Shown piece by piece: positions 1-64,000 of a DNA stretch of 64,000 nucleotides. A program made the position numbers and the translations under genes. The stretch covers positions 62,001 through 126,000 of the forward strand of contig NZ_AONQ01000001.1 in the NCBI RefSeq assembly GCF_000342045.1, in the 5' to 3' direction. The notes beneath the pieces are model-generated. The model saw only the letters and a program-made list of their open reading frames with translations. It was not told where the DNA came from and made no database searches. Source of the stretch: Paramagnetospirillum caucaseum (GTDB lineage: Bacteria; Pseudomonadota; Alphaproteobacteria; Rhodospirillales; Magnetospirillaceae). Each line of letters begins with the position of its first letter. Position 1 is the stretch's first letter.

Positions 1-759
1 GACGGCAACCGCGAGGACCACGACCGCGCCGTGTCGCGCGAAGGCACCTTCGACCAGGCGGTATCGGCCATCAAGGCCGCCAAGGCCCGGGGCTTCCAGG
101 TCAACATCAACTGCACCCTGTTCAACAACGCCGATGCCGAGCGCATGGCGGAGTTCTTCGACTACACCAAGACCATCGGCATCGGCGGCATCACCCTGTC
201 GCCCGGCTACGCCTACGAGCGCGCCCCCGACACCGAGCACTTCCTCAACCGCCGCGCCACCAAGGAGCTGTTCCGCAAGCTGTTCCGCCTCGGCAAGGGC
301 AAGAAGTGGGAATTCACCCAGTCGTCGCTGTTCATGGACTTCCTGGCCGGCAACCAGACCTACCAGTGCACGCCGTGGGGCAATCCGACCCGCAACGTGT
401 TCGGCTGGCAGCGCCCCTGCTACCTGCTGGGCGAGGGCTACGCCAAGACCTACAAGGAACTGATGGAAGAGACCAACTGGGACTCCTACGGCACCGGCAA
501 GTACGAGAAGTGCGCCGATTGCATGGTCCATTCGGGCTACGAGGCCACCGCCGTCACCGACACCATCAGCCATCCGCTGAAGGCGGCCCTGGTGGCGCTG
601 CGCGGCCCCCGCACCGAGGGCCCCTTCGCTCCCGATCTGCCGCTGGACAACCAGCGCCCGGCCATCGACAACTACGACGAACTGATGGCCAAGAACCTGG
701 AAATGCTACACACCGAGGGTCGGACCAACAACCTTCACCGCGTCTCCCAGGGCAACTAG
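1..759 (+). CDS. hpnH: HpnH, adenosyl-hopene-forming radical SAM protein (3' part)
   Basis: The reading frame is open from the first base (DGNREDHDRAVSREGTF...), so the gene starts left of the window and only about 252 C-terminal residues are present. The sequence matches the C-terminal part of HpnH, the radical SAM enzyme that joins a 5'-deoxyadenosyl group to diploptene in C35 hopanoid synthesis. The CxxxCxxC iron-sulfur motif lies in the missing N-terminal part; a C-terminal CADC pair is visible. The last 54 bases overlap the 3' end of hpnG on the opposite strand. The five-gene hpn operon facing it supports the call. Confidence 0.9.
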   Translation, partial: DGNREDHDRAVSREGTFDQAVSAIKAAKARGFQVNINCTLFNNADAERMAEFFDYTKTIGIGGITLSPGYAYERAPDTEHFLNRRATKELFRKLFRLGKGKKWEFTQSSLFMDFLAGNQTYQCTPWGNPTRNVFGWQRPCYLLGEGYAKTYKELMEETNWDSYGTGKYEKCADCMVHSGYEATAVTDTISHPLKAALVALRGPRTEGPFAPDLPLDNQRPAIDNYDELMAKNLEMLHTEGRTNNLHRVSQGN

Positions 760-1413
760 GGCGGCGCGGCTGTCGAGGCCGACCCGGATCAGCCCCGGCA
801 GTTCCCACGGGCGGCGAGCCAGCGCCGCCATGACGGCCAGCGGCCGGGGGGAGCCGTCGGGAGCCAGCCCCACGAACACCGATCTGGGCAACCCCCGATC
901 CGCCGGATCGGCCACGGCGCGCAGTACGGCGAAGGGCTTTCCCGCCCTGGCGCAGACCCGGGCCATGGCCCCGCTTTCCATATCGACGATGGACGCGCCG
1001 CCGTCATGAAGGGCGCGCTTGGCCGCTGGCGTGGCGGCGATGCGGCCGACCGCCGCCACGGTGCCGGAGCGCGAGAAGGGAATGCCCGACAGCAGGCGGC
1101 ATTTCCACACGCCGTCCGCCTCGAAGGTCTCGCCCTCCCACTGGACGTCGCTGCCCACCACCACATCGCCGGGCCGGAGTGCCGGGTCGAGGCCGCCGGC
1201 GATGCCGAAGGACAGCAATCCCTCGGCGCCCTCGGCCAGCAGCCGTTCCGCCAGTTCGGTCACCCGCCGGGTCACGCCGCCCGCCGCCGCCCAGACGGTG
1301 CCGGGGGGCAGCAGGGCGCCCTCGGCGGTCATGCCGACGATGACGCCCACCCGCGCCCCCTTGCCCAGTCCCGGCCCCCAGCAGGATTCGGGAAAGGCGT
1401 GGTCAGAGGGCAT
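706..1413 (-). CDS. hpnG: HpnG, hopanoid-associated nucleoside phosphorylase
   Basis: A 235-residue protein of the purine nucleoside/uridine phosphorylase fold. The glycine-rich FGIAGGLDPALRPGDVVVG stretch and the conserved VDMESGAMA motif are clear. In hopanoid synthesis HpnG removes adenine from adenosylhopane to give ribosylhopane, the step after HpnH. The ATG overlaps the last 11 bases of shc, so it is translationally coupled to the operon. A later start near VGVIVGM is possible and would shorten the N-terminus by about 20 residues. The 3' end overlaps hpnH convergently by 54 bases. Confidence 0.88.
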   Translation of the reverse strand: MPSDHAFPESCWGPGLGKGARVGVIVGMTAEGALLPPGTVWAAAGGVTRRVTELAERLLAEGAEGLLSFGIAGGLDPALRPGDVVVGSDVQWEGETFEADGVWKCRLLSGIPFSRSGTVAAVGRIAATPAAKRALHDGGASIVDMESGAMARVCARAGKPFAVLRAVADPADRGLPRSVFVGLAPDGSPRPLAVMAALARRPWELPGLIRVGLDSRAALVALGDAVKVVGPTLGV

Positions 1414-3358
1414 GCATCACGGGCCCGGCATTGCCGGTGGTGAGGTTGCGGTAGCGGGCCAACGCCCAGACCGGGAAAAACTGGCGATAGCCGTGGTAGC
1501 GCAGGTAGAACACGCGGGGGAACCCCACCGCGGTGTAATGCTCCTCGTCCCACAGGCCTTCGGCGTTGCGGGTGCGGATCAGGTAGTCGATGCCCCTGGC
1601 CACCGCTTGGCTCTTGGTCTCGCCCGCCGCCATCAGGCCCAGCACCGCCCAGGCGGTCTGGGACGGCGTGGAGGGACCACCCTCGCCCCTCGGCTGGTCG
1701 TCCCAGTAGGACCGGCCGCATTCGCCCCAGCCGCCATCGTCCCGCTGCTTGGATTCAAGCCACTTGACCGCCCGGCGGAAGGCCGGATGGTCATGGGGCA
1801 GGCCGGCGGCGTTGAGCGCGCACAAGCTTGACCATGTGCCGTAGACGTAATTGGTGCCCCAGCGGCCGAACCACGAGCCGTCTTTCTCCTGCTCGCGCAG
1901 CAGGTAGTCGACGCCTTCGTGCGCCACCTTGTCCTTGCCGCGCTCGCCCAGCACCGACAGCACCGAGACGCAGCGGGCCGATACGTCGGCGGTGGGCGGG
2001 TCCAAGAGCGCGCCGTGATCGGCGAACGGGATATGGTTGAGGTAGTACGAGGTGTTCTCGGCGTCGAAGGCGCCCCAGCCGCCGCCCTCGGACTGCATGC
2101 CCTGGACCCACACCTTGCCCTTCTCGATGGGCTCGGCGTACTTCACCGGATCGATGCGGTCCAGCGCCGCCATCACCACGGCGGTATCGTCCACGTCGGG
2201 ATAGTGGGGATTGTTGTACTGGAAGGCCCAGCCGCCGGGGGCGAGGCCGGGGCGGCGCACCGCCCAGTCGCCCACCACGTCGGTGATCTGGCGGGCCACC
2301 ATCCAGTCGGCGGCCTTGCGCGCCGCCGCATCGGCCTCGGGCGTGCCCACCTCGAGGATGGCGTGGGTGGCCAGCGCCGTGTCCCAGATGGGCGACAGGC
2401 AGGGCTGCACCCAGGCGCGCTCGCCCTCCTCCACCACCAGATTGCGGATGGATTGCTTGGCGATCACCACGCGGGGATCATCCGCAGGGATGCCCAGCAC
2501 GTCGTACATCCACACCGCGTTGACCATGGCCGGGAAGATGGCGCCCAGCCCGTCCTCGCCGTTAAGGCGCTCGTCGACGAAGGCCACAGCCTTGTCGATG
2601 GCCTTTTTCTGCAGCCCCTTGGGGAAGAAGCGGTAGACCTTCTGCAGCACCATGTCGATGCCGCGGAACAGGTAGGCCCAGTTGGAGCGTACCGGCTCCA
2701 GGTACCAGTTGGTGACCTTTTCAGGGGGCGTGACGAACAGTTCCTGGATGTGGATGCCCAGGGGATTGCGGGCCTTGGGACGGGTAGTCATCAGCACGGT
2801 CAGGGGCGCGATCACCGTGCGCGACCAATAGCTCACCTTGTCCATGTGGAAAGGGAACCAGCGGGGCAGCAGCATGATCTCCACGGGCATGATCGGCACG
2901 CCCTTCCAGGGGATCTGCCCGAACAGCGCCAGCAGGGTGCGGGTGAAGACGTTGGCCGTCGCCGCGCCGCCGTGGGCCAGGATGGCGTCGCGCGCCTTCT
3001 TCATGTGCGGCGCGTCGATATCGTCGCCGATGGCCTTCAGCGCGAAATAGGCCTTCACCGAGGCGCTGATGTTGAGGTCGCCGCGATGGAACAGCGGCCA
3101 GCCGCCATGCTCCTCCTGGATGTCGCGCAGATAGACGCCGATGCGCTTCTCCAACTCGGGATCGCGCTCATCCAGATAGTGCAGATAGAGCACGTATTCG
3201 GCCGGGATGGTGGCGTCCGCTTCGAGCTTGAACACCCAGTGGCCATCGTCCCGCTGCTGCTTGAGCAGGGCCTCGGCGGATTCGTTGACCGCGCGGTCCA
3301 GCGGATCGCGGAACGCGGCGGCGGTGAAGTCACGGGGATTGATTTCGCTGGGAGACAC
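1403..3358 (-). CDS. shc: Squalene-hopene cyclase
   Basis: 651 residues, within the usual 630-720 of the family. It cyclises squalene to hopene/hopanol at the cytoplasmic membrane. The catalytic DVDD acid motif is at about residues 388-391 (DVDDTAVV), and several QW-type repeats are visible (for example KQRDDGGWGE and EKDGSWFGRWG). It lies 21 bases after hpnD and its stop region overlaps the hpnG start, in an operon that holds the other hopanoid genes. This is the most certain functional call of the cluster. Confidence 0.97.
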   Translation of the reverse strand: MSPSEINPRDFTAAAFRDPLDRAVNESAEALLKQQRDDGHWVFKLEADATIPAEYVLYLHYLDERDPELEKRIGVYLRDIQEEHGGWPLFHRGDLNISASVKAYFALKAIGDDIDAPHMKKARDAILAHGGAATANVFTRTLLALFGQIPWKGVPIMPVEIMLLPRWFPFHMDKVSYWSRTVIAPLTVLMTTRPKARNPLGIHIQELFVTPPEKVTNWYLEPVRSNWAYLFRGIDMVLQKVYRFFPKGLQKKAIDKAVAFVDERLNGEDGLGAIFPAMVNAVWMYDVLGIPADDPRVVIAKQSIRNLVVEEGERAWVQPCLSPIWDTALATHAILEVGTPEADAAARKAADWMVARQITDVVGDWAVRRPGLAPGGWAFQYNNPHYPDVDDTAVVMAALDRIDPVKYAEPIEKGKVWVQGMQSEGGGWGAFDAENTSYYLNHIPFADHGALLDPPTADVSARCVSVLSVLGERGKDKVAHEGVDYLLREQEKDGSWFGRWGTNYVYGTWSSLCALNAAGLPHDHPAFRRAVKWLESKQRDDGGWGECGRSYWDDQPRGEGGPSTPSQTAWAVLGLMAAGETKSQAVARGIDYLIRTRNAEGLWDEEHYTAVGFPRVFYLRYHGYRQFFPVWALARYRNLTTGNAGPVMHAL

Positions 3359-3379
3359 TGTTCGACCTCAAAAAATGGC

Positions 3380-4240
3380 TCAGAGCAAACCGTGGCGGAG
3401 AATACACCACAGCTTGAAGGCTTTCGAGACCTTGACCGGCGGATCGCGCGGCACGAAGCCCTCGGCCTCCACCCGCTTGAAGATCTCGCGGTACATCTCC
3501 TTCATCAAGGTGGCCGGGCGCATGTCTGCCTTGCAGCACTCGGCCTGGGCGGTATCGGAGGCGACGAAATAGCCCCGCGCCTTTTCACCCAGTTCGCGGC
3601 ACACCGCCACCAGATTGGGGTGGGCCAGAACCTCGTTCGGGTCGCGGCTGGCAATGCCGTGCTTGGTTAAAAGCTCGTCGGGCAGGTAAAGCCGTCCGAT
3701 CGCCGCATCCACCGCCACGTCGCGCAGGATGTTGGTCATCTGCAAGGCCATGCCGGTGGCGTTGGCGGTCTCGATGGATTTAGGCCGCAGAGGCCCGAAC
3801 ACCCGCACCGACAGGCGGCCGACGGCGCAGGCCACCCGGTCGCAGTAAAGCTCCAGCTCCGCCATGGAAAGACGCGTCACCTCGGGCTGGGCATCGCTCT
3901 CGCAGCCGGCGATCACCGCCAGGAAGTCGTCCTTGGGCAGGTTGTACTGGAGGACCGGCCCATGCAGCGCCTTGGCGATGGGATGGGTGGGAGCGCCGGC
4001 ATACAGCCGGTCCAGCTCCACCCGCCACTCGGCCAGTTGGGCGCGCTTGACATCGGGGTCGCCGGGCTCGTCGGCGATGTCGTCCACCTCGCGGCAGAAG
4101 GCGTAGACGGCGTACATGGCGTAGCGCCGGGGGCGGTCCAGCAGGCGCATGCCCCAGTAGAACGAAGAGCCCGAGGCGCGCACCATGCCGGCCACCATCT
4201 CGTACTGGCCGGGGTCGATGGCGAAGGGAGCGGAGCCCAT
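3380..4240 (-). CDS. hpnD: HpnD, presqualene diphosphate synthase
   Basis: 286 residues from the ATG at 4240, of the squalene/phytoene synthase family. The aspartate-rich motif REVDDIADEP and the second motif NILRDVAVD, both needed for Mg-diphosphate binding, are present, as is the SSFYWGMRLL N-terminus typical of HpnD rather than HpnC. HpnD condenses two farnesyl diphosphates to presqualene diphosphate; HpnC and HpnE then make squalene. No hpnC or hpnE is seen in this window. A GTG at 4249, overlapping the hpnB stop codon, is in frame and is an equally plausible start (VNAMGSAP). Confidence 0.9.
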   Translation of the reverse strand: MGSAPFAIDPGQYEMVAGMVRASGSSFYWGMRLLDRPRRYAMYAVYAFCREVDDIADEPGDPDVKRAQLAEWRVELDRLYAGAPTHPIAKALHGPVLQYNLPKDDFLAVIAGCESDAQPEVTRLSMAELELYCDRVACAVGRLSVRVFGPLRPKSIETANATGMALQMTNILRDVAVDAAIGRLYLPDELLTKHGIASRDPNEVLAHPNLVAVCRELGEKARGYFVASDTAQAECCKADMRPATLMKEMYREIFKRVEAEGFVPRDPPVKVSKAFKLWCILRHGLL

Positions 4241-4245
4241 GGCGT

Positions 4246-5409
4246 TCACGACCTCGCCCCCTGGCCGTGGGTGTCCTGGGCCCGGCCCTTCCACTCGCCG
4301 CCCCGGCCGCGCCAGTACATCCAGGCGGAATGCAGGGTGGCGCCCAGATAGAACAGCGACACCAGCGGCAGCGCCAGCGCCCACAGGGGCATCAGGCGGT
4401 AGTAGCGGATCATGGGATAATAGGCGATGGTCATGGCCGCCCAGGCCAGCGCCCCGGTGGAGGCGCCGCCACCGTTGCGCATGGCCAGCAGGGGCGGCAG
4501 GACGAAGACCAGCAGCATGCAGACCACCGTGCCGAGCAGCAGGGGCGGCGAATGGCGCAGTTGGGTATAGGCCGAGCGCGAGATCATCCGCCACAGGCCC
4601 TCCGGCCCCTCGTAGCGCCGGGTCGAGATGGTTTCCTCGGCCAGGTCGAGAGTCAGCCGCCCGTGATGGGCCTTCACCGCCGCGGCCAGGGTGCAATCGT
4701 CGATCAGCGCGTCCTTGATGGCCTTGATGCCGCCGATCTTTTCCAGCATGGCCGGGCGGATCAGCACGTAGCCGCCGGCCGCGGCCGCCGTGGTGGAGCG
4801 CGAATCCTTCACCCAGGCGAAGGGGTAGAGCATGCGGAAGAAGAACACGAAGGCGGGCACGATGGCCTTTTCCCAAACGCTTTCGGTGGAGAGGCGCACC
4901 ATCAGCGAGGCCATGTCCAGGCCCTCGGCCAGCATGCGCGACACGGTGCGGCGCAGCTCGCCGGCTCCGTGGCGGATGTCGGCGTCGGACAGCAGCAGCA
5001 AATCGGCCTCGGGGAATCTGGACCGCGCCACCGCGACGCCGTGATTCTGCGCCCACATCTTGCCGGTCCAGCCGCGCGGCAGGTCGGGGGCCTCGACCAC
5101 CGTCACCCGGGCGGCCAGCCCCATCTCTTCGGCCGCCTTGCGCGCGGCCTCGGCGGTGCCGTCGGAGGAATGGTCGTCCACCAGCACCACGGAAAAATCG
5201 CCGGGATAGTTCTGGGACAGCAGGGATTCGATGGTGGCGCCGATGACGTCGGCCTCATCGCGGGCGGGAATCACCGCCACCACCTGGGGCCAGACTTCCG
5301 GCACCACGGCCTGGGGCGCCCCCTCGATCCGCCAGAACGACCCGCGCATGGTGAGCAGCCAGGCCCAGGCCCCCGCCCCGACCACGCCAGCAAGCGACGC
5401 CAGACTCAT
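4246..5409 (-). CDS. hpnB: HpnB, hopanoid-associated family 2 glycosyltransferase
   Basis: 387 residues. An N-terminal membrane segment is followed by a GT-A glycosyltransferase domain with VIPARDEADVIG, the nucleotide-binding VLVDDHSSDGTAE and the LLLSDADIRH DxD-like motif, then the acceptor region (DDCTLAAAVKA) and three or four C-terminal membrane segments. HpnB is the glycosyltransferase conserved in hopanoid operons; its exact product is not settled from sequence. Start chosen at 5409 because it forms an ATGA overlap with hpnA; an earlier ATG at 5436 would lie inside hpnA. It overlaps or abuts hpnD at the other end. Confidence 0.9.
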   Translation of the reverse strand: MSLASLAGVVGAGAWAWLLTMRGSFWRIEGAPQAVVPEVWPQVVAVIPARDEADVIGATIESLLSQNYPGDFSVVLVDDHSSDGTAEAARKAAEEMGLAARVTVVEAPDLPRGWTGKMWAQNHGVAVARSRFPEADLLLLSDADIRHGAGELRRTVSRMLAEGLDMASLMVRLSTESVWEKAIVPAFVFFFRMLYPFAWVKDSRSTTAAAAGGYVLIRPAMLEKIGGIKAIKDALIDDCTLAAAVKAHHGRLTLDLAEETISTRRYEGPEGLWRMISRSAYTQLRHSPPLLLGTVVCMLLVFVLPPLLAMRNGGGASTGALAWAAMTIAYYPMIRYYRLMPLWALALPLVSLFYLGATLHSAWMYWRGRGGEWKGRAQDTHGQGARS

Positions 5410-6398
5410 GGAACCTCCCCGATGCTCTTGAACCACTCCACCGCCGCGTCCAGCGCCTCGTCGGCGGGACGGTGGCGGTACCCCAGTTCCCGCTCGGCCT
5501 TGGCCGAGGAGAAGAACATGTGCCAGCGCGACATCTTCAGCCCGTCCATGGTGACGAAGGGCTCGCCGCCGAACAGCCGCGCCCAGGTCTCGGCGCCGAG
5601 CGCCAGCGGATAGAGCGGCCAGCGCGGCAGCTTCATCAGCGGCGGACGCCCGCCGGTGATCCCGGCGATGCGATTCAGGATGTCGGCGAGCGTCAGGTTG
5701 TCGCCGCCCAGGATGTAGCGCTCGCCGATGCGGCCCTTGTCCAGCGCCAGCAGATGGCCCTCGGCCACATCGTCCACATGGACGATGTTGAGGCCGGTAT
5801 CCACATAGGCCGGCATGCGGCCCGAGGCCGCCTCGACGATCATGCGGCCGGTGGGGGTCGGCTTGACGTCGCCGGGACCGACCGGCGTGGAGGGATTGCA
5901 GATCACCGCCGGCAGACCCTGTTCGGCCACCATGCGGCGCACCACCTCCTCGGCCAGGAACTTGGACTGCTTGTAGGGGCCGACCTTGTCGGAGATGTCG
6001 CTGGGGGTGTCCTCGTCGGCGGTGCCGCCCTCCACATGGCCGAGCGTCGCCACCGAGGAGGTGTAGACCACCCGCTCGACACCCTCGGCCAGGGCGGCGG
6101 TCATCAGCGCCCGCGTGCCTTCCACGTTGGCCATCATCATGGCCGCCGGATCGGGCACCCAGATGCGGTAATCGGCGGCGGTATGGATCAGCACCCGGCA
6201 GCCTTCCATGGCCTTCCGGAGCGAGGCGGCATCCTCCAGGCGGCCCTCGACCACCTCCACATGCAGATTGGCGACGTTGCGGCGGTCCGAGGTGGGACGG
6301 GCCAGCACGCGCACCGCCTCGCCGCGCGCCAGCAAGGCGCGGACGATGGCGGCGCCGACGAATCCGGTCGCTCCGGTGACGAGAACAGGTGCAGCCAT
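5406..6398 (-). CDS. hpnA: HpnA, hopanoid-associated NAD-dependent sugar epimerase
   Basis: 330 residues of the extended short-chain dehydrogenase family. The Rossmann motif is at the N-terminus (TGATGFVGAAIVRALL) and the YxxxK catalytic pair is seen in GPYKQSKFLAEE. The hopanoid-associated HpnA branch is indicated by position as first gene of the hpnA-hpnB-hpnD-shc-hpnG operon. The substrate is not known from the sequence; modification of the hopanoid side chain or a sugar donor is the usual suggestion. The upstream 240 bases are the natural place for the operon promoter. Confidence 0.9.
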   Translation of the reverse strand: MAAPVLVTGATGFVGAAIVRALLARGEAVRVLARPTSDRRNVANLHVEVVEGRLEDAASLRKAMEGCRVLIHTAADYRIWVPDPAAMMMANVEGTRALMTAALAEGVERVVYTSSVATLGHVEGGTADEDTPSDISDKVGPYKQSKFLAEEVVRRMVAEQGLPAVICNPSTPVGPGDVKPTPTGRMIVEAASGRMPAYVDTGLNIVHVDDVAEGHLLALDKGRIGERYILGGDNLTLADILNRIAGITGGRPPLMKLPRWPLYPLALGAETWARLFGGEPFVTMDGLKMSRWHMFFSSAKAERELGYRHRPADEALDAAVEWFKSIGEVP

Positions 6399-6507
6399 TT
6401 CCCCACGCCCCAGCGCGGCCGGGCGGGATCGCGCGGCCGATGGCCGGTAGTTACAACGATTACGCCGGAATCCGCCAGTGATTCTTTGGGACAGCGGGGA
6501 GACTCAA

Positions 6508-6615
6508 CCTGTCATCCCGAGCCTTGGCGAGGGATCTCATCCTGAACCGGCTTTTCCGAGCAGGAAATAGCATGCCAGACGAAGATCCCTCCGCCAGGGG
6601 CGTCGGGATGACAGG
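6508..6615. repeat. Imperfect inverted repeat (REP-like) between hpnA and the next gene
   Basis: Two arms of about 30 bases, 6508-6536 and 6583-6615, are near-complementary: they begin CCTGTCATCCCGAG and end CGTCGGGATGACAGG, with AGGGATCT/AGATCCCT in the inner part. About 46 bases lie between them. The sequence has the form of an interspersed extragenic palindrome. Only one copy is in the window, so that it is dispersed in the genome is an inference. Confidence 0.6.
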
Positions 6616-6638
6616 TGGGTATGCGTATGGCCCGGCCC

Positions 6639-8321
6639 TCAGCCGAAACCGCATTCCACCAGCAGGCGGTGGAAGTCGCGCAGGTGCTTCTCGCCCTGGC
6701 TGGGGTCGGGCACCGAGGCGACGAACTTCTCCTCGAACTGCTTCTGGCGCAGATGCTCGACCACCCGGGCCTTGGCCATGTTCAGCGACTTGCCCTCGAT
6801 CAGCACGCCCGAGCCGCAGAACTTGACCAGCCGGATGGCCCGCATGGCCAGGGGATCGTCGGGCTTATCCACCTTCTCGATGATCTCCTCGGCGGTGAGG
6901 TAGCGGACCATCACGTCGTCGATGCGGTCGGCCAGTTCCTTGCGGAAGCCGTCCACCAGGTTGGGACAGGAGCGCAGCAGCTTGTTGGCGTTGGTGAGCG
7001 CCGCCATGCGGGCGGGCGGGGCCAGGCGCACCGGCACCCACAGGTCGATGTGGTTGGAGCGCCGCACATGGGCGTCGAGCATCTCGGTGAGGACCTCCCC
7101 CATGCTGCGCCCCAAGTTGGAGCCGGCCAGGGTCAGCAGGAACTGCAGCCGCACGCAGCCGTCGGCCAGGGCGCCGAGCAGCAATTGCAGCGCCTGGGGC
7201 GCCGAGACGGACGCGCCGCCGCCGTTGAGCACCCGGGCGCCGCGCTGCAGCAGCGCCTCGGCCATGGGCGCGCCGCCCACCACCCGGTCCTTGTCCACCA
7301 GCCGGGTCAGCAGCTTGTGGAACATCTCGTATTCCTGGGAGGAATCGTTGCGCGACAGGGGATTGGTGCCGCCCGCCTCGCGCACCACCCGGCCCATCAG
7401 CACCTCGCGGCTCTGGGGCAGCGATCCTTCCGCGAACAGCCTGTTCAGCTCGGTGAAGGTCTGGGGAGCGAACTTGGCGGCTTCAGCCGCCCCCTCGGTC
7501 AGGCTGACGATGGTGCACAGCGCCGCCGACAGGTTGGACTGGAAGCCCAGCAGGTCCTGGATCACCTGGGCGGGCACGGTGAGGTCGGCGATCACCGCGT
7601 CGATCTCCACCATGCTGCCCTTGGCCTCGGGCTCGGCCGACCAGGCAACCAGCAGGTCGAGCTTGCCGAACCACGAGCGCTTTTCCAGCAGCGCCAGGGT
7701 CATGTATGAACGCAGCAGAAAGGCGTCACCGCCGCTCGACGCCACCGCCTCGGCGAAGGTCTGGGGGGCCTTGGGCTTCTTGGCGGCGAAATCCCGCGCC
7801 CGCTTGCCCAGTTCCTCCCACGATTTGTCGAGGAAGTCCTTGCGCGCCTTGCCCTCCTCGCCCGAGGCCTTGGCCTGCAGGCCGGCGACCCGGTCGATGG
7901 CCGAGAACAGCAGGTTGCCCTTGTCGCCGAACCGCTTCATCTCCTTGGCGTCGTGCAGCAGTTCGAAGGGCGTCACCAGCGCCTCGTCCAGGTACTTGCG
8001 CAACAGCTTGCCGATGGTGGTGCGCGACGGCTGGGCGTAGAAATCCTCGAGGTCGGAGCAGAGCGGCGCCTCGGTGATGGTGGCGAGGGAGGGATCGCCG
8101 GCGGCCTTCTCGGTCGCCTTCTTCTCCATGATGATGGTTTCGGAATGGGTGCCGTCGATGCGCTCGAAATCCTTGACCACACGCACCGCCGCGTGGTTGC
8201 CCGCCTGCAGCAGGTTCTCGGCGAACGCCTTGGCCTTGGCCTCGTCGGGGGCCATTTCGGCGATCACCCAGTTTTTGTCGGCCAGGACCTGGACCTCGTA
8301 CGAGGTCTTCGAGCCGCTCAT
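6639..8321 (-). CDS. Conserved protein of unknown function, 560 residues
   Basis: I do not recognise the family. The protein is soluble, mostly helical in appearance and without signal peptide or membrane segments. It starts MSGSKTSYEVQVLADKNW and has an N-terminal region of about 80 residues resembling a small alpha/beta domain, followed by long helical segments rich in Leu and Ala. The start at 8321 forms an ATGA overlap with the upstream Sel1-repeat gene, so the two are translationally coupled and probably work together. GC content and codon use are like the surrounding chromosome. Confidence 0.8.
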   Translation of the reverse strand: MSGSKTSYEVQVLADKNWVIAEMAPDEAKAKAFAENLLQAGNHAAVRVVKDFERIDGTHSETIIMEKKATEKAAGDPSLATITEAPLCSDLEDFYAQPSRTTIGKLLRKYLDEALVTPFELLHDAKEMKRFGDKGNLLFSAIDRVAGLQAKASGEEGKARKDFLDKSWEELGKRARDFAAKKPKAPQTFAEAVASSGGDAFLLRSYMTLALLEKRSWFGKLDLLVAWSAEPEAKGSMVEIDAVIADLTVPAQVIQDLLGFQSNLSAALCTIVSLTEGAAEAAKFAPQTFTELNRLFAEGSLPQSREVLMGRVVREAGGTNPLSRNDSSQEYEMFHKLLTRLVDKDRVVGGAPMAEALLQRGARVLNGGGASVSAPQALQLLLGALADGCVRLQFLLTLAGSNLGRSMGEVLTEMLDAHVRRSNHIDLWVPVRLAPPARMAALTNANKLLRSCPNLVDGFRKELADRIDDVMVRYLTAEEIIEKVDKPDDPLAMRAIRLVKFCGSGVLIEGKSLNMAKARVVEHLRQKQFEEKFVASVPDPSQGEKHLRDFHRLLVECGFG

Positions 8322-9490
8322 GACGCGCTCGCCGCCGTGCGGCGCCTTTCCAGGGCCGCCGCCTGCACCTCGCCGCGCGCATCGCCCGAGTCCGCCGCGC
8401 GGCGGAACCAGCGGATGGCCGCCGCCTCGTCCTGCTCGACGCCGACGCCAAGCGCCAGCATCACCGCGTAATTGTACTGGGCCTCGGCCAGCCCCTGCTC
8501 GGCGGCGCGGCGGCACAGCATGGCCGCCTCGGTGGGGTCGGGGTCGGTGCCGCGTCCCTGGCGCAGCATGTTGGCCAGATTGTGCAGCGCCGTGGCCAAT
8601 CCCTGATCGGCGGCCTGACGGTAGAGTTCCACCGCCTGGGTCTCGTCCCGCTCGACCCCGGCTCCGGCCTCGTACAGCGCCCCCAGGGCGAAGATGGCGC
8701 CGGCGTCGCCCTGATCGGCGGCCTGCTTGAACCACTTGGCGGCCACTTCCGGACTGGCCTCGACGCCGCGGCCCTGGCGGATCATGTTGCCCAGGTTGAA
8801 CTGGGCCTGCGGATCGCCCTGCTTGGCCGCCTCGCGGAACCATTTCAGCGCGTGGGCGTTGCTTTGCGCCACGCCCAGTCCCTGATCGTACATCACCCCC
8901 AGGGAATACTGGCCGCGCGCGTCGCCGGCCTTGGCCGCCTGGGTATAGAGCTTCACCGCCTCGCCCAGGTCGGGGGCGACCCCCTTGCCCTCACGGTAGG
9001 CGTTGCCCAGCGCCACCATGGCGGCGGCGTCGCCCTTGTCGATGGCGGCGCGCAGCGCCGCCGGGTCGTCCACCGTCTCGCCGATGCGCAGGGGATCGGT
9101 CTCCACCTCGATCTCCGGCAGGGCGATCACCTTGGGACCGGCCTGTTGCGGCGGCGGGTCGGGATCGGGGGCGGGAACGGGCTCGGCGGCGGGGGAAGCC
9201 TCCTCGGCCGGGGGGCTGCCGTAATCCGGGCGAACGGCCTGGCGCTTGGCGGGCAGGTCGTCGACGCGGCGGCGCACGTCCACCCCCTCGGCGGCCATCT
9301 TCTTCAGCAGGGCCATGGCCTCGGCGTTGCCCTGGCGGGCCGAGCGCACCAGCCACACCACGGCCTCGTCCAGGTCGCGCTTGACCTGATAGCCCAGGCG
9401 GTAAAGATCGCCGAGCTTGAACTGGGCGACCGGATCATTTTCCAGCGCCAGAGAACGATAACGGGTGACGATCTCCGGTTCGCGCGCCAT
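8318..9490 (-). CDS. Sel1-repeat (SLR/TPR-like) protein
   Basis: About 390 residues. The C-terminal two thirds is an array of at least six Sel1-like repeats of about 36 residues (AMVALGNAYREGKG, GQYSLGVMYDQGLG, AQFNLGNMIRQGRG, IFALGALYEAGAG, LHNLANMLRQGRG, AQYNYAVMLALGVG), with one more near the N-terminus. A Pro-rich linker (about residues 95-140) separates them. Such solenoids bind proteins; the partner is probably the coupled downstream protein. No signal peptide is seen. The start is uncertain: ATGs at 9490 and 9499 are both possible, neither with a strong ribosome binding site. Confidence 0.85.
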   Translation of the reverse strand: MAREPEIVTRYRSLALENDPVAQFKLGDLYRLGYQVKRDLDEAVVWLVRSARQGNAEAMALLKKMAAEGVDVRRRVDDLPAKRQAVRPDYGSPPAEEASPAAEPVPAPDPDPPPQQAGPKVIALPEIEVETDPLRIGETVDDPAALRAAIDKGDAAAMVALGNAYREGKGVAPDLGEAVKLYTQAAKAGDARGQYSLGVMYDQGLGVAQSNAHALKWFREAAKQGDPQAQFNLGNMIRQGRGVEASPEVAAKWFKQAADQGDAGAIFALGALYEAGAGVERDETQAVELYRQAADQGLATALHNLANMLRQGRGTDPDPTEAAMLCRRAAEQGLAEAQYNYAVMLALGVGVEQDEAAAIRWFRRAADSGDARGEVQAAALERRRTAASAS

Positions 9491-9550
9491 TCTGGCCATC
9501 CATCCCGAGAAAACCGCCAACCAGAATGCCGCAACGGGACGGCGGAGTCG

Positions 9551-10165
9551 ATGCTATTGGACACAGTACGATTGGATGGCCAAACATGGCTGTATACCGG
9601 CATCGCCGACCGTCCCGAGGTGCGGTCGCGGCTGCTCGCCGGCCATCTGGCCCGTGAACTGGGATGCTCGCCGGACGCCATCGTCCTCGGCCGCGACCGC
9701 TTCGGCAAGCCCTTCCTGGCCGCCCCGGCCGCCGCCTACTGGTTCAACCTGTCGGCCTGCGGCGGGCTGGTGCTGGTCGCCGGCTCGCACGGCGGGCCGG
9801 TGGGCGCCGATGTGGAGACCCTGGCGCGCTGCCGGCCTGTGTGGGAGGATGCGGCGAGGGAATTCGCCCCCGCCGAGCGGGCGCGGCTGGCCGGCCTCGC
9901 CCCCGCCGAGCGCCCCCTGGCCTTCGCCCGGCTGTGGACGGCCAAGGAGGCGGTGCTGAAGGCCCGGGGCATCGGCATCGTCAACGGCCTGGTCGAGCCC
10001 GATTTGTCGCATCTCGGCGATCTGTCCGCCCCGCCGCCCTGGAATCCCGCCCGGATGAAGGTAGGAGATGACCATTATGCCGTGACTTGGTATACCCTCC
10101 CCATCGACGAGGCACGGGTTGTCGCCGCGCGCGCCGAATCCTCGTCAAATCCGGGAATAACGTGA
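9551..10165 (+). CDS. 4'-phosphopantetheinyl transferase (Sfp type)
   Basis: 204 residues. The two Mg/CoA-binding motifs are present: GADVE with Asp87 and Glu89, and WTAKEAVLK with W129, K132 and E133. It transfers phosphopantetheine from CoA to a serine of a carrier protein. The stop codon overlaps the GTG start of the NRPS-like gene (GTGA), so the partner is very probably the carrier domain of that protein. The start ATG follows a GGCGGAG ribosome binding site. Confidence 0.92.
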   Translation: MLLDTVRLDGQTWLYTGIADRPEVRSRLLAGHLARELGCSPDAIVLGRDRFGKPFLAAPAAAYWFNLSACGGLVLVAGSHGGPVGADVETLARCRPVWEDAAREFAPAERARLAGLAPAERPLAFARLWTAKEAVLKARGIGIVNGLVEPDLSHLGDLSAPPPWNPARMKVGDDHYAVTWYTLPIDEARVVAARAESSSNPGIT

Positions 10166-13100
10166 CCACGTCCTTGTCTTCAGCCCTGTCCGGCCGCCGC
10201 GATCCCTCGCTGATCCGCGACGAAACCCTATGGGAAATCTTCTCCGCCAGCGCACGGGCGTTTCCCCATGCCGCCGCCACCTTCGGCGACGAGACCCTGA
10301 CCTATACCGGGCTGTCGGCCCGCGCCCAGGCTGTTTCCCGCGCCCTGGCGGCGCGCGGCATCGGACGCGGCGATTTCGTCGGGCTGTGGATGAGCCGATC
10401 GCTCGACCTCCATGTGGCGCTGCTGGGCATCCTGGCCTCGGGCGCCGCCTACATCCCCTTCGACACCGAGGCGCCCACCGAGCGGGTGGCCGAGTGCCTG
10501 GCCGATTGCGCCGCCAAGGCGCTGATCGTCGATGCCTTCACCATGGGCGGCATCACCGGGTCCATGCCGGCCCACACCCTGATCCTGCCCAGCCTGGAGC
10601 AGGCGGCGCCGGAAGGGGCCTCCCCCGACCCCCGCGCCCAGGGCGCCAATCCGGCCGACCCGGCCTACGCCATCTACACCTCGGGCTCCACCGGCAAGCC
10701 CAAGGCCATCGTCATCAGCCATTCCAACATCTGCCACTACCTGCGCGCCGCCAATTCCCTCTACGGCCTGCGCTCCGACGACGTGGTCTTCCAGGGCGCC
10801 TCGGTGGCCTTCGACCTGTCGCTGGAAGAGATCTTCGTGCCCTATCTGGTGGGAGCCAGGCTGTGGATCGCCGGACGGCGCACCCTGGCCGAGGCCGACC
10901 GGCTGCCGGGCGTGCTGGCCGAGGCCGGCATCACCGTGCTCGATACCGTGCCGACCCTGCTGGGCCTGCTGTCCGAGGACATCCCCGGCCTGCGCGTCAT
11001 CATCCTGGGCGGCGAGGCCTGCCCCCCGGCCCTGGCAGAGCGCTGGTGCCGGCCGGGCCGGCGCATCTTCAATTCCTACGGTCCCACCGAGACCACCGTG
11101 GTGGCCACCATGGCCGAGGTCGAAGCGGGCAAGCCGGTGACCATCGGACGGCCCATCCCCAATTACGTCTGCCATGTGGTGGACGACTTCACCAACCCGG
11201 TGGCGCCGGGGGTTACCGGCGAATTGCTGATCGGCGGGCCGGGGGTGGCGGCAGGCTATCTCGGCCGCCCGGAGCTGACCGCCGAGAAGTTCATCGCCAA
11301 TCCCTGGGATTCCGACGGTACCGCCCCGGTGCTCTACCGCTCGGGCGACGCGGTGGCCATCGACGGGAACGGCGACATCACCTTCCACGGCCGCATCGAC
11401 GATCAGGTCAAGATCCGCGGCTTCCGCGTCGAGCTGGGCGAGATCGAGGCCCGCCTCGCCGCCCTGCCGGGCGTCAACCAGGCGGCGGTCAGCTTGCGCA
11501 CCGACGACGGCGTCGAGCGGCTGGTGGCGACCATCGTCCCCGAGGCCGGTGTCGAGGTGGAGAGCGGCCCGCTCAAGGAAGGCCTGCGCGGCCAGCTGCC
11601 CGCCTACATGGTGCCGTCCCATTATCTGGTGGTCGACGAACTGCCCCGCCTGATCTCGGGCAAGCTGAACCGCAAGGCGCTGAAGGACCTGCCGCTGGAC
11701 CTGTCGGTGGGTGGGGCTGAGCAGGAGGAGCCAGCCTCCCCCACCGAGGCCGCCCTGCTGGACGCGGCCCGCCGGGTGTTCCCCGGCCAGGCCATTCCCT
11801 TCGAGGCCGATTTCTTCCTCGACCTCGGCGGCCATTCGCTGCTGGCCGCCAAGTTCGTCTCGGCGGTGCGCGAGACGCCGTCCCTGGCCAGCCTGACGCT
11901 GAACGAGATCTATTCCGCCCGAAGCCTGCGCGCCATGGCGGCGCTGCTCGACCTCCGCACGCCGGCCCCGGGCGCCAAGGCCGCCGACCTGTCGTTCGAC
12001 CCGCCGACGCTGCGCCGCCGCTTCCTGTGCGGTCTGGCCCAGGCGGCGGCCATGCCGTTCATCCTGGCGCTGACCACCGCGCCGTGGCTGGGCGTGTTCA
12101 TCTCCTACATGCTGCTGTCGGGCGAGGACGCCAGCTTCCTCAAGGAAGTGGGCACCCTGATGGTCACCTACGCGGTGATCAACGTCGGCACCATCTCCGC
12201 CTCCATCGCCCTGAAATGGCTGGTCCTCGGGCGGACCCGGCCGGGACGGCACAAGCTGTGGGGGGGCTATTATTTCCGCTGGTGGTTGGCGCAAAGGGTG
12301 GTCAGCGTCGCCCACATCAAGTGGTTCCAGGGCACGCCGATCATGAGCATCTACCTGCGCCTGCTGGGCGCCCGGGTGGGCAGCGACTGCGTGCTGTCGG
12401 AGATGGAGGCCGGCGCCTTCGATCTGGTGACCATCGGCAACGGCGTGGCCATCGGCGGCAAGACCCGGCTGGCCAATGCCGAGGCGGTGGGCGACGAACT
12501 GGTGATCGGCGTCATCGAGATCGGCGACGACGCCTTCATCGGCAGCTCGTGCATGATCAGCCACGGCGTGGTGATCGAGACGGGCGGCGAACTGGGGGAC
12601 CTGACCTCCGTGGCGCAGGACGCCCGGGTGGGACGCTACGAACATTGGGACGGCTCGCCCGGCCGCAAGGTCGGCATGGTCGATGAGGCCGCCCTGCCCG
12701 AGCCGGCCAATGCCGGTTTCGGCCGCAAGCTGGCCCTGACCGTCTTCTACGCCCTGATGCTGGTGGTGCTGCCGCCCATCAGCCTGCTGCCGATCTTTCC
12801 CGCCTTCTTCATCTTCGAGCGCCTGAGCGAGGTTCTGGTGGGCGGCGAATACGCCACCATCCTGCCGCTGCTGGCCTGGCCCACCGCCATGGCGCTGATC
12901 GCCGTCACCGTGCTGCTGATCGCCGCCGTGCGCTGGTCGGTCCTGCCGGTGGTGACGGCGGGCAGCTATTCCATCTATGGCAGCCTCTATGTCCGCAAGT
13001 GGATCGTCGCCCTGGCCACCGAGCTGATGCTGGAGACCCTGTCGTCGCTCTACGCCACCGTCTACATGCGGCTGTGGTACCGCCTGATGGGGGCCAGGAT

Positions 13101-14136
13101 CGGCAAGGACGCCGAGATTTCCTGCAATCTGGCCGGGCGCTACGACCTGACCGATATCGGACCGGGCTGCTTCATCGCCGACGAGGTGGTGCTGGGCGAC
13201 GAATGCGTCCGCCGCGGCTGGATGGTGCTGGAGCCGGTGAAGACCGAGGCCCGCGTCTTCGTCGGCAACGACGCGGTGGTGCCGCCCGGCGCGGTGATTC
13301 CCGCCGGGACCCTGATCGGCATCAAGTCGCGGCCGCCGGCCAACGAAGAGATGTCGCCCGGCGACACCTGGTTCGGCAATCCGCCGTTCAAGCTGCCGGT
13401 GCGCCAGCGCTTCGACGACGTGGGGTCCAACTGGACCTTCGCGCCGCCCCTGTGGCGCCGGGTGTGGCGCGCCGTGTTCGAAGCCTTCGCCGTCTCGCTG
13501 CCCACCGCGCTGTTCATCACCTTCGGCATCATGACCGTCGACCTGCTGGCCCCCAGCATCCTGGCCCGCGAATACGCCATCGTCCTGCCGCTGTTCGTCG
13601 CGGCCTCGGTGGCCATCTCCGTCTCCCTGGCCCTGTCGTCGGTAGCGGTGAAATGGCTGATGATGGGGGCCTACCGCCCCACCGCCAAGCCCATGTGGTC
13701 GTGGTGGGCGCTGCGTACCGAGGCGGTGGCGGTGATGTACTGGGGCCTGGCCGGCAAGGTGCTGCTGGACCACCTGCGCGGCACGCCGTTCCTGCCCTGG
13801 TTCCTGTGGCTGTACGGCTGCCGCTTCGGCTCCGGCGTATTCATGGACACCACCGATATCACCGAGTTCGACTGCATCGACGTCGGCGATTTCTGCGCCA
13901 TCAACTCGCTGTCGGCGCTGCAGACCCATCTTTACGAGGACCGGGTGATGAAGGTCGGCCGGGTCAGGCTGGGCACCGGCGTGACCGTGGGCTCGGGCTC
14001 CACCGTGCTCTACGACACCGAGGTGGGCGACTTCGCCCGCATCGGCAAGCTGACCATCGTCATGAAGGGCGAAGGCATCCCCGCCCACTCCCAGTGGGAG
14101 GGCGCGCCGGCCCAGACGGTCGCCGGCGGGTCATGA
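10162..14136 (+). CDS. Pls/PosA-family single-module NRPS with membrane and hexapeptide-repeat domains
   Basis: 1,324 residues from a GTG overlapping the transferase stop. Residues about 20-540 are an adenylation domain (core A3 YTSGSTGKPK at about 172, A5 SYGPTETT, A7/A8 YRSGD and RIDDQVKIRGFRVELGEIE). A carrier domain follows with DLGGHSLL, phosphopantetheine site Ser559. The rest has about six membrane segments interleaved with three left-handed beta-helix regions containing hexapeptide-like repeats. There is no condensation or thioesterase domain. This is the architecture of epsilon-poly-lysine synthetase and PosA homologues, which join amino acids without a standard condensation domain. 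The amino acid used cannot be read here. Confidence 0.9.
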   Translation: MTTSLSSALSGRRDPSLIRDETLWEIFSASARAFPHAAATFGDETLTYTGLSARAQAVSRALAARGIGRGDFVGLWMSRSLDLHVALLGILASGAAYIPFDTEAPTERVAECLADCAAKALIVDAFTMGGITGSMPAHTLILPSLEQAAPEGASPDPRAQGANPADPAYAIYTSGSTGKPKAIVISHSNICHYLRAANSLYGLRSDDVVFQGASVAFDLSLEEIFVPYLVGARLWIAGRRTLAEADRLPGVLAEAGITVLDTVPTLLGLLSEDIPGLRVIILGGEACPPALAERWCRPGRRIFNSYGPTETTVVATMAEVEAGKPVTIGRPIPNYVCHVVDDFTNPVAPGVTGELLIGGPGVAAGYLGRPELTAEKFIANPWDSDGTAPVLYRSGDAVAIDGNGDITFHGRIDDQVKIRGFRVELGEIEARLAALPGVNQAAVSLRTDDGVERLVATIVPEAGVEVESGPLKEGLRGQLPAYMVPSHYLVVDELPRLISGKLNRKALKDLPLDLSVGGAEQEEPASPTEAALLDAARRVFPGQAIPFEADFFLDLGGHSLLAAKFVSAVRETPSLASLTLNEIYSARSLRAMAALLDLRTPAPGAKAADLSFDPPTLRRRFLCGLAQAAAMPFILALTTAPWLGVFISYMLLSGEDASFLKEVGTLMVTYAVINVGTISASIALKWLVLGRTRPGRHKLWGGYYFRWWLAQRVVSVAHIKWFQGTPIMSIYLRLLGARVGSDCVLSEMEAGAFDLVTIGNGVAIGGKTRLANAEAVGDELVIGVIEIGDDAFIGSSCMISHGVVIETGGELGDLTSVAQDARVGRYEHWDGSPGRKVGMVDEAALPEPANAGFGRKLALTVFYALMLVVLPPISLLPIFPAFFIFERLSEVLVGGEYATILPLLAWPTAMALIAVTVLLIAAVRWSVLPVVTAGSYSIYGSLYVRKWIVALATELMLETLSSLYATVYMRLWYRLMGARIGKDAEISCNLAGRYDLTDIGPGCFIADEVVLGDECVRRGWMVLEPVKTEARVFVGNDAVVPPGAVIPAGTLIGIKSRPPANEEMSPGDTWFGNPPFKLPVRQRFDDVGSNWTFAPPLWRRVWRAVFEAFAVSLPTALFITFGIMTVDLLAPSILAREYAIVLPLFVAASVAISVSLALSSVAVKWLMMGAYRPTAKPMWSWWALRTEAVAVMYWGLAGKVLLDHLRGTPFLPWFLWLYGCRFGSGVFMDTTDITEFDCIDVGDFCAINSLSALQTHLYEDRVMKVGRVRLGTGVTVGSGSTVLYDTEVGDFARIGKLTIVMKGEGIPAHSQWEGAPAQTVAGGS

Positions 14137-14351
14137 GCGAACCGGTCAAGCGCTCGGTCAAGATCGCCGGCCATGCCACCAGCGTGACGCTGGAGCCCGA
14201 GTTCTGGGACTGCCTCAAGGAGATGGCGGCGGCGCGCGGCCTGTCGGTCAACCAGATGGTGGCCGAGATCGACTGCTCGCGCGGCGGCAACCTGTCGTCG
14301 GCCATCCGGGTGTTCGTCCTGACCGAACTCAAGAGACAGGCCGCCGGATAA
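14133..14351 (+). CDS. Ribbon-helix-helix protein
   Basis: 72 residues. A short beta strand (RSVKIAGHATSVTLEPEFW) followed by two helices with LSVNQMVAEID and NLSSAIRVFVLTELK matches the RHH_4 family of small DNA-binding proteins common in Rhodospirillales. The ATGA overlap with the NRPS stop codon makes it the third gene of that operon, so it may regulate the operon, but nothing in the sequence proves this. Confidence 0.85.
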   Translation: MSEPVKRSVKIAGHATSVTLEPEFWDCLKEMAAARGLSVNQMVAEIDCSRGGNLSSAIRVFVLTELKRQAAG

Positions 14352-14381
14352 GCCCGGCGGCCTGTCCTCGTCAAGAATCCC

Positions 14382-14486
14382 CTACCTGCCCAGCTTGCTC
14401 AGCACGAACCACGCCAGGCCGCCGGTCACCGCCAGAATGAAGCCCAGGAACGCCAGGGCGATCACGGCATTATTGTCGATAACCAT
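14382..14486 (-). CDS. 34-residue single-pass membrane peptide
   Basis: The start MVIDNNAVIALAFL has a strong ribosome binding site (GGGGGAGGACAGTT before ATG). The peptide is one hydrophobic helix with a short positive C-terminus (VLSKLGR), like the small subunits of respiratory or transport complexes. Two FNR-like palindromes lie 29-83 bases upstream of its start. No family is recognised. It could extend to an ATG at 14576, but the ribosome binding site favours the short form. Confidence 0.6.
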   Translation of the reverse strand: MVIDNNAVIALAFLGFILAVTGGLAWFVLSKLGR

Positions 14487-14514
14487 AACTGTCCTCCCCC
14501 TCGGAAAACACGTC

Positions 14515-14528
14515 TTGATATGTGTCAA
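14515..14528. promoter_or_regulatory. FNR/CRP-type palindrome, site 1
   Basis: TTGATATGTGTCAA differs in one base from the FNR consensus TTGAT-N4-ATCAA. With one extra base on each side it is the perfect inverted repeat CTTGA-N6-TCAAG. It lies between the divergent small membrane peptide and the DUF2934 gene. Confidence 0.5.
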
Positions 14529-14555
14529 GACTAGCAGGGTATCCTCCGGCAGGCC

Positions 14556-14569
14556 TTGATCTGGATCAG
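14556..14569. promoter_or_regulatory. FNR/CRP-type palindrome, site 2
   Basis: TTGATCTGGATCAG differs from the FNR consensus only in the last base. Its centre is 41 bases from the centre of site 1. Placed at -41.5 it would put a plus-strand transcription start near 14604, 74 bases before the DUF2934 gene. Confidence 0.5.
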
Positions 14570-14677
14570 TGCGCATACGTCATGCAGACATCACTTATGC
14601 GGCATTGAATCCCTATGCCGTTCGCCCTAGGATTATCCACGGAAAGAATGGACAATCCGGCAATCGGGAGGAGCCCG

Positions 14678-15097
14678 ATGGCAAGCCTGAATTCGGAACG
14701 GCTGACCTTGGCGGAAACCGGCGCCCTGGCCCTGGACGAGGCCGCCCGGGAACTGGACAAGGCCAACGACACCACCAGCTTTCTCAAGGCGCTGGAGCGC
14801 AACCAGCGGGTCTGGCGGACCCTGGCGCACATCGCCATGGCCCGCGCCTGGCAATTCCCCAGCGAACGCCAGGTGGCCTATGCCCTGTCCACCGACGGGC
14901 ACGGCAACGGCGCCAATGACGAGCGGGTCAATACCTTGATCGACATCAACCGCGAGGTCTCGGACATCCTGGCCCATGGCGACGACATCGCCCGCATCCG
15001 CGAGCGGGCCCACGCCATCTGGGAAAGCCGGGGCCGCCCGCAGGGCCAGGACATGGAGCACTGGCTGCTGGCGGAAATGGAACTGTCCAGCGGCTGA
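14678..15097 (+). CDS. FlaF-like/DUF2934 protein
   Basis: 139 residues. The N-terminal half (LDEAARELDKAN...LKALERNQRVWRTLA) resembles the flagellar regulator FlaF; the C-terminal 30 residues (RIRERAHAIWESRGRPQGQD, then EHWLLAEMEL) are a clear DUF2934 motif. The start at 14678 has a GGGAGGA ribosome binding site with good spacing, which excludes the in-frame ATGs upstream. The FlaF resemblance is weak and no flagellar gene is near; the DUF2934 part is certain. Confidence 0.8.
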   Translation: MASLNSERLTLAETGALALDEAARELDKANDTTSFLKALERNQRVWRTLAHIAMARAWQFPSERQVAYALSTDGHGNGANDERVNTLIDINREVSDILAHGDDIARIRERAHAIWESRGRPQGQDMEHWLLAEMELSSG

Positions 15098-15173
15098 AAC
15101 ATTCCGTGCGGACAGGATGCCCACGCTCCCGCCGTCAACCGGAGCGCGGCCGTTCCGGCCGCATGCCGCCGCG

Positions 15174-17924
15174 TCACGCCGGCTGGTCGGGGGCGCAGAC
15201 CAGCGGCAGGTATTCCACCGCCTGCTCCACCGGAACCGGGCGGGCGAAGAGGAAGCCCTGGGCGAAATCGCAGCCGTTGTCGGCCAGGAAGGCACATTGC
15301 GCCTCGGTCTCCACGCCTTCGGCCACCACGTCCAGGGACAGGGCCTTGGCCATGTGGATGATGGCCAGGCAGATGGCCTCGCCCTCGGGATCGCCGGGCA
15401 GGTCGGCGACGAAGGAGCGGTCGATCTTCAGCACGTCCACCGGCAGGCGCTTCAGATAGCTGAGGCTGGAATAGCCGGTGCCGAAATCGTCGATGCTGAG
15501 CTTGATGCCCAGGTCCTTGAGGCCGAACAGGATGGCGCGCACCTGATCGGCCTCGCCCATCAGCATGCTTTCGGTCAGTTCCAGTTCCAGCAGCGAGGAC
15601 GGCAGGTCGTATTCGCGCAGCAGGGCGTCGATCTCGCCGGCCAGGCCGGGATTGCCCAATTGTCCGGCCGACAGGTTGACCGCCACCGGCAGCGCCGTCA
15701 GGCCATCGGCGCGCCAGCCGGCCATGGCCGCCAGCGTCCGGCGCAGCACCGTGTCGCCGATGGCGGCGATCAGGCCGCATTCCTCGGCCACCGGAATGAA
15801 GCGGGCGGGGGGCACCATGCCGTGCTCGGCGCTCCGCCAGCGGGCCAGGGATTCGAAGCCGGTGACGCCGCCTCCGTCCAGCCGGACCTTGGGCTGCAGG
15901 TGGATGAACAGTTCACCGTCGCGCAGGCCGCGGCGCAGGCTCTTCTCCATCTCGCGGCGCTCGATCATCTGGCGATCCATGGCGGCGGTGAAGAACTGGA
16001 AGCCCAGCCGGCCCTTCTCCTTGGCCTTGTACATGGCGATATCGGCCTTGCGGATCAGGGTCTCGGCATCGCTGCCGTCGTCGGGCGCCATGCTGATGCC
16101 GATGGAGCATCCCACCTCGATGGCCTGGGCGTCGATGGCGAAGGAATCGCCCATCACCGCCAGCACCCGCTCGGCCAGTTCCGCCGCCCTTTCCCGGCTG
16201 CGGATATCGGGAGCCACCAGGATGAACTCGTCGCCGCCGTGGCGGCAGATGATGTTGTGCCCGCCCTCGATGGAGCGCAGGCGGTCGGCCACCTCGACCA
16301 GCAGGCGGTCGCCGAAGCTGTGGCCCAGCACGTCGTTGACCACCTTGAAATTGTCCAGGTCGATGAACAGCAGGCAGTGCTGCTGCCGCGTCCCGGTCTC
16401 GGGCAGGATCTCGTCCAGCTTCTCGCGCAGCACCACCCGGTTGGCCAGGCCGGTCAGGGCGTCGTGGCGGGCCAGGAAGCGGATGTTGGATTCCGCCTCC
16501 TTGCGGGCCGAGATGTCGCGCATGATGCCGGAATAGAAGCGGCTGCCCTTGAACGAGAAGCCGGCCAGGGTGACCTCCACCGGGAACAGGGTGCCGTCCT
16601 TGCGCTGGGCCGGCTGTTCGCGCGGGTCGGTATTGATGTGGCCGTCCGCATGGTCACGGATGCGGGCCAGGATGGCGTCGTGGCGCTCGCGCATGTGCTC
16701 GGGCATCAGCTGGGTGACGTTGCGCCCCATGATCTCGTCCGGGGCGTAGCCGAACATGCGGCTGGCGCCGCGGTTCCACGAGACGATGCGGCCCTCGGCG
16801 TCGATCACCACCAGGGCGTCGCTGGCGCTTTCCATCACTAGGCGGAACTTCTCCTCGGAATCGCCCAGATCGTGCAGCAGGTCGGCCACCCGGCCGGTCA
16901 TGGAGTTGAAGGCGGCGGCCAGGGCGCCGATCTCGTCGGAGGAGGCCACCGGCGCCCGGCGGGTCATGTCGCCGGCCTCCACGTCGCGCACCGCCTCGGC
17001 CAGGGCGTCGATGGGAGCCAGGATGGCCCGCCGGGAATAGTGCACCAGAACCCAGGCGCCGACCCCGCCGAACAGCAGGACCAGGGCGACGATCAGCACG
17101 GCCCCGGCCGGCAGCTTCAGCGCGCTGAGCAGCGGCTGCTCGACCACCACCAGGAAACGCCGCCCCCCGATCACGAAGGCCTCACTGGTGGTGAACGACC
17201 AGGCGCCGTCCAGCCCCCGCCCGATGCCGTCGGCCGCCGACAGCGGCCGCACGGTGCGGGCCAGCACCACCGAGGGATTGCGGTGGGCGATCACCTGGCC
17301 GCCGTGGTCGAGGACATAGCTGTTCAACTCGCCCAGACCCGGCAGCGGCTGGGTCAGTTCCCACACCCGATGGAAACGGGCCTGGGCCAGGAGGAAGCCT
17401 TCCGGCTGGCCGGTCTTCGGATCCGTGGACGGCACGGCCAGCCCGATCATCGGCTCGTTGGTGGCGGCGTAATGGCGGATGCCACCGATGGCGTTGGCGC
17501 CGCCGATCATCGCCGCCGCCACCTCGGGCAGATGGGCGACGCCGGCCGCCCCCTGGGAGATCACCGGCTCGTAACGGCTGGCCCGCGCCAGTATCCCGCC
17601 CTGAACATCCAGCACCGCCACCTCGATGAACATGGGCTCGAAGGCGATCAGCCCCTCGGCCAGGGCCTGCCGCCCCCTGGAATCGAGCATGGCGACGCCC
17701 TGGCGGCGGATCGGTTCCTCCAGTTCGAGGATCAGGGTTCCCAGGTAATGGCGGAACTCCGAGATGATGGTCCGGCCGACCTGGCGCTGGATGGCCTCGG
17801 TCTGGCGGTCCTGCAGGCGATAGGCGCCCACCGACAGGGCCAGCCCGGCCACCAGCAGCGGCCCCAGGGCCAGTCCGACGAAGGCCAGGCGCAGCTTGCG
17901 GCGAAGGGAGAGGTCAGCGGCCAT
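15174..17924 (-). CDS. Membrane sensor GGDEF-EAL protein (c-di-GMP turnover)
   Basis: 916 residues. In order: membrane helix (about 12-34), a periplasmic Cache-like sensor (about 40-280), second membrane helix, HAMP (about 302-355), PAS (about 365-485), GGDEF and EAL. The GGDEF site is intact (RHGGDEFI), so diguanylate cyclase activity is expected. In the EAL domain the signature reads ESL (GFESLARW); the metal-binding Glu is kept, as are ELTES, DDFGTGYSSL, KIDRSFV and AEGVET, so phosphodiesterase activity is also likely. The gene overlaps the upstream substrate-binding protein by 11 bases, suggesting that protein feeds the sensor. Confidence 0.93.
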   Translation of the reverse strand: MAADLSLRRKLRLAFVGLALGPLLVAGLALSVGAYRLQDRQTEAIQRQVGRTIISEFRHYLGTLILELEEPIRRQGVAMLDSRGRQALAEGLIAFEPMFIEVAVLDVQGGILARASRYEPVISQGAAGVAHLPEVAAAMIGGANAIGGIRHYAATNEPMIGLAVPSTDPKTGQPEGFLLAQARFHRVWELTQPLPGLGELNSYVLDHGGQVIAHRNPSVVLARTVRPLSAADGIGRGLDGAWSFTTSEAFVIGGRRFLVVVEQPLLSALKLPAGAVLIVALVLLFGGVGAWVLVHYSRRAILAPIDALAEAVRDVEAGDMTRRAPVASSDEIGALAAAFNSMTGRVADLLHDLGDSEEKFRLVMESASDALVVIDAEGRIVSWNRGASRMFGYAPDEIMGRNVTQLMPEHMRERHDAILARIRDHADGHINTDPREQPAQRKDGTLFPVEVTLAGFSFKGSRFYSGIMRDISARKEAESNIRFLARHDALTGLANRVVLREKLDEILPETGTRQQHCLLFIDLDNFKVVNDVLGHSFGDRLLVEVADRLRSIEGGHNIICRHGGDEFILVAPDIRSRERAAELAERVLAVMGDSFAIDAQAIEVGCSIGISMAPDDGSDAETLIRKADIAMYKAKEKGRLGFQFFTAAMDRQMIERREMEKSLRRGLRDGELFIHLQPKVRLDGGGVTGFESLARWRSAEHGMVPPARFIPVAEECGLIAAIGDTVLRRTLAAMAGWRADGLTALPVAVNLSAGQLGNPGLAGEIDALLREYDLPSSLLELELTESMLMGEADQVRAILFGLKDLGIKLSIDDFGTGYSSLSYLKRLPVDVLKIDRSFVADLPGDPEGEAICLAIIHMAKALSLDVVAEGVETEAQCAFLADNGCDFAQGFLFARPVPVEQAVEYLPLVCAPDQPA

Positions 17925-18912
17925 CGCCCCCCCTTGTCCCCCGGATCAGCTCCGCCTGCCGCAGAATATGGTCGGGAACCTCGATTCCCAGCCGGCCGGC
18001 GGTTTCCATGTTGACCACCAGGCGGAATTCCGCCGTCTCCACCGGCAGGTCGCCGGCCGGCACCCCGCCGAACACCTGGGCGGCCAGCCGGGCGCCCTGT
18101 CCGCCCAGCGCCTTCATGTCCAGGCCATAGGACATGAAGGCCCCCTCCACCACGCCGCCGCGGTGGGGCGTGGTCAGGGGGATGCCCCGCGACAGGGTGG
18201 CCAGCAGGAGGCGCGGCACCTGCGATGCCACGAAGGCGTCCACCGGCACGAACACCGCCCCCACGTCGGGCGCCATGCCGGCCAGGGCCGCATCCAGTTC
18301 CGCCACGTTACGGGCATGGGCCAGGTCGAGCCGGATGCCCAGGTCGGCGGCCACCGGCCTGATCTTGGCCAGGGATACCTGGGGCGACGCATCGTCGGGG
18401 TTGTGGGGAACCAGCACCGCCCTGAGGCCGGGCAGCATGGTTTTCAGCCATTGCAGGCGCACCGGTTCCTGGATGCCGAAGGTGACGCCGGTGGCGTTGC
18501 GCCCCGGCCGCCCCAGGCTCTCCACCAGGCCGATGGCCATGGGATCGCTGGCCGGGGCGAAGACCAGCGGCGTTCCGGTCACCTTGGCCACCGCGAATCC
18601 CGCCTTGGCCGCCGGAGTGGACAGGGTCAGGAACAGGTCGGGCTTCAGCCCCGCCAGCCGCTCGGCCTCGGCCTCCAGGGCGGGACCGGTCACCGGCCCG
18701 CGATAATGGTAGGTGACGCGCCCGCCCTCGGCATAGCCCTGGGCGCTCAGGCTCGACTTGAAGCCGTCCAGGGCCTCCTCGGCGACCATGGCGTGGTTGA
18801 GCACGCCGATCACCAGCTTGCGGTCGTCGAATACCCCACCCCAGCGCAACAGCGCGAACACGGCCACCAGGGCGGCTCCCCCCACCGCCACCATCGTCCA
18901 GCGAAGCCGCAT
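17914..18912 (-). CDS. ABC transporter substrate-binding protein (ABC_sub_bind family), orphan
   Basis: 332 residues with an N-terminal membrane/signal segment (TMVAVGGAALVAVFALL) and the two-lobed periplasmic binding fold of the ABC_sub_bind family (KLVIGVLNHAMVAEEALDGF; TPLVFAPASDPMAIGLVES). No lipobox cysteine is seen. There is no permease or ATPase gene beside it; its end overlaps the start of the GGDEF-EAL gene by 11 bases. This arrangement fits a periplasmic ligand sensor for the c-di-GMP protein rather than a transporter. The ligand is unknown. Confidence 0.9.
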   Translation of the reverse strand: MRLRWTMVAVGGAALVAVFALLRWGGVFDDRKLVIGVLNHAMVAEEALDGFKSSLSAQGYAEGGRVTYHYRGPVTGPALEAEAERLAGLKPDLFLTLSTPAAKAGFAVAKVTGTPLVFAPASDPMAIGLVESLGRPGRNATGVTFGIQEPVRLQWLKTMLPGLRAVLVPHNPDDASPQVSLAKIRPVAADLGIRLDLAHARNVAELDAALAGMAPDVGAVFVPVDAFVASQVPRLLLATLSRGIPLTTPHRGGVVEGAFMSYGLDMKALGGQGARLAAQVFGGVPAGDLPVETAEFRLVVNMETAGRLGIEVPDHILRQAELIRGTRGGDGR

Positions 18913-19016
18913 TCAACTCTCCCCTTTCGGCACCCCATACGGATGTAAAGGCAGATGGGAATGACATGTTATCCGTTCAAGCCCGCCCCCGCCATGCGCA
19001 AAACGACGTATTGCCT

Positions 19017-19052
19017 TTTTGTTCACTATGAATTACCGTTTTGTTCACTATG
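19017..19052. repeat. Direct repeat of a 14-base motif, two turns apart
   Basis: TTTTGTTCACTATG occurs at 19017-19030 and again at 19039-19052, an offset of 22 bases or two helical turns. It ends 10 bases before the chosen start of the next gene. It may be a tandem operator. It does not match the alphaproteobacterial LexA box, which has GTTC at 11-base spacing. Confidence 0.5.
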
Positions 19053-19061
19053 GAGGCGCAG

Positions 19062-19250
19062 ATGGAAGAGCACTGGACCAGCGCGGCCCATGAGATGGTC
19101 GCCTATTTCGGGCGGGAGGCGGTTTCCGTCGCCGCACGCCGCGCCGCCGAACTGGCCCGCCGCGGCGACTGGCCTGCGGCGGACCGCGCCATGCTGCTGC
19201 TCAGCCGGGTGGAGCGGCTGAACCGGGAGATGGGGGCCGGCCATGCGTGA
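19062..19250 (+). CDS. Small protein of unknown function upstream of DUF3572
   Basis: 62 residues, MEEHWTSAAHEMVAYFG..., rich in Ala and Arg and likely two helices. The ATG at 19062 has GGAGG five bases upstream, which decides it over the ATG at 19050. Its stop overlaps the next ORF by 8 bases, so both are one operon. It is seen next to DUF3572; no function is known to me. Confidence 0.75.
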   Translation: MEEHWTSAAHEMVAYFGREAVSVAARRAAELARRGDWPAADRAMLLLSRVERLNREMGAGHA

Positions 19251-19527
19251 CACCATGCTTTCCCAGGCCTCGGCCGAGGTCACGGCGCTGCGGGCCCTGG
19301 CCTGGGTGGTCACCGACCAGGAGCGGGGCATGCGCTTCCTGGCGCTGACCGGCTGCGATGCCGCGACCTTGCGGCGCCGCGCCGGCGAGACCGACGTGCT
19401 GGGCGCCGTTCTGGATTTCCTGCTGGACGACGAGACGGCGTTGCGGGCCTTCGCCGACGAGGTCGACCTGCCGGCCCAGTCGGTGGCCCTGGCCCGCTTC
19501 GCCCTACCCGGCGCCCTGCGGCGCTAA
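19243..19527 (+). CDS. DUF3572 family protein
   Basis: 94 residues, matching the DUF3572 family of alphaproteobacteria (LRALAWVVTDQERGMRFLALTG, later ADEVDLPAQSVALARFALPG). Members are short cytosolic helical proteins without known function. It is translationally coupled to the 62-residue gene upstream and followed directly by a hairpin that could end the transcript. Confidence 0.85.
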   Translation: MRDTMLSQASAEVTALRALAWVVTDQERGMRFLALTGCDAATLRRRAGETDVLGAVLDFLLDDETALRAFADEVDLPAQSVALARFALPGALRR

Positions 19528-19528
19528 A

Positions 19529-19555
19529 GCGTGATGCCTTAAATGTGTATCACGC
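19529..19555 (+). terminator. Possible terminator after DUF3572
   Basis: GCGTGAT and ATCACGC form a 7-bp stem around a 13-base loop just after the DUF3572 stop, followed by a T-rich stretch (CTTAGCTTTATTTGTTTTG). The stem is short and the T-run broken, so it is weak. Confidence 0.45.
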
Positions 19556-19660
19556 CTTAGCTTTATTTGTTTTGCCCTCGCCGGGCGGGCGCCTCCGCGC
19601 CCTTGGCCGCTCGCTCAATGCTCGCATGAGCGCCGCCCCTCATATTTGAGGCTCAGCGTT

Positions 19661-20215
19661 CTAGCCCCCGAACAGCCAGCGGCGCAGCAGCCGGGTGGCC
19701 TGGGGCATGAAGATGTAGGTCATCAGCAGCACCTGGGCCGAGACCATGATCAGGGCCTTCAGCCACAGGGGCTGGGCGGCGATCAGCGGGCCGATGGTGA
19801 TGTTCAGCCCCATGACCACGCCATAGGCCACCAGGGTGACCACCAGGGCCATCTTGTGGGGCGACGGGCGGGCCTGGGCGGGAACCTCGGGCAGGTCGAA
19901 CCAGAATTCCAGGCCGGTGACCTTCTTGATCTCCGCCTCGCTTTCCACCATGCCCTCCAGTTCCAGCAGCAGCCGGGCCCGTTCCTCCGACTTCTCGAAG
20001 GCGTGGCACTGTTCCCAGGTGGAGAAGCGGTAGATGGTGACATAGGCGTAGTCGGTGGCCGCCGCCGGCCGCAGCACGTTGACACCCTGATAGCCCGGCC
20101 AGTGGGACACCGCCGCCGTGACCCGCGAGATCCAGTCCTCGTAATCGGCCTCGCGGCCCGGTACCGCCTTGCGGGCGATGCTGACGGTGACCGGGCCGGC
20201 TTGCTCTTCCATCAT
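19661..20215 (-). CDS. ABM-domain protein with C-terminal membrane segments
   Basis: 184 residues. Residues about 8-100 are an antibiotic biosynthesis monooxygenase (ABM) type ferredoxin-like domain (VTVSIARKAVPGREADYEDW; YVTIYRFSTWEQCHAFEKS). Two or three hydrophobic helices follow (LVVTLVAYGVVMGLNITIG; ALIMVSAQVLLMTYIFM). This fused form is common in proteobacteria and has no settled role. The ATGATG at 20215 has AAAGGGAA upstream and is chosen over more distal starts. Confidence 0.85.
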   Translation of the reverse strand: MMEEQAGPVTVSIARKAVPGREADYEDWISRVTAAVSHWPGYQGVNVLRPAAATDYAYVTIYRFSTWEQCHAFEKSEERARLLLELEGMVESEAEIKKVTGLEFWFDLPEVPAQARPSPHKMALVVTLVAYGVVMGLNITIGPLIAAQPLWLKALIMVSAQVLLMTYIFMPQATRLLRRWLFGG

Positions 20216-20325
20216 GGTTCCCTTTGCACCATTCCGAATCCTCCCTATCTGGGAGTTGAAAACCCGTACGAACAGGGACCACAATGCCGCCATTCGCGGT
20301 GGACGGACAGGATTGGATTTTCCTC

Positions 20326-21192
20326 ATGCAGTTCCGGTCGATGGCGGCGGCGGCGGTCGTGGCGGCGTTCAGCCTGGCCCCTGGGGCCAACGGGGCGGAA
20401 TCCCACGCGGCCACCACTCCGGCCAAGGGGGGGGCCGCCTCTCCCATCGCCGTCTCGGTGGCGGTGGAGAACTTCGCCCTGGTGGAGAAAGCGCCGGTAT
20501 CGGGCGGCTTCGGCATCTTTACCATCGAGGCCACCGCCCTACTGCCGGCCCCGCGCAAGCGGGAAAGCTTCACCCCCACCGAGGACGAGCATTTCTACAC
20601 CCTGCGGCGCACGGTGGAACGCTTCCTGCTGCGCAAGGAAATCCCCAAGGGCTGGACCCGCTCCAACGAGGCCACCTTCTCGTTCAAGAACGAACTGGCC
20701 CGCTTTCCCCGCGCCGATGGCATCGCCTATGCCATCGAGGGGGAACTGGTGCTGCACGGAGCCAAGCCCATTCCGGTGGGCGTCACCCTGGCGGCACCGC
20801 CCGGCGGCGTGGTGCTGCGCTATTCCGTCGGCATCATGGCCGCCAATCAGACCCTGCTGACCAAGGAAGGGGTGATCGACGGCCCCAACCGCAAGGCCGG
20901 CTGGATGCTGTCGCTGCGCCCCAGCGGGCCGGACGCCGCCATTCCGGTCCGTGCGGTGTTCGCCGTGCGCGCCGAGGGCGGCGACGAAGCGGCGCAGCGG
21001 GCGGCGCTGGAAGGCGTCACCGCCACCCTCAACGCCTCCAGCGACGGCCGGGCCGCCGTGGCGGAGCGGGCCAACGACGCCACGGAATGGCTGAAGCCGC
21101 TGCAGACGTTCATCCGCCCCGACCAGGTGACCGCCAAGGGCGGCGGCAAGGAGGCCAAGGACGACAAGAAGGAAAAGAAGGGCGGGCACTAA
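20326..21192 (+). CDS. Secreted protein of unknown function
   Basis: 288 residues with a signal peptide (MQFRSMAAAAVVAAFSLAPG, cleavage near ANGA). The mature part has no family I recognise and ends in a highly charged Lys-rich tail (KEAKDDKKEKKGGH). An earlier in-frame ATG at 20284 would add 14 residues before the signal peptide and is less likely. It probably shares its transcript with the small Cys-containing gene five bases downstream. Confidence 0.75.
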   Translation: MQFRSMAAAAVVAAFSLAPGANGAESHAATTPAKGGAASPIAVSVAVENFALVEKAPVSGGFGIFTIEATALLPAPRKRESFTPTEDEHFYTLRRTVERFLLRKEIPKGWTRSNEATFSFKNELARFPRADGIAYAIEGELVLHGAKPIPVGVTLAAPPGGVVLRYSVGIMAANQTLLTKEGVIDGPNRKAGWMLSLRPSGPDAAIPVRAVFAVRAEGGDEAAQRAALEGVTATLNASSDGRAAVAERANDATEWLKPLQTFIRPDQVTAKGGGKEAKDDKKEKKGGH

Positions 21193-21197
21193 CCGCC

Positions 21198-21398
21198 ATG
21201 GAAGACCCAGCCCCGCCCAAGCGCCCCACCACCCGCTCCGGCCGCCCCACCCGGAGCGACCCGCCCGAGGATTGTCCGGTCAAGGACCGCTGCCGCCGGG
21301 CCCGCGCCCAGGTCTGCCTGGATTGCGGGGTGGAGCAGAAGCTGCGCCGGGGACGGCGCAAGGCCGCGCCGCCGCCGTGCCCCGTCGAATCGCAGTGA
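21198..21398 (+). CDS. Small Cys-containing basic protein
   Basis: 66 residues, Pro/Arg-rich, with five cysteines (DCPVKDRC, CLDC, PPCP) that could bind a metal. The start is 5 bases after the stop of the secreted protein gene. Family not recognised; the strong base composition bias means it could be non-coding, though position argues for a real gene. Confidence 0.5.
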   Translation: MEDPAPPKRPTTRSGRPTRSDPPEDCPVKDRCRRARAQVCLDCGVEQKLRRGRRKAAPPPCPVESQ

Positions 21399-21417
21399 TG
21401 CCGGAAAAGGCCCGCCT

Positions 21418-22047
21418 CTACTCGATCAGCCCGCGCCGGATGGCATAGGCCGCCAGTTCGGCGGAATTGTGCAGGTCGAGCTTCTGCATGATCTTGGTGC
21501 GGTGGGTCTCCACCGTCTTGATGGCGATGCCCAGATCGTCGGCGATCTCGCGGTTCTTGTGGCCGCGGGCGATCAGTTGCAACACCTCGCGCTCGCGGGC
21601 GGTCAGCGAGCCGCCGCCCATGTCCGAGCCTTCCAGGTATTCCTTCACCAGGTCCTCGGACAGGCCGGGGCCCAGATAGGTCTTGCCGGCGCAGACCGCG
21701 TTGATGGCGGCCATCAGTTCGGCATGGCCCAGCTTCTTCAGGGCATAGCCGTCGGCGCCGGCCGCCAGGGCCTCGGCCACACGGCGCTCGCAATTGGCGA
21801 CGGTCAGCACCAGGACGCGCACCTGAGGCGCCACCTGCTTGATACGCCGCGTCGCCTCGACGCCGTCCAGTTCGGGCATGGACAGGTCCATCAGCACCAC
21901 GTCGGGCGACAGGGTCCGGGCCATCTCGATCGCGCCCTTGCCGTCCTCGGCCTCGCCGACGATGCTGACATCGTCGACCGCCAGCAGGGCAACCAAGCCC
22001 TGCCGAACCAGCTGTTGATCCTCGGCTATCAGAATGCGTACCGTCAC
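21418..22047 (-). CDS. NarL/FixJ-family response regulator
   Basis: 209 residues. Receiver domain with acidic pair ED (residues 9-10), phospho-acceptor in VVLMDLSMPELDG and Lys in ALKKLG; the C-terminal LuxR-type HTH is clear (LTAREREVLQLIARGHKNRE, then IKTVETHRTKI). It acts as a transcription regulator after phosphorylation by a kinase. No kinase gene is adjacent, so it is an orphan in this window. It is preceded by about 220 bases that separate it from der and may hold its own promoter. Confidence 0.93.
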   Translation of the reverse strand: MTVRILIAEDQQLVRQGLVALLAVDDVSIVGEAEDGKGAIEMARTLSPDVVLMDLSMPELDGVEATRRIKQVAPQVRVLVLTVANCERRVAEALAAGADGYALKKLGHAELMAAINAVCAGKTYLGPGLSEDLVKEYLEGSDMGGGSLTAREREVLQLIARGHKNREIADDLGIAIKTVETHRTKIMQKLDLHNSAELAAYAIRRGLIE

Positions 22048-22269
22048 AGTCGTTCTCCTCCGCCTGCCGGATAATCGCTGAGTTCAGCCCCCACATCAAG
22101 GGAATGCGCAAGGCAATGCGTATTCCCTCCCAGACTCGCCGTAGTGATCGAACGATTTTCTTCTGTCTGTGAACTGCTTCACATTGAGGGCGGATGACCA
22201 TGGGAATCGCCGCCGATTCCCGCTACGGCAAACTCCTGGGCTATTCCGGGGGCACAGGTCGGGACGGCT

Positions 22270-23664
<1,395 letters not shown>

Positions 23665-23673
23665 GAAATAGAC

Positions 23674-25005
23674 CTAGCGATAGGCGACGAGATCGGCGTC
23701 GTCGGTCAGGAAATACAAGGTGCCGTTGGCGACCGACGGAGCGATGCTGATCCCGGCGGGAGCCTCCTCCCAGCCCAGCATGTCGCCGGTATAGGGCGAC
23801 AGCGACACCAGCTTGCCGTCGGAGGCCGCCACGATCAGGCGGTCCGAGGCCAGGACCGGCCCCACCCAGACGATGCGGCCCTCGCGGTCCTTGGGGTCTT
23901 CCCAGCTCTGCATCTCGGTCACCCAGACGATGCGGCCGGTCTTGGCCTCCAGGGCAAGAACCTCGTTGTTGTTGGTCAGCACGTAGAGATAGTCGCCGGC
24001 GACCCACGGGCTCTGGACGCCGCCGACCTCTTTTTCCCAGATACGCCGGCCGCTGCGCTGGTCCAGGCAGACCAGCATGTCGGCGTTGCTGATGGCGTAG
24101 ACCCGGTTGCGGTCGATGGCCGGACGGCCGCGGATATCGAGCAGCGCGCCCACATGCTCGGTGCGGCGCACCGTGGCCAGGGAATCCTGCCAGATCATCG
24201 CGCCGGTTTCCACACGCAACGCGAACAATTCGCCCGAGGAATAGGGCACCACCACCATGTTGCCATCGACGGCGGGCGAATTTCCGGCCAGCAGGCCGGC
24301 GGATTCGGCGATGCCGGTATGGGTCCACAGCACCGAGCCGTCCTCGGCCGCCAAAGCGTGGGTCTGGTTGTCGACGGTCACCGCGAACACCCGGCCGCCA
24401 CGCACGGTGGGGGAACCGCGCAGCGGCCCCGACACGGTCTGGCGCCACTCGATGCGGCCGCTGCCGGCATTCAGCGCCACCACCTGGGCGAAGCCGGTGG
24501 CGGCGAAGACCTGGCCGTCCTCGTAGGCCAGACCGCCGCTGGTATAGACCTCGGAGGTATCCTTGGGGGTGAGGTCCATCTCCCACAGCCGCTTGCCGGT
24601 ATTGGCATCGAAGGCGCTGACCATGGACGAGGCATCGACGGTGAAGACCTTGCCGTCGGCGATGATGGGTTGGCCCAGCAGGCGGCGGCGCTTGCCGGCG
24701 CCGGCGCCGGCGTCCCGCGTCCAGGCGCGCTGCAGGGCATCGCCCACCATCATGTGGTGCATGGCATGGTTGGAATAGCCGCCGGCCTGGGGCCAATCCT
24801 CGTTGTCCTCGGGGGGCGGCAGCACGATCTTGGCCAGCGTCCCGCCGATATCGGGCTCGACCATCTTTTCGCGCGACAGCACAGAGATGCGCTTGCCCGG
24901 CAGGGGCGGCGCCTTGTTCTCGCCGATCCAGCTGTCGCAACCGCCCAGCGCCAGCATGGCGATCAACACACCGGCGATCCTGCGCTTCATGACGGTCATT
25001 CCCAT
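23674..25005 (-). CDS. bamB: BamB, outer membrane assembly lipoprotein
   Basis: 443 residues. Signal peptide with lipobox LALGGC (MKRRIAGVLIAMLALGGC), then an eight-bladed PQQ-type beta propeller with repeated A-x-D-x-x-TG-x-x-LW blades. BamB is a subunit of the BAM complex that inserts outer membrane proteins. The ATG at 25005 has AGGAG seven bases upstream, three bases after the yfgM stop; an internal ATG at 24990 would still contain the full signal peptide. Confidence 0.95.
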   Translation of the reverse strand: MGMTVMKRRIAGVLIAMLALGGCDSWIGENKAPPLPGKRISVLSREKMVEPDIGGTLAKIVLPPPEDNEDWPQAGGYSNHAMHHMMVGDALQRAWTRDAGAGAGKRRRLLGQPIIADGKVFTVDASSMVSAFDANTGKRLWEMDLTPKDTSEVYTSGGLAYEDGQVFAATGFAQVVALNAGSGRIEWRQTVSGPLRGSPTVRGGRVFAVTVDNQTHALAAEDGSVLWTHTGIAESAGLLAGNSPAVDGNMVVVPYSSGELFALRVETGAMIWQDSLATVRRTEHVGALLDIRGRPAIDRNRVYAISNADMLVCLDQRSGRRIWEKEVGGVQSPWVAGDYLYVLTNNNEVLALEAKTGRIVWVTEMQSWEDPKDREGRIVWVGPVLASDRLIVAASDGKLVSLSPYTGDMLGWEEAPAGISIAPSVANGTLYFLTDDADLVAYR

Positions 25006-25008
25006 GGA

Positions 25009-25692
25009 TCAGCTCCTGGCGCGTTGCCCGGTGGCGGCAAGCATTTCCGCCGCGCGGGTCCGAAGGCCCTGGGGCGCGGCGGCATCCTCGGCGATCTTGG
25101 CGAACAGTTCGGCGGCGCGGGGCGCCTGGCCGCGCTTGAGGGCGAGCAGGGCCAGGATTTCGCGGGCCGAATGACGCCACGAACTGGATTCCACCGCCAG
25201 GGGCTCCACCGACTTCTCGATGGCGGCGGGATCGCCGCTGTCCAGAATCAGGTAGGCGGCCCGGATGGCCGACATGTCGCGATAGACCTTGTCCACCGAG
25301 GAATCGGCGGCGATCTTGCCGTACAGGGTGGCGGCACCGGTGAAGTCGCCGGCCTGCTGGGCCATGTCCGCCCGGCGCAGATCGGCCAGCAGGCGGTACC
25401 CCTTGGGTCCCTCGGCGGCCAGCTTGCCCAGCACCTCGGCGGCTTCGCCCGCCTTGCCCTGCTCGACCAGGGCCGAGGTCTCGGAATAGCGGGACGAAGC
25501 GGCCTGACGCTGCTTGGCGTCCCAGGCCTTCCAGCCCTGCCAGCCGGCCACGGACAGCACCAGGGCCACGACGCCGGCGGTCAGCAGGCCGCCATGCTTC
25601 TTCCACAGCCTGTTAAGCTCATCCTGCCGCAGATCCTCGTCCACCTCCTTGATGAGAAGGGCGGCGGCGGCATCGTCGTGCTTGTCGGTCAA
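25009..25692 (-). CDS. YfgM-like TPR membrane protein
   Basis: 227 residues: cytosolic N-terminus (MTDKHDDAAAALLIKEVDED), one membrane helix (HGGLLTAGVVALVLSVAGW) and a periplasmic TPR-like domain. This is the YfgM/DUF2133 family, linked to the Sec translocon and periplasmic chaperones in E. coli. The order yfgM-bamB-der is conserved and the three genes here are nearly touching, so they form one operon. Confidence 0.9.
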   Translation of the reverse strand: MTDKHDDAAAALLIKEVDEDLRQDELNRLWKKHGGLLTAGVVALVLSVAGWQGWKAWDAKQRQAASSRYSETSALVEQGKAGEAAEVLGKLAAEGPKGYRLLADLRRADMAQQAGDFTGAATLYGKIAADSSVDKVYRDMSAIRAAYLILDSGDPAAIEKSVEPLAVESSSWRHSAREILALLALKRGQAPRAAELFAKIAEDAAAPQGLRTRAAEMLAATGQRARS

Positions 25693-25800
25693 GGAACTCT
25701 ACTCCATGCGGGCGGTCACGCTCCGGGCCTTGCATCCTGGAGCCGCGCCGTAACATAGTCCGCCCCGGCCCCCTTGGCAAACACTGCCGTCGCGTCACGC

Positions 25801-26355
25801 TCACGCCTCGCGCCATTTAATCGAGCAACCCATGCCGGGAATCTGATTGTCCGGCCCCCGGCCGGTGGACGCCACCAGCCGCATGGCGTCGAGCAGTTCG
25901 CGCCGCACCCCGGGCCCGGCGGGCAGGCGGCCGGATTCGTCCAGGCGGCCGCGGTAGCGCAGGCGGCCATCCCGGTCCAGCCCGAAGAAGTCGGGGGTAC
26001 AGACCGCGCCATAGGCCCGCGCCACATCCTGGCTCCCGTCGAACAGGTAGGGAAAGTCCAGGCCGTGGGCACGGGCGAAGAGCTTCATGTTGTCGAAGGA
26101 ATCCTCGGGATACTGGAGGGGATCGTTGGCGTTGACCGCCACCACCTCGACACCTTCGGCGCGCAGAAGGGCCGCGTCGCGGACCAGCCGGTCGATGATG
26201 GCCACCACGTAGGGGCAGTGATTGCAGATGAAGGCGACCAGCGTGCCCCGCTCGCCGCGCACATCGGCCAGACTCCAGGTCCGCCCGTCGATTCCGGGCA
26301 GGGAGAATTCGGGCGCCGTCCAATCCTCGGCGCAAGCCGGCGTGGTCACCGCCAT
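25801..26355 (-). CDS. Thioredoxin-fold redoxin (CNHC active site)
   Basis: 184 residues of the AhpC/TSA-Redoxin superfamily. The active site reads FICNHCPYV, a CxxC pair characteristic of a thioredoxin-like family found widely in bacteria. No signal peptide is apparent. An N-terminal Cys (PACAEDW) and a C-terminal Cys (GMGCSIKW) may take part in redox exchange. The gene is alone between divergent neighbours. Confidence 0.88.
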   Translation of the reverse strand: MAVTTPACAEDWTAPEFSLPGIDGRTWSLADVRGERGTLVAFICNHCPYVVAIIDRLVRDAALLRAEGVEVVAVNANDPLQYPEDSFDNMKLFARAHGLDFPYLFDGSQDVARAYGAVCTPDFFGLDRDGRLRYRGRLDESGRLPAGPGVRRELLDAMRLVASTGRGPDNQIPGMGCSIKWREA

Positions 26356-26444
26356 GTCCCGTTTCCCCCCGGCAGAATCTGCCCATTGATTCCCATTTGG
26401 CGCGGTCCCACAATATAGCTCAAGTTGTCGGCAGGATCATAGAA

Positions 26445-26825
26445 ATGATCGGGCGAATCATTGCCTTGGCGGGAGTTCTAGCGGTCGGCGGCTGCGCCTG
26501 GATCGGCGAGCAGGGCAGCCTCAATCCCGGCCCGCGCCCGCTGCCCAATACCTATACCTTCATGCAGCTCGAAGCCCTGAGCCTGATCAACACCCACAAG
26601 ACCATCGGCGACCATGTGATTGGCTGGATCACCGGCAAGGATTGTTCCAGCCCCCGGGCCGAGCGCGGCGACGCCTATTGCATCGACCTGCCCAACCGCC
26701 CGCCGCCGCCACCCCAGGTCTATTGCTACAGCACCCTGGCCCGGCCCACCTGCTATTCCCAGCCCTATAACGAGGGCAACGACCGCCTGATCGGCTTCGT
26801 CCCCGCCTCCACTCCCATTCGCTGA
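26445..26825 (+). CDS. Lipoprotein of unknown function
   Basis: 126 residues. Signal peptide with lipobox (IIALAGVLAVGGCAW). The mature part contains a Cys-rich, Pro-rich C-terminus (CSSPRAERGDAYCIDLPNRP; VYCYSTLARPTCYS). The start at 26445 keeps a normal signal peptide; an upstream ATG at 26397 is less likely. No known domain. Confidence 0.8.
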   Translation: MIGRIIALAGVLAVGGCAWIGEQGSLNPGPRPLPNTYTFMQLEALSLINTHKTIGDHVIGWITGKDCSSPRAERGDAYCIDLPNRPPPPPQVYCYSTLARPTCYSQPYNEGNDRLIGFVPASTPIR

Positions 26826-26905
26826 TCCCAAACCCCATCTAATACTCGACAGACACCGTCCCCTGCGCGACAGTAATCCCAGGGGCAAGACCGGTGGGGT
26901 GGCCG

Positions 26906-27241
26906 ATGGCAACATTGATCCGGATGTCGGAATACCGGGGGGGACCGGGTTTCGTTCATTTCGAACGGGGCGAAATCACGCAATTGCTGACGCTCTACGC
27001 GACGCGGGTGGCCCGGGGCGAATGGCGCGACTACGCCATCGACGTCCGGCCGGACGGCGCCGTGTTCTCCATCTTCCGCCACGCCCTCGAGCGTCCCCTC
27101 TACACGGTGACCAAATCGGCCTCGGGGCCCAAGGGCTCCACCTGGAGCGTCGCCCGCGCGGGACGGGTCGTATCGCGCTTCCCCACCCTGGCCGGGGCGC
27201 TGGGTGCCCTGGAACGGGCCCCCCATCCGGTCGTGCCCTAG
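26906..27241 (+). CDS. DUF2794 family protein
   Basis: 111 residues matching DUF2794, a family conserved in alphaproteobacteria (VHFERGEITQLLTLYATRVA; WRDYAIDVRPDGAVFSIFRH). Function is unknown. It is followed 3 bases later by a lipoprotein gene on the same strand, so the two likely share a transcript. Confidence 0.88.
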   Translation: MATLIRMSEYRGGPGFVHFERGEITQLLTLYATRVARGEWRDYAIDVRPDGAVFSIFRHALERPLYTVTKSASGPKGSTWSVARAGRVVSRFPTLAGALGALERAPHPVVP

Positions 27242-27244
27242 CCC

Positions 27245-27805
27245 ATGCGCCACGTCATCGCCGCCCTGATGGTGACCGTCGTCCTGTTCGGCTGCGCCGC
27301 GCCGCCGCCGCCGCCGCCGCGGATGAGCGCCGAGGAGCGCGAGGAATTCCGCCAGGACATGCTGGCCGATGTGGAAAAGATCGACGTCTTCCTGCAGAAG
27401 ACCCGACGCGGCATCAACCTGACCGAAATCACCCTGGGCTGGTTCACCATGATCCTGCTCAACGAACTGAGCGCCCGGGATGCCGGGCTGCATGCCCACA
27501 TCCACCACGACGACGCCAATGCCGAGCTTTATCTGCGCAACGATTTCCAGCCCGATCCCGGGCGCGAGATCGCCGCCCTCGACGCCCTGGCCCGCCAGGG
27601 GGATTCCAGGGAGGCCGAGATCCGCCTGGCGGCGCGGGAATCGCTGGTCTGCCTGACCACCATTCCCAGCCCCAAGACCTCGGAGGAGATGCAGCGGCAG
27701 GCCAGGACCGGCCTGATCGCCGCCCTCGTGAAGCTGAGGATTCATCTCGGCCGCATCGCCGAGGCCCACCGCATTCCGGCAGAGCCTCCCGCCGCGACGA
27801 ACTGA
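27245..27805 (+). CDS. Lipoprotein, helical, unknown function
   Basis: 186 residues. Signal peptide and lipobox (MRHVIAALMVTVVLFGCAA), a run of seven prolines, then a helical acidic domain with no family I recognise (EEREEFRQDMLADVEKIDVF). It sits 3 bases after the DUF2794 gene. Confidence 0.8.
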   Translation: MRHVIAALMVTVVLFGCAAPPPPPPRMSAEEREEFRQDMLADVEKIDVFLQKTRRGINLTEITLGWFTMILLNELSARDAGLHAHIHHDDANAELYLRNDFQPDPGREIAALDALARQGDSREAEIRLAARESLVCLTTIPSPKTSEEMQRQARTGLIAALVKLRIHLGRIAEAHRIPAEPPAATN

Positions 27806-27830
27806 CGGGGATAGACCCAAGGGGAATGAA

Positions 27831-28002
27831 GGAGAGGGAGCGTTTGGGGACCGCTCCCTCTCCAAGCCCCCTCGCGGCCTTGGGGTTCGGGGATGGCCGC
27901 GAAGGAACATTTCGCTGGTTTCCGGTAGCTGCGAGGAGGGGACGTTGGGGGCGCCCCCTCCTCTCCGATCGTGCCCGCGGCTTGGGGTTCGGGGATGCCG
28001 CG
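27831..28002. repeat. Two tandem copies of a double-hairpin repeat
   Basis: Each copy has a stem-loop in C/T- and G/A-rich sequence (GGAGAGGGAGC/GCTCCCTCTCC at 27831-27863; GAGGAGGGG/CCCCTCCTC with GCGC top at 27933-27966) followed by a second hairpin around the shared core CTTGGGGTTCGGGGATG (27873-27901 and 27976-28002, each closed by CGCGGC/GCCGCG). The two copies are about 100 bases apart. The arrangement resembles a duplicated interspersed repeat lying between convergent genes. Confidence 0.65.
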
Positions 28003-28065
28003 AGCTGACCGTGCCACCGAGGGGACGCCGCCCGGAGACGGCCCCACCTCGTCTTGATCCGCCGT

Positions 28066-29118
28066 TCAGGCGGCCTTGTTCTCCTCCCCCCGCCCGAGCG
28101 GGGCGGCGCCCAGCCGCAGGCTGAAGCCGAACGAACTGCCCAGGCCGTTTTCCGATTCGACCCAGACCCGGCCTCCCAGCCGCTCCACCAGCCGGCGGAC
28201 CACGGCCAGACCAGTGCCGAGGCCCGGGGCAAGACGCTCGCCGCCGCCATGGGGGCGATAGAAAATCTCGAACATGCGGGCCATGCGGGCCGGCTCGATG
28301 CCCAGGCCGTTGTCGCAGACCTTGATGCGAGCCATGTCGCCGTCCCGCGACACCGAGACATGGATCACCGGCCGGCGCTCCGGCGAGCGGTAGCGCACGG
28401 CGTTGTCGAGCAGTTGCATGAAGATCTCGATCAGCGAGGCCTGGTCGGCCTCGACCTCGGGCAGCGGGTCCACCACCAGGGTGGCTCCGGCCTCGGCCAG
28501 CACCTCGGCCAGACGCTGCCGGGCGACGGTCATGGCGACCCAGGCGGAATTCACCTCGCCGGTGCGCGGGGTGGAATCCACCGCCACGAACTCCCGAAGG
28601 CCGCTGACCAGCGCCCGCATGCGCCGTGCGCCGTCGACCACATGGCCGACATAATCCTTCACGTCGTCGTCGCAGCCGGCCTTGTCGTGGCTGGCCAGCA
28701 GCTGGGAGTACGACACCATGCGGCGCAGCGGCTCCTGCAGGTCGTGGGCGGCCACGTCGGCGATACGCTCCAGATCGGCCACATAACGGCGCAGCCGGTC
28801 GCGCTGCTCGGTCAGTTCCGCTTCCCTGAGACGCAGGCGCTCGGCGGTCCGCCGCTGCCAGCAGATCGCCTGGAACAGCAGCAGGCACAGCCCGCCCACC
28901 CCCAGGGCCATGACGGCCCCCAGGACCATGCCGCCGGTCCGCCCGCTTTCCATCGGGTGGGCCGTGCCGATGGCGGCGAACTGCCGTTCGATGCCGGGGT
29001 TGAAGCCCAGGCCCAGCCAGAACAGCGCCACCAGCAAGACGCCGGCCACGGCCGAGAGACGGCCGAAGCCGCCGCCGTCGTCGAAGCGCTCAATGATCGG
29101 AATGTGCCGCGGCACCAT
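28066..29118 (-). CDS. Membrane sensor histidine kinase
   Basis: 350 residues. Two N-terminal membrane helices (about 22-40 and 60-83), a short coiled coil, a HisKA domain with the phospho-acceptor His in VAAHDLQEPLRRM (about residue 125), and a HATPase domain with N-box LLDNAVRYRSP, G1 box DNGLGIEP and GTGLAVV. The DHp type resembles bacteriophytochrome-like kinases. The ATG has GGAG five bases upstream. It is divergent from a response regulator gene 162 bases away, its likely partner. Confidence 0.93.
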   Translation of the reverse strand: MVPRHIPIIERFDDGGGFGRLSAVAGVLLVALFWLGLGFNPGIERQFAAIGTAHPMESGRTGGMVLGAVMALGVGGLCLLLFQAICWQRRTAERLRLREAELTEQRDRLRRYVADLERIADVAAHDLQEPLRRMVSYSQLLASHDKAGCDDDVKDYVGHVVDGARRMRALVSGLREFVAVDSTPRTGEVNSAWVAMTVARQRLAEVLAEAGATLVVDPLPEVEADQASLIEIFMQLLDNAVRYRSPERRPVIHVSVSRDGDMARIKVCDNGLGIEPARMARMFEIFYRPHGGGERLAPGLGTGLAVVRRLVERLGGRVWVESENGLGSSFGFSLRLGAAPLGRGEENKAA

Positions 29119-29280
29119 GCTGTCTCCACCCCGCCCCGCCGGCCATCGTCCGGTGGGGAAACCCAGTGGAGCTTTTATAGGCGCAAGTTCACAACGGAAT
29201 TACGGCAGTGATTGAATTGCGCACCAATACCCTGTAAACGATTGGTGAATACCATAACAGTCCGTCGGCCGGAGAATGCA

Positions 29281-29985
29281 GTGTCGGCAAAAGCCCATGT
29301 CCTGATCGTCGAAGACGAGCCCGTCACCCGTGCCAAGCTTGCCGCCTACCTCACCGGGGAAGGTTTCCAGGTCAGCGAAGCGGCGGACGCCAAGGACATG
29401 AAGGCCATCGTGTCCAAGACCGTCCCCGACGTGGTGCTGCTCGACATCAACCTGCCCGACGAAAGCGGCCTGATCCTGGCGCGCGAGCTGCGCGCCAAGT
29501 CGTCGGTGGGCATCATCCTGGTCACCGCCCGCCAGGACGAGACCGACCGCATCGTCGGCCTGGAAATCGGCGCCGACGACTACATCACCAAGCCGTTCAA
29601 TCCCCGCGAACTGGCCGTGCGGGTCCGCAACCTGCAGCGCCGCGTCGCCCCGACCATGGCCGCCGAGCGCTCGGCCACCGGCATCCACAATTTCGCCGGC
29701 TGGCGCCTGGATTGCGATGCCCGCCAACTGGCCTCGCCCACCGGCGAACTGGTGCGGCTGACCCGTGGCGAGTTCGACGTGCTGGCCGCCCTGGCCCGCA
29801 ACGCCGGGCGGGCGCTGACCCGCGACCAGCTGCTCGATCTGACCCAGCATGACGGCGAGGCGGTGATCGACCGCACCATCGACGTGCTGGTGGGCCGCCT
29901 GCGCCGCAAGATCGAGGCGGATTCCCGCCACCCCTCCATCATCCTGACGGTGCACGGGGTCGGCTATCGCCTGGTGGCGAACTAA
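29281..29985 (+). CDS. OmpR-family response regulator
   Basis: 234 residues from a GTG with GGAG six bases upstream. Receiver domain: acidic EDE (VLIVEDEPVTRAKL), phospho-acceptor in VVLLDINLPDESG, Lys in YITKPFNPRE. The C-terminal winged helix is clear (RLTRGEFDVLAALARNAGR; DRTIDVLVGRLRRKIE; TVHGVGYRLV). Paired by position with the divergent sensor kinase. The shared 160-base spacer is where it would autoregulate. Confidence 0.93.
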   Translation: MSAKAHVLIVEDEPVTRAKLAAYLTGEGFQVSEAADAKDMKAIVSKTVPDVVLLDINLPDESGLILARELRAKSSVGIILVTARQDETDRIVGLEIGADDYITKPFNPRELAVRVRNLQRRVAPTMAAERSATGIHNFAGWRLDCDARQLASPTGELVRLTRGEFDVLAALARNAGRALTRDQLLDLTQHDGEAVIDRTIDVLVGRLRRKIEADSRHPSIILTVHGVGYRLVAN

Positions 29986-30010
29986 AATTCCCGTTTCTTC
30001 GTGACGGTCC

Positions 30011-30469
30011 CTATCCGTGGCGCTCCACGTCGCCCTGGACCTCGTCGCCCTTCAGTCCGTGCGCCCACATCAGGCCGAGCACCGCCCCCTTCATCCGGGG
30101 CAGCAGGCGCCAGATCAGCAGTCCCAGCCCGGCCAGCGCCACCGCCATCTGGACTTCCAGCGGCGGGTGCCATGTCTGCTCGGCCGCCAGGACCAGCGGC
30201 ACCACCACATGGCCGGCGACCAGCACGGTGAAATAGGCCGGGCCGTCATCGGCCTTGATATGACCCAGGCGTTCGCCGCAATAGGGACAGGCGGCACGGA
30301 TGCGCAGATAGCCCTCCAGGCACTCCCCGACGCCGCAACGGGGGCACAGCCGCCGCGCCCCGCGCCAGATGGACAGGGCGATGGGGCGGCCGCGGCCATG
30401 CTCCGACGGCGGCAGATTGGCGGGCGGCGGGGCGGGCTTGCAGACGGGGACGCGCAGGCGCTGGGGCAT
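30011..30469 (-). CDS. DUF983 protein (zinc-ribbon membrane protein)
   Basis: 152 residues from the ATG at 30469 (30499 is an alternative that adds 10). Two CxxC pairs (LCPRCGVGECLEG and CPYCGERLG) form a zinc ribbon, followed by two hydrophobic helices. DUF983 is widespread in alphaproteobacteria, often near cytochrome oxidase or methyltransferase genes; its role is not established. Confidence 0.88.
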   Translation of the reverse strand: MPQRLRVPVCKPAPPPANLPPSEHGRGRPIALSIWRGARRLCPRCGVGECLEGYLRIRAACPYCGERLGHIKADDGPAYFTVLVAGHVVVPLVLAAEQTWHPPLEVQMAVALAGLGLLIWRLLPRMKGAVLGLMWAHGLKGDEVQGDVERHG

Positions 30470-30515
30470 TCGGGCAGCCTTTTTGCGAATAAGACGCACT
30501 TTGTGGAAGTGGGTC

Positions 30516-30884
30516 TCAGGGCCGGGCTTTTCCAGCGGAATGACTCGGTTTGGCCCTCTTCGGCCTGTGGGTGCGGAGCGCCGCGTCGAAGGCGGCGCGG
30601 CCCCAGGCGCACAGTTCCGCCCCGTCCTCCACCACGTCGGCCGGAACCTCCCAATAGGGCATGACCATGGGCTTGTCCGCCCACGGCTTGAACTGTGCCG
30701 CCCCCGCCGCCTCGAACATGGCGCGGTTGCCGTCGTCGGCCTTCATGAACAGGCAATCCCAGGCGATCAGCGCGAACATCAGCCCGTCGAGATAGAGGCC
30801 GAATCCCCCGAACATGGCCCGTGCCGTCACCGGCCCGAGCGGCGAGAGCATGTCGCAGAGGTGATCGGCGAACTGGCGGCTCAC
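30516..30884 (-). CDS. TfoX N-terminal domain protein
   Basis: 122 residues with the TfoX/Sxy N-terminal fold (ARAMFGGFGLYLDGLMFALI, FMKADDGNR, MVMPYWEVP). Only the N-terminal domain is present; the C-terminal helix-hairpin-helix domain of competence regulator TfoX is absent, as in many small homologues. It starts with GTG 22 bases after the HD-GYP gene and so may be last in that operon. Confidence 0.9.
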   Translation of the reverse strand: MSRQFADHLCDMLSPLGPVTARAMFGGFGLYLDGLMFALIAWDCLFMKADDGNRAMFEAAGAAQFKPWADKPMVMPYWEVPADVVEDGAELCAWGRAAFDAALRTHRPKRAKPSHSAGKARP

Positions 30885-30905
30885 GGGGGCGTTCCCCGTC
30901 GGGCC

Positions 30906-32054
30906 TCAGCCCCCGGCACCGGCCTGCTCGAGATAGTCCTTCTTCTTTTCCATGTCGCCGTCGCTGTCGGCGAAGCGGGCGGCGATGGCCTCGAACTCGT
31001 CGCTGAGCGCCAGGAAGGCCTCGACGATGTCGGGGTCGAAATGACTGCCCGCCCCTTCGGCGATGATCCGCACCGCCTTGTCGTGGGGCATGCCCTCCTT
31101 GTAGACCCGGCGGCTGATCAGGGCGTCGTAGACGTCGGCCACCGCCATCAGGCGGGCCGAGACCGGGATGTCGTCGCCGCCGATCCCCCGGGGATAGCCG
31201 CTGCCGTCCCACTTTTCCTGGTGGCCGTAGGCGATCTCCTTGGCCATGGCCAGGAATTCCACCGGCGTGCCCAACGAGCGCTCGGCATGCTCGATGGCGT
31301 CACGGCCCAGGGTGGTGTGGGTCTTCATGATCTCGAATTCATGGGGCTCGAAGCGTCCCGGCTTCAGCAGGATGCGGTCGGGAATGCCGACCTTGCCGAT
31401 ATCGTGCAGCGGCGCCGACTTGAACAGCATGTCGATGACGGAATCGTCGAGGGTGGCGGAAAAGCGCGGGTGGTCCTTCAGCTTCCCGGCCAGGGCGCGG
31501 ACGTAGAACTGGGTGCGGCGGATGTGATTGCCGGTGTCGGAATCCCGCGTCTCGGCCAGCGAGGCCATGGCCAGGATGGTGACGTCCTGGATGGCGGCCA
31601 GTTCGCGGGTGCGGCGTGCCACCTCGGTCTCCAGATAGGCGGCCTTGTCGCGGAGGAAATCGGCCCCGGCCTTGACCTTGAGGTGGGTCTCGACCCGGGC
31701 CAGGGCCACCGCCGGAGTGATGGGTTTGGTGACGTAGTCCACCGCCCCCAGCCGCAGCCCGGCCTCCTCGTCCTCGGCGCCGCTCATGGCGGTGAGGAAG
31801 ATCACCGGAATGTCGCGGGTGGCGCGGTCGGCCTTCAGGCGGCGGCAGACCTCGTGCCCGTCCATACCGGGCATCATGATGTCCAGCAGGATGAGGTCGG
31901 GCGGCGCCTCCGAGGCGGCGATGGCCAGGGCCTTCTCGCCGTTGTTGGCGATCTTGACCCGGTAGAGGTCCTTCAGCAGGCCGCTCATCAGCTTCAGGTT
32001 GTCGGGCGTGTCGTCGACCACCAGGATGGTCGGGCGGGTATCGTCGGAACTCAT
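30906..32054 (-). CDS. Response regulator with HD-GYP domain (RpfG type)
   Basis: 382 residues. N-terminal receiver (VVDDTPDNLKL, phospho-acceptor in LILLDIMMPGMDG, Lys in VTKPITP) and C-terminal HD-GYP phosphodiesterase with HDIGK, GYGHQE-like AYGHQEKWDGSGYPRG and ADVYDAL, so hydrolysis of c-di-GMP is expected. Its ATG overlaps the stop of the stand-alone receiver gene (ATGA). It is the output of the signalling operon that begins at 38579. Confidence 0.95.
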   Translation of the reverse strand: MSSDDTRPTILVVDDTPDNLKLMSGLLKDLYRVKIANNGEKALAIAASEAPPDLILLDIMMPGMDGHEVCRRLKADRATRDIPVIFLTAMSGAEDEEAGLRLGAVDYVTKPITPAVALARVETHLKVKAGADFLRDKAAYLETEVARRTRELAAIQDVTILAMASLAETRDSDTGNHIRRTQFYVRALAGKLKDHPRFSATLDDSVIDMLFKSAPLHDIGKVGIPDRILLKPGRFEPHEFEIMKTHTTLGRDAIEHAERSLGTPVEFLAMAKEIAYGHQEKWDGSGYPRGIGGDDIPVSARLMAVADVYDALISRRVYKEGMPHDKAVRIIAEGAGSHFDPDIVEAFLALSDEFEAIAARFADSDGDMEKKKDYLEQAGAGG

Positions 32055-32461
32055 GACAAGGTCACCTTCAGGGCGCGTTCAATGGCTTTCTTGACGGCGG
32101 CGATGGACACCGGCTTGACCAGATAGCCGGAGACCTTGAGGCCCTTGGCGGTCATCACCGCCTCCTCGCCCGAATCCGAGGTCAGCATCACCACCGGAGT
32201 GGCCGCCACCTCGGGAATGGGCGCCTTCTGCAGGGTCGCCACATAGGCGAAGCCGTCCTCGCCCGGCATGTGGATATCGCACAGCACGATGGTGGGGCGG
32301 ATGCGCAGCGTCTCGGAGATGGCCGCCTTGACGTCGCCGGCATCGTAGAGGCTGGACGGCGGAATGCCGATCTGCATGAGAATCTGGCGGAGGGTCAGCC
32401 GGATGAAGGGCTCGTCGTCCACCAGCAGCACCTTGATCCGGCGCAGTTCCGTTTCGTTCAT
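32051..32461 (-). CDS. Stand-alone receiver (CheY-like) protein
   Basis: 136 residues, a single receiver domain with DDEP (residues about 15-18), phospho-acceptor in [13 protein letters not shown], and Lys in YLVKPVS. ATGA overlaps join it to the hybrid kinase upstream and to the HD-GYP gene downstream. It is the natural shuttle between the HPt domain of the kinase and another output. Confidence 0.93.
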
Positions 32462-35400
32462 GAGGCACCTTTGTCGGCAAGAAGGAGGGCAAGCGCGTCG
32501 CGTAACTCGTCCAGGGTGGGGGCCAGCAACGGGGCCAGCATGGCCACCGCCTCGCCGTTGCCGTTCCTGGCGGCATTCTCCAGATCGGCGGCCAGCCGGC
32601 CCAGCCGCACGGCGCCGGCGGTGTTGGCCGTGCCTTTCAGGCCGTGGGCCGTCTCGCGCAGGGCGGCAAGCTCGGTCTCGGCCCCGATGCGCGCCACCTT
32701 GGCCCCGGCATCGTCGAGGAAGGCGGCCAGGATGGGGCGCAGCCGCGCCATGTCCCACTTGTAGATCGCCCCCATGCGCTCGAAATCGAAGATGTCGGGA
32801 TCGATCTCGGGCAGGGCCGGGGCGGAGGCGGGGACAGGCGCCGCCGCCATGGGAACCGCCACCGGCGCGGCACGCCGCCATTTCAGCAAGGTGGCGAACA
32901 TGGCGTCGGGATCGATGGGCTTGGCCAAGTGGTCGTTCATGCCGGCCTCCAGGCATTTCTCCTTGTCGGCCTGCATGGCGTTGGCGGTCATGGCGATGAT
33001 GGGCAGGTCGCCAAAGCCCAGCCTGCGGATTTCGCGCGTCGCGGTGACGCCGTCCATCACCGGCATCTGCATGTCCATCAGGACCATGTCGTAGGGGGCG
33101 GCCCCGACCATTTCCACGGCGACGGCGCCGTTCTCGGCCAGTTCCACCACCACGCCGCCGTCGGCCAGCAATTCGCTGGCCACCTGCTGGTTGAAGTCGT
33201 TGTCCTCGACCAGCAGGACCCTGAGGCCCCTGAGCCCGGACAGGTCGGCTTCGTTCACCGCCGCGCCGGCGGAATCGTCGGGTTCGTCCTCCGGCACGGC
33301 GCCCAGTGAGCGCATGGCGGCGTCGAACAGCAGCGAGGGATTGACCGGCTTGATCAGCACCTCCTCGATCCCGGCATGCTCGGCCCCCGCCATCACCTCC
33401 TCGCGGCCATGGGCGGTGACCATGATCATGTGGGGCGTCCGCGTCAGGCCGAGGCCCTTGATGGCGTAGGCGGTCTCGATGCCGTCCATGCCGGGCATCT
33501 GCCAGTCGAGGAAGACGATCTGGTAGGCGTCGTCGCCGCCCATGGTGCGGCGCACCGCCTCCACCGCCAGGGCGCCGGATTCCACGTCGTCCACCTTGAA
33601 GGACATGGCGGCCAACATGTCCACCAGCACGGCCCGCGCATTCTCGTTGTCGTCGACCACCAGCATGCGCCGCCCGCGCAGGTCGGGCCTGGGCAGCAGC
33701 TTGCGGCGCGGCTTGCCCTTGCCCAGCGTGGCGGTGAACCAGAAGGTGGAACCCTGGCCCGGCTCGGATTCGACGCCGACGCCGCCGCCCATCAGCTCAG
33801 CCAGCTTTTTGGAGATGGCCAGGCCCAGCCCGGTGCCGCCGTACTTGCGGGTGGTGGAGGAATCCGCCTGCTGGAAGCTCTGGAACAGGCGTCCCCGCTG
33901 TTCCTCGCTCAGGCCGATGCCGGTGTCCCGGACCTCGAAGCGCAGCACCACCTCGCCGCCGAGATCCTGGCCCAGGCGGACCCGGATGGCGATCTCGCCG
34001 GCTTCGGTGAACTTCACCGCGTTGTTGGCGTAGTTGATCAGAATCTGACCCAGGCGCAGCGGGTCGCCCACCAGATCGTTGGGAACGTCGGAGCCGACGT
34101 CGAACACCAGTTCCAGACCCTTGGCCGTCGTCTTCTCGGTGATCAGGTTGGCGACGTTGTCCAGCACCTTGTCCAGGTAGACCTCGGTGTGCTCCACCGC
34201 CAGCTTGCCGGCCTCGATCTTGGAGAAGTCGAGGATGTCGTTGATGATCCCCAGCAGGTGCTGGCCCGATTGCTGGATCTTCCTGACATAGTCCTTCTGG
34301 CGCGGGTTGAGTTCGGTCTTCAGCGCCAGATGACTCATGCCGATGATGGCGTTCATGGGCGTCCTGATCTCGTGGCTCATGTTGGCCAGAAAGTCGGCCT
34401 TGGCCTGGGAGGCCGCCTCGGCCTTCTCCAGCGCCTGATGCAGCAGGGTGTCGGCCTCCTTCTGTCGGGTGATGTCCTGGTAGGCGCCGTACATGTACCT
34501 GATCTTGCCGTCCTCGTCGTGAACCAGCTTGCCGGCGGCATGGACCCAGACCACCTTGCCGTCCACCGGCCGCCTGTAGGCGTAGATGGAATCGTAGTGG
34601 TCGTAGCGCCCCTCGATGGCGCCGAGATAGCGTTCCTCGGTGGCCTTGGCGGTTTCCGGGTTGGCCTCCACCAGCCGGTTGAACCACTCGTCGGCCAGAT
34701 GGTAGCGCCCATCGGGCTTCAGCGACTCGCCCAGGATCTTGGCCGCGCGCTCGGACTGGTAGTAGTAATCCGGGTCGCTGTAATCCACCTGCCAGTAGCC
34801 CGATCCGGTCAGTTCCAGGGCGATGTCCGACAGGACGTTGACCCGCTTCAGGTTCTCCGCCGCCTGCTTGCGCTCGGTGATGTCGACGAAGGTTCCCACC
34901 AGCCCGCCGGGCGAGCCGTCGGCCTTGCGGAAGCCCGCGACGTAGTAGAGCGTGTCGTGCAGCTTGCCGTCGGCGAAGGGAATGGGCATCTCCTTCTCGA
35001 CGGACGAGGCTTGGGCGATGACGGTCTCGTCCTCTGCCTGATAGGCGATGCGGTCGGCCTCGGGCAGGTAGTCGAGGTCCAGCACCCTTTTCCCGATCAG
35101 GTCGCCGCGACGGACGCCGAAGGTCTGCTCGTAGGCGCGGTTGAAGCCCAGGAAGCGGGCGTCCGCCCCCTTGTAGAACAAGGGATAGGGGATGGTGTCC
35201 ACCATGGCCTGCTGGAACATGGCCTGGTCGCGGATGGCGTCCTCGGCCTCCTTGCGCTCGGTGATGTCGCGGAACGACACCACGGTGCCCACCACCCTTC
35301 CGTCCTTGACCACCGGCGTGGTGCTGTATTCCACCGGAAAGCTGGTGCCGTCCCGGCGCCACAGCACCTCATCGTCCACATTGCGCGGCCGGCCGTCGTG

Positions 35401-37029
35401 CGAGGTGTGGAACATGGGGCAGTCCTCGCGCGGGAAGGCGGTGCCGTCGGGGCGGGTGTGGTGGACCATGGCGTGCATCATCCGGCCCACCAGATCCCCG
35501 GGCTCGTAGCCCAGCATGCGGGCGCCGGCCGGATTGATGAAGCTCATCCGCCCGTCGGGCGCCAGTCCGGCGATTCCCTCGTTGATGGAGGCAAGGATCA
35601 GGCGCGAACGCTCTTCCGCCTCGCTTAGTTGGTCGTTGGTGGATTCCAGTTCCTGCTGGCGCGCCGCCAGTTGCCGTTCCGAAGCCGCCAGGGTCGCCGC
35701 CTGGACTTGGGCCTCGGCCAGCAATTGCCGTGTCCTGCCGGTGCGCTCGATGATCTCCAGGCTCATGGCCATGAGCGGCATGATGCCGTCCAGCAGGGCC
35801 TGATCGCGGGGGCCGAAGCCCTCCATGGCGGCAAGCTCCGCCACCGCCAGCAACCGTTCGCCGCGCAGCACCGGGATCACCGCGATGGATTTGGGCGCCA
35901 CGTCGCCGGTGGCTCCGCCGATGCGGATATAGTCGGGCGGCGGCCGGGTGACGATGATCGGCGCGCGCTCCAGGGCGCACTGGCCGACCAGCCCCTCGCC
36001 GATCTCGAGGCCCTGTTCCAGGCTCTTGCGCTCACGGTGGGCGTAGCCGCCCAGCAGGTGGAGGCGCTTGCCCTCCCCGTCCAGCAGGTAGAAGGCGGCC
36101 TGGCCCAGCTTGAGCAGCGGCGCCAGCATGGAGAACAGCGTGCGGACCAGTTCGGCGGGGTCGGCGGTGGTCTGCAATTCGGCGGAAATGGCGGCCAGGT
36201 GGGTCTTGACCCAGCGCTGCTCCTCCATCTGGCGGGAATCGGCGCGCAGCACGTCGATGGAGCGGGCCAACGCCCCCACCTCGTTGGGCAGGTCGGTTCC
36301 GGGAACCTCCAGCTCCAGCCGGCCGGTGGCCAGTTGCCCCACCACCTCGCTGAGACGGTCGATGGGCCGGCGGATGGACAGGCTGACCATTCCCCCGGCC
36401 AGCAGGCTGGCCGCCACCGCGCCGGCCAGCAGCCCCAGGGTGAGCAGCATGCCCCGTTCCGCCGCCTGGGCCGCGCCGGCGGCCTCGATGCGGGCGCGCT
36501 CCTCCTTGTGATCGGCCGCCATCCTCAGCGCGGTATCGGCGGCGGCGGCGATATGCTGGAAATCGCGGGTCGAGACGAAGGCGGCGGCCTCGGCGCCGTT
36601 CCGGCGCAGCAGGAGCATGGCTTGGTCGACGCTGCCCTTGAAGGCGCGGAACTGCCCGTCGAAACGGATGAGGTTTCGCCGGCTCTCCTCGTCGAGGGCG
36701 TGGAGGCGGATCGCCTCGAGCTCGCGGCGCAGGCCAGCTTCGGCCTCGGCCAGTTGGGCAGCGGCCCGCTCGCGCTCCGCCGCGTCGGGGGCCAGGATGG
36801 CCTGGCGGACCGCCCGGCCCATCCAGGCCAGTTCGATCCGGGCATCCTTGAGGCCGGAAATGCTCCGCAGCTCATTCTCGTACAGCCGCTGGAAGCCGGT
36901 ATTGAGGACACTCTGGTTGTACAGACCGGCCAGCCCGAGCAGGACGGTCAGCAGCAGCACGATGGCGAAACCCGCCAGCAGCTTGGCCCGCAAGGTCGGA
37001 CGCTCCAGGACTTTCAGCAGACGGTTCAT
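32458..37029 (-). CDS. Very large hybrid sensor histidine kinase (HAMP-GAF-PAS3-HK-REC2-HPt)
   Basis: 1,523 residues. In order: membrane helix (about 15-37), four-helix periplasmic sensor (about 40-190), second membrane helix, HAMP (about 215-270), GAF (about 285-430), coiled coil, three PAS/PAC units (about 475-860), HisKA with [15 protein letters not shown], HATPase ([29 protein letters not shown]), two receivers ([10 protein letters not shown] with [21 protein letters not shown] with [11 protein letters not shown]) and a C-terminal HPt with [13 protein letters not shown]. All phospho-acceptor sites are intact, so a complete internal phosphorelay is expected. Coupled by ATGA overlaps to neighbours on both sides. 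Confidence 0.95.
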
Positions 37030-38579
37030 GGCGTTGCCTCATTCCCGGCCGGCGCGGCGGCGAACTGGCGGCGCTGGATTTCCAGATTGAGAGCCAGCAG
37101 CGAGGCCAGTTCCTCGAACTGCACCACATCGGCGGCGGACGGGGGATGGAGAACGGCGATCTCCACGGCGCCCAGCGGGGTATCGTCGAGCATCAGCGGC
37201 GCCATCAGCACCCCGGCCGGCGCAGCGTTGCCGAGGCCGGAGCGGATGGACCACGCCTCGACCTCCCGGCCGGCCAGCACCCGGCTCCGGCGGTCGAGGA
37301 CGCACTGGCCGAGCAATCCCGCCCCAGGAAGCAACTGCCCGGCGATTCCGGGGGGGGCAGCGTAGGACGCCGCCAGGTCCATGGCGGGCGCGCCGTCGCG
37401 GCCGAACACGTAGACCGCGCCCTGCAGCGCCCCCAGGATGTCGTGGGCCTCGGCCAGGAAGACCCGGCCCAGTTCGGCGACGCTCTTGGCCCGCTGGAAC
37501 TTCAGCGCCGCCTCGGCCCGCCGGTTCTTGCGCCCGGCGCTTTCCGCCTGCTCGCGGGCATAGTGCTCGATGCGCCGGGAGGCCATGGCCTGGGCATGCT
37601 GGCCGCGCGCCAGATTGAGCAGCAGCCCGGCAATCACCAGCAGGATCAGGCCGGTGGACAGCCCCGCCACCATGCCGTCGCGGTCGGCGGTGGTGGCGGA
37701 CAGGTCGTCGGCCACCACCAGCGACCAATCGCCATAGGGATCGTTCCACCGTACCCGGGTGGCGGCCAGGACATGGTCCCGGCCGGCGATCCGCACGATG
37801 CCGGGATCGGTGGAGAACGGCAGGACCGGAGGATCGGCCTTCTCGAACATGGCGCCGAACTGCCTGAGCTCGCGGATGGAGGCCAGGCGCTCCGCCGTGA
37901 CCTCGCCGGCCAGATGCCCGATCCACTCGGAGCGGCTGCTGGCGAATACCACGCCCTGGGGCGACAGCAGCAGGGCGATGCCGGCCCGGCCCCGCAACAG
38001 GCCGTCGACCCGTTCCAGGTCGGTGCGGGCCACCACCGCGCCGATGGGGGCGCTATCGCGCTGGGCAGAGGCGCGTACCGGGGCGGTGAAATACAGCGCC
38101 CGGTCGCCGCGCGCCAGGCTGACGGCGGCATAGACGTTGCCCTGCCCCTTCATGGCCATCTTGTAGTAAGGCCGGAACGCCACGTCGAGTCCGGTGGACG
38201 GCCGCCCGCTGTTGTCCCACGACGAATGGATGATTCCGTCCGTCCGCACCACGAACACCCCCTGGGCATCGTTGGAGCGGGCCACGTCCTCCAGCAATCC
38301 CGAGATACGGGGAAGATTGGCCGGCACCTCGCCGCGCGCGTCGAACTTGATATCCTGGGCCACCGCTCCCAGCAGCGACAACGCCCCCATGACGTTGCCG
38401 TTCAAGGTCTGGGACATGATCTCCACGCCACGCCGTTCGGCCTCGATCGTCAGCCGGGACAGGTGCTCGTCGTTGCGCGCCGCAACGGTCAGCCCCCCGG
38501 CCAGCCCGCCACCCAGGGCGGCAACAGCCAAGGCCAACAACCACCCCAGGCCACGGCTCCTGATCAGCACATCCCGCAT
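37026..38579 (-). CDS. Membrane sensor with periplasmic Cache and cytosolic GAF domain
   Basis: 517 residues. Membrane helix near residues 10-30, large periplasmic dCache-like domain ([14 protein letters not shown]...[16 protein letters not shown]...[10 protein letters not shown]), second membrane helix (about residue 300, [15 protein letters not shown]), a short coiled coil and a C-terminal GAF domain. There is no output domain, so it probably acts with the coupled hybrid kinase (ATGA overlap). The ATG at 38579 is chosen over one at 38645 that lacks a plausible binding site. Confidence 0.88.
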
Positions 38580-38956
38580 CCGGCCTGTCCCAAAGCTCTC
38601 AGGAGCAGGAAGCTCCCCCTGAACCAAGGCAGGATAGCCCAGCAACCAGCAAACGAAAATTCCTTTTCATCCGCCCCCTTGCGCCACGGACGAAGACGGG
38701 ACAAAGCAACCCCGACACAGGGCCGGGGTTGCGGAAGGTTTCGGAGTCAAAGCAAAACTCACAAAAATACTCTAACAGGGGAAATAGTACCAATATCATG
38801 CCGTTATGTAAAGACAAAAACACAATAATGCCTGATTGCGCTTGATTGTTAATTATGACGATTTTTAGCAATATTTCTTGCTGATCTGATCGATTCTTTA
38901 TTTGAGGCGCCCATGCCCGCATTTCTGCGGACACGGGACTCCCCAAGACTATTGCA
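38580..38956. other. AT-rich intergenic region before the signalling operon
   Basis: About 370 bases with no credible gene. It is much richer in A and T than its surroundings (for example around 38755-38890) and lies between the 3' end of the symporter gene and the first gene of the signalling operon, both on the minus strand, so it should hold the signalling promoter. A small hairpin (CCGCA-GAAA-TGCGG on the minus strand, near 38912-38927) could end the symporter transcript, but has no T-run. Confidence 0.5.
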
Positions 38957-41050
38957 CTAGGCCCGCTTCAGGTTGGGATAGCGGACATCCTCGATCAGAT
39001 GCTGAATCTCCTGCGACGGGGCGGGAGTGAACATGCTGACCACGATGATGACCACGAACCCGAGCGGAATGCCGAAGATGCCGGCCGAGATCGGGTTGAT
39101 ATCCCACCAGAGGTTGGCCGGAACCGCGCGCGGGATGCCGAAGAACATCTCGCGCAGCCAGGGCTGGGTGGTGGCCATGTAGTAGAAGGTGATGCCGACG
39201 CCGGCCGCCATCCCGAGGGTGGCGGCGATGCCGGTGGCACGCTTCCAGAAGATGCCCAGCGTCAGCGCGGGGAAGAACCCGGCCGCCGCCAGCGAGAAGG
39301 CCGCCGACACCAGGAACAGGATGTCGGCGGGCTTTTGCGCCGCCACCAGCGCCGCCAGCACGGCGACGACCAGCAGCAGGGTCTTGGACAGCATGACGCG
39401 GCGGGCCACCGGCGCGTTCGGATCGATCATCTTGTAATAGAGATCGTGCGACAGCGCGTTGGCGATGGTCAGCAGCAGACCATCGGCGGTGGACAGCGCG
39501 GCGGCGAGACCGCCGGCGGCCACCAGGCCCGAGACCACGTACGGCAGGCCGGCGATTTCCGGGGTGGCGAGCACCACGATATCGCCGCCGATGGCGATTT
39601 CCGCCAATTGCACGATGCCGTCCTTGTTGATGTCGGTGACCGAGAGCAGCGACGGGTCCACCGCCGCCCAATTGGCCACCCAGGCCGGCAACGCCGTGAA
39701 GGCGGTGCCCACCACGTCGTTGTAGACCACGAACTTCACCAGCACCGCCAAAGCGGGGGCGGAGAAGTAGAGCAGGAAGATGAAGAACAGCGACCACGTC
39801 ACCGAGGCGCGCGCCGCCCGCACCGACGGCGTGGTGTAGTAGCGCATCAGGATGTGGGGAAGCGCCGCGGTGCCGACCATCAGGCACAGGATCAGCGCCA
39901 GGAAGTTCTTCTTGGCGATGGCCCTGGCATTCTCGTCCTTGGCGGCGAAGGCCTCGCCATGGGCGGCGATGGGCGCGGCCCTGGCCGCCACGGCCGCCTC
40001 CTTGGCCCAGGCCGCCTTGGCCGCCGCCTCGTCCTTGGGGAACTTGGCCAGCGCGTCCTCGGCCTTCTTGACGGAATCGGCGTTGCCCGACGACTTGGCC
40101 TCGGCCGCCTTGGCCTCCAGGCCCGCCTTGCCGGCGGCCATGGCCTTGGGAATGTCGGCCAGCTTGGCCTTGGCCTCGTCGGCCCTGGCCTTGAAGATGC
40201 CGCGCACCTCCAGTTCCTTGGGATCGGCGTTGAGCTTCTTCTCCAGCTCGGTGACCTTCTGCAGCTGGAAGCCGTAGACCGCCTGGGGAATCGGTATGCC
40301 GGTCTGCTTGACCGACAGCCACACCAGCGGGGTCAGGTAGGCGATGATCAGGATGATGTACTGGGCCACCTGGGTCCAGGTGACGGCGCGCATGCCGCCC
40401 AGGAACGAGCAGACCAGGATGCCGCCCAGGCCGACGAAGATGCCGAGCGTGAAGTCCACCCCCGACAGCCGCGTGGTGATCAGGCCGACGCCGTAGATCT
40501 GCGCCACCACATAGGTGAACGAGCACAGGATGGCGATGACGATGCCGACGAAGCGGGGGCCATGGCCGCCGTAGCGGGCACCCAGGAAGTCGGGAATGGT
40601 GAACTGGCCGAACTTGCGCAGGTAGGGCGCCAGGAACAGCGCCACCAGACAGTAGCCGCCGGTCCAGCCCATGATGAAGGCTAGGCCGGAATAGCCGGTC
40701 AGGTACAGGGTTCCCGCCATGCCGATGAACGAGGCGGCGCTCATCCAGTCGGCGCCGGTGGCCATGCCGTTGAACACCGCCGGCACCCGGCGGCCGGCCA
40801 CGTAATACTCGTCGGCGTCGCTGGTGCGGCTCATGATGCCGATGCCGGCATAGAGCAGCACGGTCATCACCAGGAAGCAGTAGCCGATCCATTGCCTCGA
40901 CATACCCATCTGCTCGGCGATGGCCAGCAGGATGACGAAGCCGAGGAAGCCGCCGGTGTAGAAGCCGTAGACCTTGGTCAGTTGTTGCGTGAAGGATTTG
41001 ATGGATTGGGTGGGCGCCCCGGTGGGGGCATCGCCTGGAATTCCAGCCAT
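38957..41050 (-). CDS. Sodium:solute symporter (acetate-type, VC_2705 subfamily)
   Basis: 697 residues, SSS family, about 13 membrane segments (first YGFYTGGFLGFVILLAI). Conserved SSS stretches are seen (YYVAGRRVPAVFNGMATGAD; the DGLLLTIANALSHDLYYK region). It is about 100 residues longer than usual because of a hydrophilic Ala/Lys/Glu-rich helical insertion at about residues 255-380. The TAATG overlap with the DUF4212 gene marks the two-gene symporter type. The substrate is probably a short organic acid such as acetate. Confidence 0.92.
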   Translation of the reverse strand: MAGIPGDAPTGAPTQSIKSFTQQLTKVYGFYTGGFLGFVILLAIAEQMGMSRQWIGYCFLVMTVLLYAGIGIMSRTSDADEYYVAGRRVPAVFNGMATGADWMSAASFIGMAGTLYLTGYSGLAFIMGWTGGYCLVALFLAPYLRKFGQFTIPDFLGARYGGHGPRFVGIVIAILCSFTYVVAQIYGVGLITTRLSGVDFTLGIFVGLGGILVCSFLGGMRAVTWTQVAQYIILIIAYLTPLVWLSVKQTGIPIPQAVYGFQLQKVTELEKKLNADPKELEVRGIFKARADEAKAKLADIPKAMAAGKAGLEAKAAEAKSSGNADSVKKAEDALAKFPKDEAAAKAAWAKEAAVAARAAPIAAHGEAFAAKDENARAIAKKNFLALILCLMVGTAALPHILMRYYTTPSVRAARASVTWSLFFIFLLYFSAPALAVLVKFVVYNDVVGTAFTALPAWVANWAAVDPSLLSVTDINKDGIVQLAEIAIGGDIVVLATPEIAGLPYVVSGLVAAGGLAAALSTADGLLLTIANALSHDLYYKMIDPNAPVARRVMLSKTLLLVVAVLAALVAAQKPADILFLVSAAFSLAAAGFFPALTLGIFWKRATGIAATLGMAAGVGITFYYMATTQPWLREMFFGIPRAVPANLWWDINPISAGIFGIPLGFVVIIVVSMFTPAPSQEIQHLIEDVRYPNLKRA

Positions 41051-41310
41051 TAGTCCTCTCCCTCCTCGACTCCGTATTCCTGGTCCAGCGCGTTCATGTA
41101 TTTGGCGTAGTACCAGATGATCCAGACATAGACGATCAGCGCGCCCTGGGCTCCAACCCAGAAGCTGAACGGCCATCCCATGAAGGAGAAGCTGAGTTCG
41201 CGGGCAAACCAGCCGATGATAAATGTCACGAAGAACCAGATCCCGAGCAGGATTGCCGTTATCTTGAGGTTCCTGTGCCAATACTCCTCGTGTTTTTCTG
41301 TGAGCTGCAT
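41050..41310 (-). CDS. DUF4212 small symporter subunit
   Basis: 86 residues with two membrane helices (ITAILLGIWFFVTFIIGWF; FWVGAQGALIVYVWIIWYY). DUF4212 proteins are the small partner of SSS symporters of the VC_2705 type. The ATG at 41310 has GGGAGGA upstream. The stop TAA overlaps the start of the symporter gene. Confidence 0.93.
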   Translation of the reverse strand: MQLTEKHEEYWHRNLKITAILLGIWFFVTFIIGWFARELSFSFMGWPFSFWVGAQGALIVYVWIIWYYAKYMNALDQEYGVEEGED

Positions 41311-41376
41311 GAGTCCTCCCAAATTGTCCCCCCGAAGTTCGCTCGGGTTTGTTATGCAATATTGAGATGCAAAAAC

Positions 41377-41970
41377 TCAGAAACGTCCCGTGGGCAGGTT
41401 GACTCCCGCCTTGATACCCGTCTCTTGCTCGAGCTGGAGTGCGACTTTGGGCTCGAACCTGGCGAGCCGGTGAACAACGCCTTCGGCCTTGTCGCGCTGG
41501 CCGAGGCGAAGATAGGCATGAGCCAGCTGGTACCAGCCATAGGGGCTCATGGGTTGCAGTTCGGTATTGCGCTTGAGGGCGGTGACCGCCTCCTCCACCT
41601 GCCCCGACTTGATCAGCGCCAGGGCCAGGCCGTACCAGGCGCGGTCCAGCTTGCCGTCGAGTTCGACGGCGCGGCGGAAGGCGGCTGCGGCCTCGGCGCT
41701 GTCCCCCGCCTCCTCCAGCAGAAAGCCCAGGTTGAACCAGGTGGCGGGCTGCGCCGGGTCGAGATCGAGGGACTGGCGGAACAGGGCGGCCGCCTCGGCC
41801 GCGCGCCCCTGCTCCGCCCTGGTATGGGCGATGGAGGAGACGATCCTGGCGTCATGCGGCGCGATGCCCCGCGCCCGCTCCCAGTAATGGACGGCCATGT
41901 CGTGACGCCGGGTCAGCAGGCAGAGAATCGCCATCTTGTGGCAGAACCAGAGTTCGAAGCCCTTCTTCAT
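41377..41970 (-). CDS. TPR protein
   Basis: 197 residues, about four to five tetratricopeptide repeats (MAVHYWERARGIAPHDARIV; AAALFRQSLDLDPAQPATWF; AAAFRRAVELDGKLDRAWYG; VTALKRNTELQPMSPYGWYQ). No signal peptide. Its ATG overlaps the stop of the small membrane protein upstream. Its proximity to the symporter genes is suggestive but not proof of a link. Confidence 0.88.
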   Translation of the reverse strand: MKKGFELWFCHKMAILCLLTRRHDMAVHYWERARGIAPHDARIVSSIAHTRAEQGRAAEAAALFRQSLDLDPAQPATWFNLGFLLEEAGDSAEAAAAFRRAVELDGKLDRAWYGLALALIKSGQVEEAVTALKRNTELQPMSPYGWYQLAHAYLRLGQRDKAEGVVHRLARFEPKVALQLEQETGIKAGVNLPTGRF

Positions 41971-42248
41971 GCATCCCCCTGCATCAGGTCGTGGCGAACG
42001 AAGATCAGCAACGCCCAGAGCCAGAACAGCAACAGGAACGAAACCACCGGCACATGCCGGTCGGCCACCTTGCCGGGCGTGATGCGGCGCACCACCCTGA
42101 CCACCGGAGAGGTCAGGAAGCGGAACAGCCGGTAGACGGGATTGTTTTCGTGCCGGCCGAAGCTCAGCACATAGACGAGAAGCTGCCCGAGGAGCAGAAG
42201 TCCCGCGAACTTGACCAGTTCATGAAGCAAAGCCAAGGCAAACTGCAT
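41967..42248 (-). CDS. Small two-helix membrane protein (YggT-like)
   Basis: 93 residues: membrane helix (LALLHELVKFAGLLLLGQLL), a basic loop with FLTSPVVRVVRRITPG, and a second membrane helix (VPVVSFLLLFWLWALLIFV). The loop motif recalls YggT proteins (SP-hydrophobic-RxxRxxxP), of which this would be a half unit. ATG at 42248; a GTG nine bases upstream is possible. ATGA-coupled to the TPR gene. Confidence 0.78.
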   Translation of the reverse strand: MQFALALLHELVKFAGLLLLGQLLVYVLSFGRHENNPVYRLFRFLTSPVVRVVRRITPGKVADRHVPVVSFLLLFWLWALLIFVRHDLMQGDA

Positions 42249-42464
42249 TCTCAGCACCCCTGGATCGTTGATCGGCCAGACATGGGGTCGGAAAACGGGC
42301 CATTACTGCAATGCAAAAATATGTTCGCAAGTGCGAAGTCACACACGAGCACTAAACGTCAGGTTGCCGTAAGCTATCCGACATTTACTAAGCGCGCAAC
42401 AGTTAATCATGAACGGCGATTGTTGCACCGCAAATAGACCGGACCAAAGGTATTATGACGAAGA

Positions 42465-43907
42465 TCAAGACAAGGAATTCTTCATACTCCACATCAAGGC
42501 ATTTATGGCCTTGAAGGCCTGCTTCAGGCGGTCGCGATCGCCGGATTTCAGCCGTTTGGGATCTATGGCGTTGGACAGGGGCAGCCCGGCGGCGAGGTCG
42601 GCCTGCTGCTGTTCCAGCAGGATACGCACCATCAGTTCATGGCTTTCCCGGAAGGCGGCAGCCTCGCCGGCCGACATGTGACCGCCCTCGGCCAGCAGCC
42701 TCAGGCGTTCGCCGGTTCCGGTGGCCTCGATGCGGTGCTTGAGCGCCAGGACGCGGGCCGCCGAGGTCAGCGGCAGCAATCCCGCCATCTTGATGTCCAG
42801 CCGCCCGTTGCGGGTGATGAACTGCCCGAGGATGCCGAGCGGCGCCTTGATGTCGCCGGCCGCCTGGGCCATGGCGTGCAGGAACTGGGGGGAACGGGCC
42901 GCCTGTTCGGTCAACTGGCGCCGCAGGTCGGAGGCCAGCCCGATATCGCCGTGAACCGGGCGGAAATCGACGAAAATATGGACGTTCAGCAACTCCTTGC
43001 CGTCGGCTCCGCGAATCCAGCGCTGGATCTGGGCGTCCCAGCCAGCGACGTCGTGCCGCCACTCGGCGTTGCAGGCCATCACCCCGCCGCCGCAGAACGG
43101 TACCCCGGCGGTGTTGAGGATGTCGCAGATGCGCTTGCCCAGTTCGGCGAACCAGGGATCGTCCCCGGGGCCGCCGGCGTGGACGATGGCATTGTCCTGG
43201 TCGGCGCCGAACAGCCCCTCGCGCCGGCCGCCCGAGCCCAGCAGCAGCAGGCACCATTGGGCCGGCGCCTTGCCCCAGCCCTCGGCCTCCATGGCCTGCT
43301 CGGCCAGGCGGGCGGCCCGCTCGGTCAGGGCGCGCAGCACCGAGCTCAGCACCGCCGCCACGCCCAGCGCCTCGACCCGCTCGGCCAGCAATTCCGCCGC
43401 CAGCCGGGGCAGCTTGGCCTTGGCCTTGCGCATGTCCTCGGCCGAGCGGGCCGCCTCGACCTCGTCGCCGACCAAGAGGGCGGTGGACGAGCGCATGTGC
43501 ATCAGGCCGCGCAAGGTGACCACCCCGGCGCCCACGCCCTGTTCGTCCACCGCCACCAGATGGCGCAGCCGCAGGCGGTCCATGCGCCCCATGGCCACGT
43601 AGGTGAAGGCGTCGCTGCGCACCGTGGCCACCGGCGAGGACATCACCGCCCCCAGGGGGACGTCGGCGGCCTCGTTGCGGTGCTCGGCCACCGCCTTCAG
43701 GACGTCGCGCTCGGTGACGATGCCCACCGGCCGCCCGGCCTCGTCGACCACCACCAGGGAGCTGATCCCCTTGAGACTCATCACCTTGGCGGCCTCGGCG
43801 ATGGTCGCCCCGGGCCGCGAGGTGGCCAGCGGCGTTCCCATGACCTCGGAGACGCGGTGGCGGTAGGCAAAGCTGTCGATCCGCTCCAGCGGCAACTCGT
43901 CGCTCAT
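42465..43907 (-). CDS. CBS-pair and DUF294 putative nucleotidyltransferase
   Basis: 480 residues. Two CBS domains (about 15-140: VSEVMGTPLATSRPGATIAE; GIVTERDVLKAVAEH), then a helical part and a GlnD-like nucleotidyltransferase domain with the motif LLGSGGRREGLFGADQDNAI, which keeps the GSG and DxD elements, followed by a DUF294 C-terminal domain. ATP or AMP binding to the CBS pair is a likely control. It is coupled by ATGA to the exonuclease gene. This pair occurs next to DUF4212-type symporters in other proteobacteria, as here. Confidence 0.92.
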   Translation of the reverse strand: MSDELPLERIDSFAYRHRVSEVMGTPLATSRPGATIAEAAKVMSLKGISSLVVVDEAGRPVGIVTERDVLKAVAEHRNEAADVPLGAVMSSPVATVRSDAFTYVAMGRMDRLRLRHLVAVDEQGVGAGVVTLRGLMHMRSSTALLVGDEVEAARSAEDMRKAKAKLPRLAAELLAERVEALGVAAVLSSVLRALTERAARLAEQAMEAEGWGKAPAQWCLLLLGSGGRREGLFGADQDNAIVHAGGPGDDPWFAELGKRICDILNTAGVPFCGGGVMACNAEWRHDVAGWDAQIQRWIRGADGKELLNVHIFVDFRPVHGDIGLASDLRRQLTEQAARSPQFLHAMAQAAGDIKAPLGILGQFITRNGRLDIKMAGLLPLTSAARVLALKHRIEATGTGERLRLLAEGGHMSAGEAAAFRESHELMVRILLEQQQADLAAGLPLSNAIDPKRLKSGDRDRLKQAFKAINALMWSMKNSLS

Positions 43908-45292
43908 GGTTTCCCCCTCAGCTGAGTATCCTCGTCCCACCCCATGTCCTTCTGGCGCGACCATTGACCGGCGGCCTTGCGCGAGAAGGCCCGCGCCTCG
44001 CCCAGCGTGCGGATGCCCCGGCGCTCCAGCTGCGGAACCAGCCGCACCCAGATTTCCGCCGTCACCAGGCTGTCGCCCAGGGCGGTATGGCGGCCGGTGA
44101 TGTTGATGCCCATGCGCGCCGCCTGATCGTCGATCTCGAAGCCGGTCTCCTCCGACGACAGCGCCGCCGCCAGCAGCAGGATGTCGAGGCGCTGCGGCGG
44201 CCGCCATTCAAGCCCGGCGCCGCGCACCGCGCGCTCCAGCAGGGCCAGATCGAAGCCGATGGAATGGCCGACCACCACCGATTCCGCCATGAAGGCCAGC
44301 ACCTCGGGCAGGATTTCGGCGATGGCCGCCTTGCCGCTCACCATGGAATCGCTGATGCCGTGCACGGCGGTGGAGCGCGCCGGGATGTGGCGGCCGGGAT
44401 TGACCAGCAGGTCCAGCACGGTGGAACGGTAGAGCCGCGCCCCGTGGCAGCGCACCGCGCCGACCGAGATGATGGAATCCCGGCTGCTGTCCAGGCCGGT
44501 GGTCTCGGTGTCGAGCACCACCACCGGCAGTTCGGCCAGCAGCGTGCCGTCGGCGGGCGGCGGGGCGGCGGGCGGCTGGTCGTGGAGGTCCAGGGCGAAT
44601 TCCACCTCGTGGCCGGCGGTCTGCTCGTCGGAGGGGAAGATGATCACCGATCCCCGGTGCTCGCCCAGGTCGAGCAGGGAGACGGGATGGGCCAGGCCGT
44701 CGAGCATGACCAGATCGGCCCCGACCGCCTTGCCGCCCGAGCGGGCGCCGCGCTGCAGGGCGGCCAGCAGGCTGTTACGGTCGACGGCGGCGTAGATGGA
44801 ACCGCCGATGGCCATATGGCCGCCGCCCAGGACCCGCTTGGCCGGCCCGTTGATCAGGCTGATCAGCCCGCTTTCGGTGATCACCACCACGCCGTCGTGG
44901 ATGGCCCTCAGCACCGCGGCCAGCCGCCGGTCCGGCTTGGCGGCCTCGTGGTGACGGCGTTGCGACAGCCCGGCGACCAGCCGCGCCATCTCGCCCATGG
45001 GGCCCTGGTCGCGCTCCATCTGCTCGGCGATGGCCTGGGGAAACAGCTGGCCGTGGGCGACGGCCTCGATGCCCGACCGCAGGCGGCGCAGCCGCTCGAA
45101 GTGGGAGCGCGCCGCCTCGTGGATGACGATCAGCGAAAGCCACCCCGCCACCAGCAACAGGCCGGCCACCCAGGCCGGCGGCGCCAGATCGGGCCGGTGA
45201 AGGGGCAGCAGCGCGGCCACGGCCAGGCCGAGCAGCACCGCCGCCAGCCAGCCGACGATCAGACTTATCCTGCGGAACCGGGTCGGATCCAT
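43904..45292 (-). CDS. Membrane-anchored DEDDh 3'-5' exonuclease
   Basis: 462 residues. Two membrane helices at the N-terminus (about 10-60), a HAMP/PAS-like sensory middle (RLAAVLRAIHDGVVVITESG, a PAS-like start), and a C-terminal DnaQ-type exonuclease with all motifs: VVLDTETTGLD (DxE), VGHSIGFDLALL, and HTALGDSLVTAE (HxxxxD). The product class is clear; the substrate is not. A membrane exonuclease with a PAS-like domain, coupled to a nucleotidyltransferase, suggests a role in signalling-nucleotide or short RNA turnover rather than replication. Confidence 0.9.
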   Translation of the reverse strand: MDPTRFRRISLIVGWLAAVLLGLAVAALLPLHRPDLAPPAWVAGLLLVAGWLSLIVIHEAARSHFERLRRLRSGIEAVAHGQLFPQAIAEQMERDQGPMGEMARLVAGLSQRRHHEAAKPDRRLAAVLRAIHDGVVVITESGLISLINGPAKRVLGGGHMAIGGSIYAAVDRNSLLAALQRGARSGGKAVGADLVMLDGLAHPVSLLDLGEHRGSVIIFPSDEQTAGHEVEFALDLHDQPPAAPPPADGTLLAELPVVVLDTETTGLDSSRDSIISVGAVRCHGARLYRSTVLDLLVNPGRHIPARSTAVHGISDSMVSGKAAIAEILPEVLAFMAESVVVGHSIGFDLALLERAVRGAGLEWRPPQRLDILLLAAALSSEETGFEIDDQAARMGINITGRHTALGDSLVTAEIWVRLVPQLERRGIRTLGEARAFSRKAAGQWSRQKDMGWDEDTQLRGKP

Positions 45293-45345
45293 CCACGCCC
45301 CCCCAACAACAAGCGGCGTTCCGATATTCGGTTTTTCTTTCTGGT

Positions 45346-45462
45346 TTAACGCTTCGGGCGCAAATCACACAAGCGGTATCGGGCGGCTGCCATTGCCCCA
45401 CCGGCCTCCCGCTCCTTCAGGATGCCGATGATCTGCTCCTCGCTGAACCGGCTGGGTTTCAT
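45346..45462 (-). pseudogene. Remnant of IS3-family transposase OrfA
   Basis: The 38-residue frame begins MKPSRFSEEQIIGILKEREA, the typical N-terminus of OrfA of IS3-group elements, then loses similarity and stops. OrfA is normally about 90 residues, and no OrfB or terminal repeat follows. It marks an old insertion at the boundary between core genes and the mazEF segment. Confidence 0.8.
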
Positions 45463-45532
45463 TCGTCCGCCCTTTCGATGGGCCGGGCTCTACCCAAATC
45501 TGGAGGAGGTTTCCCATGGCAGGTCACGGCGA

Positions 45533-45880
45533 TTAGGTCAGGCCGATCAATGCCGCCAGTTTGGCCCGAACCTCGTCCAGAACGGAGCTCGGAACGGCTT
45601 GGCCCACCGGTAGGATTGGACGGGCCAGGGTGTCGATGCTCCGCACATGGCTGGTCAGGATTTCACCGCCCAGCTTCAGGCCGGTCGGCAGCACCACGCT
45701 GGTTCCAAAGGGACGGATCCTCGAGGTGATGGGGCAGACGATGGCAAAGCCGCTGGCCCGCCAGAACGCCAGCGGCGACACCACCAGGGCAGGCCGTCGG
45801 CCGCCTTGCTCCCGCCCGGTGCGGGGATCGAAATCGGTCCAGATCAGATCGCCGGCCTCGGGCTCGAAGGCCTCGCTCAT
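45533..45880 (-). CDS. mazF: MazF/PemK-type toxin
   Basis: 115 residues of the MazF/PemK family: AGDLIWTDFDPRTGREQGGR, RPALVVSPLAFW, CPITSRIRPFG. The family cleaves mRNA at short sequences. The gene starts with an ATGA overlap on the stop of mazE, the usual antitoxin-toxin order. An upstream ATG would lie inside mazE and is not used. Confidence 0.93.
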   Translation of the reverse strand: MSEAFEPEAGDLIWTDFDPRTGREQGGRRPALVVSPLAFWRASGFAIVCPITSRIRPFGTSVVLPTGLKLGGEILTSHVRSIDTLARPILPVGQAVPSSVLDEVRAKLAALIGLT

Positions 45881-46131
45881 TCCACCGCCTCGCGGCCGGC
45901 ATCCGGCCCCCAATCGAAGGCGTCGCGCATGTCCTCTTGCGTCATGCCGACCAGCAGATCGGCCAGCCGATAGCGCGGCCGCGCCACCGAGATCACCACT
46001 TGCGTCCCGGCGGCCTCGATCTCAACCCTGGCACCTTCGGTCAGGCCGACCTGACAGGCGATATCCTTGGGAATGCGAATACCCAGACTGTTGCCCCAGC
46101 GCGCCACTTGACCCAGCATCAATGCCTCCAT
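45877..46131 (-). CDS. mazE: MazE-type antitoxin (AbrB fold)
   Basis: 84 residues (or 80 from the second ATG). The N-terminal SpoVT/AbrB DNA-binding domain is clear: QVARWGNSLGIRIPKDIA and GARVEIEAAGTQVVI. The C-terminal part (LADLLVGMTQEDMRDAFDWG) is the flexible toxin-binding tail. It should repress the mazEF promoter. Confidence 0.93.
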   Translation of the reverse strand: MEALMLGQVARWGNSLGIRIPKDIACQVGLTEGARVEIEAAGTQVVISVARPRYRLADLLVGMTQEDMRDAFDWGPDAGREAVE

Positions 46132-46237
46132 GCCATGGAGATAGGATAATGTTTATCCGGAGGATATACAAGGGGACGGGGGTGGTAATGGGCTCTGCCC
46201 CCGCTTTCCCCTAACCGCGTCCAGGCATAGGAGAGTG

Positions 46238-46522
46238 ATGATGAACGACTGCGCCCGGCAGTGTCCCAAGAAAGTGCTGGTGGACAAGGGTGTCGGTCTC
46301 TGCCTTCAGGGGCGAGGCTATGAGGTACTCAATGCCGAAGAACTGAAAATCGACCCGGTGCATTGGTGCTTCAGGGTCATCCGCCCAAGTCACAGCGTCT
46401 TCGAGTTCTGGAACGGTACCATCCAAGAGCTTGCTGAAAAATGCGCTCCATCACGGCAGAAGTGGCTAGACGACGCCAAGGCCGCCAGGGCGGCTAGATC
46501 AGGTCAACGACCCGCCTCTTAG
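46238..46522 (+). CDS. Hypothetical protein
   Basis: 94 residues, MMNDCARQCPKKVLVDKG... The start follows a good AGGAG ribosome binding site. It is cytosolic, with three Cys in the N-terminal half and a helical C-terminus. Family not recognised. It lies in the accessory segment between mazEF and a lipoprotein gene. Confidence 0.65.
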   Translation: MMNDCARQCPKKVLVDKGVGLCLQGRGYEVLNAEELKIDPVHWCFRVIRPSHSVFEFWNGTIQELAEKCAPSRQKWLDDAKAARAARSGQRPAS

Positions 46523-46637
46523 CTCGGCGGCAGCAGAGGCGATCACTCAAAACCGGCCAGGCGAGTGGCGCACACTCTTGTCGCGAATGTGTCTCGATGC
46601 AATAGTGTCTTAATTGATATTAATGGAGGGGGGATAA

Positions 46638-47054
46638 ATGATGATTCGGCACATCGCGTGGCTTGTCGCTGCCGTTATGGTTTCTGGTTGTGCAACATAC
46701 TCCCCCGAAGAGATAGCAAGCCTCGATTACGGCCCATACCCAACAAACTACAAGGAAATTATTCAGTCCCGTCTGAACGGAACCCTGAAAGACCCCATGT
46801 CAGCTCAAATTGAGTATAGAGCAGGCCCAAAGCAAGTGTGGCAGAAGGGCAGCATCATTACGCAGAAAACTTATGGATGGGGCGTGTGCTTGTGGCTCAA
46901 TGCGAAGAACTCCTTTGGCGCTTACGTTGGCCGCAGACCGCTCTCTTTTATCATTCGCAATGGCGCCATAGTTGATGCGCACGGAGAAATGGAAACCAAT
47001 ATGTTCGACACAGGGCTTGCGAATGCCATGTGCAATCAGGTTGGAGCCACATAA
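46638..47054 (+). CDS. Small lipoprotein of lower GC content
   Basis: 138 residues with signal peptide and lipobox (IAWLVAAVMVSGCATYS). The mature part (LNGTLKDPMSAQIEYRAGP; TYGWGVCLWLNAKNSFGAY) recalls a family of small periplasmic lipoproteins of unknown role. Strong GGAGGGGGG ribosome binding site. Base composition is clearly less GC-rich than the core chromosome, suggesting horizontal transfer. Confidence 0.8.
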   Translation: MMIRHIAWLVAAVMVSGCATYSPEEIASLDYGPYPTNYKEIIQSRLNGTLKDPMSAQIEYRAGPKQVWQKGSIITQKTYGWGVCLWLNAKNSFGAYVGRRPLSFIIRNGAIVDAHGEMETNMFDTGLANAMCNQVGAT

Positions 47055-47353
47055 CCGAGGGCCTGTGTGCCTCTTGCCTATCAATTTGACCAAGGACCAC
47101 GCCATCATAGTGCGACAATGGCACCACCGCCATTCCCGCCCAGAGCGTCGTCAGAGACGATCCGACCGTCCGGCAGTACCGGATACCTGATAGATCAAAA
47201 ACCCAGCCAGACGAGTCGGAAGCGGGGAGATAGGAATCGCTCTTTGTGACCGTTCTTTGTGAATGCGACTTCCTGCTATCATGGCGGCAGCGTAGTGTAG
47301 CACGAATGTCATAGCCGTTAAGCGGTGCGGCCAATTTCAGAAGACCAAACACA
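47055..47353. other. Non-coding stretch before the BvgS-like kinase
   Basis: About 300 bases without a gene that I can support. Short open frames on both strands lack ribosome binding sites and recognisable content. The last 100 bases before 47354 should hold the kinase promoter. TTTGTGACCGTTCTTTGTGA (near 47232) contains the direct repeat TTTGTGA, a possible operator. Confidence 0.4.
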
Positions 47354-49723
47354 ATGATAATGCGACTGCTATTTTTAGTTGCTTATGTTTCGTTGCTGCT
47401 CTCTCCAGCTCACATGGTGATGGCGGCCACTATCGAGCTGACGCAGCAAGAGCGAGCTTGGCTGAACAAGAATCCCGAGATTCGTATCGGCATCGACAGG
47501 CAATGGATGCCTTATGTCTACGAACGAAGCCCCGGAACAATCACTGGCGTCGAAGCCGACCTCCTGGAACGGATCAATACCCTCACCGGTGCGAACATCA
47601 AATTGGTACTGGGCCAATGGAAGGATATGGTTGCGCAAGCCGAGCGAGGTGAGATTCACGGTGTCGCCGTATCGGTCGCCCATCCTGAGCGCGCCAAGTT
47701 CTTCCTGTTCAGTTCCAGCCCGTACAAGAGTTCCCGCTTTATCTATGTGCGAGGAGAGCGAGAATCGTCACTGAGATCCATGGCGGATCTGAACGGCAGG
47801 AAGGTTGGCTTGTTGGCCGGAAACCTGATGGACAAAAAGGTATTGTCCCGCTGGCCTGAAATCACCCTCGTTGAGAAGGTATCCAACCAAGACCTTGCGC
47901 TCGGCCTGCTGAACAAGGAAATCGACGGCGCTATTTTCACGCTCAGCCTGTCACTGATGATACGGGAAGAAATGATCCCCGACTTGAGGATCGGATTTTC
48001 TGTACCGGAGAGTGAAGCGGCGCTGGGCTACTCGATTAACAAAGAGTATCCAGAACTGTTGTCGATCATCAATAAGGGGCTGGAGGCCATCCCCCCCAAC
48101 GAGGTCCAGTCGATCCTTGACAAATGGAGCGCCAATACCGCCAAGGCAACGCCCCGGACGGAATTGAGCGATGCGGAAACGGCTTGGCTGAAAGCGCACC
48201 CGGTCATACGGACGCAGATTTTTAATTCCCCCCCTATCAACTACTGGGAAAACGGTCCGCATGGAATCGCCGTCGACACGGTTGAAGCCATTCTGGGAAA
48301 GCTGGGGGTTCGGCTCGAATATGAACATGGGCCAAGTTGGTCCGAGACGCTGGACGCTATGCGGACGCGCAATGGCGTTGATCTGTTGCTCAACGCCAAA
48401 TACACGCCAGAGCAAGAAGCGTTTCTTACATACAGCAACGACCACCTGACCCAGCCGCTGTTGATCTTTAGCCGCACCGATGAGAAAGGCATTCTTGGAC
48501 TGGATGACCTTGCTGGCAAGACGGTTGCTGTCGAGCAGGGCTATGGGCTGCGGGAAACATTGGCGAAGAACCATCCCCACATCAAGCAGGTGTTGTACGA
48601 GGATACCGTTTCGGCACTCGCCGCCGTCAGCAGCAAGCAGGCGGATGCCTATATCGGTGGGCTGATGGTTGCCCAGTACCATATTGCACAGCGCGGCTTC
48701 AGTAACATCAAGGTTGCCGCTGGGACGAATCTGGGCAGTCATACCCAGGCATTCGCTGCACGCAAGGACTGGCCGGAGCTCATCTCCATACTTAACAAAG
48801 GACTTGCGTCATTAAGTGTGGATGAGCGCAATGCCATACATCGTAAGTATGCTTCTGTCGAATTTGCGGAGCGGATCGACTACACGCTCCTGTGGAGAGT
48901 ACTTGTCGGAGCCTCACTCATCATCGCCGGAGTCTTCTATTGGAACCGACGCTTGGCTCATGAAATCACCCTGCGGAAAGCGGCTGAATGCAAGTACCAT
49001 GAGATAAACAAGCAGCTTGAGGGGGCTGCCCACAAACTGGCCCAATCCAACGCTGAGTTGGAGCAGTTCGCCTATGCCGCATCCCATGACATGCGCGAAC
49101 CCTTGCGCATGATCAGCTCCTATCTCGGCTTACTGGGCCGTCGATACGGCGCGTGCCTGGATCAGGATGGACACGAGTTTCTGGCCTTTGCCAAGGATGG
49201 CGCCACGCGCCTCGACCGGATGATCCTTGGTCTCCTCGACTACTCTCGTATCGGCCGCACGTCCCGGCCAAGGGAGCCCGTGCCTCTCACCGATGTTCTG
49301 GCCGAAGCCGTCACCAATCTGCAGGTCGCCATCGAGGCCGCCCAGGCCTGCGTGAACATTCCTACGCCCTTGCCACAGGTTCTGGGGCACAGGGAGGAGT
49401 TGGTACGGCTGTTCCAGAATCTGATCGCCAACGCCGTAAAATACTGCTCGCCCGAACGAACGTCCGCAGTAACCATCACCGCCGAGCGAGACGACACCCG
49501 CTGGCGCATATCGGTCGCCGACAACGGCATCGGGATTGCCCCCGAGAACCATGACCGTGTCTTCGGCATCTTCCAGCGCCTGCACGGTGTCGATGTCGAG
49601 GGGGCCGGCATCGGACTCGCGAGTTGCAAGAAGATCGTCCAGCACCACGACGGCAATATCTGGGTAGAGGGTGAACAGGGTAAGGGGTGCACTATCGTGC
49701 TCACCCTTCCAGCCACGGAGTAG
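47354..49723 (+). CDS. BvgS-like sensor kinase with two periplasmic binding domains
   Basis: 789 residues. Signal peptide (MIMRLLFLVAYVSLLLSPAH), two tandem SBP_bac_3 (Venus flytrap) domains (about 30-265 and 270-500, each starting with a xxWLxxxPxIR-type motif: AWLNKNPEIRIG and AWLKAHPVIRTQ), a membrane helix (about 512-532), coiled coil, HisKA (AASHDMREPLRMI) and HATPase (NLIANAVKYCSPER; DNGIGIAPEN; GAGIGLASCKKI). No receiver or HPt follows, unlike BvgS itself. There is no response regulator nearby. Lower GC suggests acquisition. Confidence 0.92.
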   Translation: MIMRLLFLVAYVSLLLSPAHMVMAATIELTQQERAWLNKNPEIRIGIDRQWMPYVYERSPGTITGVEADLLERINTLTGANIKLVLGQWKDMVAQAERGEIHGVAVSVAHPERAKFFLFSSSPYKSSRFIYVRGERESSLRSMADLNGRKVGLLAGNLMDKKVLSRWPEITLVEKVSNQDLALGLLNKEIDGAIFTLSLSLMIREEMIPDLRIGFSVPESEAALGYSINKEYPELLSIINKGLEAIPPNEVQSILDKWSANTAKATPRTELSDAETAWLKAHPVIRTQIFNSPPINYWENGPHGIAVDTVEAILGKLGVRLEYEHGPSWSETLDAMRTRNGVDLLLNAKYTPEQEAFLTYSNDHLTQPLLIFSRTDEKGILGLDDLAGKTVAVEQGYGLRETLAKNHPHIKQVLYEDTVSALAAVSSKQADAYIGGLMVAQYHIAQRGFSNIKVAAGTNLGSHTQAFAARKDWPELISILNKGLASLSVDERNAIHRKYASVEFAERIDYTLLWRVLVGASLIIAGVFYWNRRLAHEITLRKAAECKYHEINKQLEGAAHKLAQSNAELEQFAYAASHDMREPLRMISSYLGLLGRRYGACLDQDGHEFLAFAKDGATRLDRMILGLLDYSRIGRTSRPREPVPLTDVLAEAVTNLQVAIEAAQACVNIPTPLPQVLGHREELVRLFQNLIANAVKYCSPERTSAVTITAERDDTRWRISVADNGIGIAPENHDRVFGIFQRLHGVDVEGAGIGLASCKKIVQHHDGNIWVEGEQGKGCTIVLTLPATE

Positions 49724-49828
49724 AAGACACCCTAGCACGCATCCCGCAGAGATGCTGCAGCAGCCGGGGGCTGGCCGAGGAAAGCCTTGCCTGATCCCAC
49801 GCCTCCGTCCAGCCACACTCCCGGCACT

Positions 49829-49860
49829 TGGCGCAAGTGGTAGGATTCGAACCGACGACC
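49829..49860 (-). repeat. tRNA 3'-end fragment on the opposite strand
   Basis: On the minus strand the sequence contains a T-loop core (GGTTCGAATCC) followed by a 3' acceptor-like TTGCGCCA, and aligns with about two thirds of the last 32 bases of the nearby tRNA-Arg. The rest of a tRNA is missing and the T-stem has a mismatch. It is best read as a remnant left by an earlier integration event. Confidence 0.45.
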
Positions 49861-49957
49861 GAGGCCGCAGGGGGGCCTTGCTCGCTTCAGCGTTTCCCCC
49901 CTTCCCACCATCGTGCACCTGCGCTATAACCCTCGCCTCTCGTTCACCGAGATCCGC

Positions 49958-50034
<77 letters not shown>

Positions 50035-50168
50035 TTTTCCTTCATATTTTTCAATGACTTAGCAGAATTACCCCAACGCCTAAAAATGGCGTTGATTCTG
50101 CATGAATTTATCCAATTGGCGAAGTTATTGTAATTGCACAATAATTTACAGCATAGAAATCAGCATCA

Positions 50169-50201
50169 ATACACAAATCTATACACAAAAAAGTAGTGTA
50201 T
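50169..50201. promoter_or_regulatory. Repeats upstream of the integrase gene
   Basis: ATACACAAA occurs at 50169-50177 and 50181-50189, and the inverted half GTGTAT at 50196-50201. They lie in an AT-rich spacer between the tRNA and the integrase start. They may be integrase arm-type sites or an operator; this is inferred from position. Confidence 0.4.
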
Positions 50202-50265
50202 TTGTCTTTACTTATTAATATTATGAGGTATATTTAATTATAACATCAATAACATGGAGGAATAG

Positions 50266-51645
50266 ATGGATGCATCAGGGTATATTAAAGTGATTGACGG
50301 CGTATATATCTACAGCCGCGAAAATGCGGTGACGGGGATTTGGCATTATTATTTTAAGATTGGCAAAAGGGTATTTCGCAAATCAACAGCTACGACCGAT
50401 ATCAATAAAGCGAAGATAGTCGCTATCCACCAATTTCAGGAGGCGACAATCAATATCGACAAGGTGCCTGCCATTGCAGCGGCACCAGCACCAGCCAAAA
50501 CTGTATCGTTCAAGATGGTGGCGAATCGCTGGTTGAACACGCGTCGGGAAGAGAACGATTTTGAACGGAATAACAAGGTGGTGACCAGTTATCTCATTCC
50601 GTTCTTTGACGGGGTGCTGAAGATGAAGGACATCAGCACCATCACCCAATCTCAAATCAACGACTATATCTTATGGCGGCGGTATTATCGGGTGACGGGT
50701 GACGGATCGAAGCAAACCATGAATATCTATCAGCGGGGCGGAAGGCAGGTCAAAGCTGAGGTGGTTCAATATGGGGCTCTGGCAGACTCCACATTGAATC
50801 GGGAGAATATCACCCTAAACCACATCATCAAATTTGCAATGAGCGAAGGGGTGGTCAATCCATCAGCCCTCATCAATGTTCCCAGGTTCAAAGTGGAAGA
50901 CGATAATCGCCCTCACTTCACTGAACAGCAGGCTGATAAATTATGCCATTTGGCGAGAGACCGAACCAAGGTGAAGAACACCAGGAACCAGCGTGAGCGT
51001 CGGATGGTATATAATTTCGCAATCCTTCTTCGCTATACGGGAATGCGTCCTGGTGAATTGCTATCCGTCAGATGGGGTGATGTTGATGATAAAGCACGAA
51101 TCATTAACTTGCCTGGGACAAAGGGGGCAAACAAAACGGGGAAGCGGAAGGTTCCTCTGCTGTTCAAGGAAGCCATCGACCAAATTCACCAAATGCGGCA
51201 AGACCGCCGAGATGAACTCGATGGGAATGAACCAAAATCTGGGGAGCATCTATTCCTTAAAACGGATGGAACACGAATCGAATCCCTCAAAACAGCGTTT
51301 AGCAATTTAGTTGAAGCCTGTGACTTCGAACCATCGAAAAAGGGCGATTTTCTTTCTCCATATTCGTTCCGCCATACCTTCATCACCCAAATGTGCCGTT
51401 CAAGGGCACCAATAGCCCTCACGGCGAAGGCACTCGGAACAAGCGTGGAGATGATACAAAAATACTACGACCACAATATCACCGATGATATTTTGATGTG
51501 GATGGACACCGCCAAGGCAGAGGCACCCGCCCCAGTTCAAGCCCCAGCGCCAAAATCCAGTGGAATGCTCAATCTGGAATTTGGCACCGGCGGAGCGTAT
51601 ATCGAATTTGGGAACGATGGCGTCGGTGTGATCCGTCGAGACTGA
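50266..51645 (+). CDS. Tyrosine integrase of the island
   Basis: 459 residues with an arm-binding N-terminus, SAM-like core-binding domain (about 80-200) and catalytic domain. Active-site residues visible: Arg261 in YTGMRPGELLSVRW, Arg369 and His370 in YSFRHTF (the usual first His is Tyr), and the nucleophile Tyr400 or 401 in QKYYDH. The start has GGAGG five bases upstream. The gene is directly downstream of tRNA-Arg and has much lower GC than the core, as is usual for integrases of mobile islands. An Ala/Pro-rich linker and about 25 extra residues are at the C-terminus. Confidence 0.95.
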   Translation: MDASGYIKVIDGVYIYSRENAVTGIWHYYFKIGKRVFRKSTATTDINKAKIVAIHQFQEATINIDKVPAIAAAPAPAKTVSFKMVANRWLNTRREENDFERNNKVVTSYLIPFFDGVLKMKDISTITQSQINDYILWRRYYRVTGDGSKQTMNIYQRGGRQVKAEVVQYGALADSTLNRENITLNHIIKFAMSEGVVNPSALINVPRFKVEDDNRPHFTEQQADKLCHLARDRTKVKNTRNQRERRMVYNFAILLRYTGMRPGELLSVRWGDVDDKARIINLPGTKGANKTGKRKVPLLFKEAIDQIHQMRQDRRDELDGNEPKSGEHLFLKTDGTRIESLKTAFSNLVEACDFEPSKKGDFLSPYSFRHTFITQMCRSRAPIALTAKALGTSVEMIQKYYDHNITDDILMWMDTAKAEAPAPVQAPAPKSSGMLNLEFGTGGAYIEFGNDGVGVIRRD

Positions 51646-51656
51646 TGGCTGATGAT

Positions 51657-51681
51657 GGAAAGTTGAGATTCCCAACTTTCC
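51657..51681. repeat. Palindrome family C, copy 1
   Basis: GGAAAGTTG and CAACTTTCC arms (9 bp) around AGATTCC. It lies 11 bases after the integrase stop. Related copies at 51883-51905 and 61313-61329. Confidence 0.6.
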
Positions 51682-51813
51682 ATGTCAGGTGGCTGGGATC
51701 ACCCCAGATGGGAATGACGGAAATATCGTCTGTGCAGATGGGCAGTGATGGGCTGCTGGTCCTGGGGTGAAAATTCTCAGGAAATTTGCTGGTCGGTCAT
51801 ATTTCAGAAGATC

Positions 51814-51862
51814 AAAATCCCTAACGAAACTCCTCTAGATAGTAGTTTCGTCTGGGATTTTT
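51814..51862. repeat. Palindrome family A, copy 1
   Basis: Arms AAAATCCCTAACGAAACT and AGTTTCGTCTGGGATTTT match at 16 of 18 positions. The 12-base centre is CCTCTAGATAGT. Other copies are at 54208, 54384, 59964 and 61841. Confidence 0.9.
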
Positions 51863-51882
51863 CGTGGCTGACCGGAAGGCTT

Positions 51883-51905
51883 GAAAGTTGGGAGTCTCAA
51901 CTTTT
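51883..51905. repeat. Palindrome family C, copy 2
   Basis: GAAAGTTG and CAACTTTT arms around GGAGTCT. The sequence GACCGG just upstream and GAGTCTCAACTTTT are shared with the copy at 61313. Confidence 0.6.
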
Positions 51906-52034
51906 TGCGGGGCTGGGATCAATTCGATCTCACTACTGGCATCGAACATCCGACGGGCTATCCCTGTCGCCTCTGCCGCTGTTGCCCAGAACACCAATGG
52001 GCGCCCTTTTTCACGAACGACTAAAAAATTATTT

Positions 52035-52541
52035 TCAAAAAATCATATCAAATTTTTCAAATCCATCCATTTGTGACATCAACCGCTTATCATCTTCCTT
52101 TATTTTATCAAGCTCATCACTTGTTATTTCTGCCCACTTTGCAAAAGCCTGATATTTCATCTCCTGCAACAGTTCTCTATACTCAATCTCACTATGAAGA
52201 ATTCTTGCCGGAGGCTCAAATCCCGCCGCCCGAAAAACATGTGACCAGCGCTGATAAATATCATCATCTGAGTAATTATCATTTACTGGTGTATAGTAAT
52301 AATCTGGGTCATGATCATTTAATCTGTCAGAATATTCACGGATAATATCGTTAAGTTCCATCATTGATATATTATACTCGCGGCAGATTTCACTTTTTAC
52401 AATCCTATTGCGAACAACATAACGGTCTATATCTTCTTTTAATAAGTCATCAGCATCACATGGTGCGCAAATCTTGTATCTAAGCACTTCATATCGGCAA
52501 AATACCTCAAACCATCGCTGTGTTCCTGTTAAAGAAGCCAT
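52035..52541 (-). CDS. Hypothetical acidic protein
   Basis: 168 residues, acidic and rich in Asp, Tyr and Ile, no signal or membrane segments. It contains an HTH-like stretch (NRIVKSEICREYNISMMELN). The ATG is preceded by GGGGGCTGGA. Codon use is AT-rich, like the integrase, so it belongs to the island. Family not recognised. It overlaps the next gene on the same strand by 13 bases. Confidence 0.6.
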   Translation of the reverse strand: MASLTGTQRWFEVFCRYEVLRYKICAPCDADDLLKEDIDRYVVRNRIVKSEICREYNISMMELNDIIREYSDRLNDHDPDYYYTPVNDNYSDDDIYQRWSHVFRAAGFEPPARILHSEIEYRELLQEMKYQAFAKWAEITSDELDKIKEDDKRLMSQMDGFEKFDMIF

Positions 52542-52993
52542 TCCAGCCCCCGTGAATTGCTGCTTGATGACGCCTTTAGCATGGCGAGGTTAGCGGGTTG
52601 TTCTTTCGGTGCCGACCAGTCCGATGTCTCGGCAACCCTGGCAATAAAAATGAAGGAGTTGCAGAAAAAGATTTTCTGACATTTCCTAGATGGGCAGCCT
52701 AACCGCCACTGATTGACGCTAAGATACCCAAATTTCCGCCCAGCCGGAAGGCGGAATGGTGCGATTTTGTCATCGCCATCAATGAAGCCCTGTGCTCGGA
52801 ATTTCAGTTTCGGGGCATCGGCATCGAACTTGCGAGTGTTCCGGCGACTACGGTCACGCATCGACAAATTGGAATAGAAACGCATTGATAAACCAAATTT
52901 TTCGTCAAATGGCTTTGATTTTTTAGTGACCCAACTTGGAATATAGCCATCGATCATGAGCCAATTTGAGGGATTGGCTACCGAAAATTCCAC
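52529..52993 (-). CDS. Hypothetical protein, doubtful
   Basis: 154 residues from a GTG. The first 110 residues (NWLMIDGYIPSWVTKKSKPF; KLKFRAQGFIDGDDKIAPFR) look protein-like. The last 45, rich in Ser, Cys and Phe, look like read-through of a changed frame, so the gene may be broken near its 3' end. It lies just downstream of the small recombinase. No family recognised. Confidence 0.35.
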   Translation of the reverse strand: MEFSVANPSNWLMIDGYIPSWVTKKSKPFDEKFGLSMRFYSNLSMRDRSRRNTRKFDADAPKLKFRAQGFIDGDDKIAPFRLPAGRKFGYLSVNQWRLGCPSRKCQKIFFCNSFIFIARVAETSDWSAPKEQPANLAMLKASSSSNSRGLEWLL

Positions 52994-53005
52994 ATGGCTA
53001 ACCCA

Positions 53006-53578
53006 TCACCCCATCAAATTGACCGCCTTTTTCAGCATGGCATCGTTGACGTCGATATAGCGCTGGGTGGTTGCCAAGGACGAATGCCCAGCCAAGTGCT
53101 GCAATACCCTTGCCCCAACGCCCTTCTCGGCAAGTGTCGTTATGAAGGAGCGTCGACCGGAATGGCTGGATGCCCCATCGATCCCCGCATCGGCATAAAT
53201 CTTCCTGAATAGCTGGACCAACGTGTTTGCCGAGAATGGCTTGTTGGATTTCTGGCTGGCAATCAGGGGGCGGGAAGATTCCCGGGAATCTTGGAGGGCA
53301 ATGAATCGAGCCACCTCCTTCTGAAGCTTGTCGCCAACCATGATGGTGCGACCCTTCTTGCCCTTGGTCATGGACTGGGCGAGGTAGATTTCAGATTTGG
53401 GCTTGCCGGTGGAATCCATCACATCACCGATGGTGAGGCTGGCAATTTCGCAAGCCCGCAATCCAGCAAGCAGGCTGAACTGGAATGCCATGCGATTCCT
53501 GTCTGCATGACGATCTTGGGCGATGATGGACAGAACCCGCTTGGTCTCGTCTTGGGATAGAACCTTCGCCTGTTTCAT
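53006..53578 (-). CDS. Tyrosine recombinase, catalytic domain only
   Basis: 190 residues, about the size of a single catalytic domain; phage integrases have 300-450. The active site is present: LLAGLRACEIASLTIGD (Arg), SSHSGRRSFITTLA (HxxR with Arg and then S in place of the second His), GHSSLATTQRYID (His and Tyr). The ATG at 53578 has GAGG upstream; a GTG at 53593 is in frame. A family B palindrome lies inside and adds QDSRESS (residues 96-102). Such short recombinases invert or resolve DNA (FimB/FimE type) or are the minimal recombinases of mobile elements. Confidence 0.9.
   Translation of the reverse strand: MKQAKVLSQDETKRVLSIIAQDRHADRNRMAFQFSLLAGLRACEIASLTIGDVMDSTGKPKSEIYLAQSMTKGKKGRTIMVGDKLQKEVARFIALQDSRESSRPLIASQKSNKPFSANTLVQLFRKIYADAGIDGASSHSGRRSFITTLAEKGVGARVLQHLAGHSSLATTQRYIDVNDAMLKKAVNLMG
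53275..53292. repeat. Palindrome family B, copy 1 (in recombinase gene)
   Basis: Perfect 18-base palindrome AAGATTCCCGGGAATCTT inside the small recombinase gene, read in frame as QDSRES. Confidence 0.85.
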
Positions 53579-53684
53579 AACCGAAAACCTCACATAATCT
53601 CGTTATGCGAGTATTTTAACTCATTATGGAAAGCAGTCCAGTCGAACCCGACCAAGAAACCCAGCATTTCTGCGGGTTACGGGG

Positions 53685-53718
53685 ATAATCTCATAGAATG
53701 TGCATTCTGTGAGGTTAT
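53685..53718. repeat. 34-base near-perfect palindrome upstream of the small recombinase
   Basis: Arms ATAATCTCATAGAATG and CATTCTGTGAGGTTAT match at 14 of 16 positions around TG. It lies 107 bases upstream of the recombinase start. A second, shorter inverted repeat (CATAATCTCGTTATG) sits at about 53594-53608 just before that gene and shares ATAATCTC. Possible recombination or operator site. Confidence 0.7.
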
Positions 53719-53805
53719 GGTAATTGGTGGTTGATGCCATGCCCATCTGGCAATTATTCCAGGGTTGGGTACTGCCAGTAAAATTAGTGGCATACTATTT
53801 TCGCC

Positions 53806-54163
53806 ATGCCTGACCACATCGCTCCACCATCGACCACCACGGTCCAGATCACCGTCCTGAACCTTGCCCCGATGCTTGGAAGGGGAAACCTTCTGGCATT
53901 GGCTGACGTCGAGGTGCTGCTCGATGGCGTCTCCATCATCCTTCATGGTGTCCAGGTGTGTGCCACGGCGGAACGCACCGAGGTCCGATTGCCGAAGTAT
54001 CGGGGGATCTGATGGGAATTGGGTGGCGGCGATAACCTTGCCGGACGAGGTGAAGGGTCCAATGGGTGATGCCGTCATAGCCGCTGGCATTGAAGCTGGG
54101 GTGTTGCGGGAGAAGGTGGCTGGGTCTGTTCTTGGTTCGGAAACTTCCAGAGAAACTTGCTGA
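53806..54163 (+). pseudogene. Small conserved-type protein gene with a one-base frameshift
   Basis: The first frame (53806-54012) encodes a 68-residue protein with LLALADVEVLLDGVSIILHG and RTEVRLPKYRG, then stops. The next frame continues without gap as DGNWVAAITLPDEVKGPMGD and AVIAAGIEAGVLREKVA to 54163. Removing one G from the run of five at 54002-54006 joins the two to one protein of about 118 residues reading ...LPKYRGSDGNWVAAITLP. The fused sequence resembles small proteins of plasmids and islands in alphaproteobacteria. Inactivation, slippage or a sequencing error could explain it. Confidence 0.65.
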
Positions 54164-54207
54164 TTCATGCCATTTGGGGTCACTGGTCATGTGATTTCTG
54201 GGCGATC

Positions 54208-54255
54208 GAAATCCCTAACGAAACTCCTCTAGGTAGTAGTTTCGTCAGGGATTTC
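54208..54255. repeat. Palindrome family A, copy 2
   Basis: Arms GAAATCCCTAACGAAACT and AGTTTCGTCAGGGATTTC match at 17 of 18 positions; centre CCTCTAGGTAGT. Confidence 0.9.
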
Positions 54256-54303
54256 CGCGATCAATATCGTCATGGATGACTGGGCAGTTTCGTTCAGATC
54301 ATG

Positions 54304-54320
54304 AAGATTCCCGGAATCTT
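54304..54320. repeat. Palindrome family B, copy 2
   Basis: AAGATTCCCGGAATCTT, 17 bases, one G shorter than copies 1 and 4. Confidence 0.75.
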
Positions 54321-54383
54321 GCCGATGTCGCCAGCCACTGGGTGATCTGGGATTTCCCCAAATTTTTGGGTGTGACCAGGGGC

Positions 54384-54415
54384 AGACGAAACTCCTCTAG
54401 ATAGCAGTTTCGTCT
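54384..54415. repeat. Palindrome family A, copy 3 (shorter)
   Basis: Inner arms AGACGAAACT and AGTTTCGTCT are perfect (10 bp); centre CCTCTAGATAGC. The outer arms (AGGG/CCCT) are shifted by one base, and the AAATC part is missing. Confidence 0.85.
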
Positions 54416-54518
54416 ACCCTAATGATTCCGCCGAACTGACAAGGATGACATGGTCTCCTTGCATATTTCATGACATCGGCTTAGATTATGCGCATTAGAT
54501 ATAGCAGGACATAATCCG

Positions 54519-55034
54519 ATGGCTAACGCAGTAGATGACTTCTTCAAGGAGTTTGGGATTGCCCAACCCAAAGCCCGGAAGACCGCTGGCGAAACGCCGC
54601 TTCAAAAGTTCTTCAAGAAAATGGATGAGGAATGCCGCTTCGCCATGCGCTTGAGGAATCAGGAAGATGAGGCATGGGAGGACTTCAAAAGCCGGAAGAC
54701 CCGCCGGTGGTTCAAATTTTATGGGGATGAACTGTGGTCTAAGCTGGGACATTACCCGCTGGATATCAGGGGAAAGAAGGAATTCGGACCAATTACGAAG
54801 CGCCAGAGCGAACGAGAGGTCGACTGGGATGCCCTGTTCAATTTCTACGAAAAAGCCAAGGCGATGATCGAGCAGGACAAAGGCTTGCAGGCGCAGATTG
54901 CGGATCTGGACTCAGCAGCTTCAGAACGCACCTCCAAACCCAGGAAGCGTGGTGGCAAGCCAATTGCCCTTGGCTACGATGGTGGTTCGGAGGATGAACC
55001 GGAAATGGCACCCGAACTTCCCGAAGAGGATTAG
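54519..55034 (+). CDS. Hypothetical island protein
   Basis: 171 residues, charged, helical: FFKEFGIAQPKARKT, MDEECRFAMRLRNQEDEAWE, DALFNFYEKAKAMIEQDKG, with a basic stretch (RTSKPRKRGGK) and an acidic tail (SEDEPEMAPELPEED). No known domain. The gene is followed by a strong terminator and preceded by GACATAA motifs. Base composition is like the methyltransferase genes. Confidence 0.75.
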   Translation: MANAVDDFFKEFGIAQPKARKTAGETPLQKFFKKMDEECRFAMRLRNQEDEAWEDFKSRKTRRWFKFYGDELWSKLGHYPLDIRGKKEFGPITKRQSEREVDWDALFNFYEKAKAMIEQDKGLQAQIADLDSAASERTSKPRKRGGKPIALGYDGGSEDEPEMAPELPEED

Positions 55035-55078
55035 TCGCAGGACATAAAATAGGACATCAGCAAAAATAATTTTGCATC

Positions 55079-55101
55079 AGCCGCCGTTTTGGCGGCTTTT
55101 T
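55079..55101 (+). terminator. Rho-independent terminator
   Basis: Stem AGCCGCC/GGCGGCT with loop GTTTT, followed directly by a run of Ts (shared with the stem end). It ends the transcript of the 171-residue gene. Confidence 0.85.
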
Positions 55102-55150
55102 GCTGGAATATCAGCATGATATCGCGTTATGACATACGATAAGACATAAC

Positions 55151-55179
55151 TTGACATTAAGACACGATGCCGTCATTAT
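55151..55179 (+). promoter_or_regulatory. Sigma-70-type promoter for the methyltransferases
   Basis: TTGACA (55151-55156), 17-base spacer, then CATTAT (55174-55179). It is flanked on both sides by GACATAA-like motifs that could bind a regulator. Confidence 0.5.
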
Positions 55180-55435
55180 GCATGACATGAGGCAAGCAAT
55201 CTCGCTTAGACATAACGTGTCGTCAGCCTCAAGGTAGGGACCCAGATCAGACCTTCGACGCTACCCAGTTCTGCTGAACATCACCGAAGTGATTCATTCA
55301 GGTGATTTCGTGCGGCTGGTCACCAACAAATTTTTGATCCCGATTCCTACCGCCAATACCCGCTGAAAGAAATTCAACCCACACAGGGCATCTCCCCGTG
55401 AACGGAGAGACTTGTCCGCAATCTGGAGAATAACC

Positions 55436-57196
55436 ATGGAGAACGCCAACGCTAATATCGTTAACACCGCCAACATCATCGCCGCCCGCATGACTGAAGG
55501 TGCCACTTTGCTGGGCGAGTATTTTACCGAAATTGACAATGCCATTGCCTCTACGGAGGGCAAGGGTCTCGAATGCACCAAGTATACCTACACCGTCGGC
55601 TTCGACATGCTGAAAGACGTCGAAGCCTTCAAGACCCATCTCGATAAGGTCCGAGTCAAGCTGCGCGACGGCTACTCCATCGACAATCACTTCTACGCAG
55701 TCATCAAGGGTTTCGTCGCCTCCTGCCAGATGCCCACTAACGGCGGGGCAATCTCCCGTATCGCCTCGATCTGCCAGGACGCCTACGCCAATAACATCGA
55801 GGTGGGCGACATCGAAGCCTATATCGAGCAGTTGGGAGGCATGCGTGCCGCCTACAACTTCGGCGCGGCGAAACGTAAAAACGGTCTGCCCGCCAACGAC
55901 AATGGTGCCGTGGATTATTCCCTGCATCTCCAGGTTCATGGCGGCTCGGGCTTCATGGGCATCCTGAACCTGACCGCCAAGGACATCGCCAAGCTGATCA
56001 TCACCAAGGGTTACAAGACCACCGATGGTGATGACGACCCCACCAGCGGCGGTGGTGGCGGTGGACTCAAGACCGAAATCATCGTGGGTGGTGGGGCGAC
56101 CACCTTCACCGAGGCAGTGTCCATTGCAGGCAATGATAATGGGCTCGAAAAGGACGGCGAATTCACCTTCGCCTCGTTCTTCGCCTGCGCCGGTGGTGCC
56201 GACTACGGGATGGTCGCCGCCGGTGGCAAGCTGGTCTATGCCAACGAATTCTGTGCCCGTGTTGCCCGCCTTCATGAGCTGAACCATGGCTCCACCGTTG
56301 ATACCCGTTCGATCAGCGACACCGAACCCACCGACTACCACAGCCCCACCGTGATGGTTGGTGGCTTCCCTTGCCAGCCTTTCAGCACGGCGGGCAACCA
56401 GATGGGGCAATTTGATCCCCGTGGTGAATTTGGTCCGGTGTTCGCACGAAAGATCATGGCTGCGGAGCCTGCCGCCTTCATCTGCGAAAATGTGCCGCCC
56501 TTTCTGAGCGACGAAAAGTTTTCATCGGTTTTCAACGAAATGATGCGCACTTGGGGCAACCGCTACAAGATCGGAGCCTTCATCTTCAACGCCGCCGATT
56601 ATGGCGTTCCTCAGACCCGCAAGCGTTCCTTCATCATCGGCTATCACTCGGATTTGGGCATCGCCTTCAACCCTGCCGATATGACCAAGGTTGAAAAGCG
56701 TTCCACCCTTCTCGACGCCATTGGTGATCTGACCCAGGATGCCGTTCTCTATGATGGCAGCAACCGCGCTCGCCTTACCGGGAACGAATATTCCGGCAGC
56801 GGCTATGGAAAATTCATCGCTGACCGTTCGAACAATGTGCGGTCTTGGGATCAGCCCTCCTTCACCATCGTCTCTCATATCGGTGGCATCCCGCTGCACC
56901 CCGAGCCCGTCGATGAATCGATGAAGACTTCTCCCGGCGTCATCCTCAACGCCTCGGCAGGAACCTATCATCGTCGCCTCACCATCCGTGAGTGCGCCCG
57001 AATCCAGACCTTCCCCGACACCTTCAACTTTGGCGCAGGTCTGGTCCTTGCCCATGACGTGATCGGCAACGCCATCCCGCCCGTGATGATGGAAACCATT
57101 GCCAAGGTCGTGGCGAAGGATTTGACCAAGGTCGGGGTGATCAGCCCCACCAACGACAACAGCAATTTCATCAGCCAGGAGGTGGTCAATGGTTAA
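55436..57196 (+). CDS. DNA (cytosine-5) methyltransferase with extra N-terminal domain
   Basis: 586 residues from the ATG with GGAG upstream. Residues about 1-200 are a helical/mixed domain of unknown family, then a Gly-rich linker (TSGGGGGGLK, about 203-212). The methyltransferase follows with motif I FACAGGADYG (about 246), motif IV GGFPCQPFS with catalytic Cys (about 311), motif VI ICENVPPF (about 348), motif VIII QTRKRSFIIGY (about 392) and motif X IGNAIPPVM (about 542). It methylates cytosine C5; the site is unknown. It overlaps the adenine methyltransferase gene by 8 bases, and no restriction endonuclease is evident. Confidence 0.95.
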   Translation: MENANANIVNTANIIAARMTEGATLLGEYFTEIDNAIASTEGKGLECTKYTYTVGFDMLKDVEAFKTHLDKVRVKLRDGYSIDNHFYAVIKGFVASCQMPTNGGAISRIASICQDAYANNIEVGDIEAYIEQLGGMRAAYNFGAAKRKNGLPANDNGAVDYSLHLQVHGGSGFMGILNLTAKDIAKLIITKGYKTTDGDDDPTSGGGGGGLKTEIIVGGGATTFTEAVSIAGNDNGLEKDGEFTFASFFACAGGADYGMVAAGGKLVYANEFCARVARLHELNHGSTVDTRSISDTEPTDYHSPTVMVGGFPCQPFSTAGNQMGQFDPRGEFGPVFARKIMAAEPAAFICENVPPFLSDEKFSSVFNEMMRTWGNRYKIGAFIFNAADYGVPQTRKRSFIIGYHSDLGIAFNPADMTKVEKRSTLLDAIGDLTQDAVLYDGSNRARLTGNEYSGSGYGKFIADRSNNVRSWDQPSFTIVSHIGGIPLHPEPVDESMKTSPGVILNASAGTYHRRLTIRECARIQTFPDTFNFGAGLVLAHDVIGNAIPPVMMETIAKVVAKDLTKVGVISPTNDNSNFISQEVVNG

Positions 57197-58160
57197 TCAA
57201 TCTCTGCGTCACGCACGCATCCTCGCCGGGGCAACCGCTCCTCTCCCCATCACCAATCATAGCCCCCTCAACTATCTTGGGGGGAAGTGCAAGGTCGCCG
57301 ATCAACTCTGGCTCCTCCGCCCCAACCCAAAGTCGTTTGGCACCATCATCGATCCCTTTGGCGGTGGGGCTGCAACCCCCCTGGCATTCGCTCGTTTTGG
57401 TGTGGGCACCAACAAGCGGTTCCTGATCCGTGACGCCTTCCAGCCGACCATCAATTTCTGGCAGGTGCTCCAGTCCGCCCCGACGGAATTGACCCATGCA
57501 GTCGACGATCTCTTCACCAACTACCCTGACGGTCATGCCCTCGAAACGGCTTGCCTTGATGCCATCAACCTCGGGCAAGATTCCGGGAATCTTCAGGTGA
57601 AGTCGGCGGCGGGCTACTACATCCATACCCATGTTTGCGTTCCTCCCCGGCAATTCGACCTTGCCACTGTTAACTACTCCCAGATGCGCGGTGGGAACTG
57701 GCTCCCGACCGGGGAATTGACCATCGGTCGGCTGCACACTTGGTCCGAGATGATCGCCGGTTGGGACTTCAAGCAGCAGGATTTCCGGAAGACCATGGAG
57801 GAAGCCATTTCCCTTGGTGACGGTGGATTTGCCTTCATCGATCCGCCCTACGAGGGCGGTGGCGCTGGTGACACGCCGGACGTCCTCTATTCCAGCGTCT
57901 TCGGCAAGGCGGCACATGACTTGCTGGCGAACAAGGTGACCGAGGCGACCAACGCCGGGGTCAAGACCCTGATCACCATCAACTACTCCACCGCCAACCT
58001 GGACCGCTACGCCGCCTTCAAGCGGATCACCCGGACGCAGACCTATGCCAGCGGGAACTTGGGCACCGAACTTGTCATCCAGACCTACGAATCGCCGTTC
58101 TTCGACGTCATGATCAAGAATACCGGCTGGGAGGTGTTCGAAGACAAAATCGCCGCCTAG
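57189..58160 (+). CDS. D12-class adenine-N6 DNA methyltransferase (Dam-like)
   Basis: 323 residues. Motifs in the D12 (alpha group) order: motif X NYLGGK (27-32), motif I DPFGGGA (about 55-61) and catalytic DPPY (218-221, in FIDPPYEGG). The target sequence is unknown. A family B palindrome lies inside, read as QDSGNL at residues 130-135. The gene overlaps the cytosine methyltransferase gene, so one transcript makes both marks. Confidence 0.93.
   Translation: MVNQSLRHARILAGATAPLPITNHSPLNYLGGKCKVADQLWLLRPNPKSFGTIIDPFGGGAATPLAFARFGVGTNKRFLIRDAFQPTINFWQVLQSAPTELTHAVDDLFTNYPDGHALETACLDAINLGQDSGNLQVKSAAGYYIHTHVCVPPRQFDLATVNYSQMRGGNWLPTGELTIGRLHTWSEMIAGWDFKQQDFRKTMEEAISLGDGGFAFIDPPYEGGGAGDTPDVLYSSVFGKAAHDLLANKVTEATNAGVKTLITINYSTANLDRYAAFKRITRTQTYASGNLGTELVIQTYESPFFDVMIKNTGWEVFEDKIAA
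57577..57593. repeat. Palindrome family B, copy 3 (in adenine methyltransferase gene)
   Basis: AAGATTCCGGGAATCTT, 17 bases, read in frame as QDSGNL. Confidence 0.8.
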
Positions 58161-58180
58161 TACAAATATCCACCCAGCGA

Positions 58181-58207
58181 TTGGAATGGTCAATTGGACC
58201 ATTCCAA
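58181..58207. terminator. Perfect 11-bp inverted repeat after the methyltransferase operon
   Basis: TTGGAATGGTC and GACCATTCCAA flank the 5-base loop AATTG, 21 bases after the methyltransferase stop. No T-run follows, so it may be a terminator, an mRNA-stabilising hairpin or a protein-binding site. Confidence 0.5.
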
Positions 58208-58251
58208 CGTCTGGCGGAGATAATAAATAAACCAATGATTGTTTGTTTAAT

Positions 58252-58281
58252 TTGACTTAATGCCACTACCTACGGTATTGT
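58252..58281 (+). promoter_or_regulatory. Promoter for the helicase-primase leader
   Basis: TTGACT (58252-58257), 18-base spacer and TATTGT (58276-58281) within a strongly AT-rich stretch. A transcript from here would have a leader of about 185 bases before the start codon at 58474. Confidence 0.5.
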
Positions 58282-58326
58282 TAATATATTAAATAGGTTA
58301 TTGCCGAATTTGATAAATAAATATGT

Positions 58327-58458
58327 GACCAAGGCTTGCTGCTTGATGGTCTTGGATAGAGCGAAACGTTACAGAATCATACCGACTTTCCTGTTCCGCT
58401 CAATCCACAGGAAACCCAGCCCCAGAAGGTTCCAGCAAGCCCCTTCTGGGGCTATTTT
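58327..58458 (+). promoter_or_regulatory. Leader with attenuator-type terminator and complementary loops
   Basis: A strong terminator (stem AGCCCCAGAAGG 58418-58429 with CCTTCTGGGGCT 58442-58453, then ATTTTT) lies only 15 bases before the start codon of the helicase-primase gene. Its loop carries CAGCAAGCC (58433-58441), an exact complement of GGCTTGCTG (58333-58341), which sits in the loop of an upstream hairpin closed by GACC/GGTC (58327-58350). Pairing of the two would oppose the terminator. The layout resembles attenuation control of plasmid replication genes. Alternatively it is simply a terminator for upstream transcription. Confidence 0.6.
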
Positions 58459-58473
58459 TATGAGGAGTGTATT

Positions 58474-60972
58474 ATGAGCGGAAATACAATTAATTATGTT
58501 GATGCCATCTGTGGGGCAGGCAAGACCCATGGGGCAATTTTATATGCCATCGATCAGGCAGCGAACCACGATGCCAAGATCGCCATCATCCAACCTTCCA
58601 GGGAATTGATCCTGCAGACCGAGGCGGCGATGACCAAGCAGATCAGGTCAATGGGGCTGGAAGTGCCCCTCACCACCATCTACTCAGACGACGATATTCC
58701 CCATGGCGATTACGTCTCGGTCAGCACACGGATTCAGGACCACCTCAAGAAGGCGGCAGAAATCCCAACGGGGCAGATCCTCATCATCACCCACGCTGCC
58801 TTTCTGTCCCTGCCCCATTGGCATCGCAAAGATTCTTGGGAAATTATCATCGACGAGGTGCCCAACATCGCCCCCTTCCATCGCTACGAACTGGAAGAGA
58901 ACAGCGATCTCTTGAAGAATCTGGCACGGATTGAGCCGGACCGCGGCAGCCCCGCCTACAATAAGGTGGTCGTTAATGACAGGGAGTTCGTCGAGAAGGC
59001 AATTCTGCTCAACAACGATGTGTTTGGCGTGTTTCGTGACCTCGCCAAGAACCTGATCAACCCCCATGCCGACATCTACTGCCTCAAGGGTCAATGGGAC
59101 AGACTGTCAAGCAAGGGCAATGATTCCATCGACTTCTTCGGCGTGGTCGGTTCCTCGCTGGTCAAGGGATACAAGAAGGTCACCATCATGGGTGCCCACT
59201 TCCCCGATAGCCTGTTGGCGATGATCTGGAACAAGGAGGGCGTCAGGTTCGTCGAGAACAAGGGGATCCAGCTCCGCCACACCGACCATGACATTGGAGC
59301 CAGACAACTCACCGTCAATTACCTCTCGGAACGTAGCTGGTCGAAGGCGTTGAAGAGGAAGGTCGGTATCAGCCATTCCAGCATCAGCCCCATCCTGCCA
59401 TCGATCCAGTCGATCTTGGGAACCTGCCCATTCATCTGGTGCGCCAACAATGACCTGCTCAACCAGGCGGTCGAACCCCACTTCCGAGGAGCAGCCACTC
59501 GCATCTCCAATGTGTCCCATGGCATCAATCAGCACCAAGGCGTCCATCAGGTGCTGGTATTGAGCGCATTGAACCTGACCACCGACCATTTCAAATTCCT
59601 CGAGCAGCGGTTCAGGATCGATCCCACCGAGGTCCAGAAAGCCATCAGCCATGAGACCATTTACCAAGCCCTCATGAGATGCAGCCTGCGAGATCCAGCG
59701 GCGACCGACCCCGTGACCATCATCGTTCCCGACAGGTCATTGGGCGAATGGCTGGTTCGCCAGTTCAAGGACAACGGCAGGATCAAATTGAACCGTGTTC
59801 AAACCGACATTCCTCTTCTGGAAACCAAGTCGGGAAGCACCAGCCGCATGGGTGGTCGCCCGCCCGTGAACGTGGTCGCAATGACCAATGCCGAACGGGA
59901 ACGTGCCCACCAGCAGAAGAAACGGAGAATCTACGATGGGGTGATCTCACTCTGCATGGGTCTAAAAATCCCTGACGAAACTCCTCTAGGTAGTAGTTTC
60001 GTCAGGGAAAATTTGGAGATCTCCCTGATTGGCAACCTTCATTCGTCGCCCATCGAATTCGAGGTAGCAAGCAACGACAATCTGATCGCCCAGCTCAAGG
60101 CTTGCTGGTCCTACAGAGCCAACAACAAGAACGACAACATCCTGATTTCCCCAGCTAAATTCGCCAAAAAGAAGGGTGTTGATACCGAACGGGGTCTAGA
60201 GAATGTGATTTCCGTCCATGGCATCTGGCTCGACCAAGACGACGGCACCCTGACGCCGGACGAGATGAACCGCATCTTCCCCGATATCAGGTTCGTCGCC
60301 ATGAACAGCTTCTCGGGCAACAAGCGATACTTCTTCCCCACCACCAGCCCCATGACCCTCGACGCCTACCATGCCATCTGGGACATCATGGTCGGAGCCA
60401 TCGAGATGTATGGCTACTCGAGGGACAAGGTTGCGCCAAATTTCCATGGAATCGACAGGTCCAAGCGACCCGCCTGCTCCATGTTCTATGTGCCCTGCCA
60501 AGCCAAGGACCCAGCGAAATCATTCTGGATGGAATTCCCTGGGGTGGAAATCGATCCATTGATCTTCATCGATAACTACCTGCTTCCAGACCCAACGGAA
60601 TATGTCGCCGCCCCAGCCTTCGCCAATCCAGTATCGGATGGATTGAAGAGGTTGCGAGAGGCAATTGCCAGAACCAGCAACGACAACGAGGTAGCCAAAG
60701 CCAATCAGGTCAGCTTGGTGATCAGCCAATGGCGCAATGCCCCCAAGGGCGAGGGATCGAGGGAATTCTTCAACCTCGGTCGCCGCCTCCGTGACCTTGG
60801 ACTCGATGAATTCTCGATTCGCCAGAAGCTCATCGATGAAGCTGCGTATGCCCGCCACCCAGACGAACGGCGCAGGGAAATCTCTGGGGTCGTTGCCAAG
60901 GTTACCAAGGGTGGTCATCACCCAGCAGCGTCCAACGACGATGGGGCTGAGGGGCTACGGCGGAAGGGATGA
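58474..60972 (+). CDS. Superfamily 2 helicase fused to a primase-like domain
   Basis: 832 residues. N-terminal SF2 helicase: Walker A CGAGKTHGA (14-18), IIQPSRELI (motif Ia-like), Walker B DEVP (127-130), and motif VI YQALMRCSLR near residue 400. C-terminal archaeo-eukaryotic primase-like domain: WLDQDDGTLT (Asp587/589/590), SFSGNKRYFFPTTSPMTLD and GIDRSKRPACSMFYVP, typical of primases of plasmids and phages. It is the likely replication protein of the island. Residues about 498-513 come from an inserted family A palindrome placed between the two parts. Ribosome binding site GAGGAG. Preceded by an attenuator-like leader. Confidence 0.85.
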   Translation: MSGNTINYVDAICGAGKTHGAILYAIDQAANHDAKIAIIQPSRELILQTEAAMTKQIRSMGLEVPLTTIYSDDDIPHGDYVSVSTRIQDHLKKAAEIPTGQILIITHAAFLSLPHWHRKDSWEIIIDEVPNIAPFHRYELEENSDLLKNLARIEPDRGSPAYNKVVVNDREFVEKAILLNNDVFGVFRDLAKNLINPHADIYCLKGQWDRLSSKGNDSIDFFGVVGSSLVKGYKKVTIMGAHFPDSLLAMIWNKEGVRFVENKGIQLRHTDHDIGARQLTVNYLSERSWSKALKRKVGISHSSISPILPSIQSILGTCPFIWCANNDLLNQAVEPHFRGAATRISNVSHGINQHQGVHQVLVLSALNLTTDHFKFLEQRFRIDPTEVQKAISHETIYQALMRCSLRDPAATDPVTIIVPDRSLGEWLVRQFKDNGRIKLNRVQTDIPLLETKSGSTSRMGGRPPVNVVAMTNAERERAHQQKKRRIYDGVISLCMGLKIPDETPLGSSFVRENLEISLIGNLHSSPIEFEVASNDNLIAQLKACWSYRANNKNDNILISPAKFAKKKGVDTERGLENVISVHGIWLDQDDGTLTPDEMNRIFPDIRFVAMNSFSGNKRYFFPTTSPMTLDAYHAIWDIMVGAIEMYGYSRDKVAPNFHGIDRSKRPACSMFYVPCQAKDPAKSFWMEFPGVEIDPLIFIDNYLLPDPTEYVAAPAFANPVSDGLKRLREAIARTSNDNEVAKANQVSLVISQWRNAPKGEGSREFFNLGRRLRDLGLDEFSIRQKLIDEAAYARHPDERRREISGVVAKVTKGGHHPAASNDDGAEGLRRKG
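59964..60013. repeat. Palindrome family A, copy 4 (in frame in helicase-primase)
   Basis: TCCCTGACGAAACT and AGTTTCGTCAGGGA arms are perfect (14 bp), extended by A/T; centre CCTCTAGGTAGT. It is translated as KIPDETPLGSSFVREN (residues 498-513), in a hydrophilic junction between helicase and primase. Confidence 0.9.
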
Positions 60973-61418
60973 CCACTACCGGCTACCGCTTGGACAGCCT
61001 CGTCAGCATTCCGGCAATTGCAATCGTACAATAGCTGGAGTCATGACATGACCTACTCGCCGGACAAGACCCTGCTGCAGCAATGAGATCGACGAGTGCT
61101 TGGTACTGAGCCAGTTCGGCACCACCACCAGACCGTTCCAGTTCCTGGGCGCATCGAAGTGCGCATTGCGTCGGTGATGAATCATGGCTCATTCCGACAT
61201 GGTATAGCATCCGAGTCAGCACTCAATGATGGAGATTTTATGATTTGTTGCGAACCATGACGTCCATGATAACGAAATATATCGAGACGGGGATTGGTTA
61301 GGTGACCGGCAGAGTTGAGAGTCTCAACTTTTGTCGGGACGTCGATTGATAAACATGAACCCGAATTATCACCTCCTTGATAAATAGATCATAAACCTAT
61401 TTGAGAAGGAGGAGTGCT
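60973..61418. other. Stretch without a supported gene
   Basis: About 445 bases. The first 250 have the GC content of coding sequence but no frame with a start signal or known domain; they may be remains of a lost gene. The rest is AT-rich and has a family C palindrome (61313-61329) and TTGATAAA at 61346-61353 and again at 61377-61384, just before the HTH gene. Confidence 0.5.
61313..61329. repeat. Palindrome family C, copy 3
   Basis: AGTTGAGA and TCTCAACT arms around one base, followed by TTT. GACCGG upstream and GAGTCTCAACTTTT are shared with copy 2. Confidence 0.65.
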
Positions 61419-61790
61419 ATGGCGAATATTAATTTTAACAACGTTACGAACAGATTGAAGGCTGCTGGCAAAATTAAATCTGAAGCCGATATGGGGAACC
61501 TATTTGGGAAAGGTCAGTCCTATGTTTCATCCAGAAAATCCAAAAATCGACCACCGTCACTTGATGCGCTGACCCATTTGGCTTTCAATCTGGAGCAGGA
61601 CATCCAAGAATTTCAGGATGAAGCACGTGAGGGATTGGCATCGGTGGAGGAATGGGAATCCGCCAGCATCTTGTGGGAACTCCAGAACGAGGTGTTCGCC
61701 GTCATCAGGGAAACGGTGCAACGGGACCGTCCCGAGGTATTCGACCGCCATCCCGAATTGAAGCGGTTCATCTCTTGGATCAAGGACTGA
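61419..61790 (+). CDS. Small HTH protein, phage repressor-like
   Basis: 123 residues. The N-terminal 65 residues form an HTH (FNNVTNRLKAAGKIKSEADM, LFGKGQSYVSSRKSKNRPPS, LDALTHLAFNLEQ) like CI/C1-type repressor domains. The C-terminal half (LWELQNEVFAVIRETVQRDR) is helical. The ATG at 61419 has AAGGAGG upstream. Repeats TTGATAAA before the gene may be operators, which is inferred from position. Confidence 0.7.
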   Translation: MANINFNNVTNRLKAAGKIKSEADMGNLFGKGQSYVSSRKSKNRPPSLDALTHLAFNLEQDIQEFQDEAREGLASVEEWESASILWELQNEVFAVIRETVQRDRPEVFDRHPELKRFISWIKD

Positions 61791-61802
61791 TCAGATTCCA
61801 GC

Positions 61803-61820
61803 AAGATTCCCGGGAATCTT
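61803..61820. repeat. Palindrome family B, copy 4
   Basis: Perfect 18-base palindrome AAGATTCCCGGGAATCTT, 13 bases after the HTH gene stop and 20 bases before family A copy 5. Confidence 0.85.
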
Positions 61821-61840
61821 CCCATCCGTTTTCGACGACC

Positions 61841-61888
61841 AAAATCCCTAACGAAACTCCTCTAGATAGTAGTTTCGTCTGGGATTTT
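61841..61888. repeat. Palindrome family A, copy 5
   Basis: Arms AAAATCCCTAACGAAACT and AGTTTCGTCTGGGATTTT, centre CCTCTAGATAGT; identical to copy 1 over 48 bases. Confidence 0.92.
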
Positions 61889-62026
61889 TTCGGAGCACCG
61901 AGGGCAATCACCTGCGGAAACTCCTGCAACACCAGATGGTTAGCTTGGTCATGGGGCAGAAACCCACCAGGGAAGCCCACCAATGGCTCGTTTGATCTGG
62001 CTGGTGGGATTGGGCATTCCTACCAG

Positions 62027-62047
62027 AGAAGCCCCGTATGGGCTTCT
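62027..62047. terminator. Hairpin between convergent genes
   Basis: AGAAGCCC and GGGCTTCT with loop CGTAT (8-bp stem). It lies 31 bases beyond the end of the minus-strand gene at 62078. There is no T-run in either direction, so its role is uncertain. Confidence 0.45.
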
Positions 62048-62077
62048 AAATGGCGTTCCTCGCCATCGAGGAGAAAT

Positions 62078-62299
62078 TCATCCCTTGTCCGATTGGGACA
62101 TGAGGGCGGCAAGATCACTCTGGGTTTTGATCATCTTGGTCCGTTGCCCATTGATCTGTTCCCGCTTCTTCGCCAATGCAGCCTGCTGTTTCAAACGTTT
62201 GGCTTGATCTGCTTTCGCATCTGCCTGTTTTGACAAATTACCAGATAGGGTGTTAGCTGGTTGATCTTCTGTAATCGACATAAATTCGTGGTATCTCAT
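62078..62299 (-). CDS. Small coiled-coil-type protein
   Basis: 73 residues, rich in Lys, Gln and Ala, likely one long helix (SKQADAKADQAKRLKQQAAL; KREQINGQRTKMIKTQSDLA). The ATG has GGAGG upstream. The start MRYHEF resembles some phage structural proteins, but this is too weak for a call. Divergent from the gene at 62417. Confidence 0.6.
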   Translation of the reverse strand: MRYHEFMSITEDQPANTLSGNLSKQADAKADQAKRLKQQAALAKKREQINGQRTKMIKTQSDLAALMSQSDKG

Positions 62300-62416
62300 C
62301 TGATTGCCTCCATAATTGTGCTCAGCAGTATTTATATTTTATCAGGTAAATAGAGCTGGACTGATATTTATGATCGCGTTACTGGTCGCTTCAGGACAAC
62401 ATTACTGGAGATTACC

Positions 62417-62869
62417 ATGAACCTTTCTGAATTGAAGTTCAGCACCGATAAGCGTCCCACTCCTGCCTTTCGTGCCAATCCCACCGAGAAGGCTCGGAGT
62501 GCCGTTCTTGCCAGCATTGCCGTTCAACGCACCCTGCTGAATTCGGAACGCACTGGCACTGCCCACAACATCACCAAGACCATCAAAACCCTCGATGAAC
62601 AGGGCAATGTCATCACCAACACGGTGCAGCGGAAGCCCCGCAAATGGTGGTTCACGAATCCGCAGGGCGTGTTCCTGATCGAGGTTCTGTTTGGTGGTCA
62701 GCCCATCGCCATCAACGGCAAGCAGACTGCCATTGAAGCCGGAGACCTTGATGGGGTGGAGAAGGTGCTGACCATCATTGCCACCGCCGTTGGTGCTGGC
62801 GAGTTGGACAAGGTTCTGGCTGATGCCAAATCCAAGCGGAAGGCTGGTCGCCCCAAGAAGGCGTCCTGA
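62417..62869 (+). CDS. Hypothetical island protein
   Basis: 150 residues. N-terminus MNLSELKFSTDKRPTPAFRA, middle with KPRKWWFTNPQGVFLIEVLF, and a Lys/Arg-rich tail ending KRKAGRPKKAS, an AT-hook-like GRPKK that may bind DNA. The ribosome binding site GGAG is present. Family not recognised. Confidence 0.75.
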   Translation: MNLSELKFSTDKRPTPAFRANPTEKARSAVLASIAVQRTLLNSERTGTAHNITKTIKTLDEQGNVITNTVQRKPRKWWFTNPQGVFLIEVLFGGQPIAINGKQTAIEAGDLDGVEKVLTIIATAVGAGELDKVLADAKSKRKAGRPKKAS

Positions 62870-62934
62870 TGCTTCCCCACGATTCCCACCTTCCCCTTTT
62901 GAATAATTGGGTGAAGGTGGGAGGAGGAATTCCA

Positions 62935-63228
62935 ATGAGCCGCCAAATTTCAATCCATACCGCATACGAAGGGACCATCACCTTCAAGGATGCCATCAAT
63001 GGCAAGGCGATTGGCTATGCTGGCTGGGCGGGCTTCATTGCCAGCATCATCCATACGCAGGGTTGGCGGGCATATGGTTCGCCATCCCAAGAAGGGGGCT
63101 ACTTCATTGCCCTTCAGCATCCCCATATTCCCGAAGAACTTCCCATCGACCCAGGCTTTCATGGATGGCATAGACTTCAACTGGACGACCTGCTGGATTT
63201 TGCAGGTGATGATGGGCTGGTGATGTAG
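62935..63228 (+). CDS. Hypothetical island protein
   Basis: 97 residues (MSRQISIHTAYEGTITFKDA; WRAYGSPSQEGGYFIALQHP). Start chosen for GGAGGAGGA upstream; a longer frame begins at 62869, overlapping the previous stop, but lacks its own binding site. Family not recognised. Same direction as the preceding gene and probably the same transcript. Confidence 0.65.
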   Translation: MSRQISIHTAYEGTITFKDAINGKAIGYAGWAGFIASIIHTQGWRAYGSPSQEGGYFIALQHPHIPEELPIDPGFHGWHRLQLDDLLDFAGDDGLVM

Positions 63229-63231
63229 GCG

Positions 63232-63262
63232 GGTTCAGCGACCCAACGGGACTGCCGCCAAT
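63232..63262. repeat. Direct repeat copy 1 (duplicated gene end)
   Basis: About 31 bases almost identical to 63622-63652 (core CAGCGACCCAACGGGACTGC). On the minus strand it encodes ELAAVPLGR and stop, the C-terminus of the gene at 63624, so it is a leftover of a duplicated gene end. Confidence 0.8.
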
Positions 63263-63263
63263 T

Positions 63264-63536
63264 CTACCCTTGCTTTGATTTTGACGTGTTTTTGACCGCC
63301 TTGTGATTTAGCGAATCGCTTATCACCTGACGCATTGTTGCCAACTCTGCCTCCGAAGGTTCTAAGTCCTTCATCGTAAAGGGACGATTATTTTTCAGGG
63401 CATCCCTAATCATTTTTTTGGATTCGTCAGGATGAAGGAATGCGACAAAGGGAACTTCTCCGAATTGTTCCTCATACTTGTCGATTAACTCCGCCTCTTC
63501 GCCATCCATCGTCATAAATTCATCATCGATCTGCAT
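63264..63536 (-). CDS. Hypothetical acidic protein
   Basis: 90 residues from 63536 (94 from 63548). Acidic, cytosolic: MDGEEAELIDKYEEQFGEVP, HPDESKKMIRDALKNNRPFT. Family not recognised. Directly beyond its stop lies a copy of the 3' end of the neighbouring minus-strand gene at 63624. Confidence 0.6.
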   Translation of the reverse strand: MQIDDEFMTMDGEEAELIDKYEEQFGEVPFVAFLHPDESKKMIRDALKNNRPFTMKDLEPSEAELATMRQVISDSLNHKAVKNTSKSKQG

Positions 63537-63621
63537 TTCGCCACCCATCTATGAGCGATTGCCACCGCCCCACCTGTTGGACAGAAGCAGGATAGATCCA
63601 AGCCGAGATGATGTCAGCAGG

Positions 63622-63652
63622 GTTCAGCGACCCAACGGGACTGCCGCCAGTT
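63622..63652. repeat. Direct repeat copy 2 (end of gene at 63624)
   Basis: Matches 63232-63262 with one visible difference. This copy is the true end of the 91-residue gene. Confidence 0.8.
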
Positions 63653-63899
63653 CAACTTCTCCACCAGCACCAAATTGGGTCTGCATCACGGCGAAGGCGT
63701 ATCGTTCCCCATCGGTGGGACGCCTCGCAGTCAATTTGGCAACTTCATCGGGAGTCGGGTCACGATAGCCAGCCTGCCCATTCAGCGGCATCGCCAGAAA
63801 GCCAGAAGCGTTTTTGACCGCTGAACGGAAGTCACCCGCCCGAACCATACAGAAGGGCTTATGGTTATAATCCACAGCAAACAGCACACGAACAGCCAT
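63624..63899 (-). CDS. Hypothetical island protein
   Basis: 91 residues (MAVRVLFAVDYNHKPFCMVR; YRDPTPDEVAKLTARRPTDG). Good GAGGAGGA ribosome binding site. No known family. Its last 30 bases are repeated downstream at 63232, suggesting a former tandem duplicate. Confidence 0.7.
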   Translation of the reverse strand: MAVRVLFAVDYNHKPFCMVRAGDFRSAVKNASGFLAMPLNGQAGYRDPTPDEVAKLTARRPTDGERYAFAVMQTQFGAGGEVELAAVPLGR

Positions 63900-64000
63900 C
63901 GGTTCCTCCTCTCAAATTCAATGGGCTTATGTTCACTATTTGTTCCATTGTGGTCAAGTAGAAAGAATCTTTAGGTGTCGCTGTCCAATGGTCGGATTGT

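Follow-up and report, generated by a model that had tools for sequence, protein, structure and literature searches.

Why does a gene carry, in frame, a palindrome that also stands in the intergenic DNA around it? We addressed this question in a 64,000-nucleotide stretch of Paramagnetospirillum caucaseum DNA (hereafter the window), which contains five copies of a palindrome (family A) with the 28-nt core ACGAAACTCCTCTAG(A/G)TAG(T/C)AGTTTCGT. Every core is on the + strand, with starts at positions 51824, 54218, 54386, 59975 and 61851. Copy 4 (59969..60008, +; core 59975-60002) lies within an 832-residue ORF (58474-60972), where it is read in frame within the peptide KIPDETPLGSSFVREN (residues 498-513). 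An earlier note on this DNA had observed, correctly, that the other two + frames of copy 4 contain stops; on the reverse strand, one frame is also open. The same note likened the palindrome to the Rickettsia palindromic elements, which are found host-genome-wide in many unrelated genes and spacers, and whose host proteins align on both sides with homologous proteins that are without the segment. The two cases share the translation of a palindrome in frame as a peptide. The proposed dispersed insert is not supported by the distribution found here: all five copies are in one element and on one strand, with none elsewhere in the assembly at up to 3 mismatches, and the palindrome is bound to that element, in one gene, with distant homologues having theirs at the corresponding position. 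The literature matches listed for this hairpin contained no mention of it.

The element lies at a tRNA-Arg(CCG) gene (49958..50034, +), its probable integration target. A 19-base piece of the tRNA gene, CCCTCCGAAGGCAGAGGTC, from 49988 is repeated at 64129 in the joined contig (129 bases beyond the window) as a candidate right att, and the element would therefore be ~14 kb long. Within our own assembly, family A is confined to this element at up to 3 mismatches: no sixth core copy was found in the 4.86 Mb and 236 contigs searched, and a reversed control core had no match there either. The element encodes a tyrosine integrase (50266..51645, +; Pfam Phage_integrase, 3.6e-18), a 195-residue tyrosine recombinase that is barely more than a catalytic domain (53006..53593, -; Phage_integrase, 2.1e-28), a C5-cytosine DNA methylase (55412..57196, +; Pfam, 1.4e-54), a D12-class N6-adenine methylase (57189..58160, +; Pfam, 4.4e-12), the 832-residue protein, and a small HTH-like protein (61401..61790, +; DUF6626, with a CI-repressor HTH match below the cut-off). 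The 3' remnant of another integrase (51735-51770) separates copy 1 from the present integrase; longer versions of it are present in genomes G010 and G041. A search of 48000-64000 against Rfam gave the tRNA plus one match under its gathering score. Other palindromes recur in the element as well. One, AAGATTCCC(G)GGAATCTT, is found at 53276-53293, 54304-54320 and 61803-61820, and its first copy, which is translated in frame (QDSRESS) as part of the 195-residue recombinase, is a second within-gene palindrome. Another, like GAAAGTTGGGAGTCTCAACTTT, is found at 51659-51682, 51883-51905 and 61310-61335 and stands close behind family A copies in the window, G041, G010 and G001.

The five copies differ outside the core. 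Copy 1 (51814..51861, +; 43 nt past the stop, at 51770, of the integrase remnant), copy 2 (54208..54255, +) and copy 5 (61841..61888, +; 50 nt past the HTH gene stop) have a type I outer stem and copy 3 (54379..54419, +) has a type II outer stem, GGGGCAG/CTACCC. Type I intergenic copies are followed by a T tract, as noted for copies 1 and 5, and the type II and in-gene copies are not. Copy 4 is confirmed as a real feature. The 73-nt stretch around it, folded as DNA, gives z = -5.9 on the + strand and -7.2 on the - strand, with none of 200 shuffles equally stable, and its hairpin score of 14.5 was reached by none of 150 synonymous-codon shuffles. The earlier note had also suggested a search for other proteins with the peptide. 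Such carriers exist, in that KIPNETPLDSSFV occurs in ORFs 51745-52152 and 61652-62233, and both are judged to be read-through of intergenic copies.

The 832-residue protein is, by its predicted structure, a helicase-primase, with an SF2/DEAD helicase half first, a variable linker, and an AEP-fold primase half second, because SF2 helicase matches are joined by AEP matches to its C-terminal part. Pfam places a DEAD helicase in residues 10-130 (9.3e-7), and a PDB profile search returned helicases first (best E 6.5e-4), with herpes origin-binding proteins not significant there (E 3). Among 20 aligned homologues, 10 match the PHROG primase family phrog_9765 and all 20 match two families without known function. 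The AlphaFold2 model of the whole protein (20 sequences) has a mean pLDDT of 71, and its top Foldseek matches are XPD/DinG-type SF2 helicases (E 1.3e-8, TM about 0.3). Modelled alone, the C-terminal part (pLDDT 76.7) best matches the S-2L PrimPol (Foldseek E 4.3e-5; Z 10.1, 148 aligned residues, 3.6 Å). RepB', the primase of RSF1010, is second by Foldseek (E 2.1e-4), with Z scores of 7.1 (with its initiator DNA) and 6.6 (whole) that are below the tool's safe level and are exceeded by those of other AEPs (Prim-PolC and CAPP, 7.8-8.6); a special likeness to RepB' is thus suggestive only. Residues 499-512, within the copy 4 peptide, are modelled with pLDDT below 50, in keeping with a flexible linker. 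Alignment, models and fold searches together bear out the earlier note's placement of the palindrome in a tolerant linker between the helicase and primase halves.

Relatives of the gene were found in 23 of the 317 genomes searched within the order, in 5 of 385 within the class (our own genome being in both) and on 5 viral contigs. The closest, in G041 (88% identical) and G001 (93% over 608 residues), share both the palindrome and its position; for G041 the in-gene outer stem is GGGGTAG/CTACCCC, compared with TCCCTG/CAGGGA in the window, with the pairing intact. Distant relatives (25-33% identical) align on either side of a variable linker, and many have a hairpin in it: L071 (TGTCACCGAAACTCCTTTAAGTAATAGCCTTTTGGTGACA), L067 (TGTAACGAAAATACTATAGATAAGGCAATTTCGTTACA), L073, L096, L097 (a near-perfect 42-nt palindrome), L099-like genes, L072 and L090. 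Related sequence occupies the same place in L067, L071, L073 and L096, whose proteins are 28-32% identical to that of the window. The earlier note had expected homologues to lack the segment. Some do have a short linker without a hairpin, but G041, G001 and several distant homologues carry one. It had also held that the same peptide at the same place in unrelated elements would mark an ancestral part of the protein; this was observed in part, since homologues 25-32% identical in other elements have a hairpin at the same place, with peptides that are in several cases similar (IPDETPLGSSFVRE in the window, NVTETPLSNSLLVT in L071, CNENTIDKAISL in L067 and AVTKTSLDDSSSI in L096). The core is read in codon phase 1 in the window, L067 and L071 and in phase 0 in L096 and L073. 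Judged from these sequences, some pull at the protein level may contribute to the likeness of the peptides.

The linker hairpins were compared with codon shuffles of the same genes, leaving out helicase-only genes (L081, L093, L094, L095, L098) and gene fragments such as L035, L042, L043 and L045. Among 27 full genes, each shuffled 100 times, 13 had at most 4 shuffles as good as the native hairpin. In a subset of 16 of these genes (one or two per cluster; 150 synonymous-codon shuffles), the linker reached p<=0.05 in 8/16, compared with 3/95 other windows of these genes (Fisher 3.9e-6); without L023, which is 88% identical to the window's gene, the counts are 7/15 and 3/89 (counted by hand). 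The other eight of the 16 have no significant linker hairpin: L067 (8/150) and L071 (9/150; 2/100 in the 27-gene run) miss narrowly, and in L083, L092, L072, L065, L070 and L091 between 15 and 136 of 150 shuffles equal it. In L079, what reaches significance is another palindrome, close to where the primase begins. No significant hairpin was found in the linker windows of 73-91 residues of L069, L070, L080, L082, L083, L091 and L092. In 19 regions scanned for palindromes scoring at least 12.5, the linker hairpin was the strongest only in L073 and L097; that of L096 was tied, and in the window's element it was second to copy 2. Because the hairpin recurs at the linker of distant relatives beyond the level of codon shuffles, it is, on this sequence comparison, an old or repeatedly renewed feature of the family and not a one-off insert, and it is not universal.

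The stem itself was analysed in 16 distinct copies against 500 shuffles. Paired cells amount to 88.4%, compared with 81.0% in shuffled copies (0/500) and at most 50.9% when the alignment was slid; covariation is 0.226 compared with 0.115 (0/500), and 23 cells changed on both sides compared with 9.7 (0/500). The remaining two of the five measures were unremarkable in these copies (8 double-changed pairs, 58/500; 14 further pair types, 212/500). The hairpin is thus kept despite sequence change, as at a single-strand-initiation (ssi) site, with the double changes coming mostly from the exchange of one outer-stem type for the other, an outcome that copies could also reach by copying from each other. 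The core is almost constant, with a C.T mismatch at two inner positions in 12 and 15 of the 16 copies, and these fixed mismatches therefore give the site a direction. Wobbles in the stem pairs (12 A.C and 11 G.T cells, read on the + strand) favor neither RNA nor DNA. An ACGAAA..TTTCGT stem had 11 matches, of which the window and G041 account for 7; there, too, 7 was reached by the best among 29 permuted stems.

Copies of the window type number 18 in 6 of the 99 genomes searched (our own included), and in each of the six they lie on one strand (in G001, across two contigs). A degenerate motif matched 67/317 genomes of the order at up to 1 mismatch, mostly by chance as judged by a reversed control, and 19 of its 21 exact matches fall within these elements or their remnants. 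Exact occurrences of the core pattern are absent from viral_contigs, whereas genome_contigs yields three: a pair of stretches of Terasakiella sp. PR1 and a single one of a Magnetospirillum MAG. In two other lineages, with four loci between them, an in-gene hairpin has an intergenic copy on the same strand as the gene. In one (L071, from G187), a 114-bp segment that includes the in-gene hairpin is found again between genes (79%, same strand); in the other (G009, G038 and our own contig C60), 74-84 bp of the in-gene palindrome are repeated on the gene strand (79-85%), directly upstream of a 675-residue ORF (L076, L077, L078). L078 is on contig C60 (G000:C60), a second helicase-primase element of our own genome, with the gene near 2.4-4.6 kb and the palindrome at C60 3127 and 14133 only. 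The own genome thus has two elements, each with a hairpin of its own that, at up to 3 mismatches, is confined to that element. L069 and L080 have no linker hairpin, but a like hairpin stands behind an 87-89-residue gene, in opposite orientations relative to the helicase-primase gene. In L090 a hairpin lies 178-235 bases upstream of the gene's open frame, and a reversed copy of it follows after 10.6 kb; L090's linker hairpin has no second copy in the stretch searched. Second copies were likewise absent from the stretches searched, some of them short, for L064, L066, L067, L068, L072, L073, L075, L079, L096, L097 and L099.

Several features of these loci stand apart. In L067, two long inverted copies of a 67-nt hairpin (AAAAAACCACCC..GGGTGGTTTTTT) flank the gene at +4212 and -3777 from its start. 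In L075, L076, L077, L078 and L099, the 15-nt centre of the in-gene palindrome flips with the arms unchanged (flip and flop); in these BREX-type genes one orientation is found in L076 and L078 and the other in L075, L077 and L099, as expected for a palindrome that folds or is template-switched. PADLOC finds PglZ and BrxL beside the L076 gene, and ORFs matching the MkoA and MkoB defence models beside the helicase-primase gene of G187 (L071 13195-18194). In L061 (G010), a ~100-bp unit with palindrome A occurs three times (oriented copies 7762, 10921 and 11607), and the gene blocks between the units, hemerythrin-like and response-regulator-like by eye, resemble inserted cassettes.

Since known cases that behave in this way are origins and priming sites, our best reading of the palindrome is a cis-acting hairpin of the element's own replicon, a proposed origin or ssi site kept inside the replicase gene, whose chances we put at slightly below even. 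Phage P4 has an origin, ori2, within its primase-helicase gene alpha, with a partner site elsewhere, and so resembles the arrangement proposed here. RSF1010 has an element-encoded AEP primase, RepB', that reads 40-nt ssi sites (ssiA and ssiB) containing a hairpin (PMC4434180), and here, too, an AEP-fold primase is encoded alongside (by its fold matches to S-2L PrimPol and RepB'). By comparison with the RSF1010 sites as that source describes them, the present site, known from sequence, is in the gene, its additional copies in the window share one strand, and the primase is fused to an SF2 helicase. In pRN1 a movable stem-loop origin adjoins an AEP-helicase gene and its structure is kept without the sequence, a likeness to the stems described above; the pRN1 stem-loop (about 100 nt) is downstream of the gene, and the helicase is SF3 with a winged helix (PMC4234260). 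The lambda origin is in the middle of the initiator gene O, is built of inverted-repeat units, and accepts extra units in frame (a larger set of iterons lengthens the protein by 13 residues; PMC7466680). The shared intragenic position of the hairpin in the present family, at p<=0.05 in eight of 16 genes, is of this type. According to that account, the lambda units differ in being iterons bound by O, with no helicase-primase fusion. Integrated elements, often in tRNA genes, encode AEP families of which some have remote SF2 helicases akin to the herpes origin-binding UL9, as here; in those families the helicase is C-terminal, compared with N-terminal in the present protein, and hairpins go unmentioned in the relevant passages of the source (PMC5862659).

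If the palindrome is such a site, the SF2-helicase/AEP-primase encoded around it would be its user, and the further copies would serve in intergenic DNA. Once the helicase had opened the DNA, the hairpin would form in one of the strands, and the primase would recognise and bind the near-constant ACGAAACT..AGTTTCGT core, with the variable outer stem holding the structure; a primer would then be made beside the hairpin. Placement in the linker would keep site and enzyme together through element recombination at the cost of one floppy peptide. In favor of an origin are the recurrence at the linker, the extra copies within the same element, the like hairpins elsewhere in L069 and L080, whose linkers have none, the pairing kept across copies, and the fold of the primase model. 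Against an origin stand the three of the six copy-bearing genomes without a helicase-primase match: G005, which is without a stretch matching window 54113-61130 and looks deleted, G008, whose copy sits at a contig end, and G010, which is a single contig. Also against it are the eight of 16 genes without a significant linker hairpin, the loci listed above with no second copy, the covariation that comes mainly from one stem switch, the modest Z scores of RepB', the 7 matches that a permuted stem reaches as well, the inconstant strand in L069/L080 and L090, the copies that come and go between elements (copies 2 and 5 vary in presence), and several intergenic copies that look like terminators.

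The last point leads to an RNA function, in which the intergenic copies are terminators or 3'-end stabilisers and the in-gene variant slows ribosomes or RNA decay; we regard this as unlikely, though it has points in its favor. Relative to + genes the window copies are on the sense strand. Copies 1 and 5, G010 a and c, and those of L071, L069, L080 and L076 lie about 20-60 nt past a stop codon, a placement counted for at least seven intergenic copies. Type I copies finish with a run of three T or longer, with copy 4 keeping the stem and having GGGAAAATTT where the T tract would stand. The T tract is not found in every copy, however, being absent from the type II, G187 and L076 copies; none of the copies follows any of the three ORFs on the - strand in 52035-53593 (one with a Pfam match), and a terminator would have no need of a near-constant 28-nt core. 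A consensus terminator scan had a loop limit of 8 and so was unable to call family A copies.

A mobile palindromic repeat (RPE- or MITE-like) that spread in the elements and entered the linker once, other lineages having palindromes of their own, is in our estimate improbable. Some mobility is compatible with the sequences, since certain intergenic copies of one element are missing from another: G041 is without a 119-bp stretch holding copy 5 (61791-61909) and, by eye, ~150 bp holding copy 2. The repeated unit between genes in G010, where copies with 1-3 core changes follow genes named by eye as an integrase and a response regulator, and an ORF without a name, and the 114 bp common to gene and intergene in G187, point the same way. 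The position of 19 of the 21 exact matches in elements or remnants, the single strand within each of the six genomes, and the same linker place occupied by different sequences in divergent proteins argue against it, as do the want of a close empty site for copy 4 and of a target duplication at copy 5 (by eye).

It is very improbable that the hairpins are attC-like recombination sites behind cassette genes for the element recombinase. Their uniform orientation behind genes, imperfect palindrome and C.T mismatches at fixed places would suit such sites, as would the small tyrosine recombinase and the gene blocks between repeats in G010, but an attC core was not recognised by eye, and a site within the gene would split the replicase. 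Least probable is that the segment is simply protein, with an ancestral peptide of the linker (xETPLxSS) whose codons are palindromic by chance: this would account for the similar peptides in L071, L067 and L096, but non-coding copies keep an intact core, pairing holds while residues change (IPDETPLGSSFVRE to GVDETPLDSSSVYP), and the codon shuffles described above weigh against chance.

For the family of replicases, the reading as an origin or priming site has an extension that we consider possible but somewhat doubtful: the family may keep a priming hairpin in its linker that is private to each lineage, with satellite copies in some of the elements and paired stem switches, and so form a private origin code. 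Should this hold, the in-frame palindrome would be explained without mobile insertion, and there would be a warning that a palindrome translated in frame in a single protein may act in cis instead of being a repeat that was inserted. The origins of cryptic AEP-coded elements would be findable through the linker of the replicase, and matched pairs of enzyme and site would be at hand for direct tests of primase specificity.
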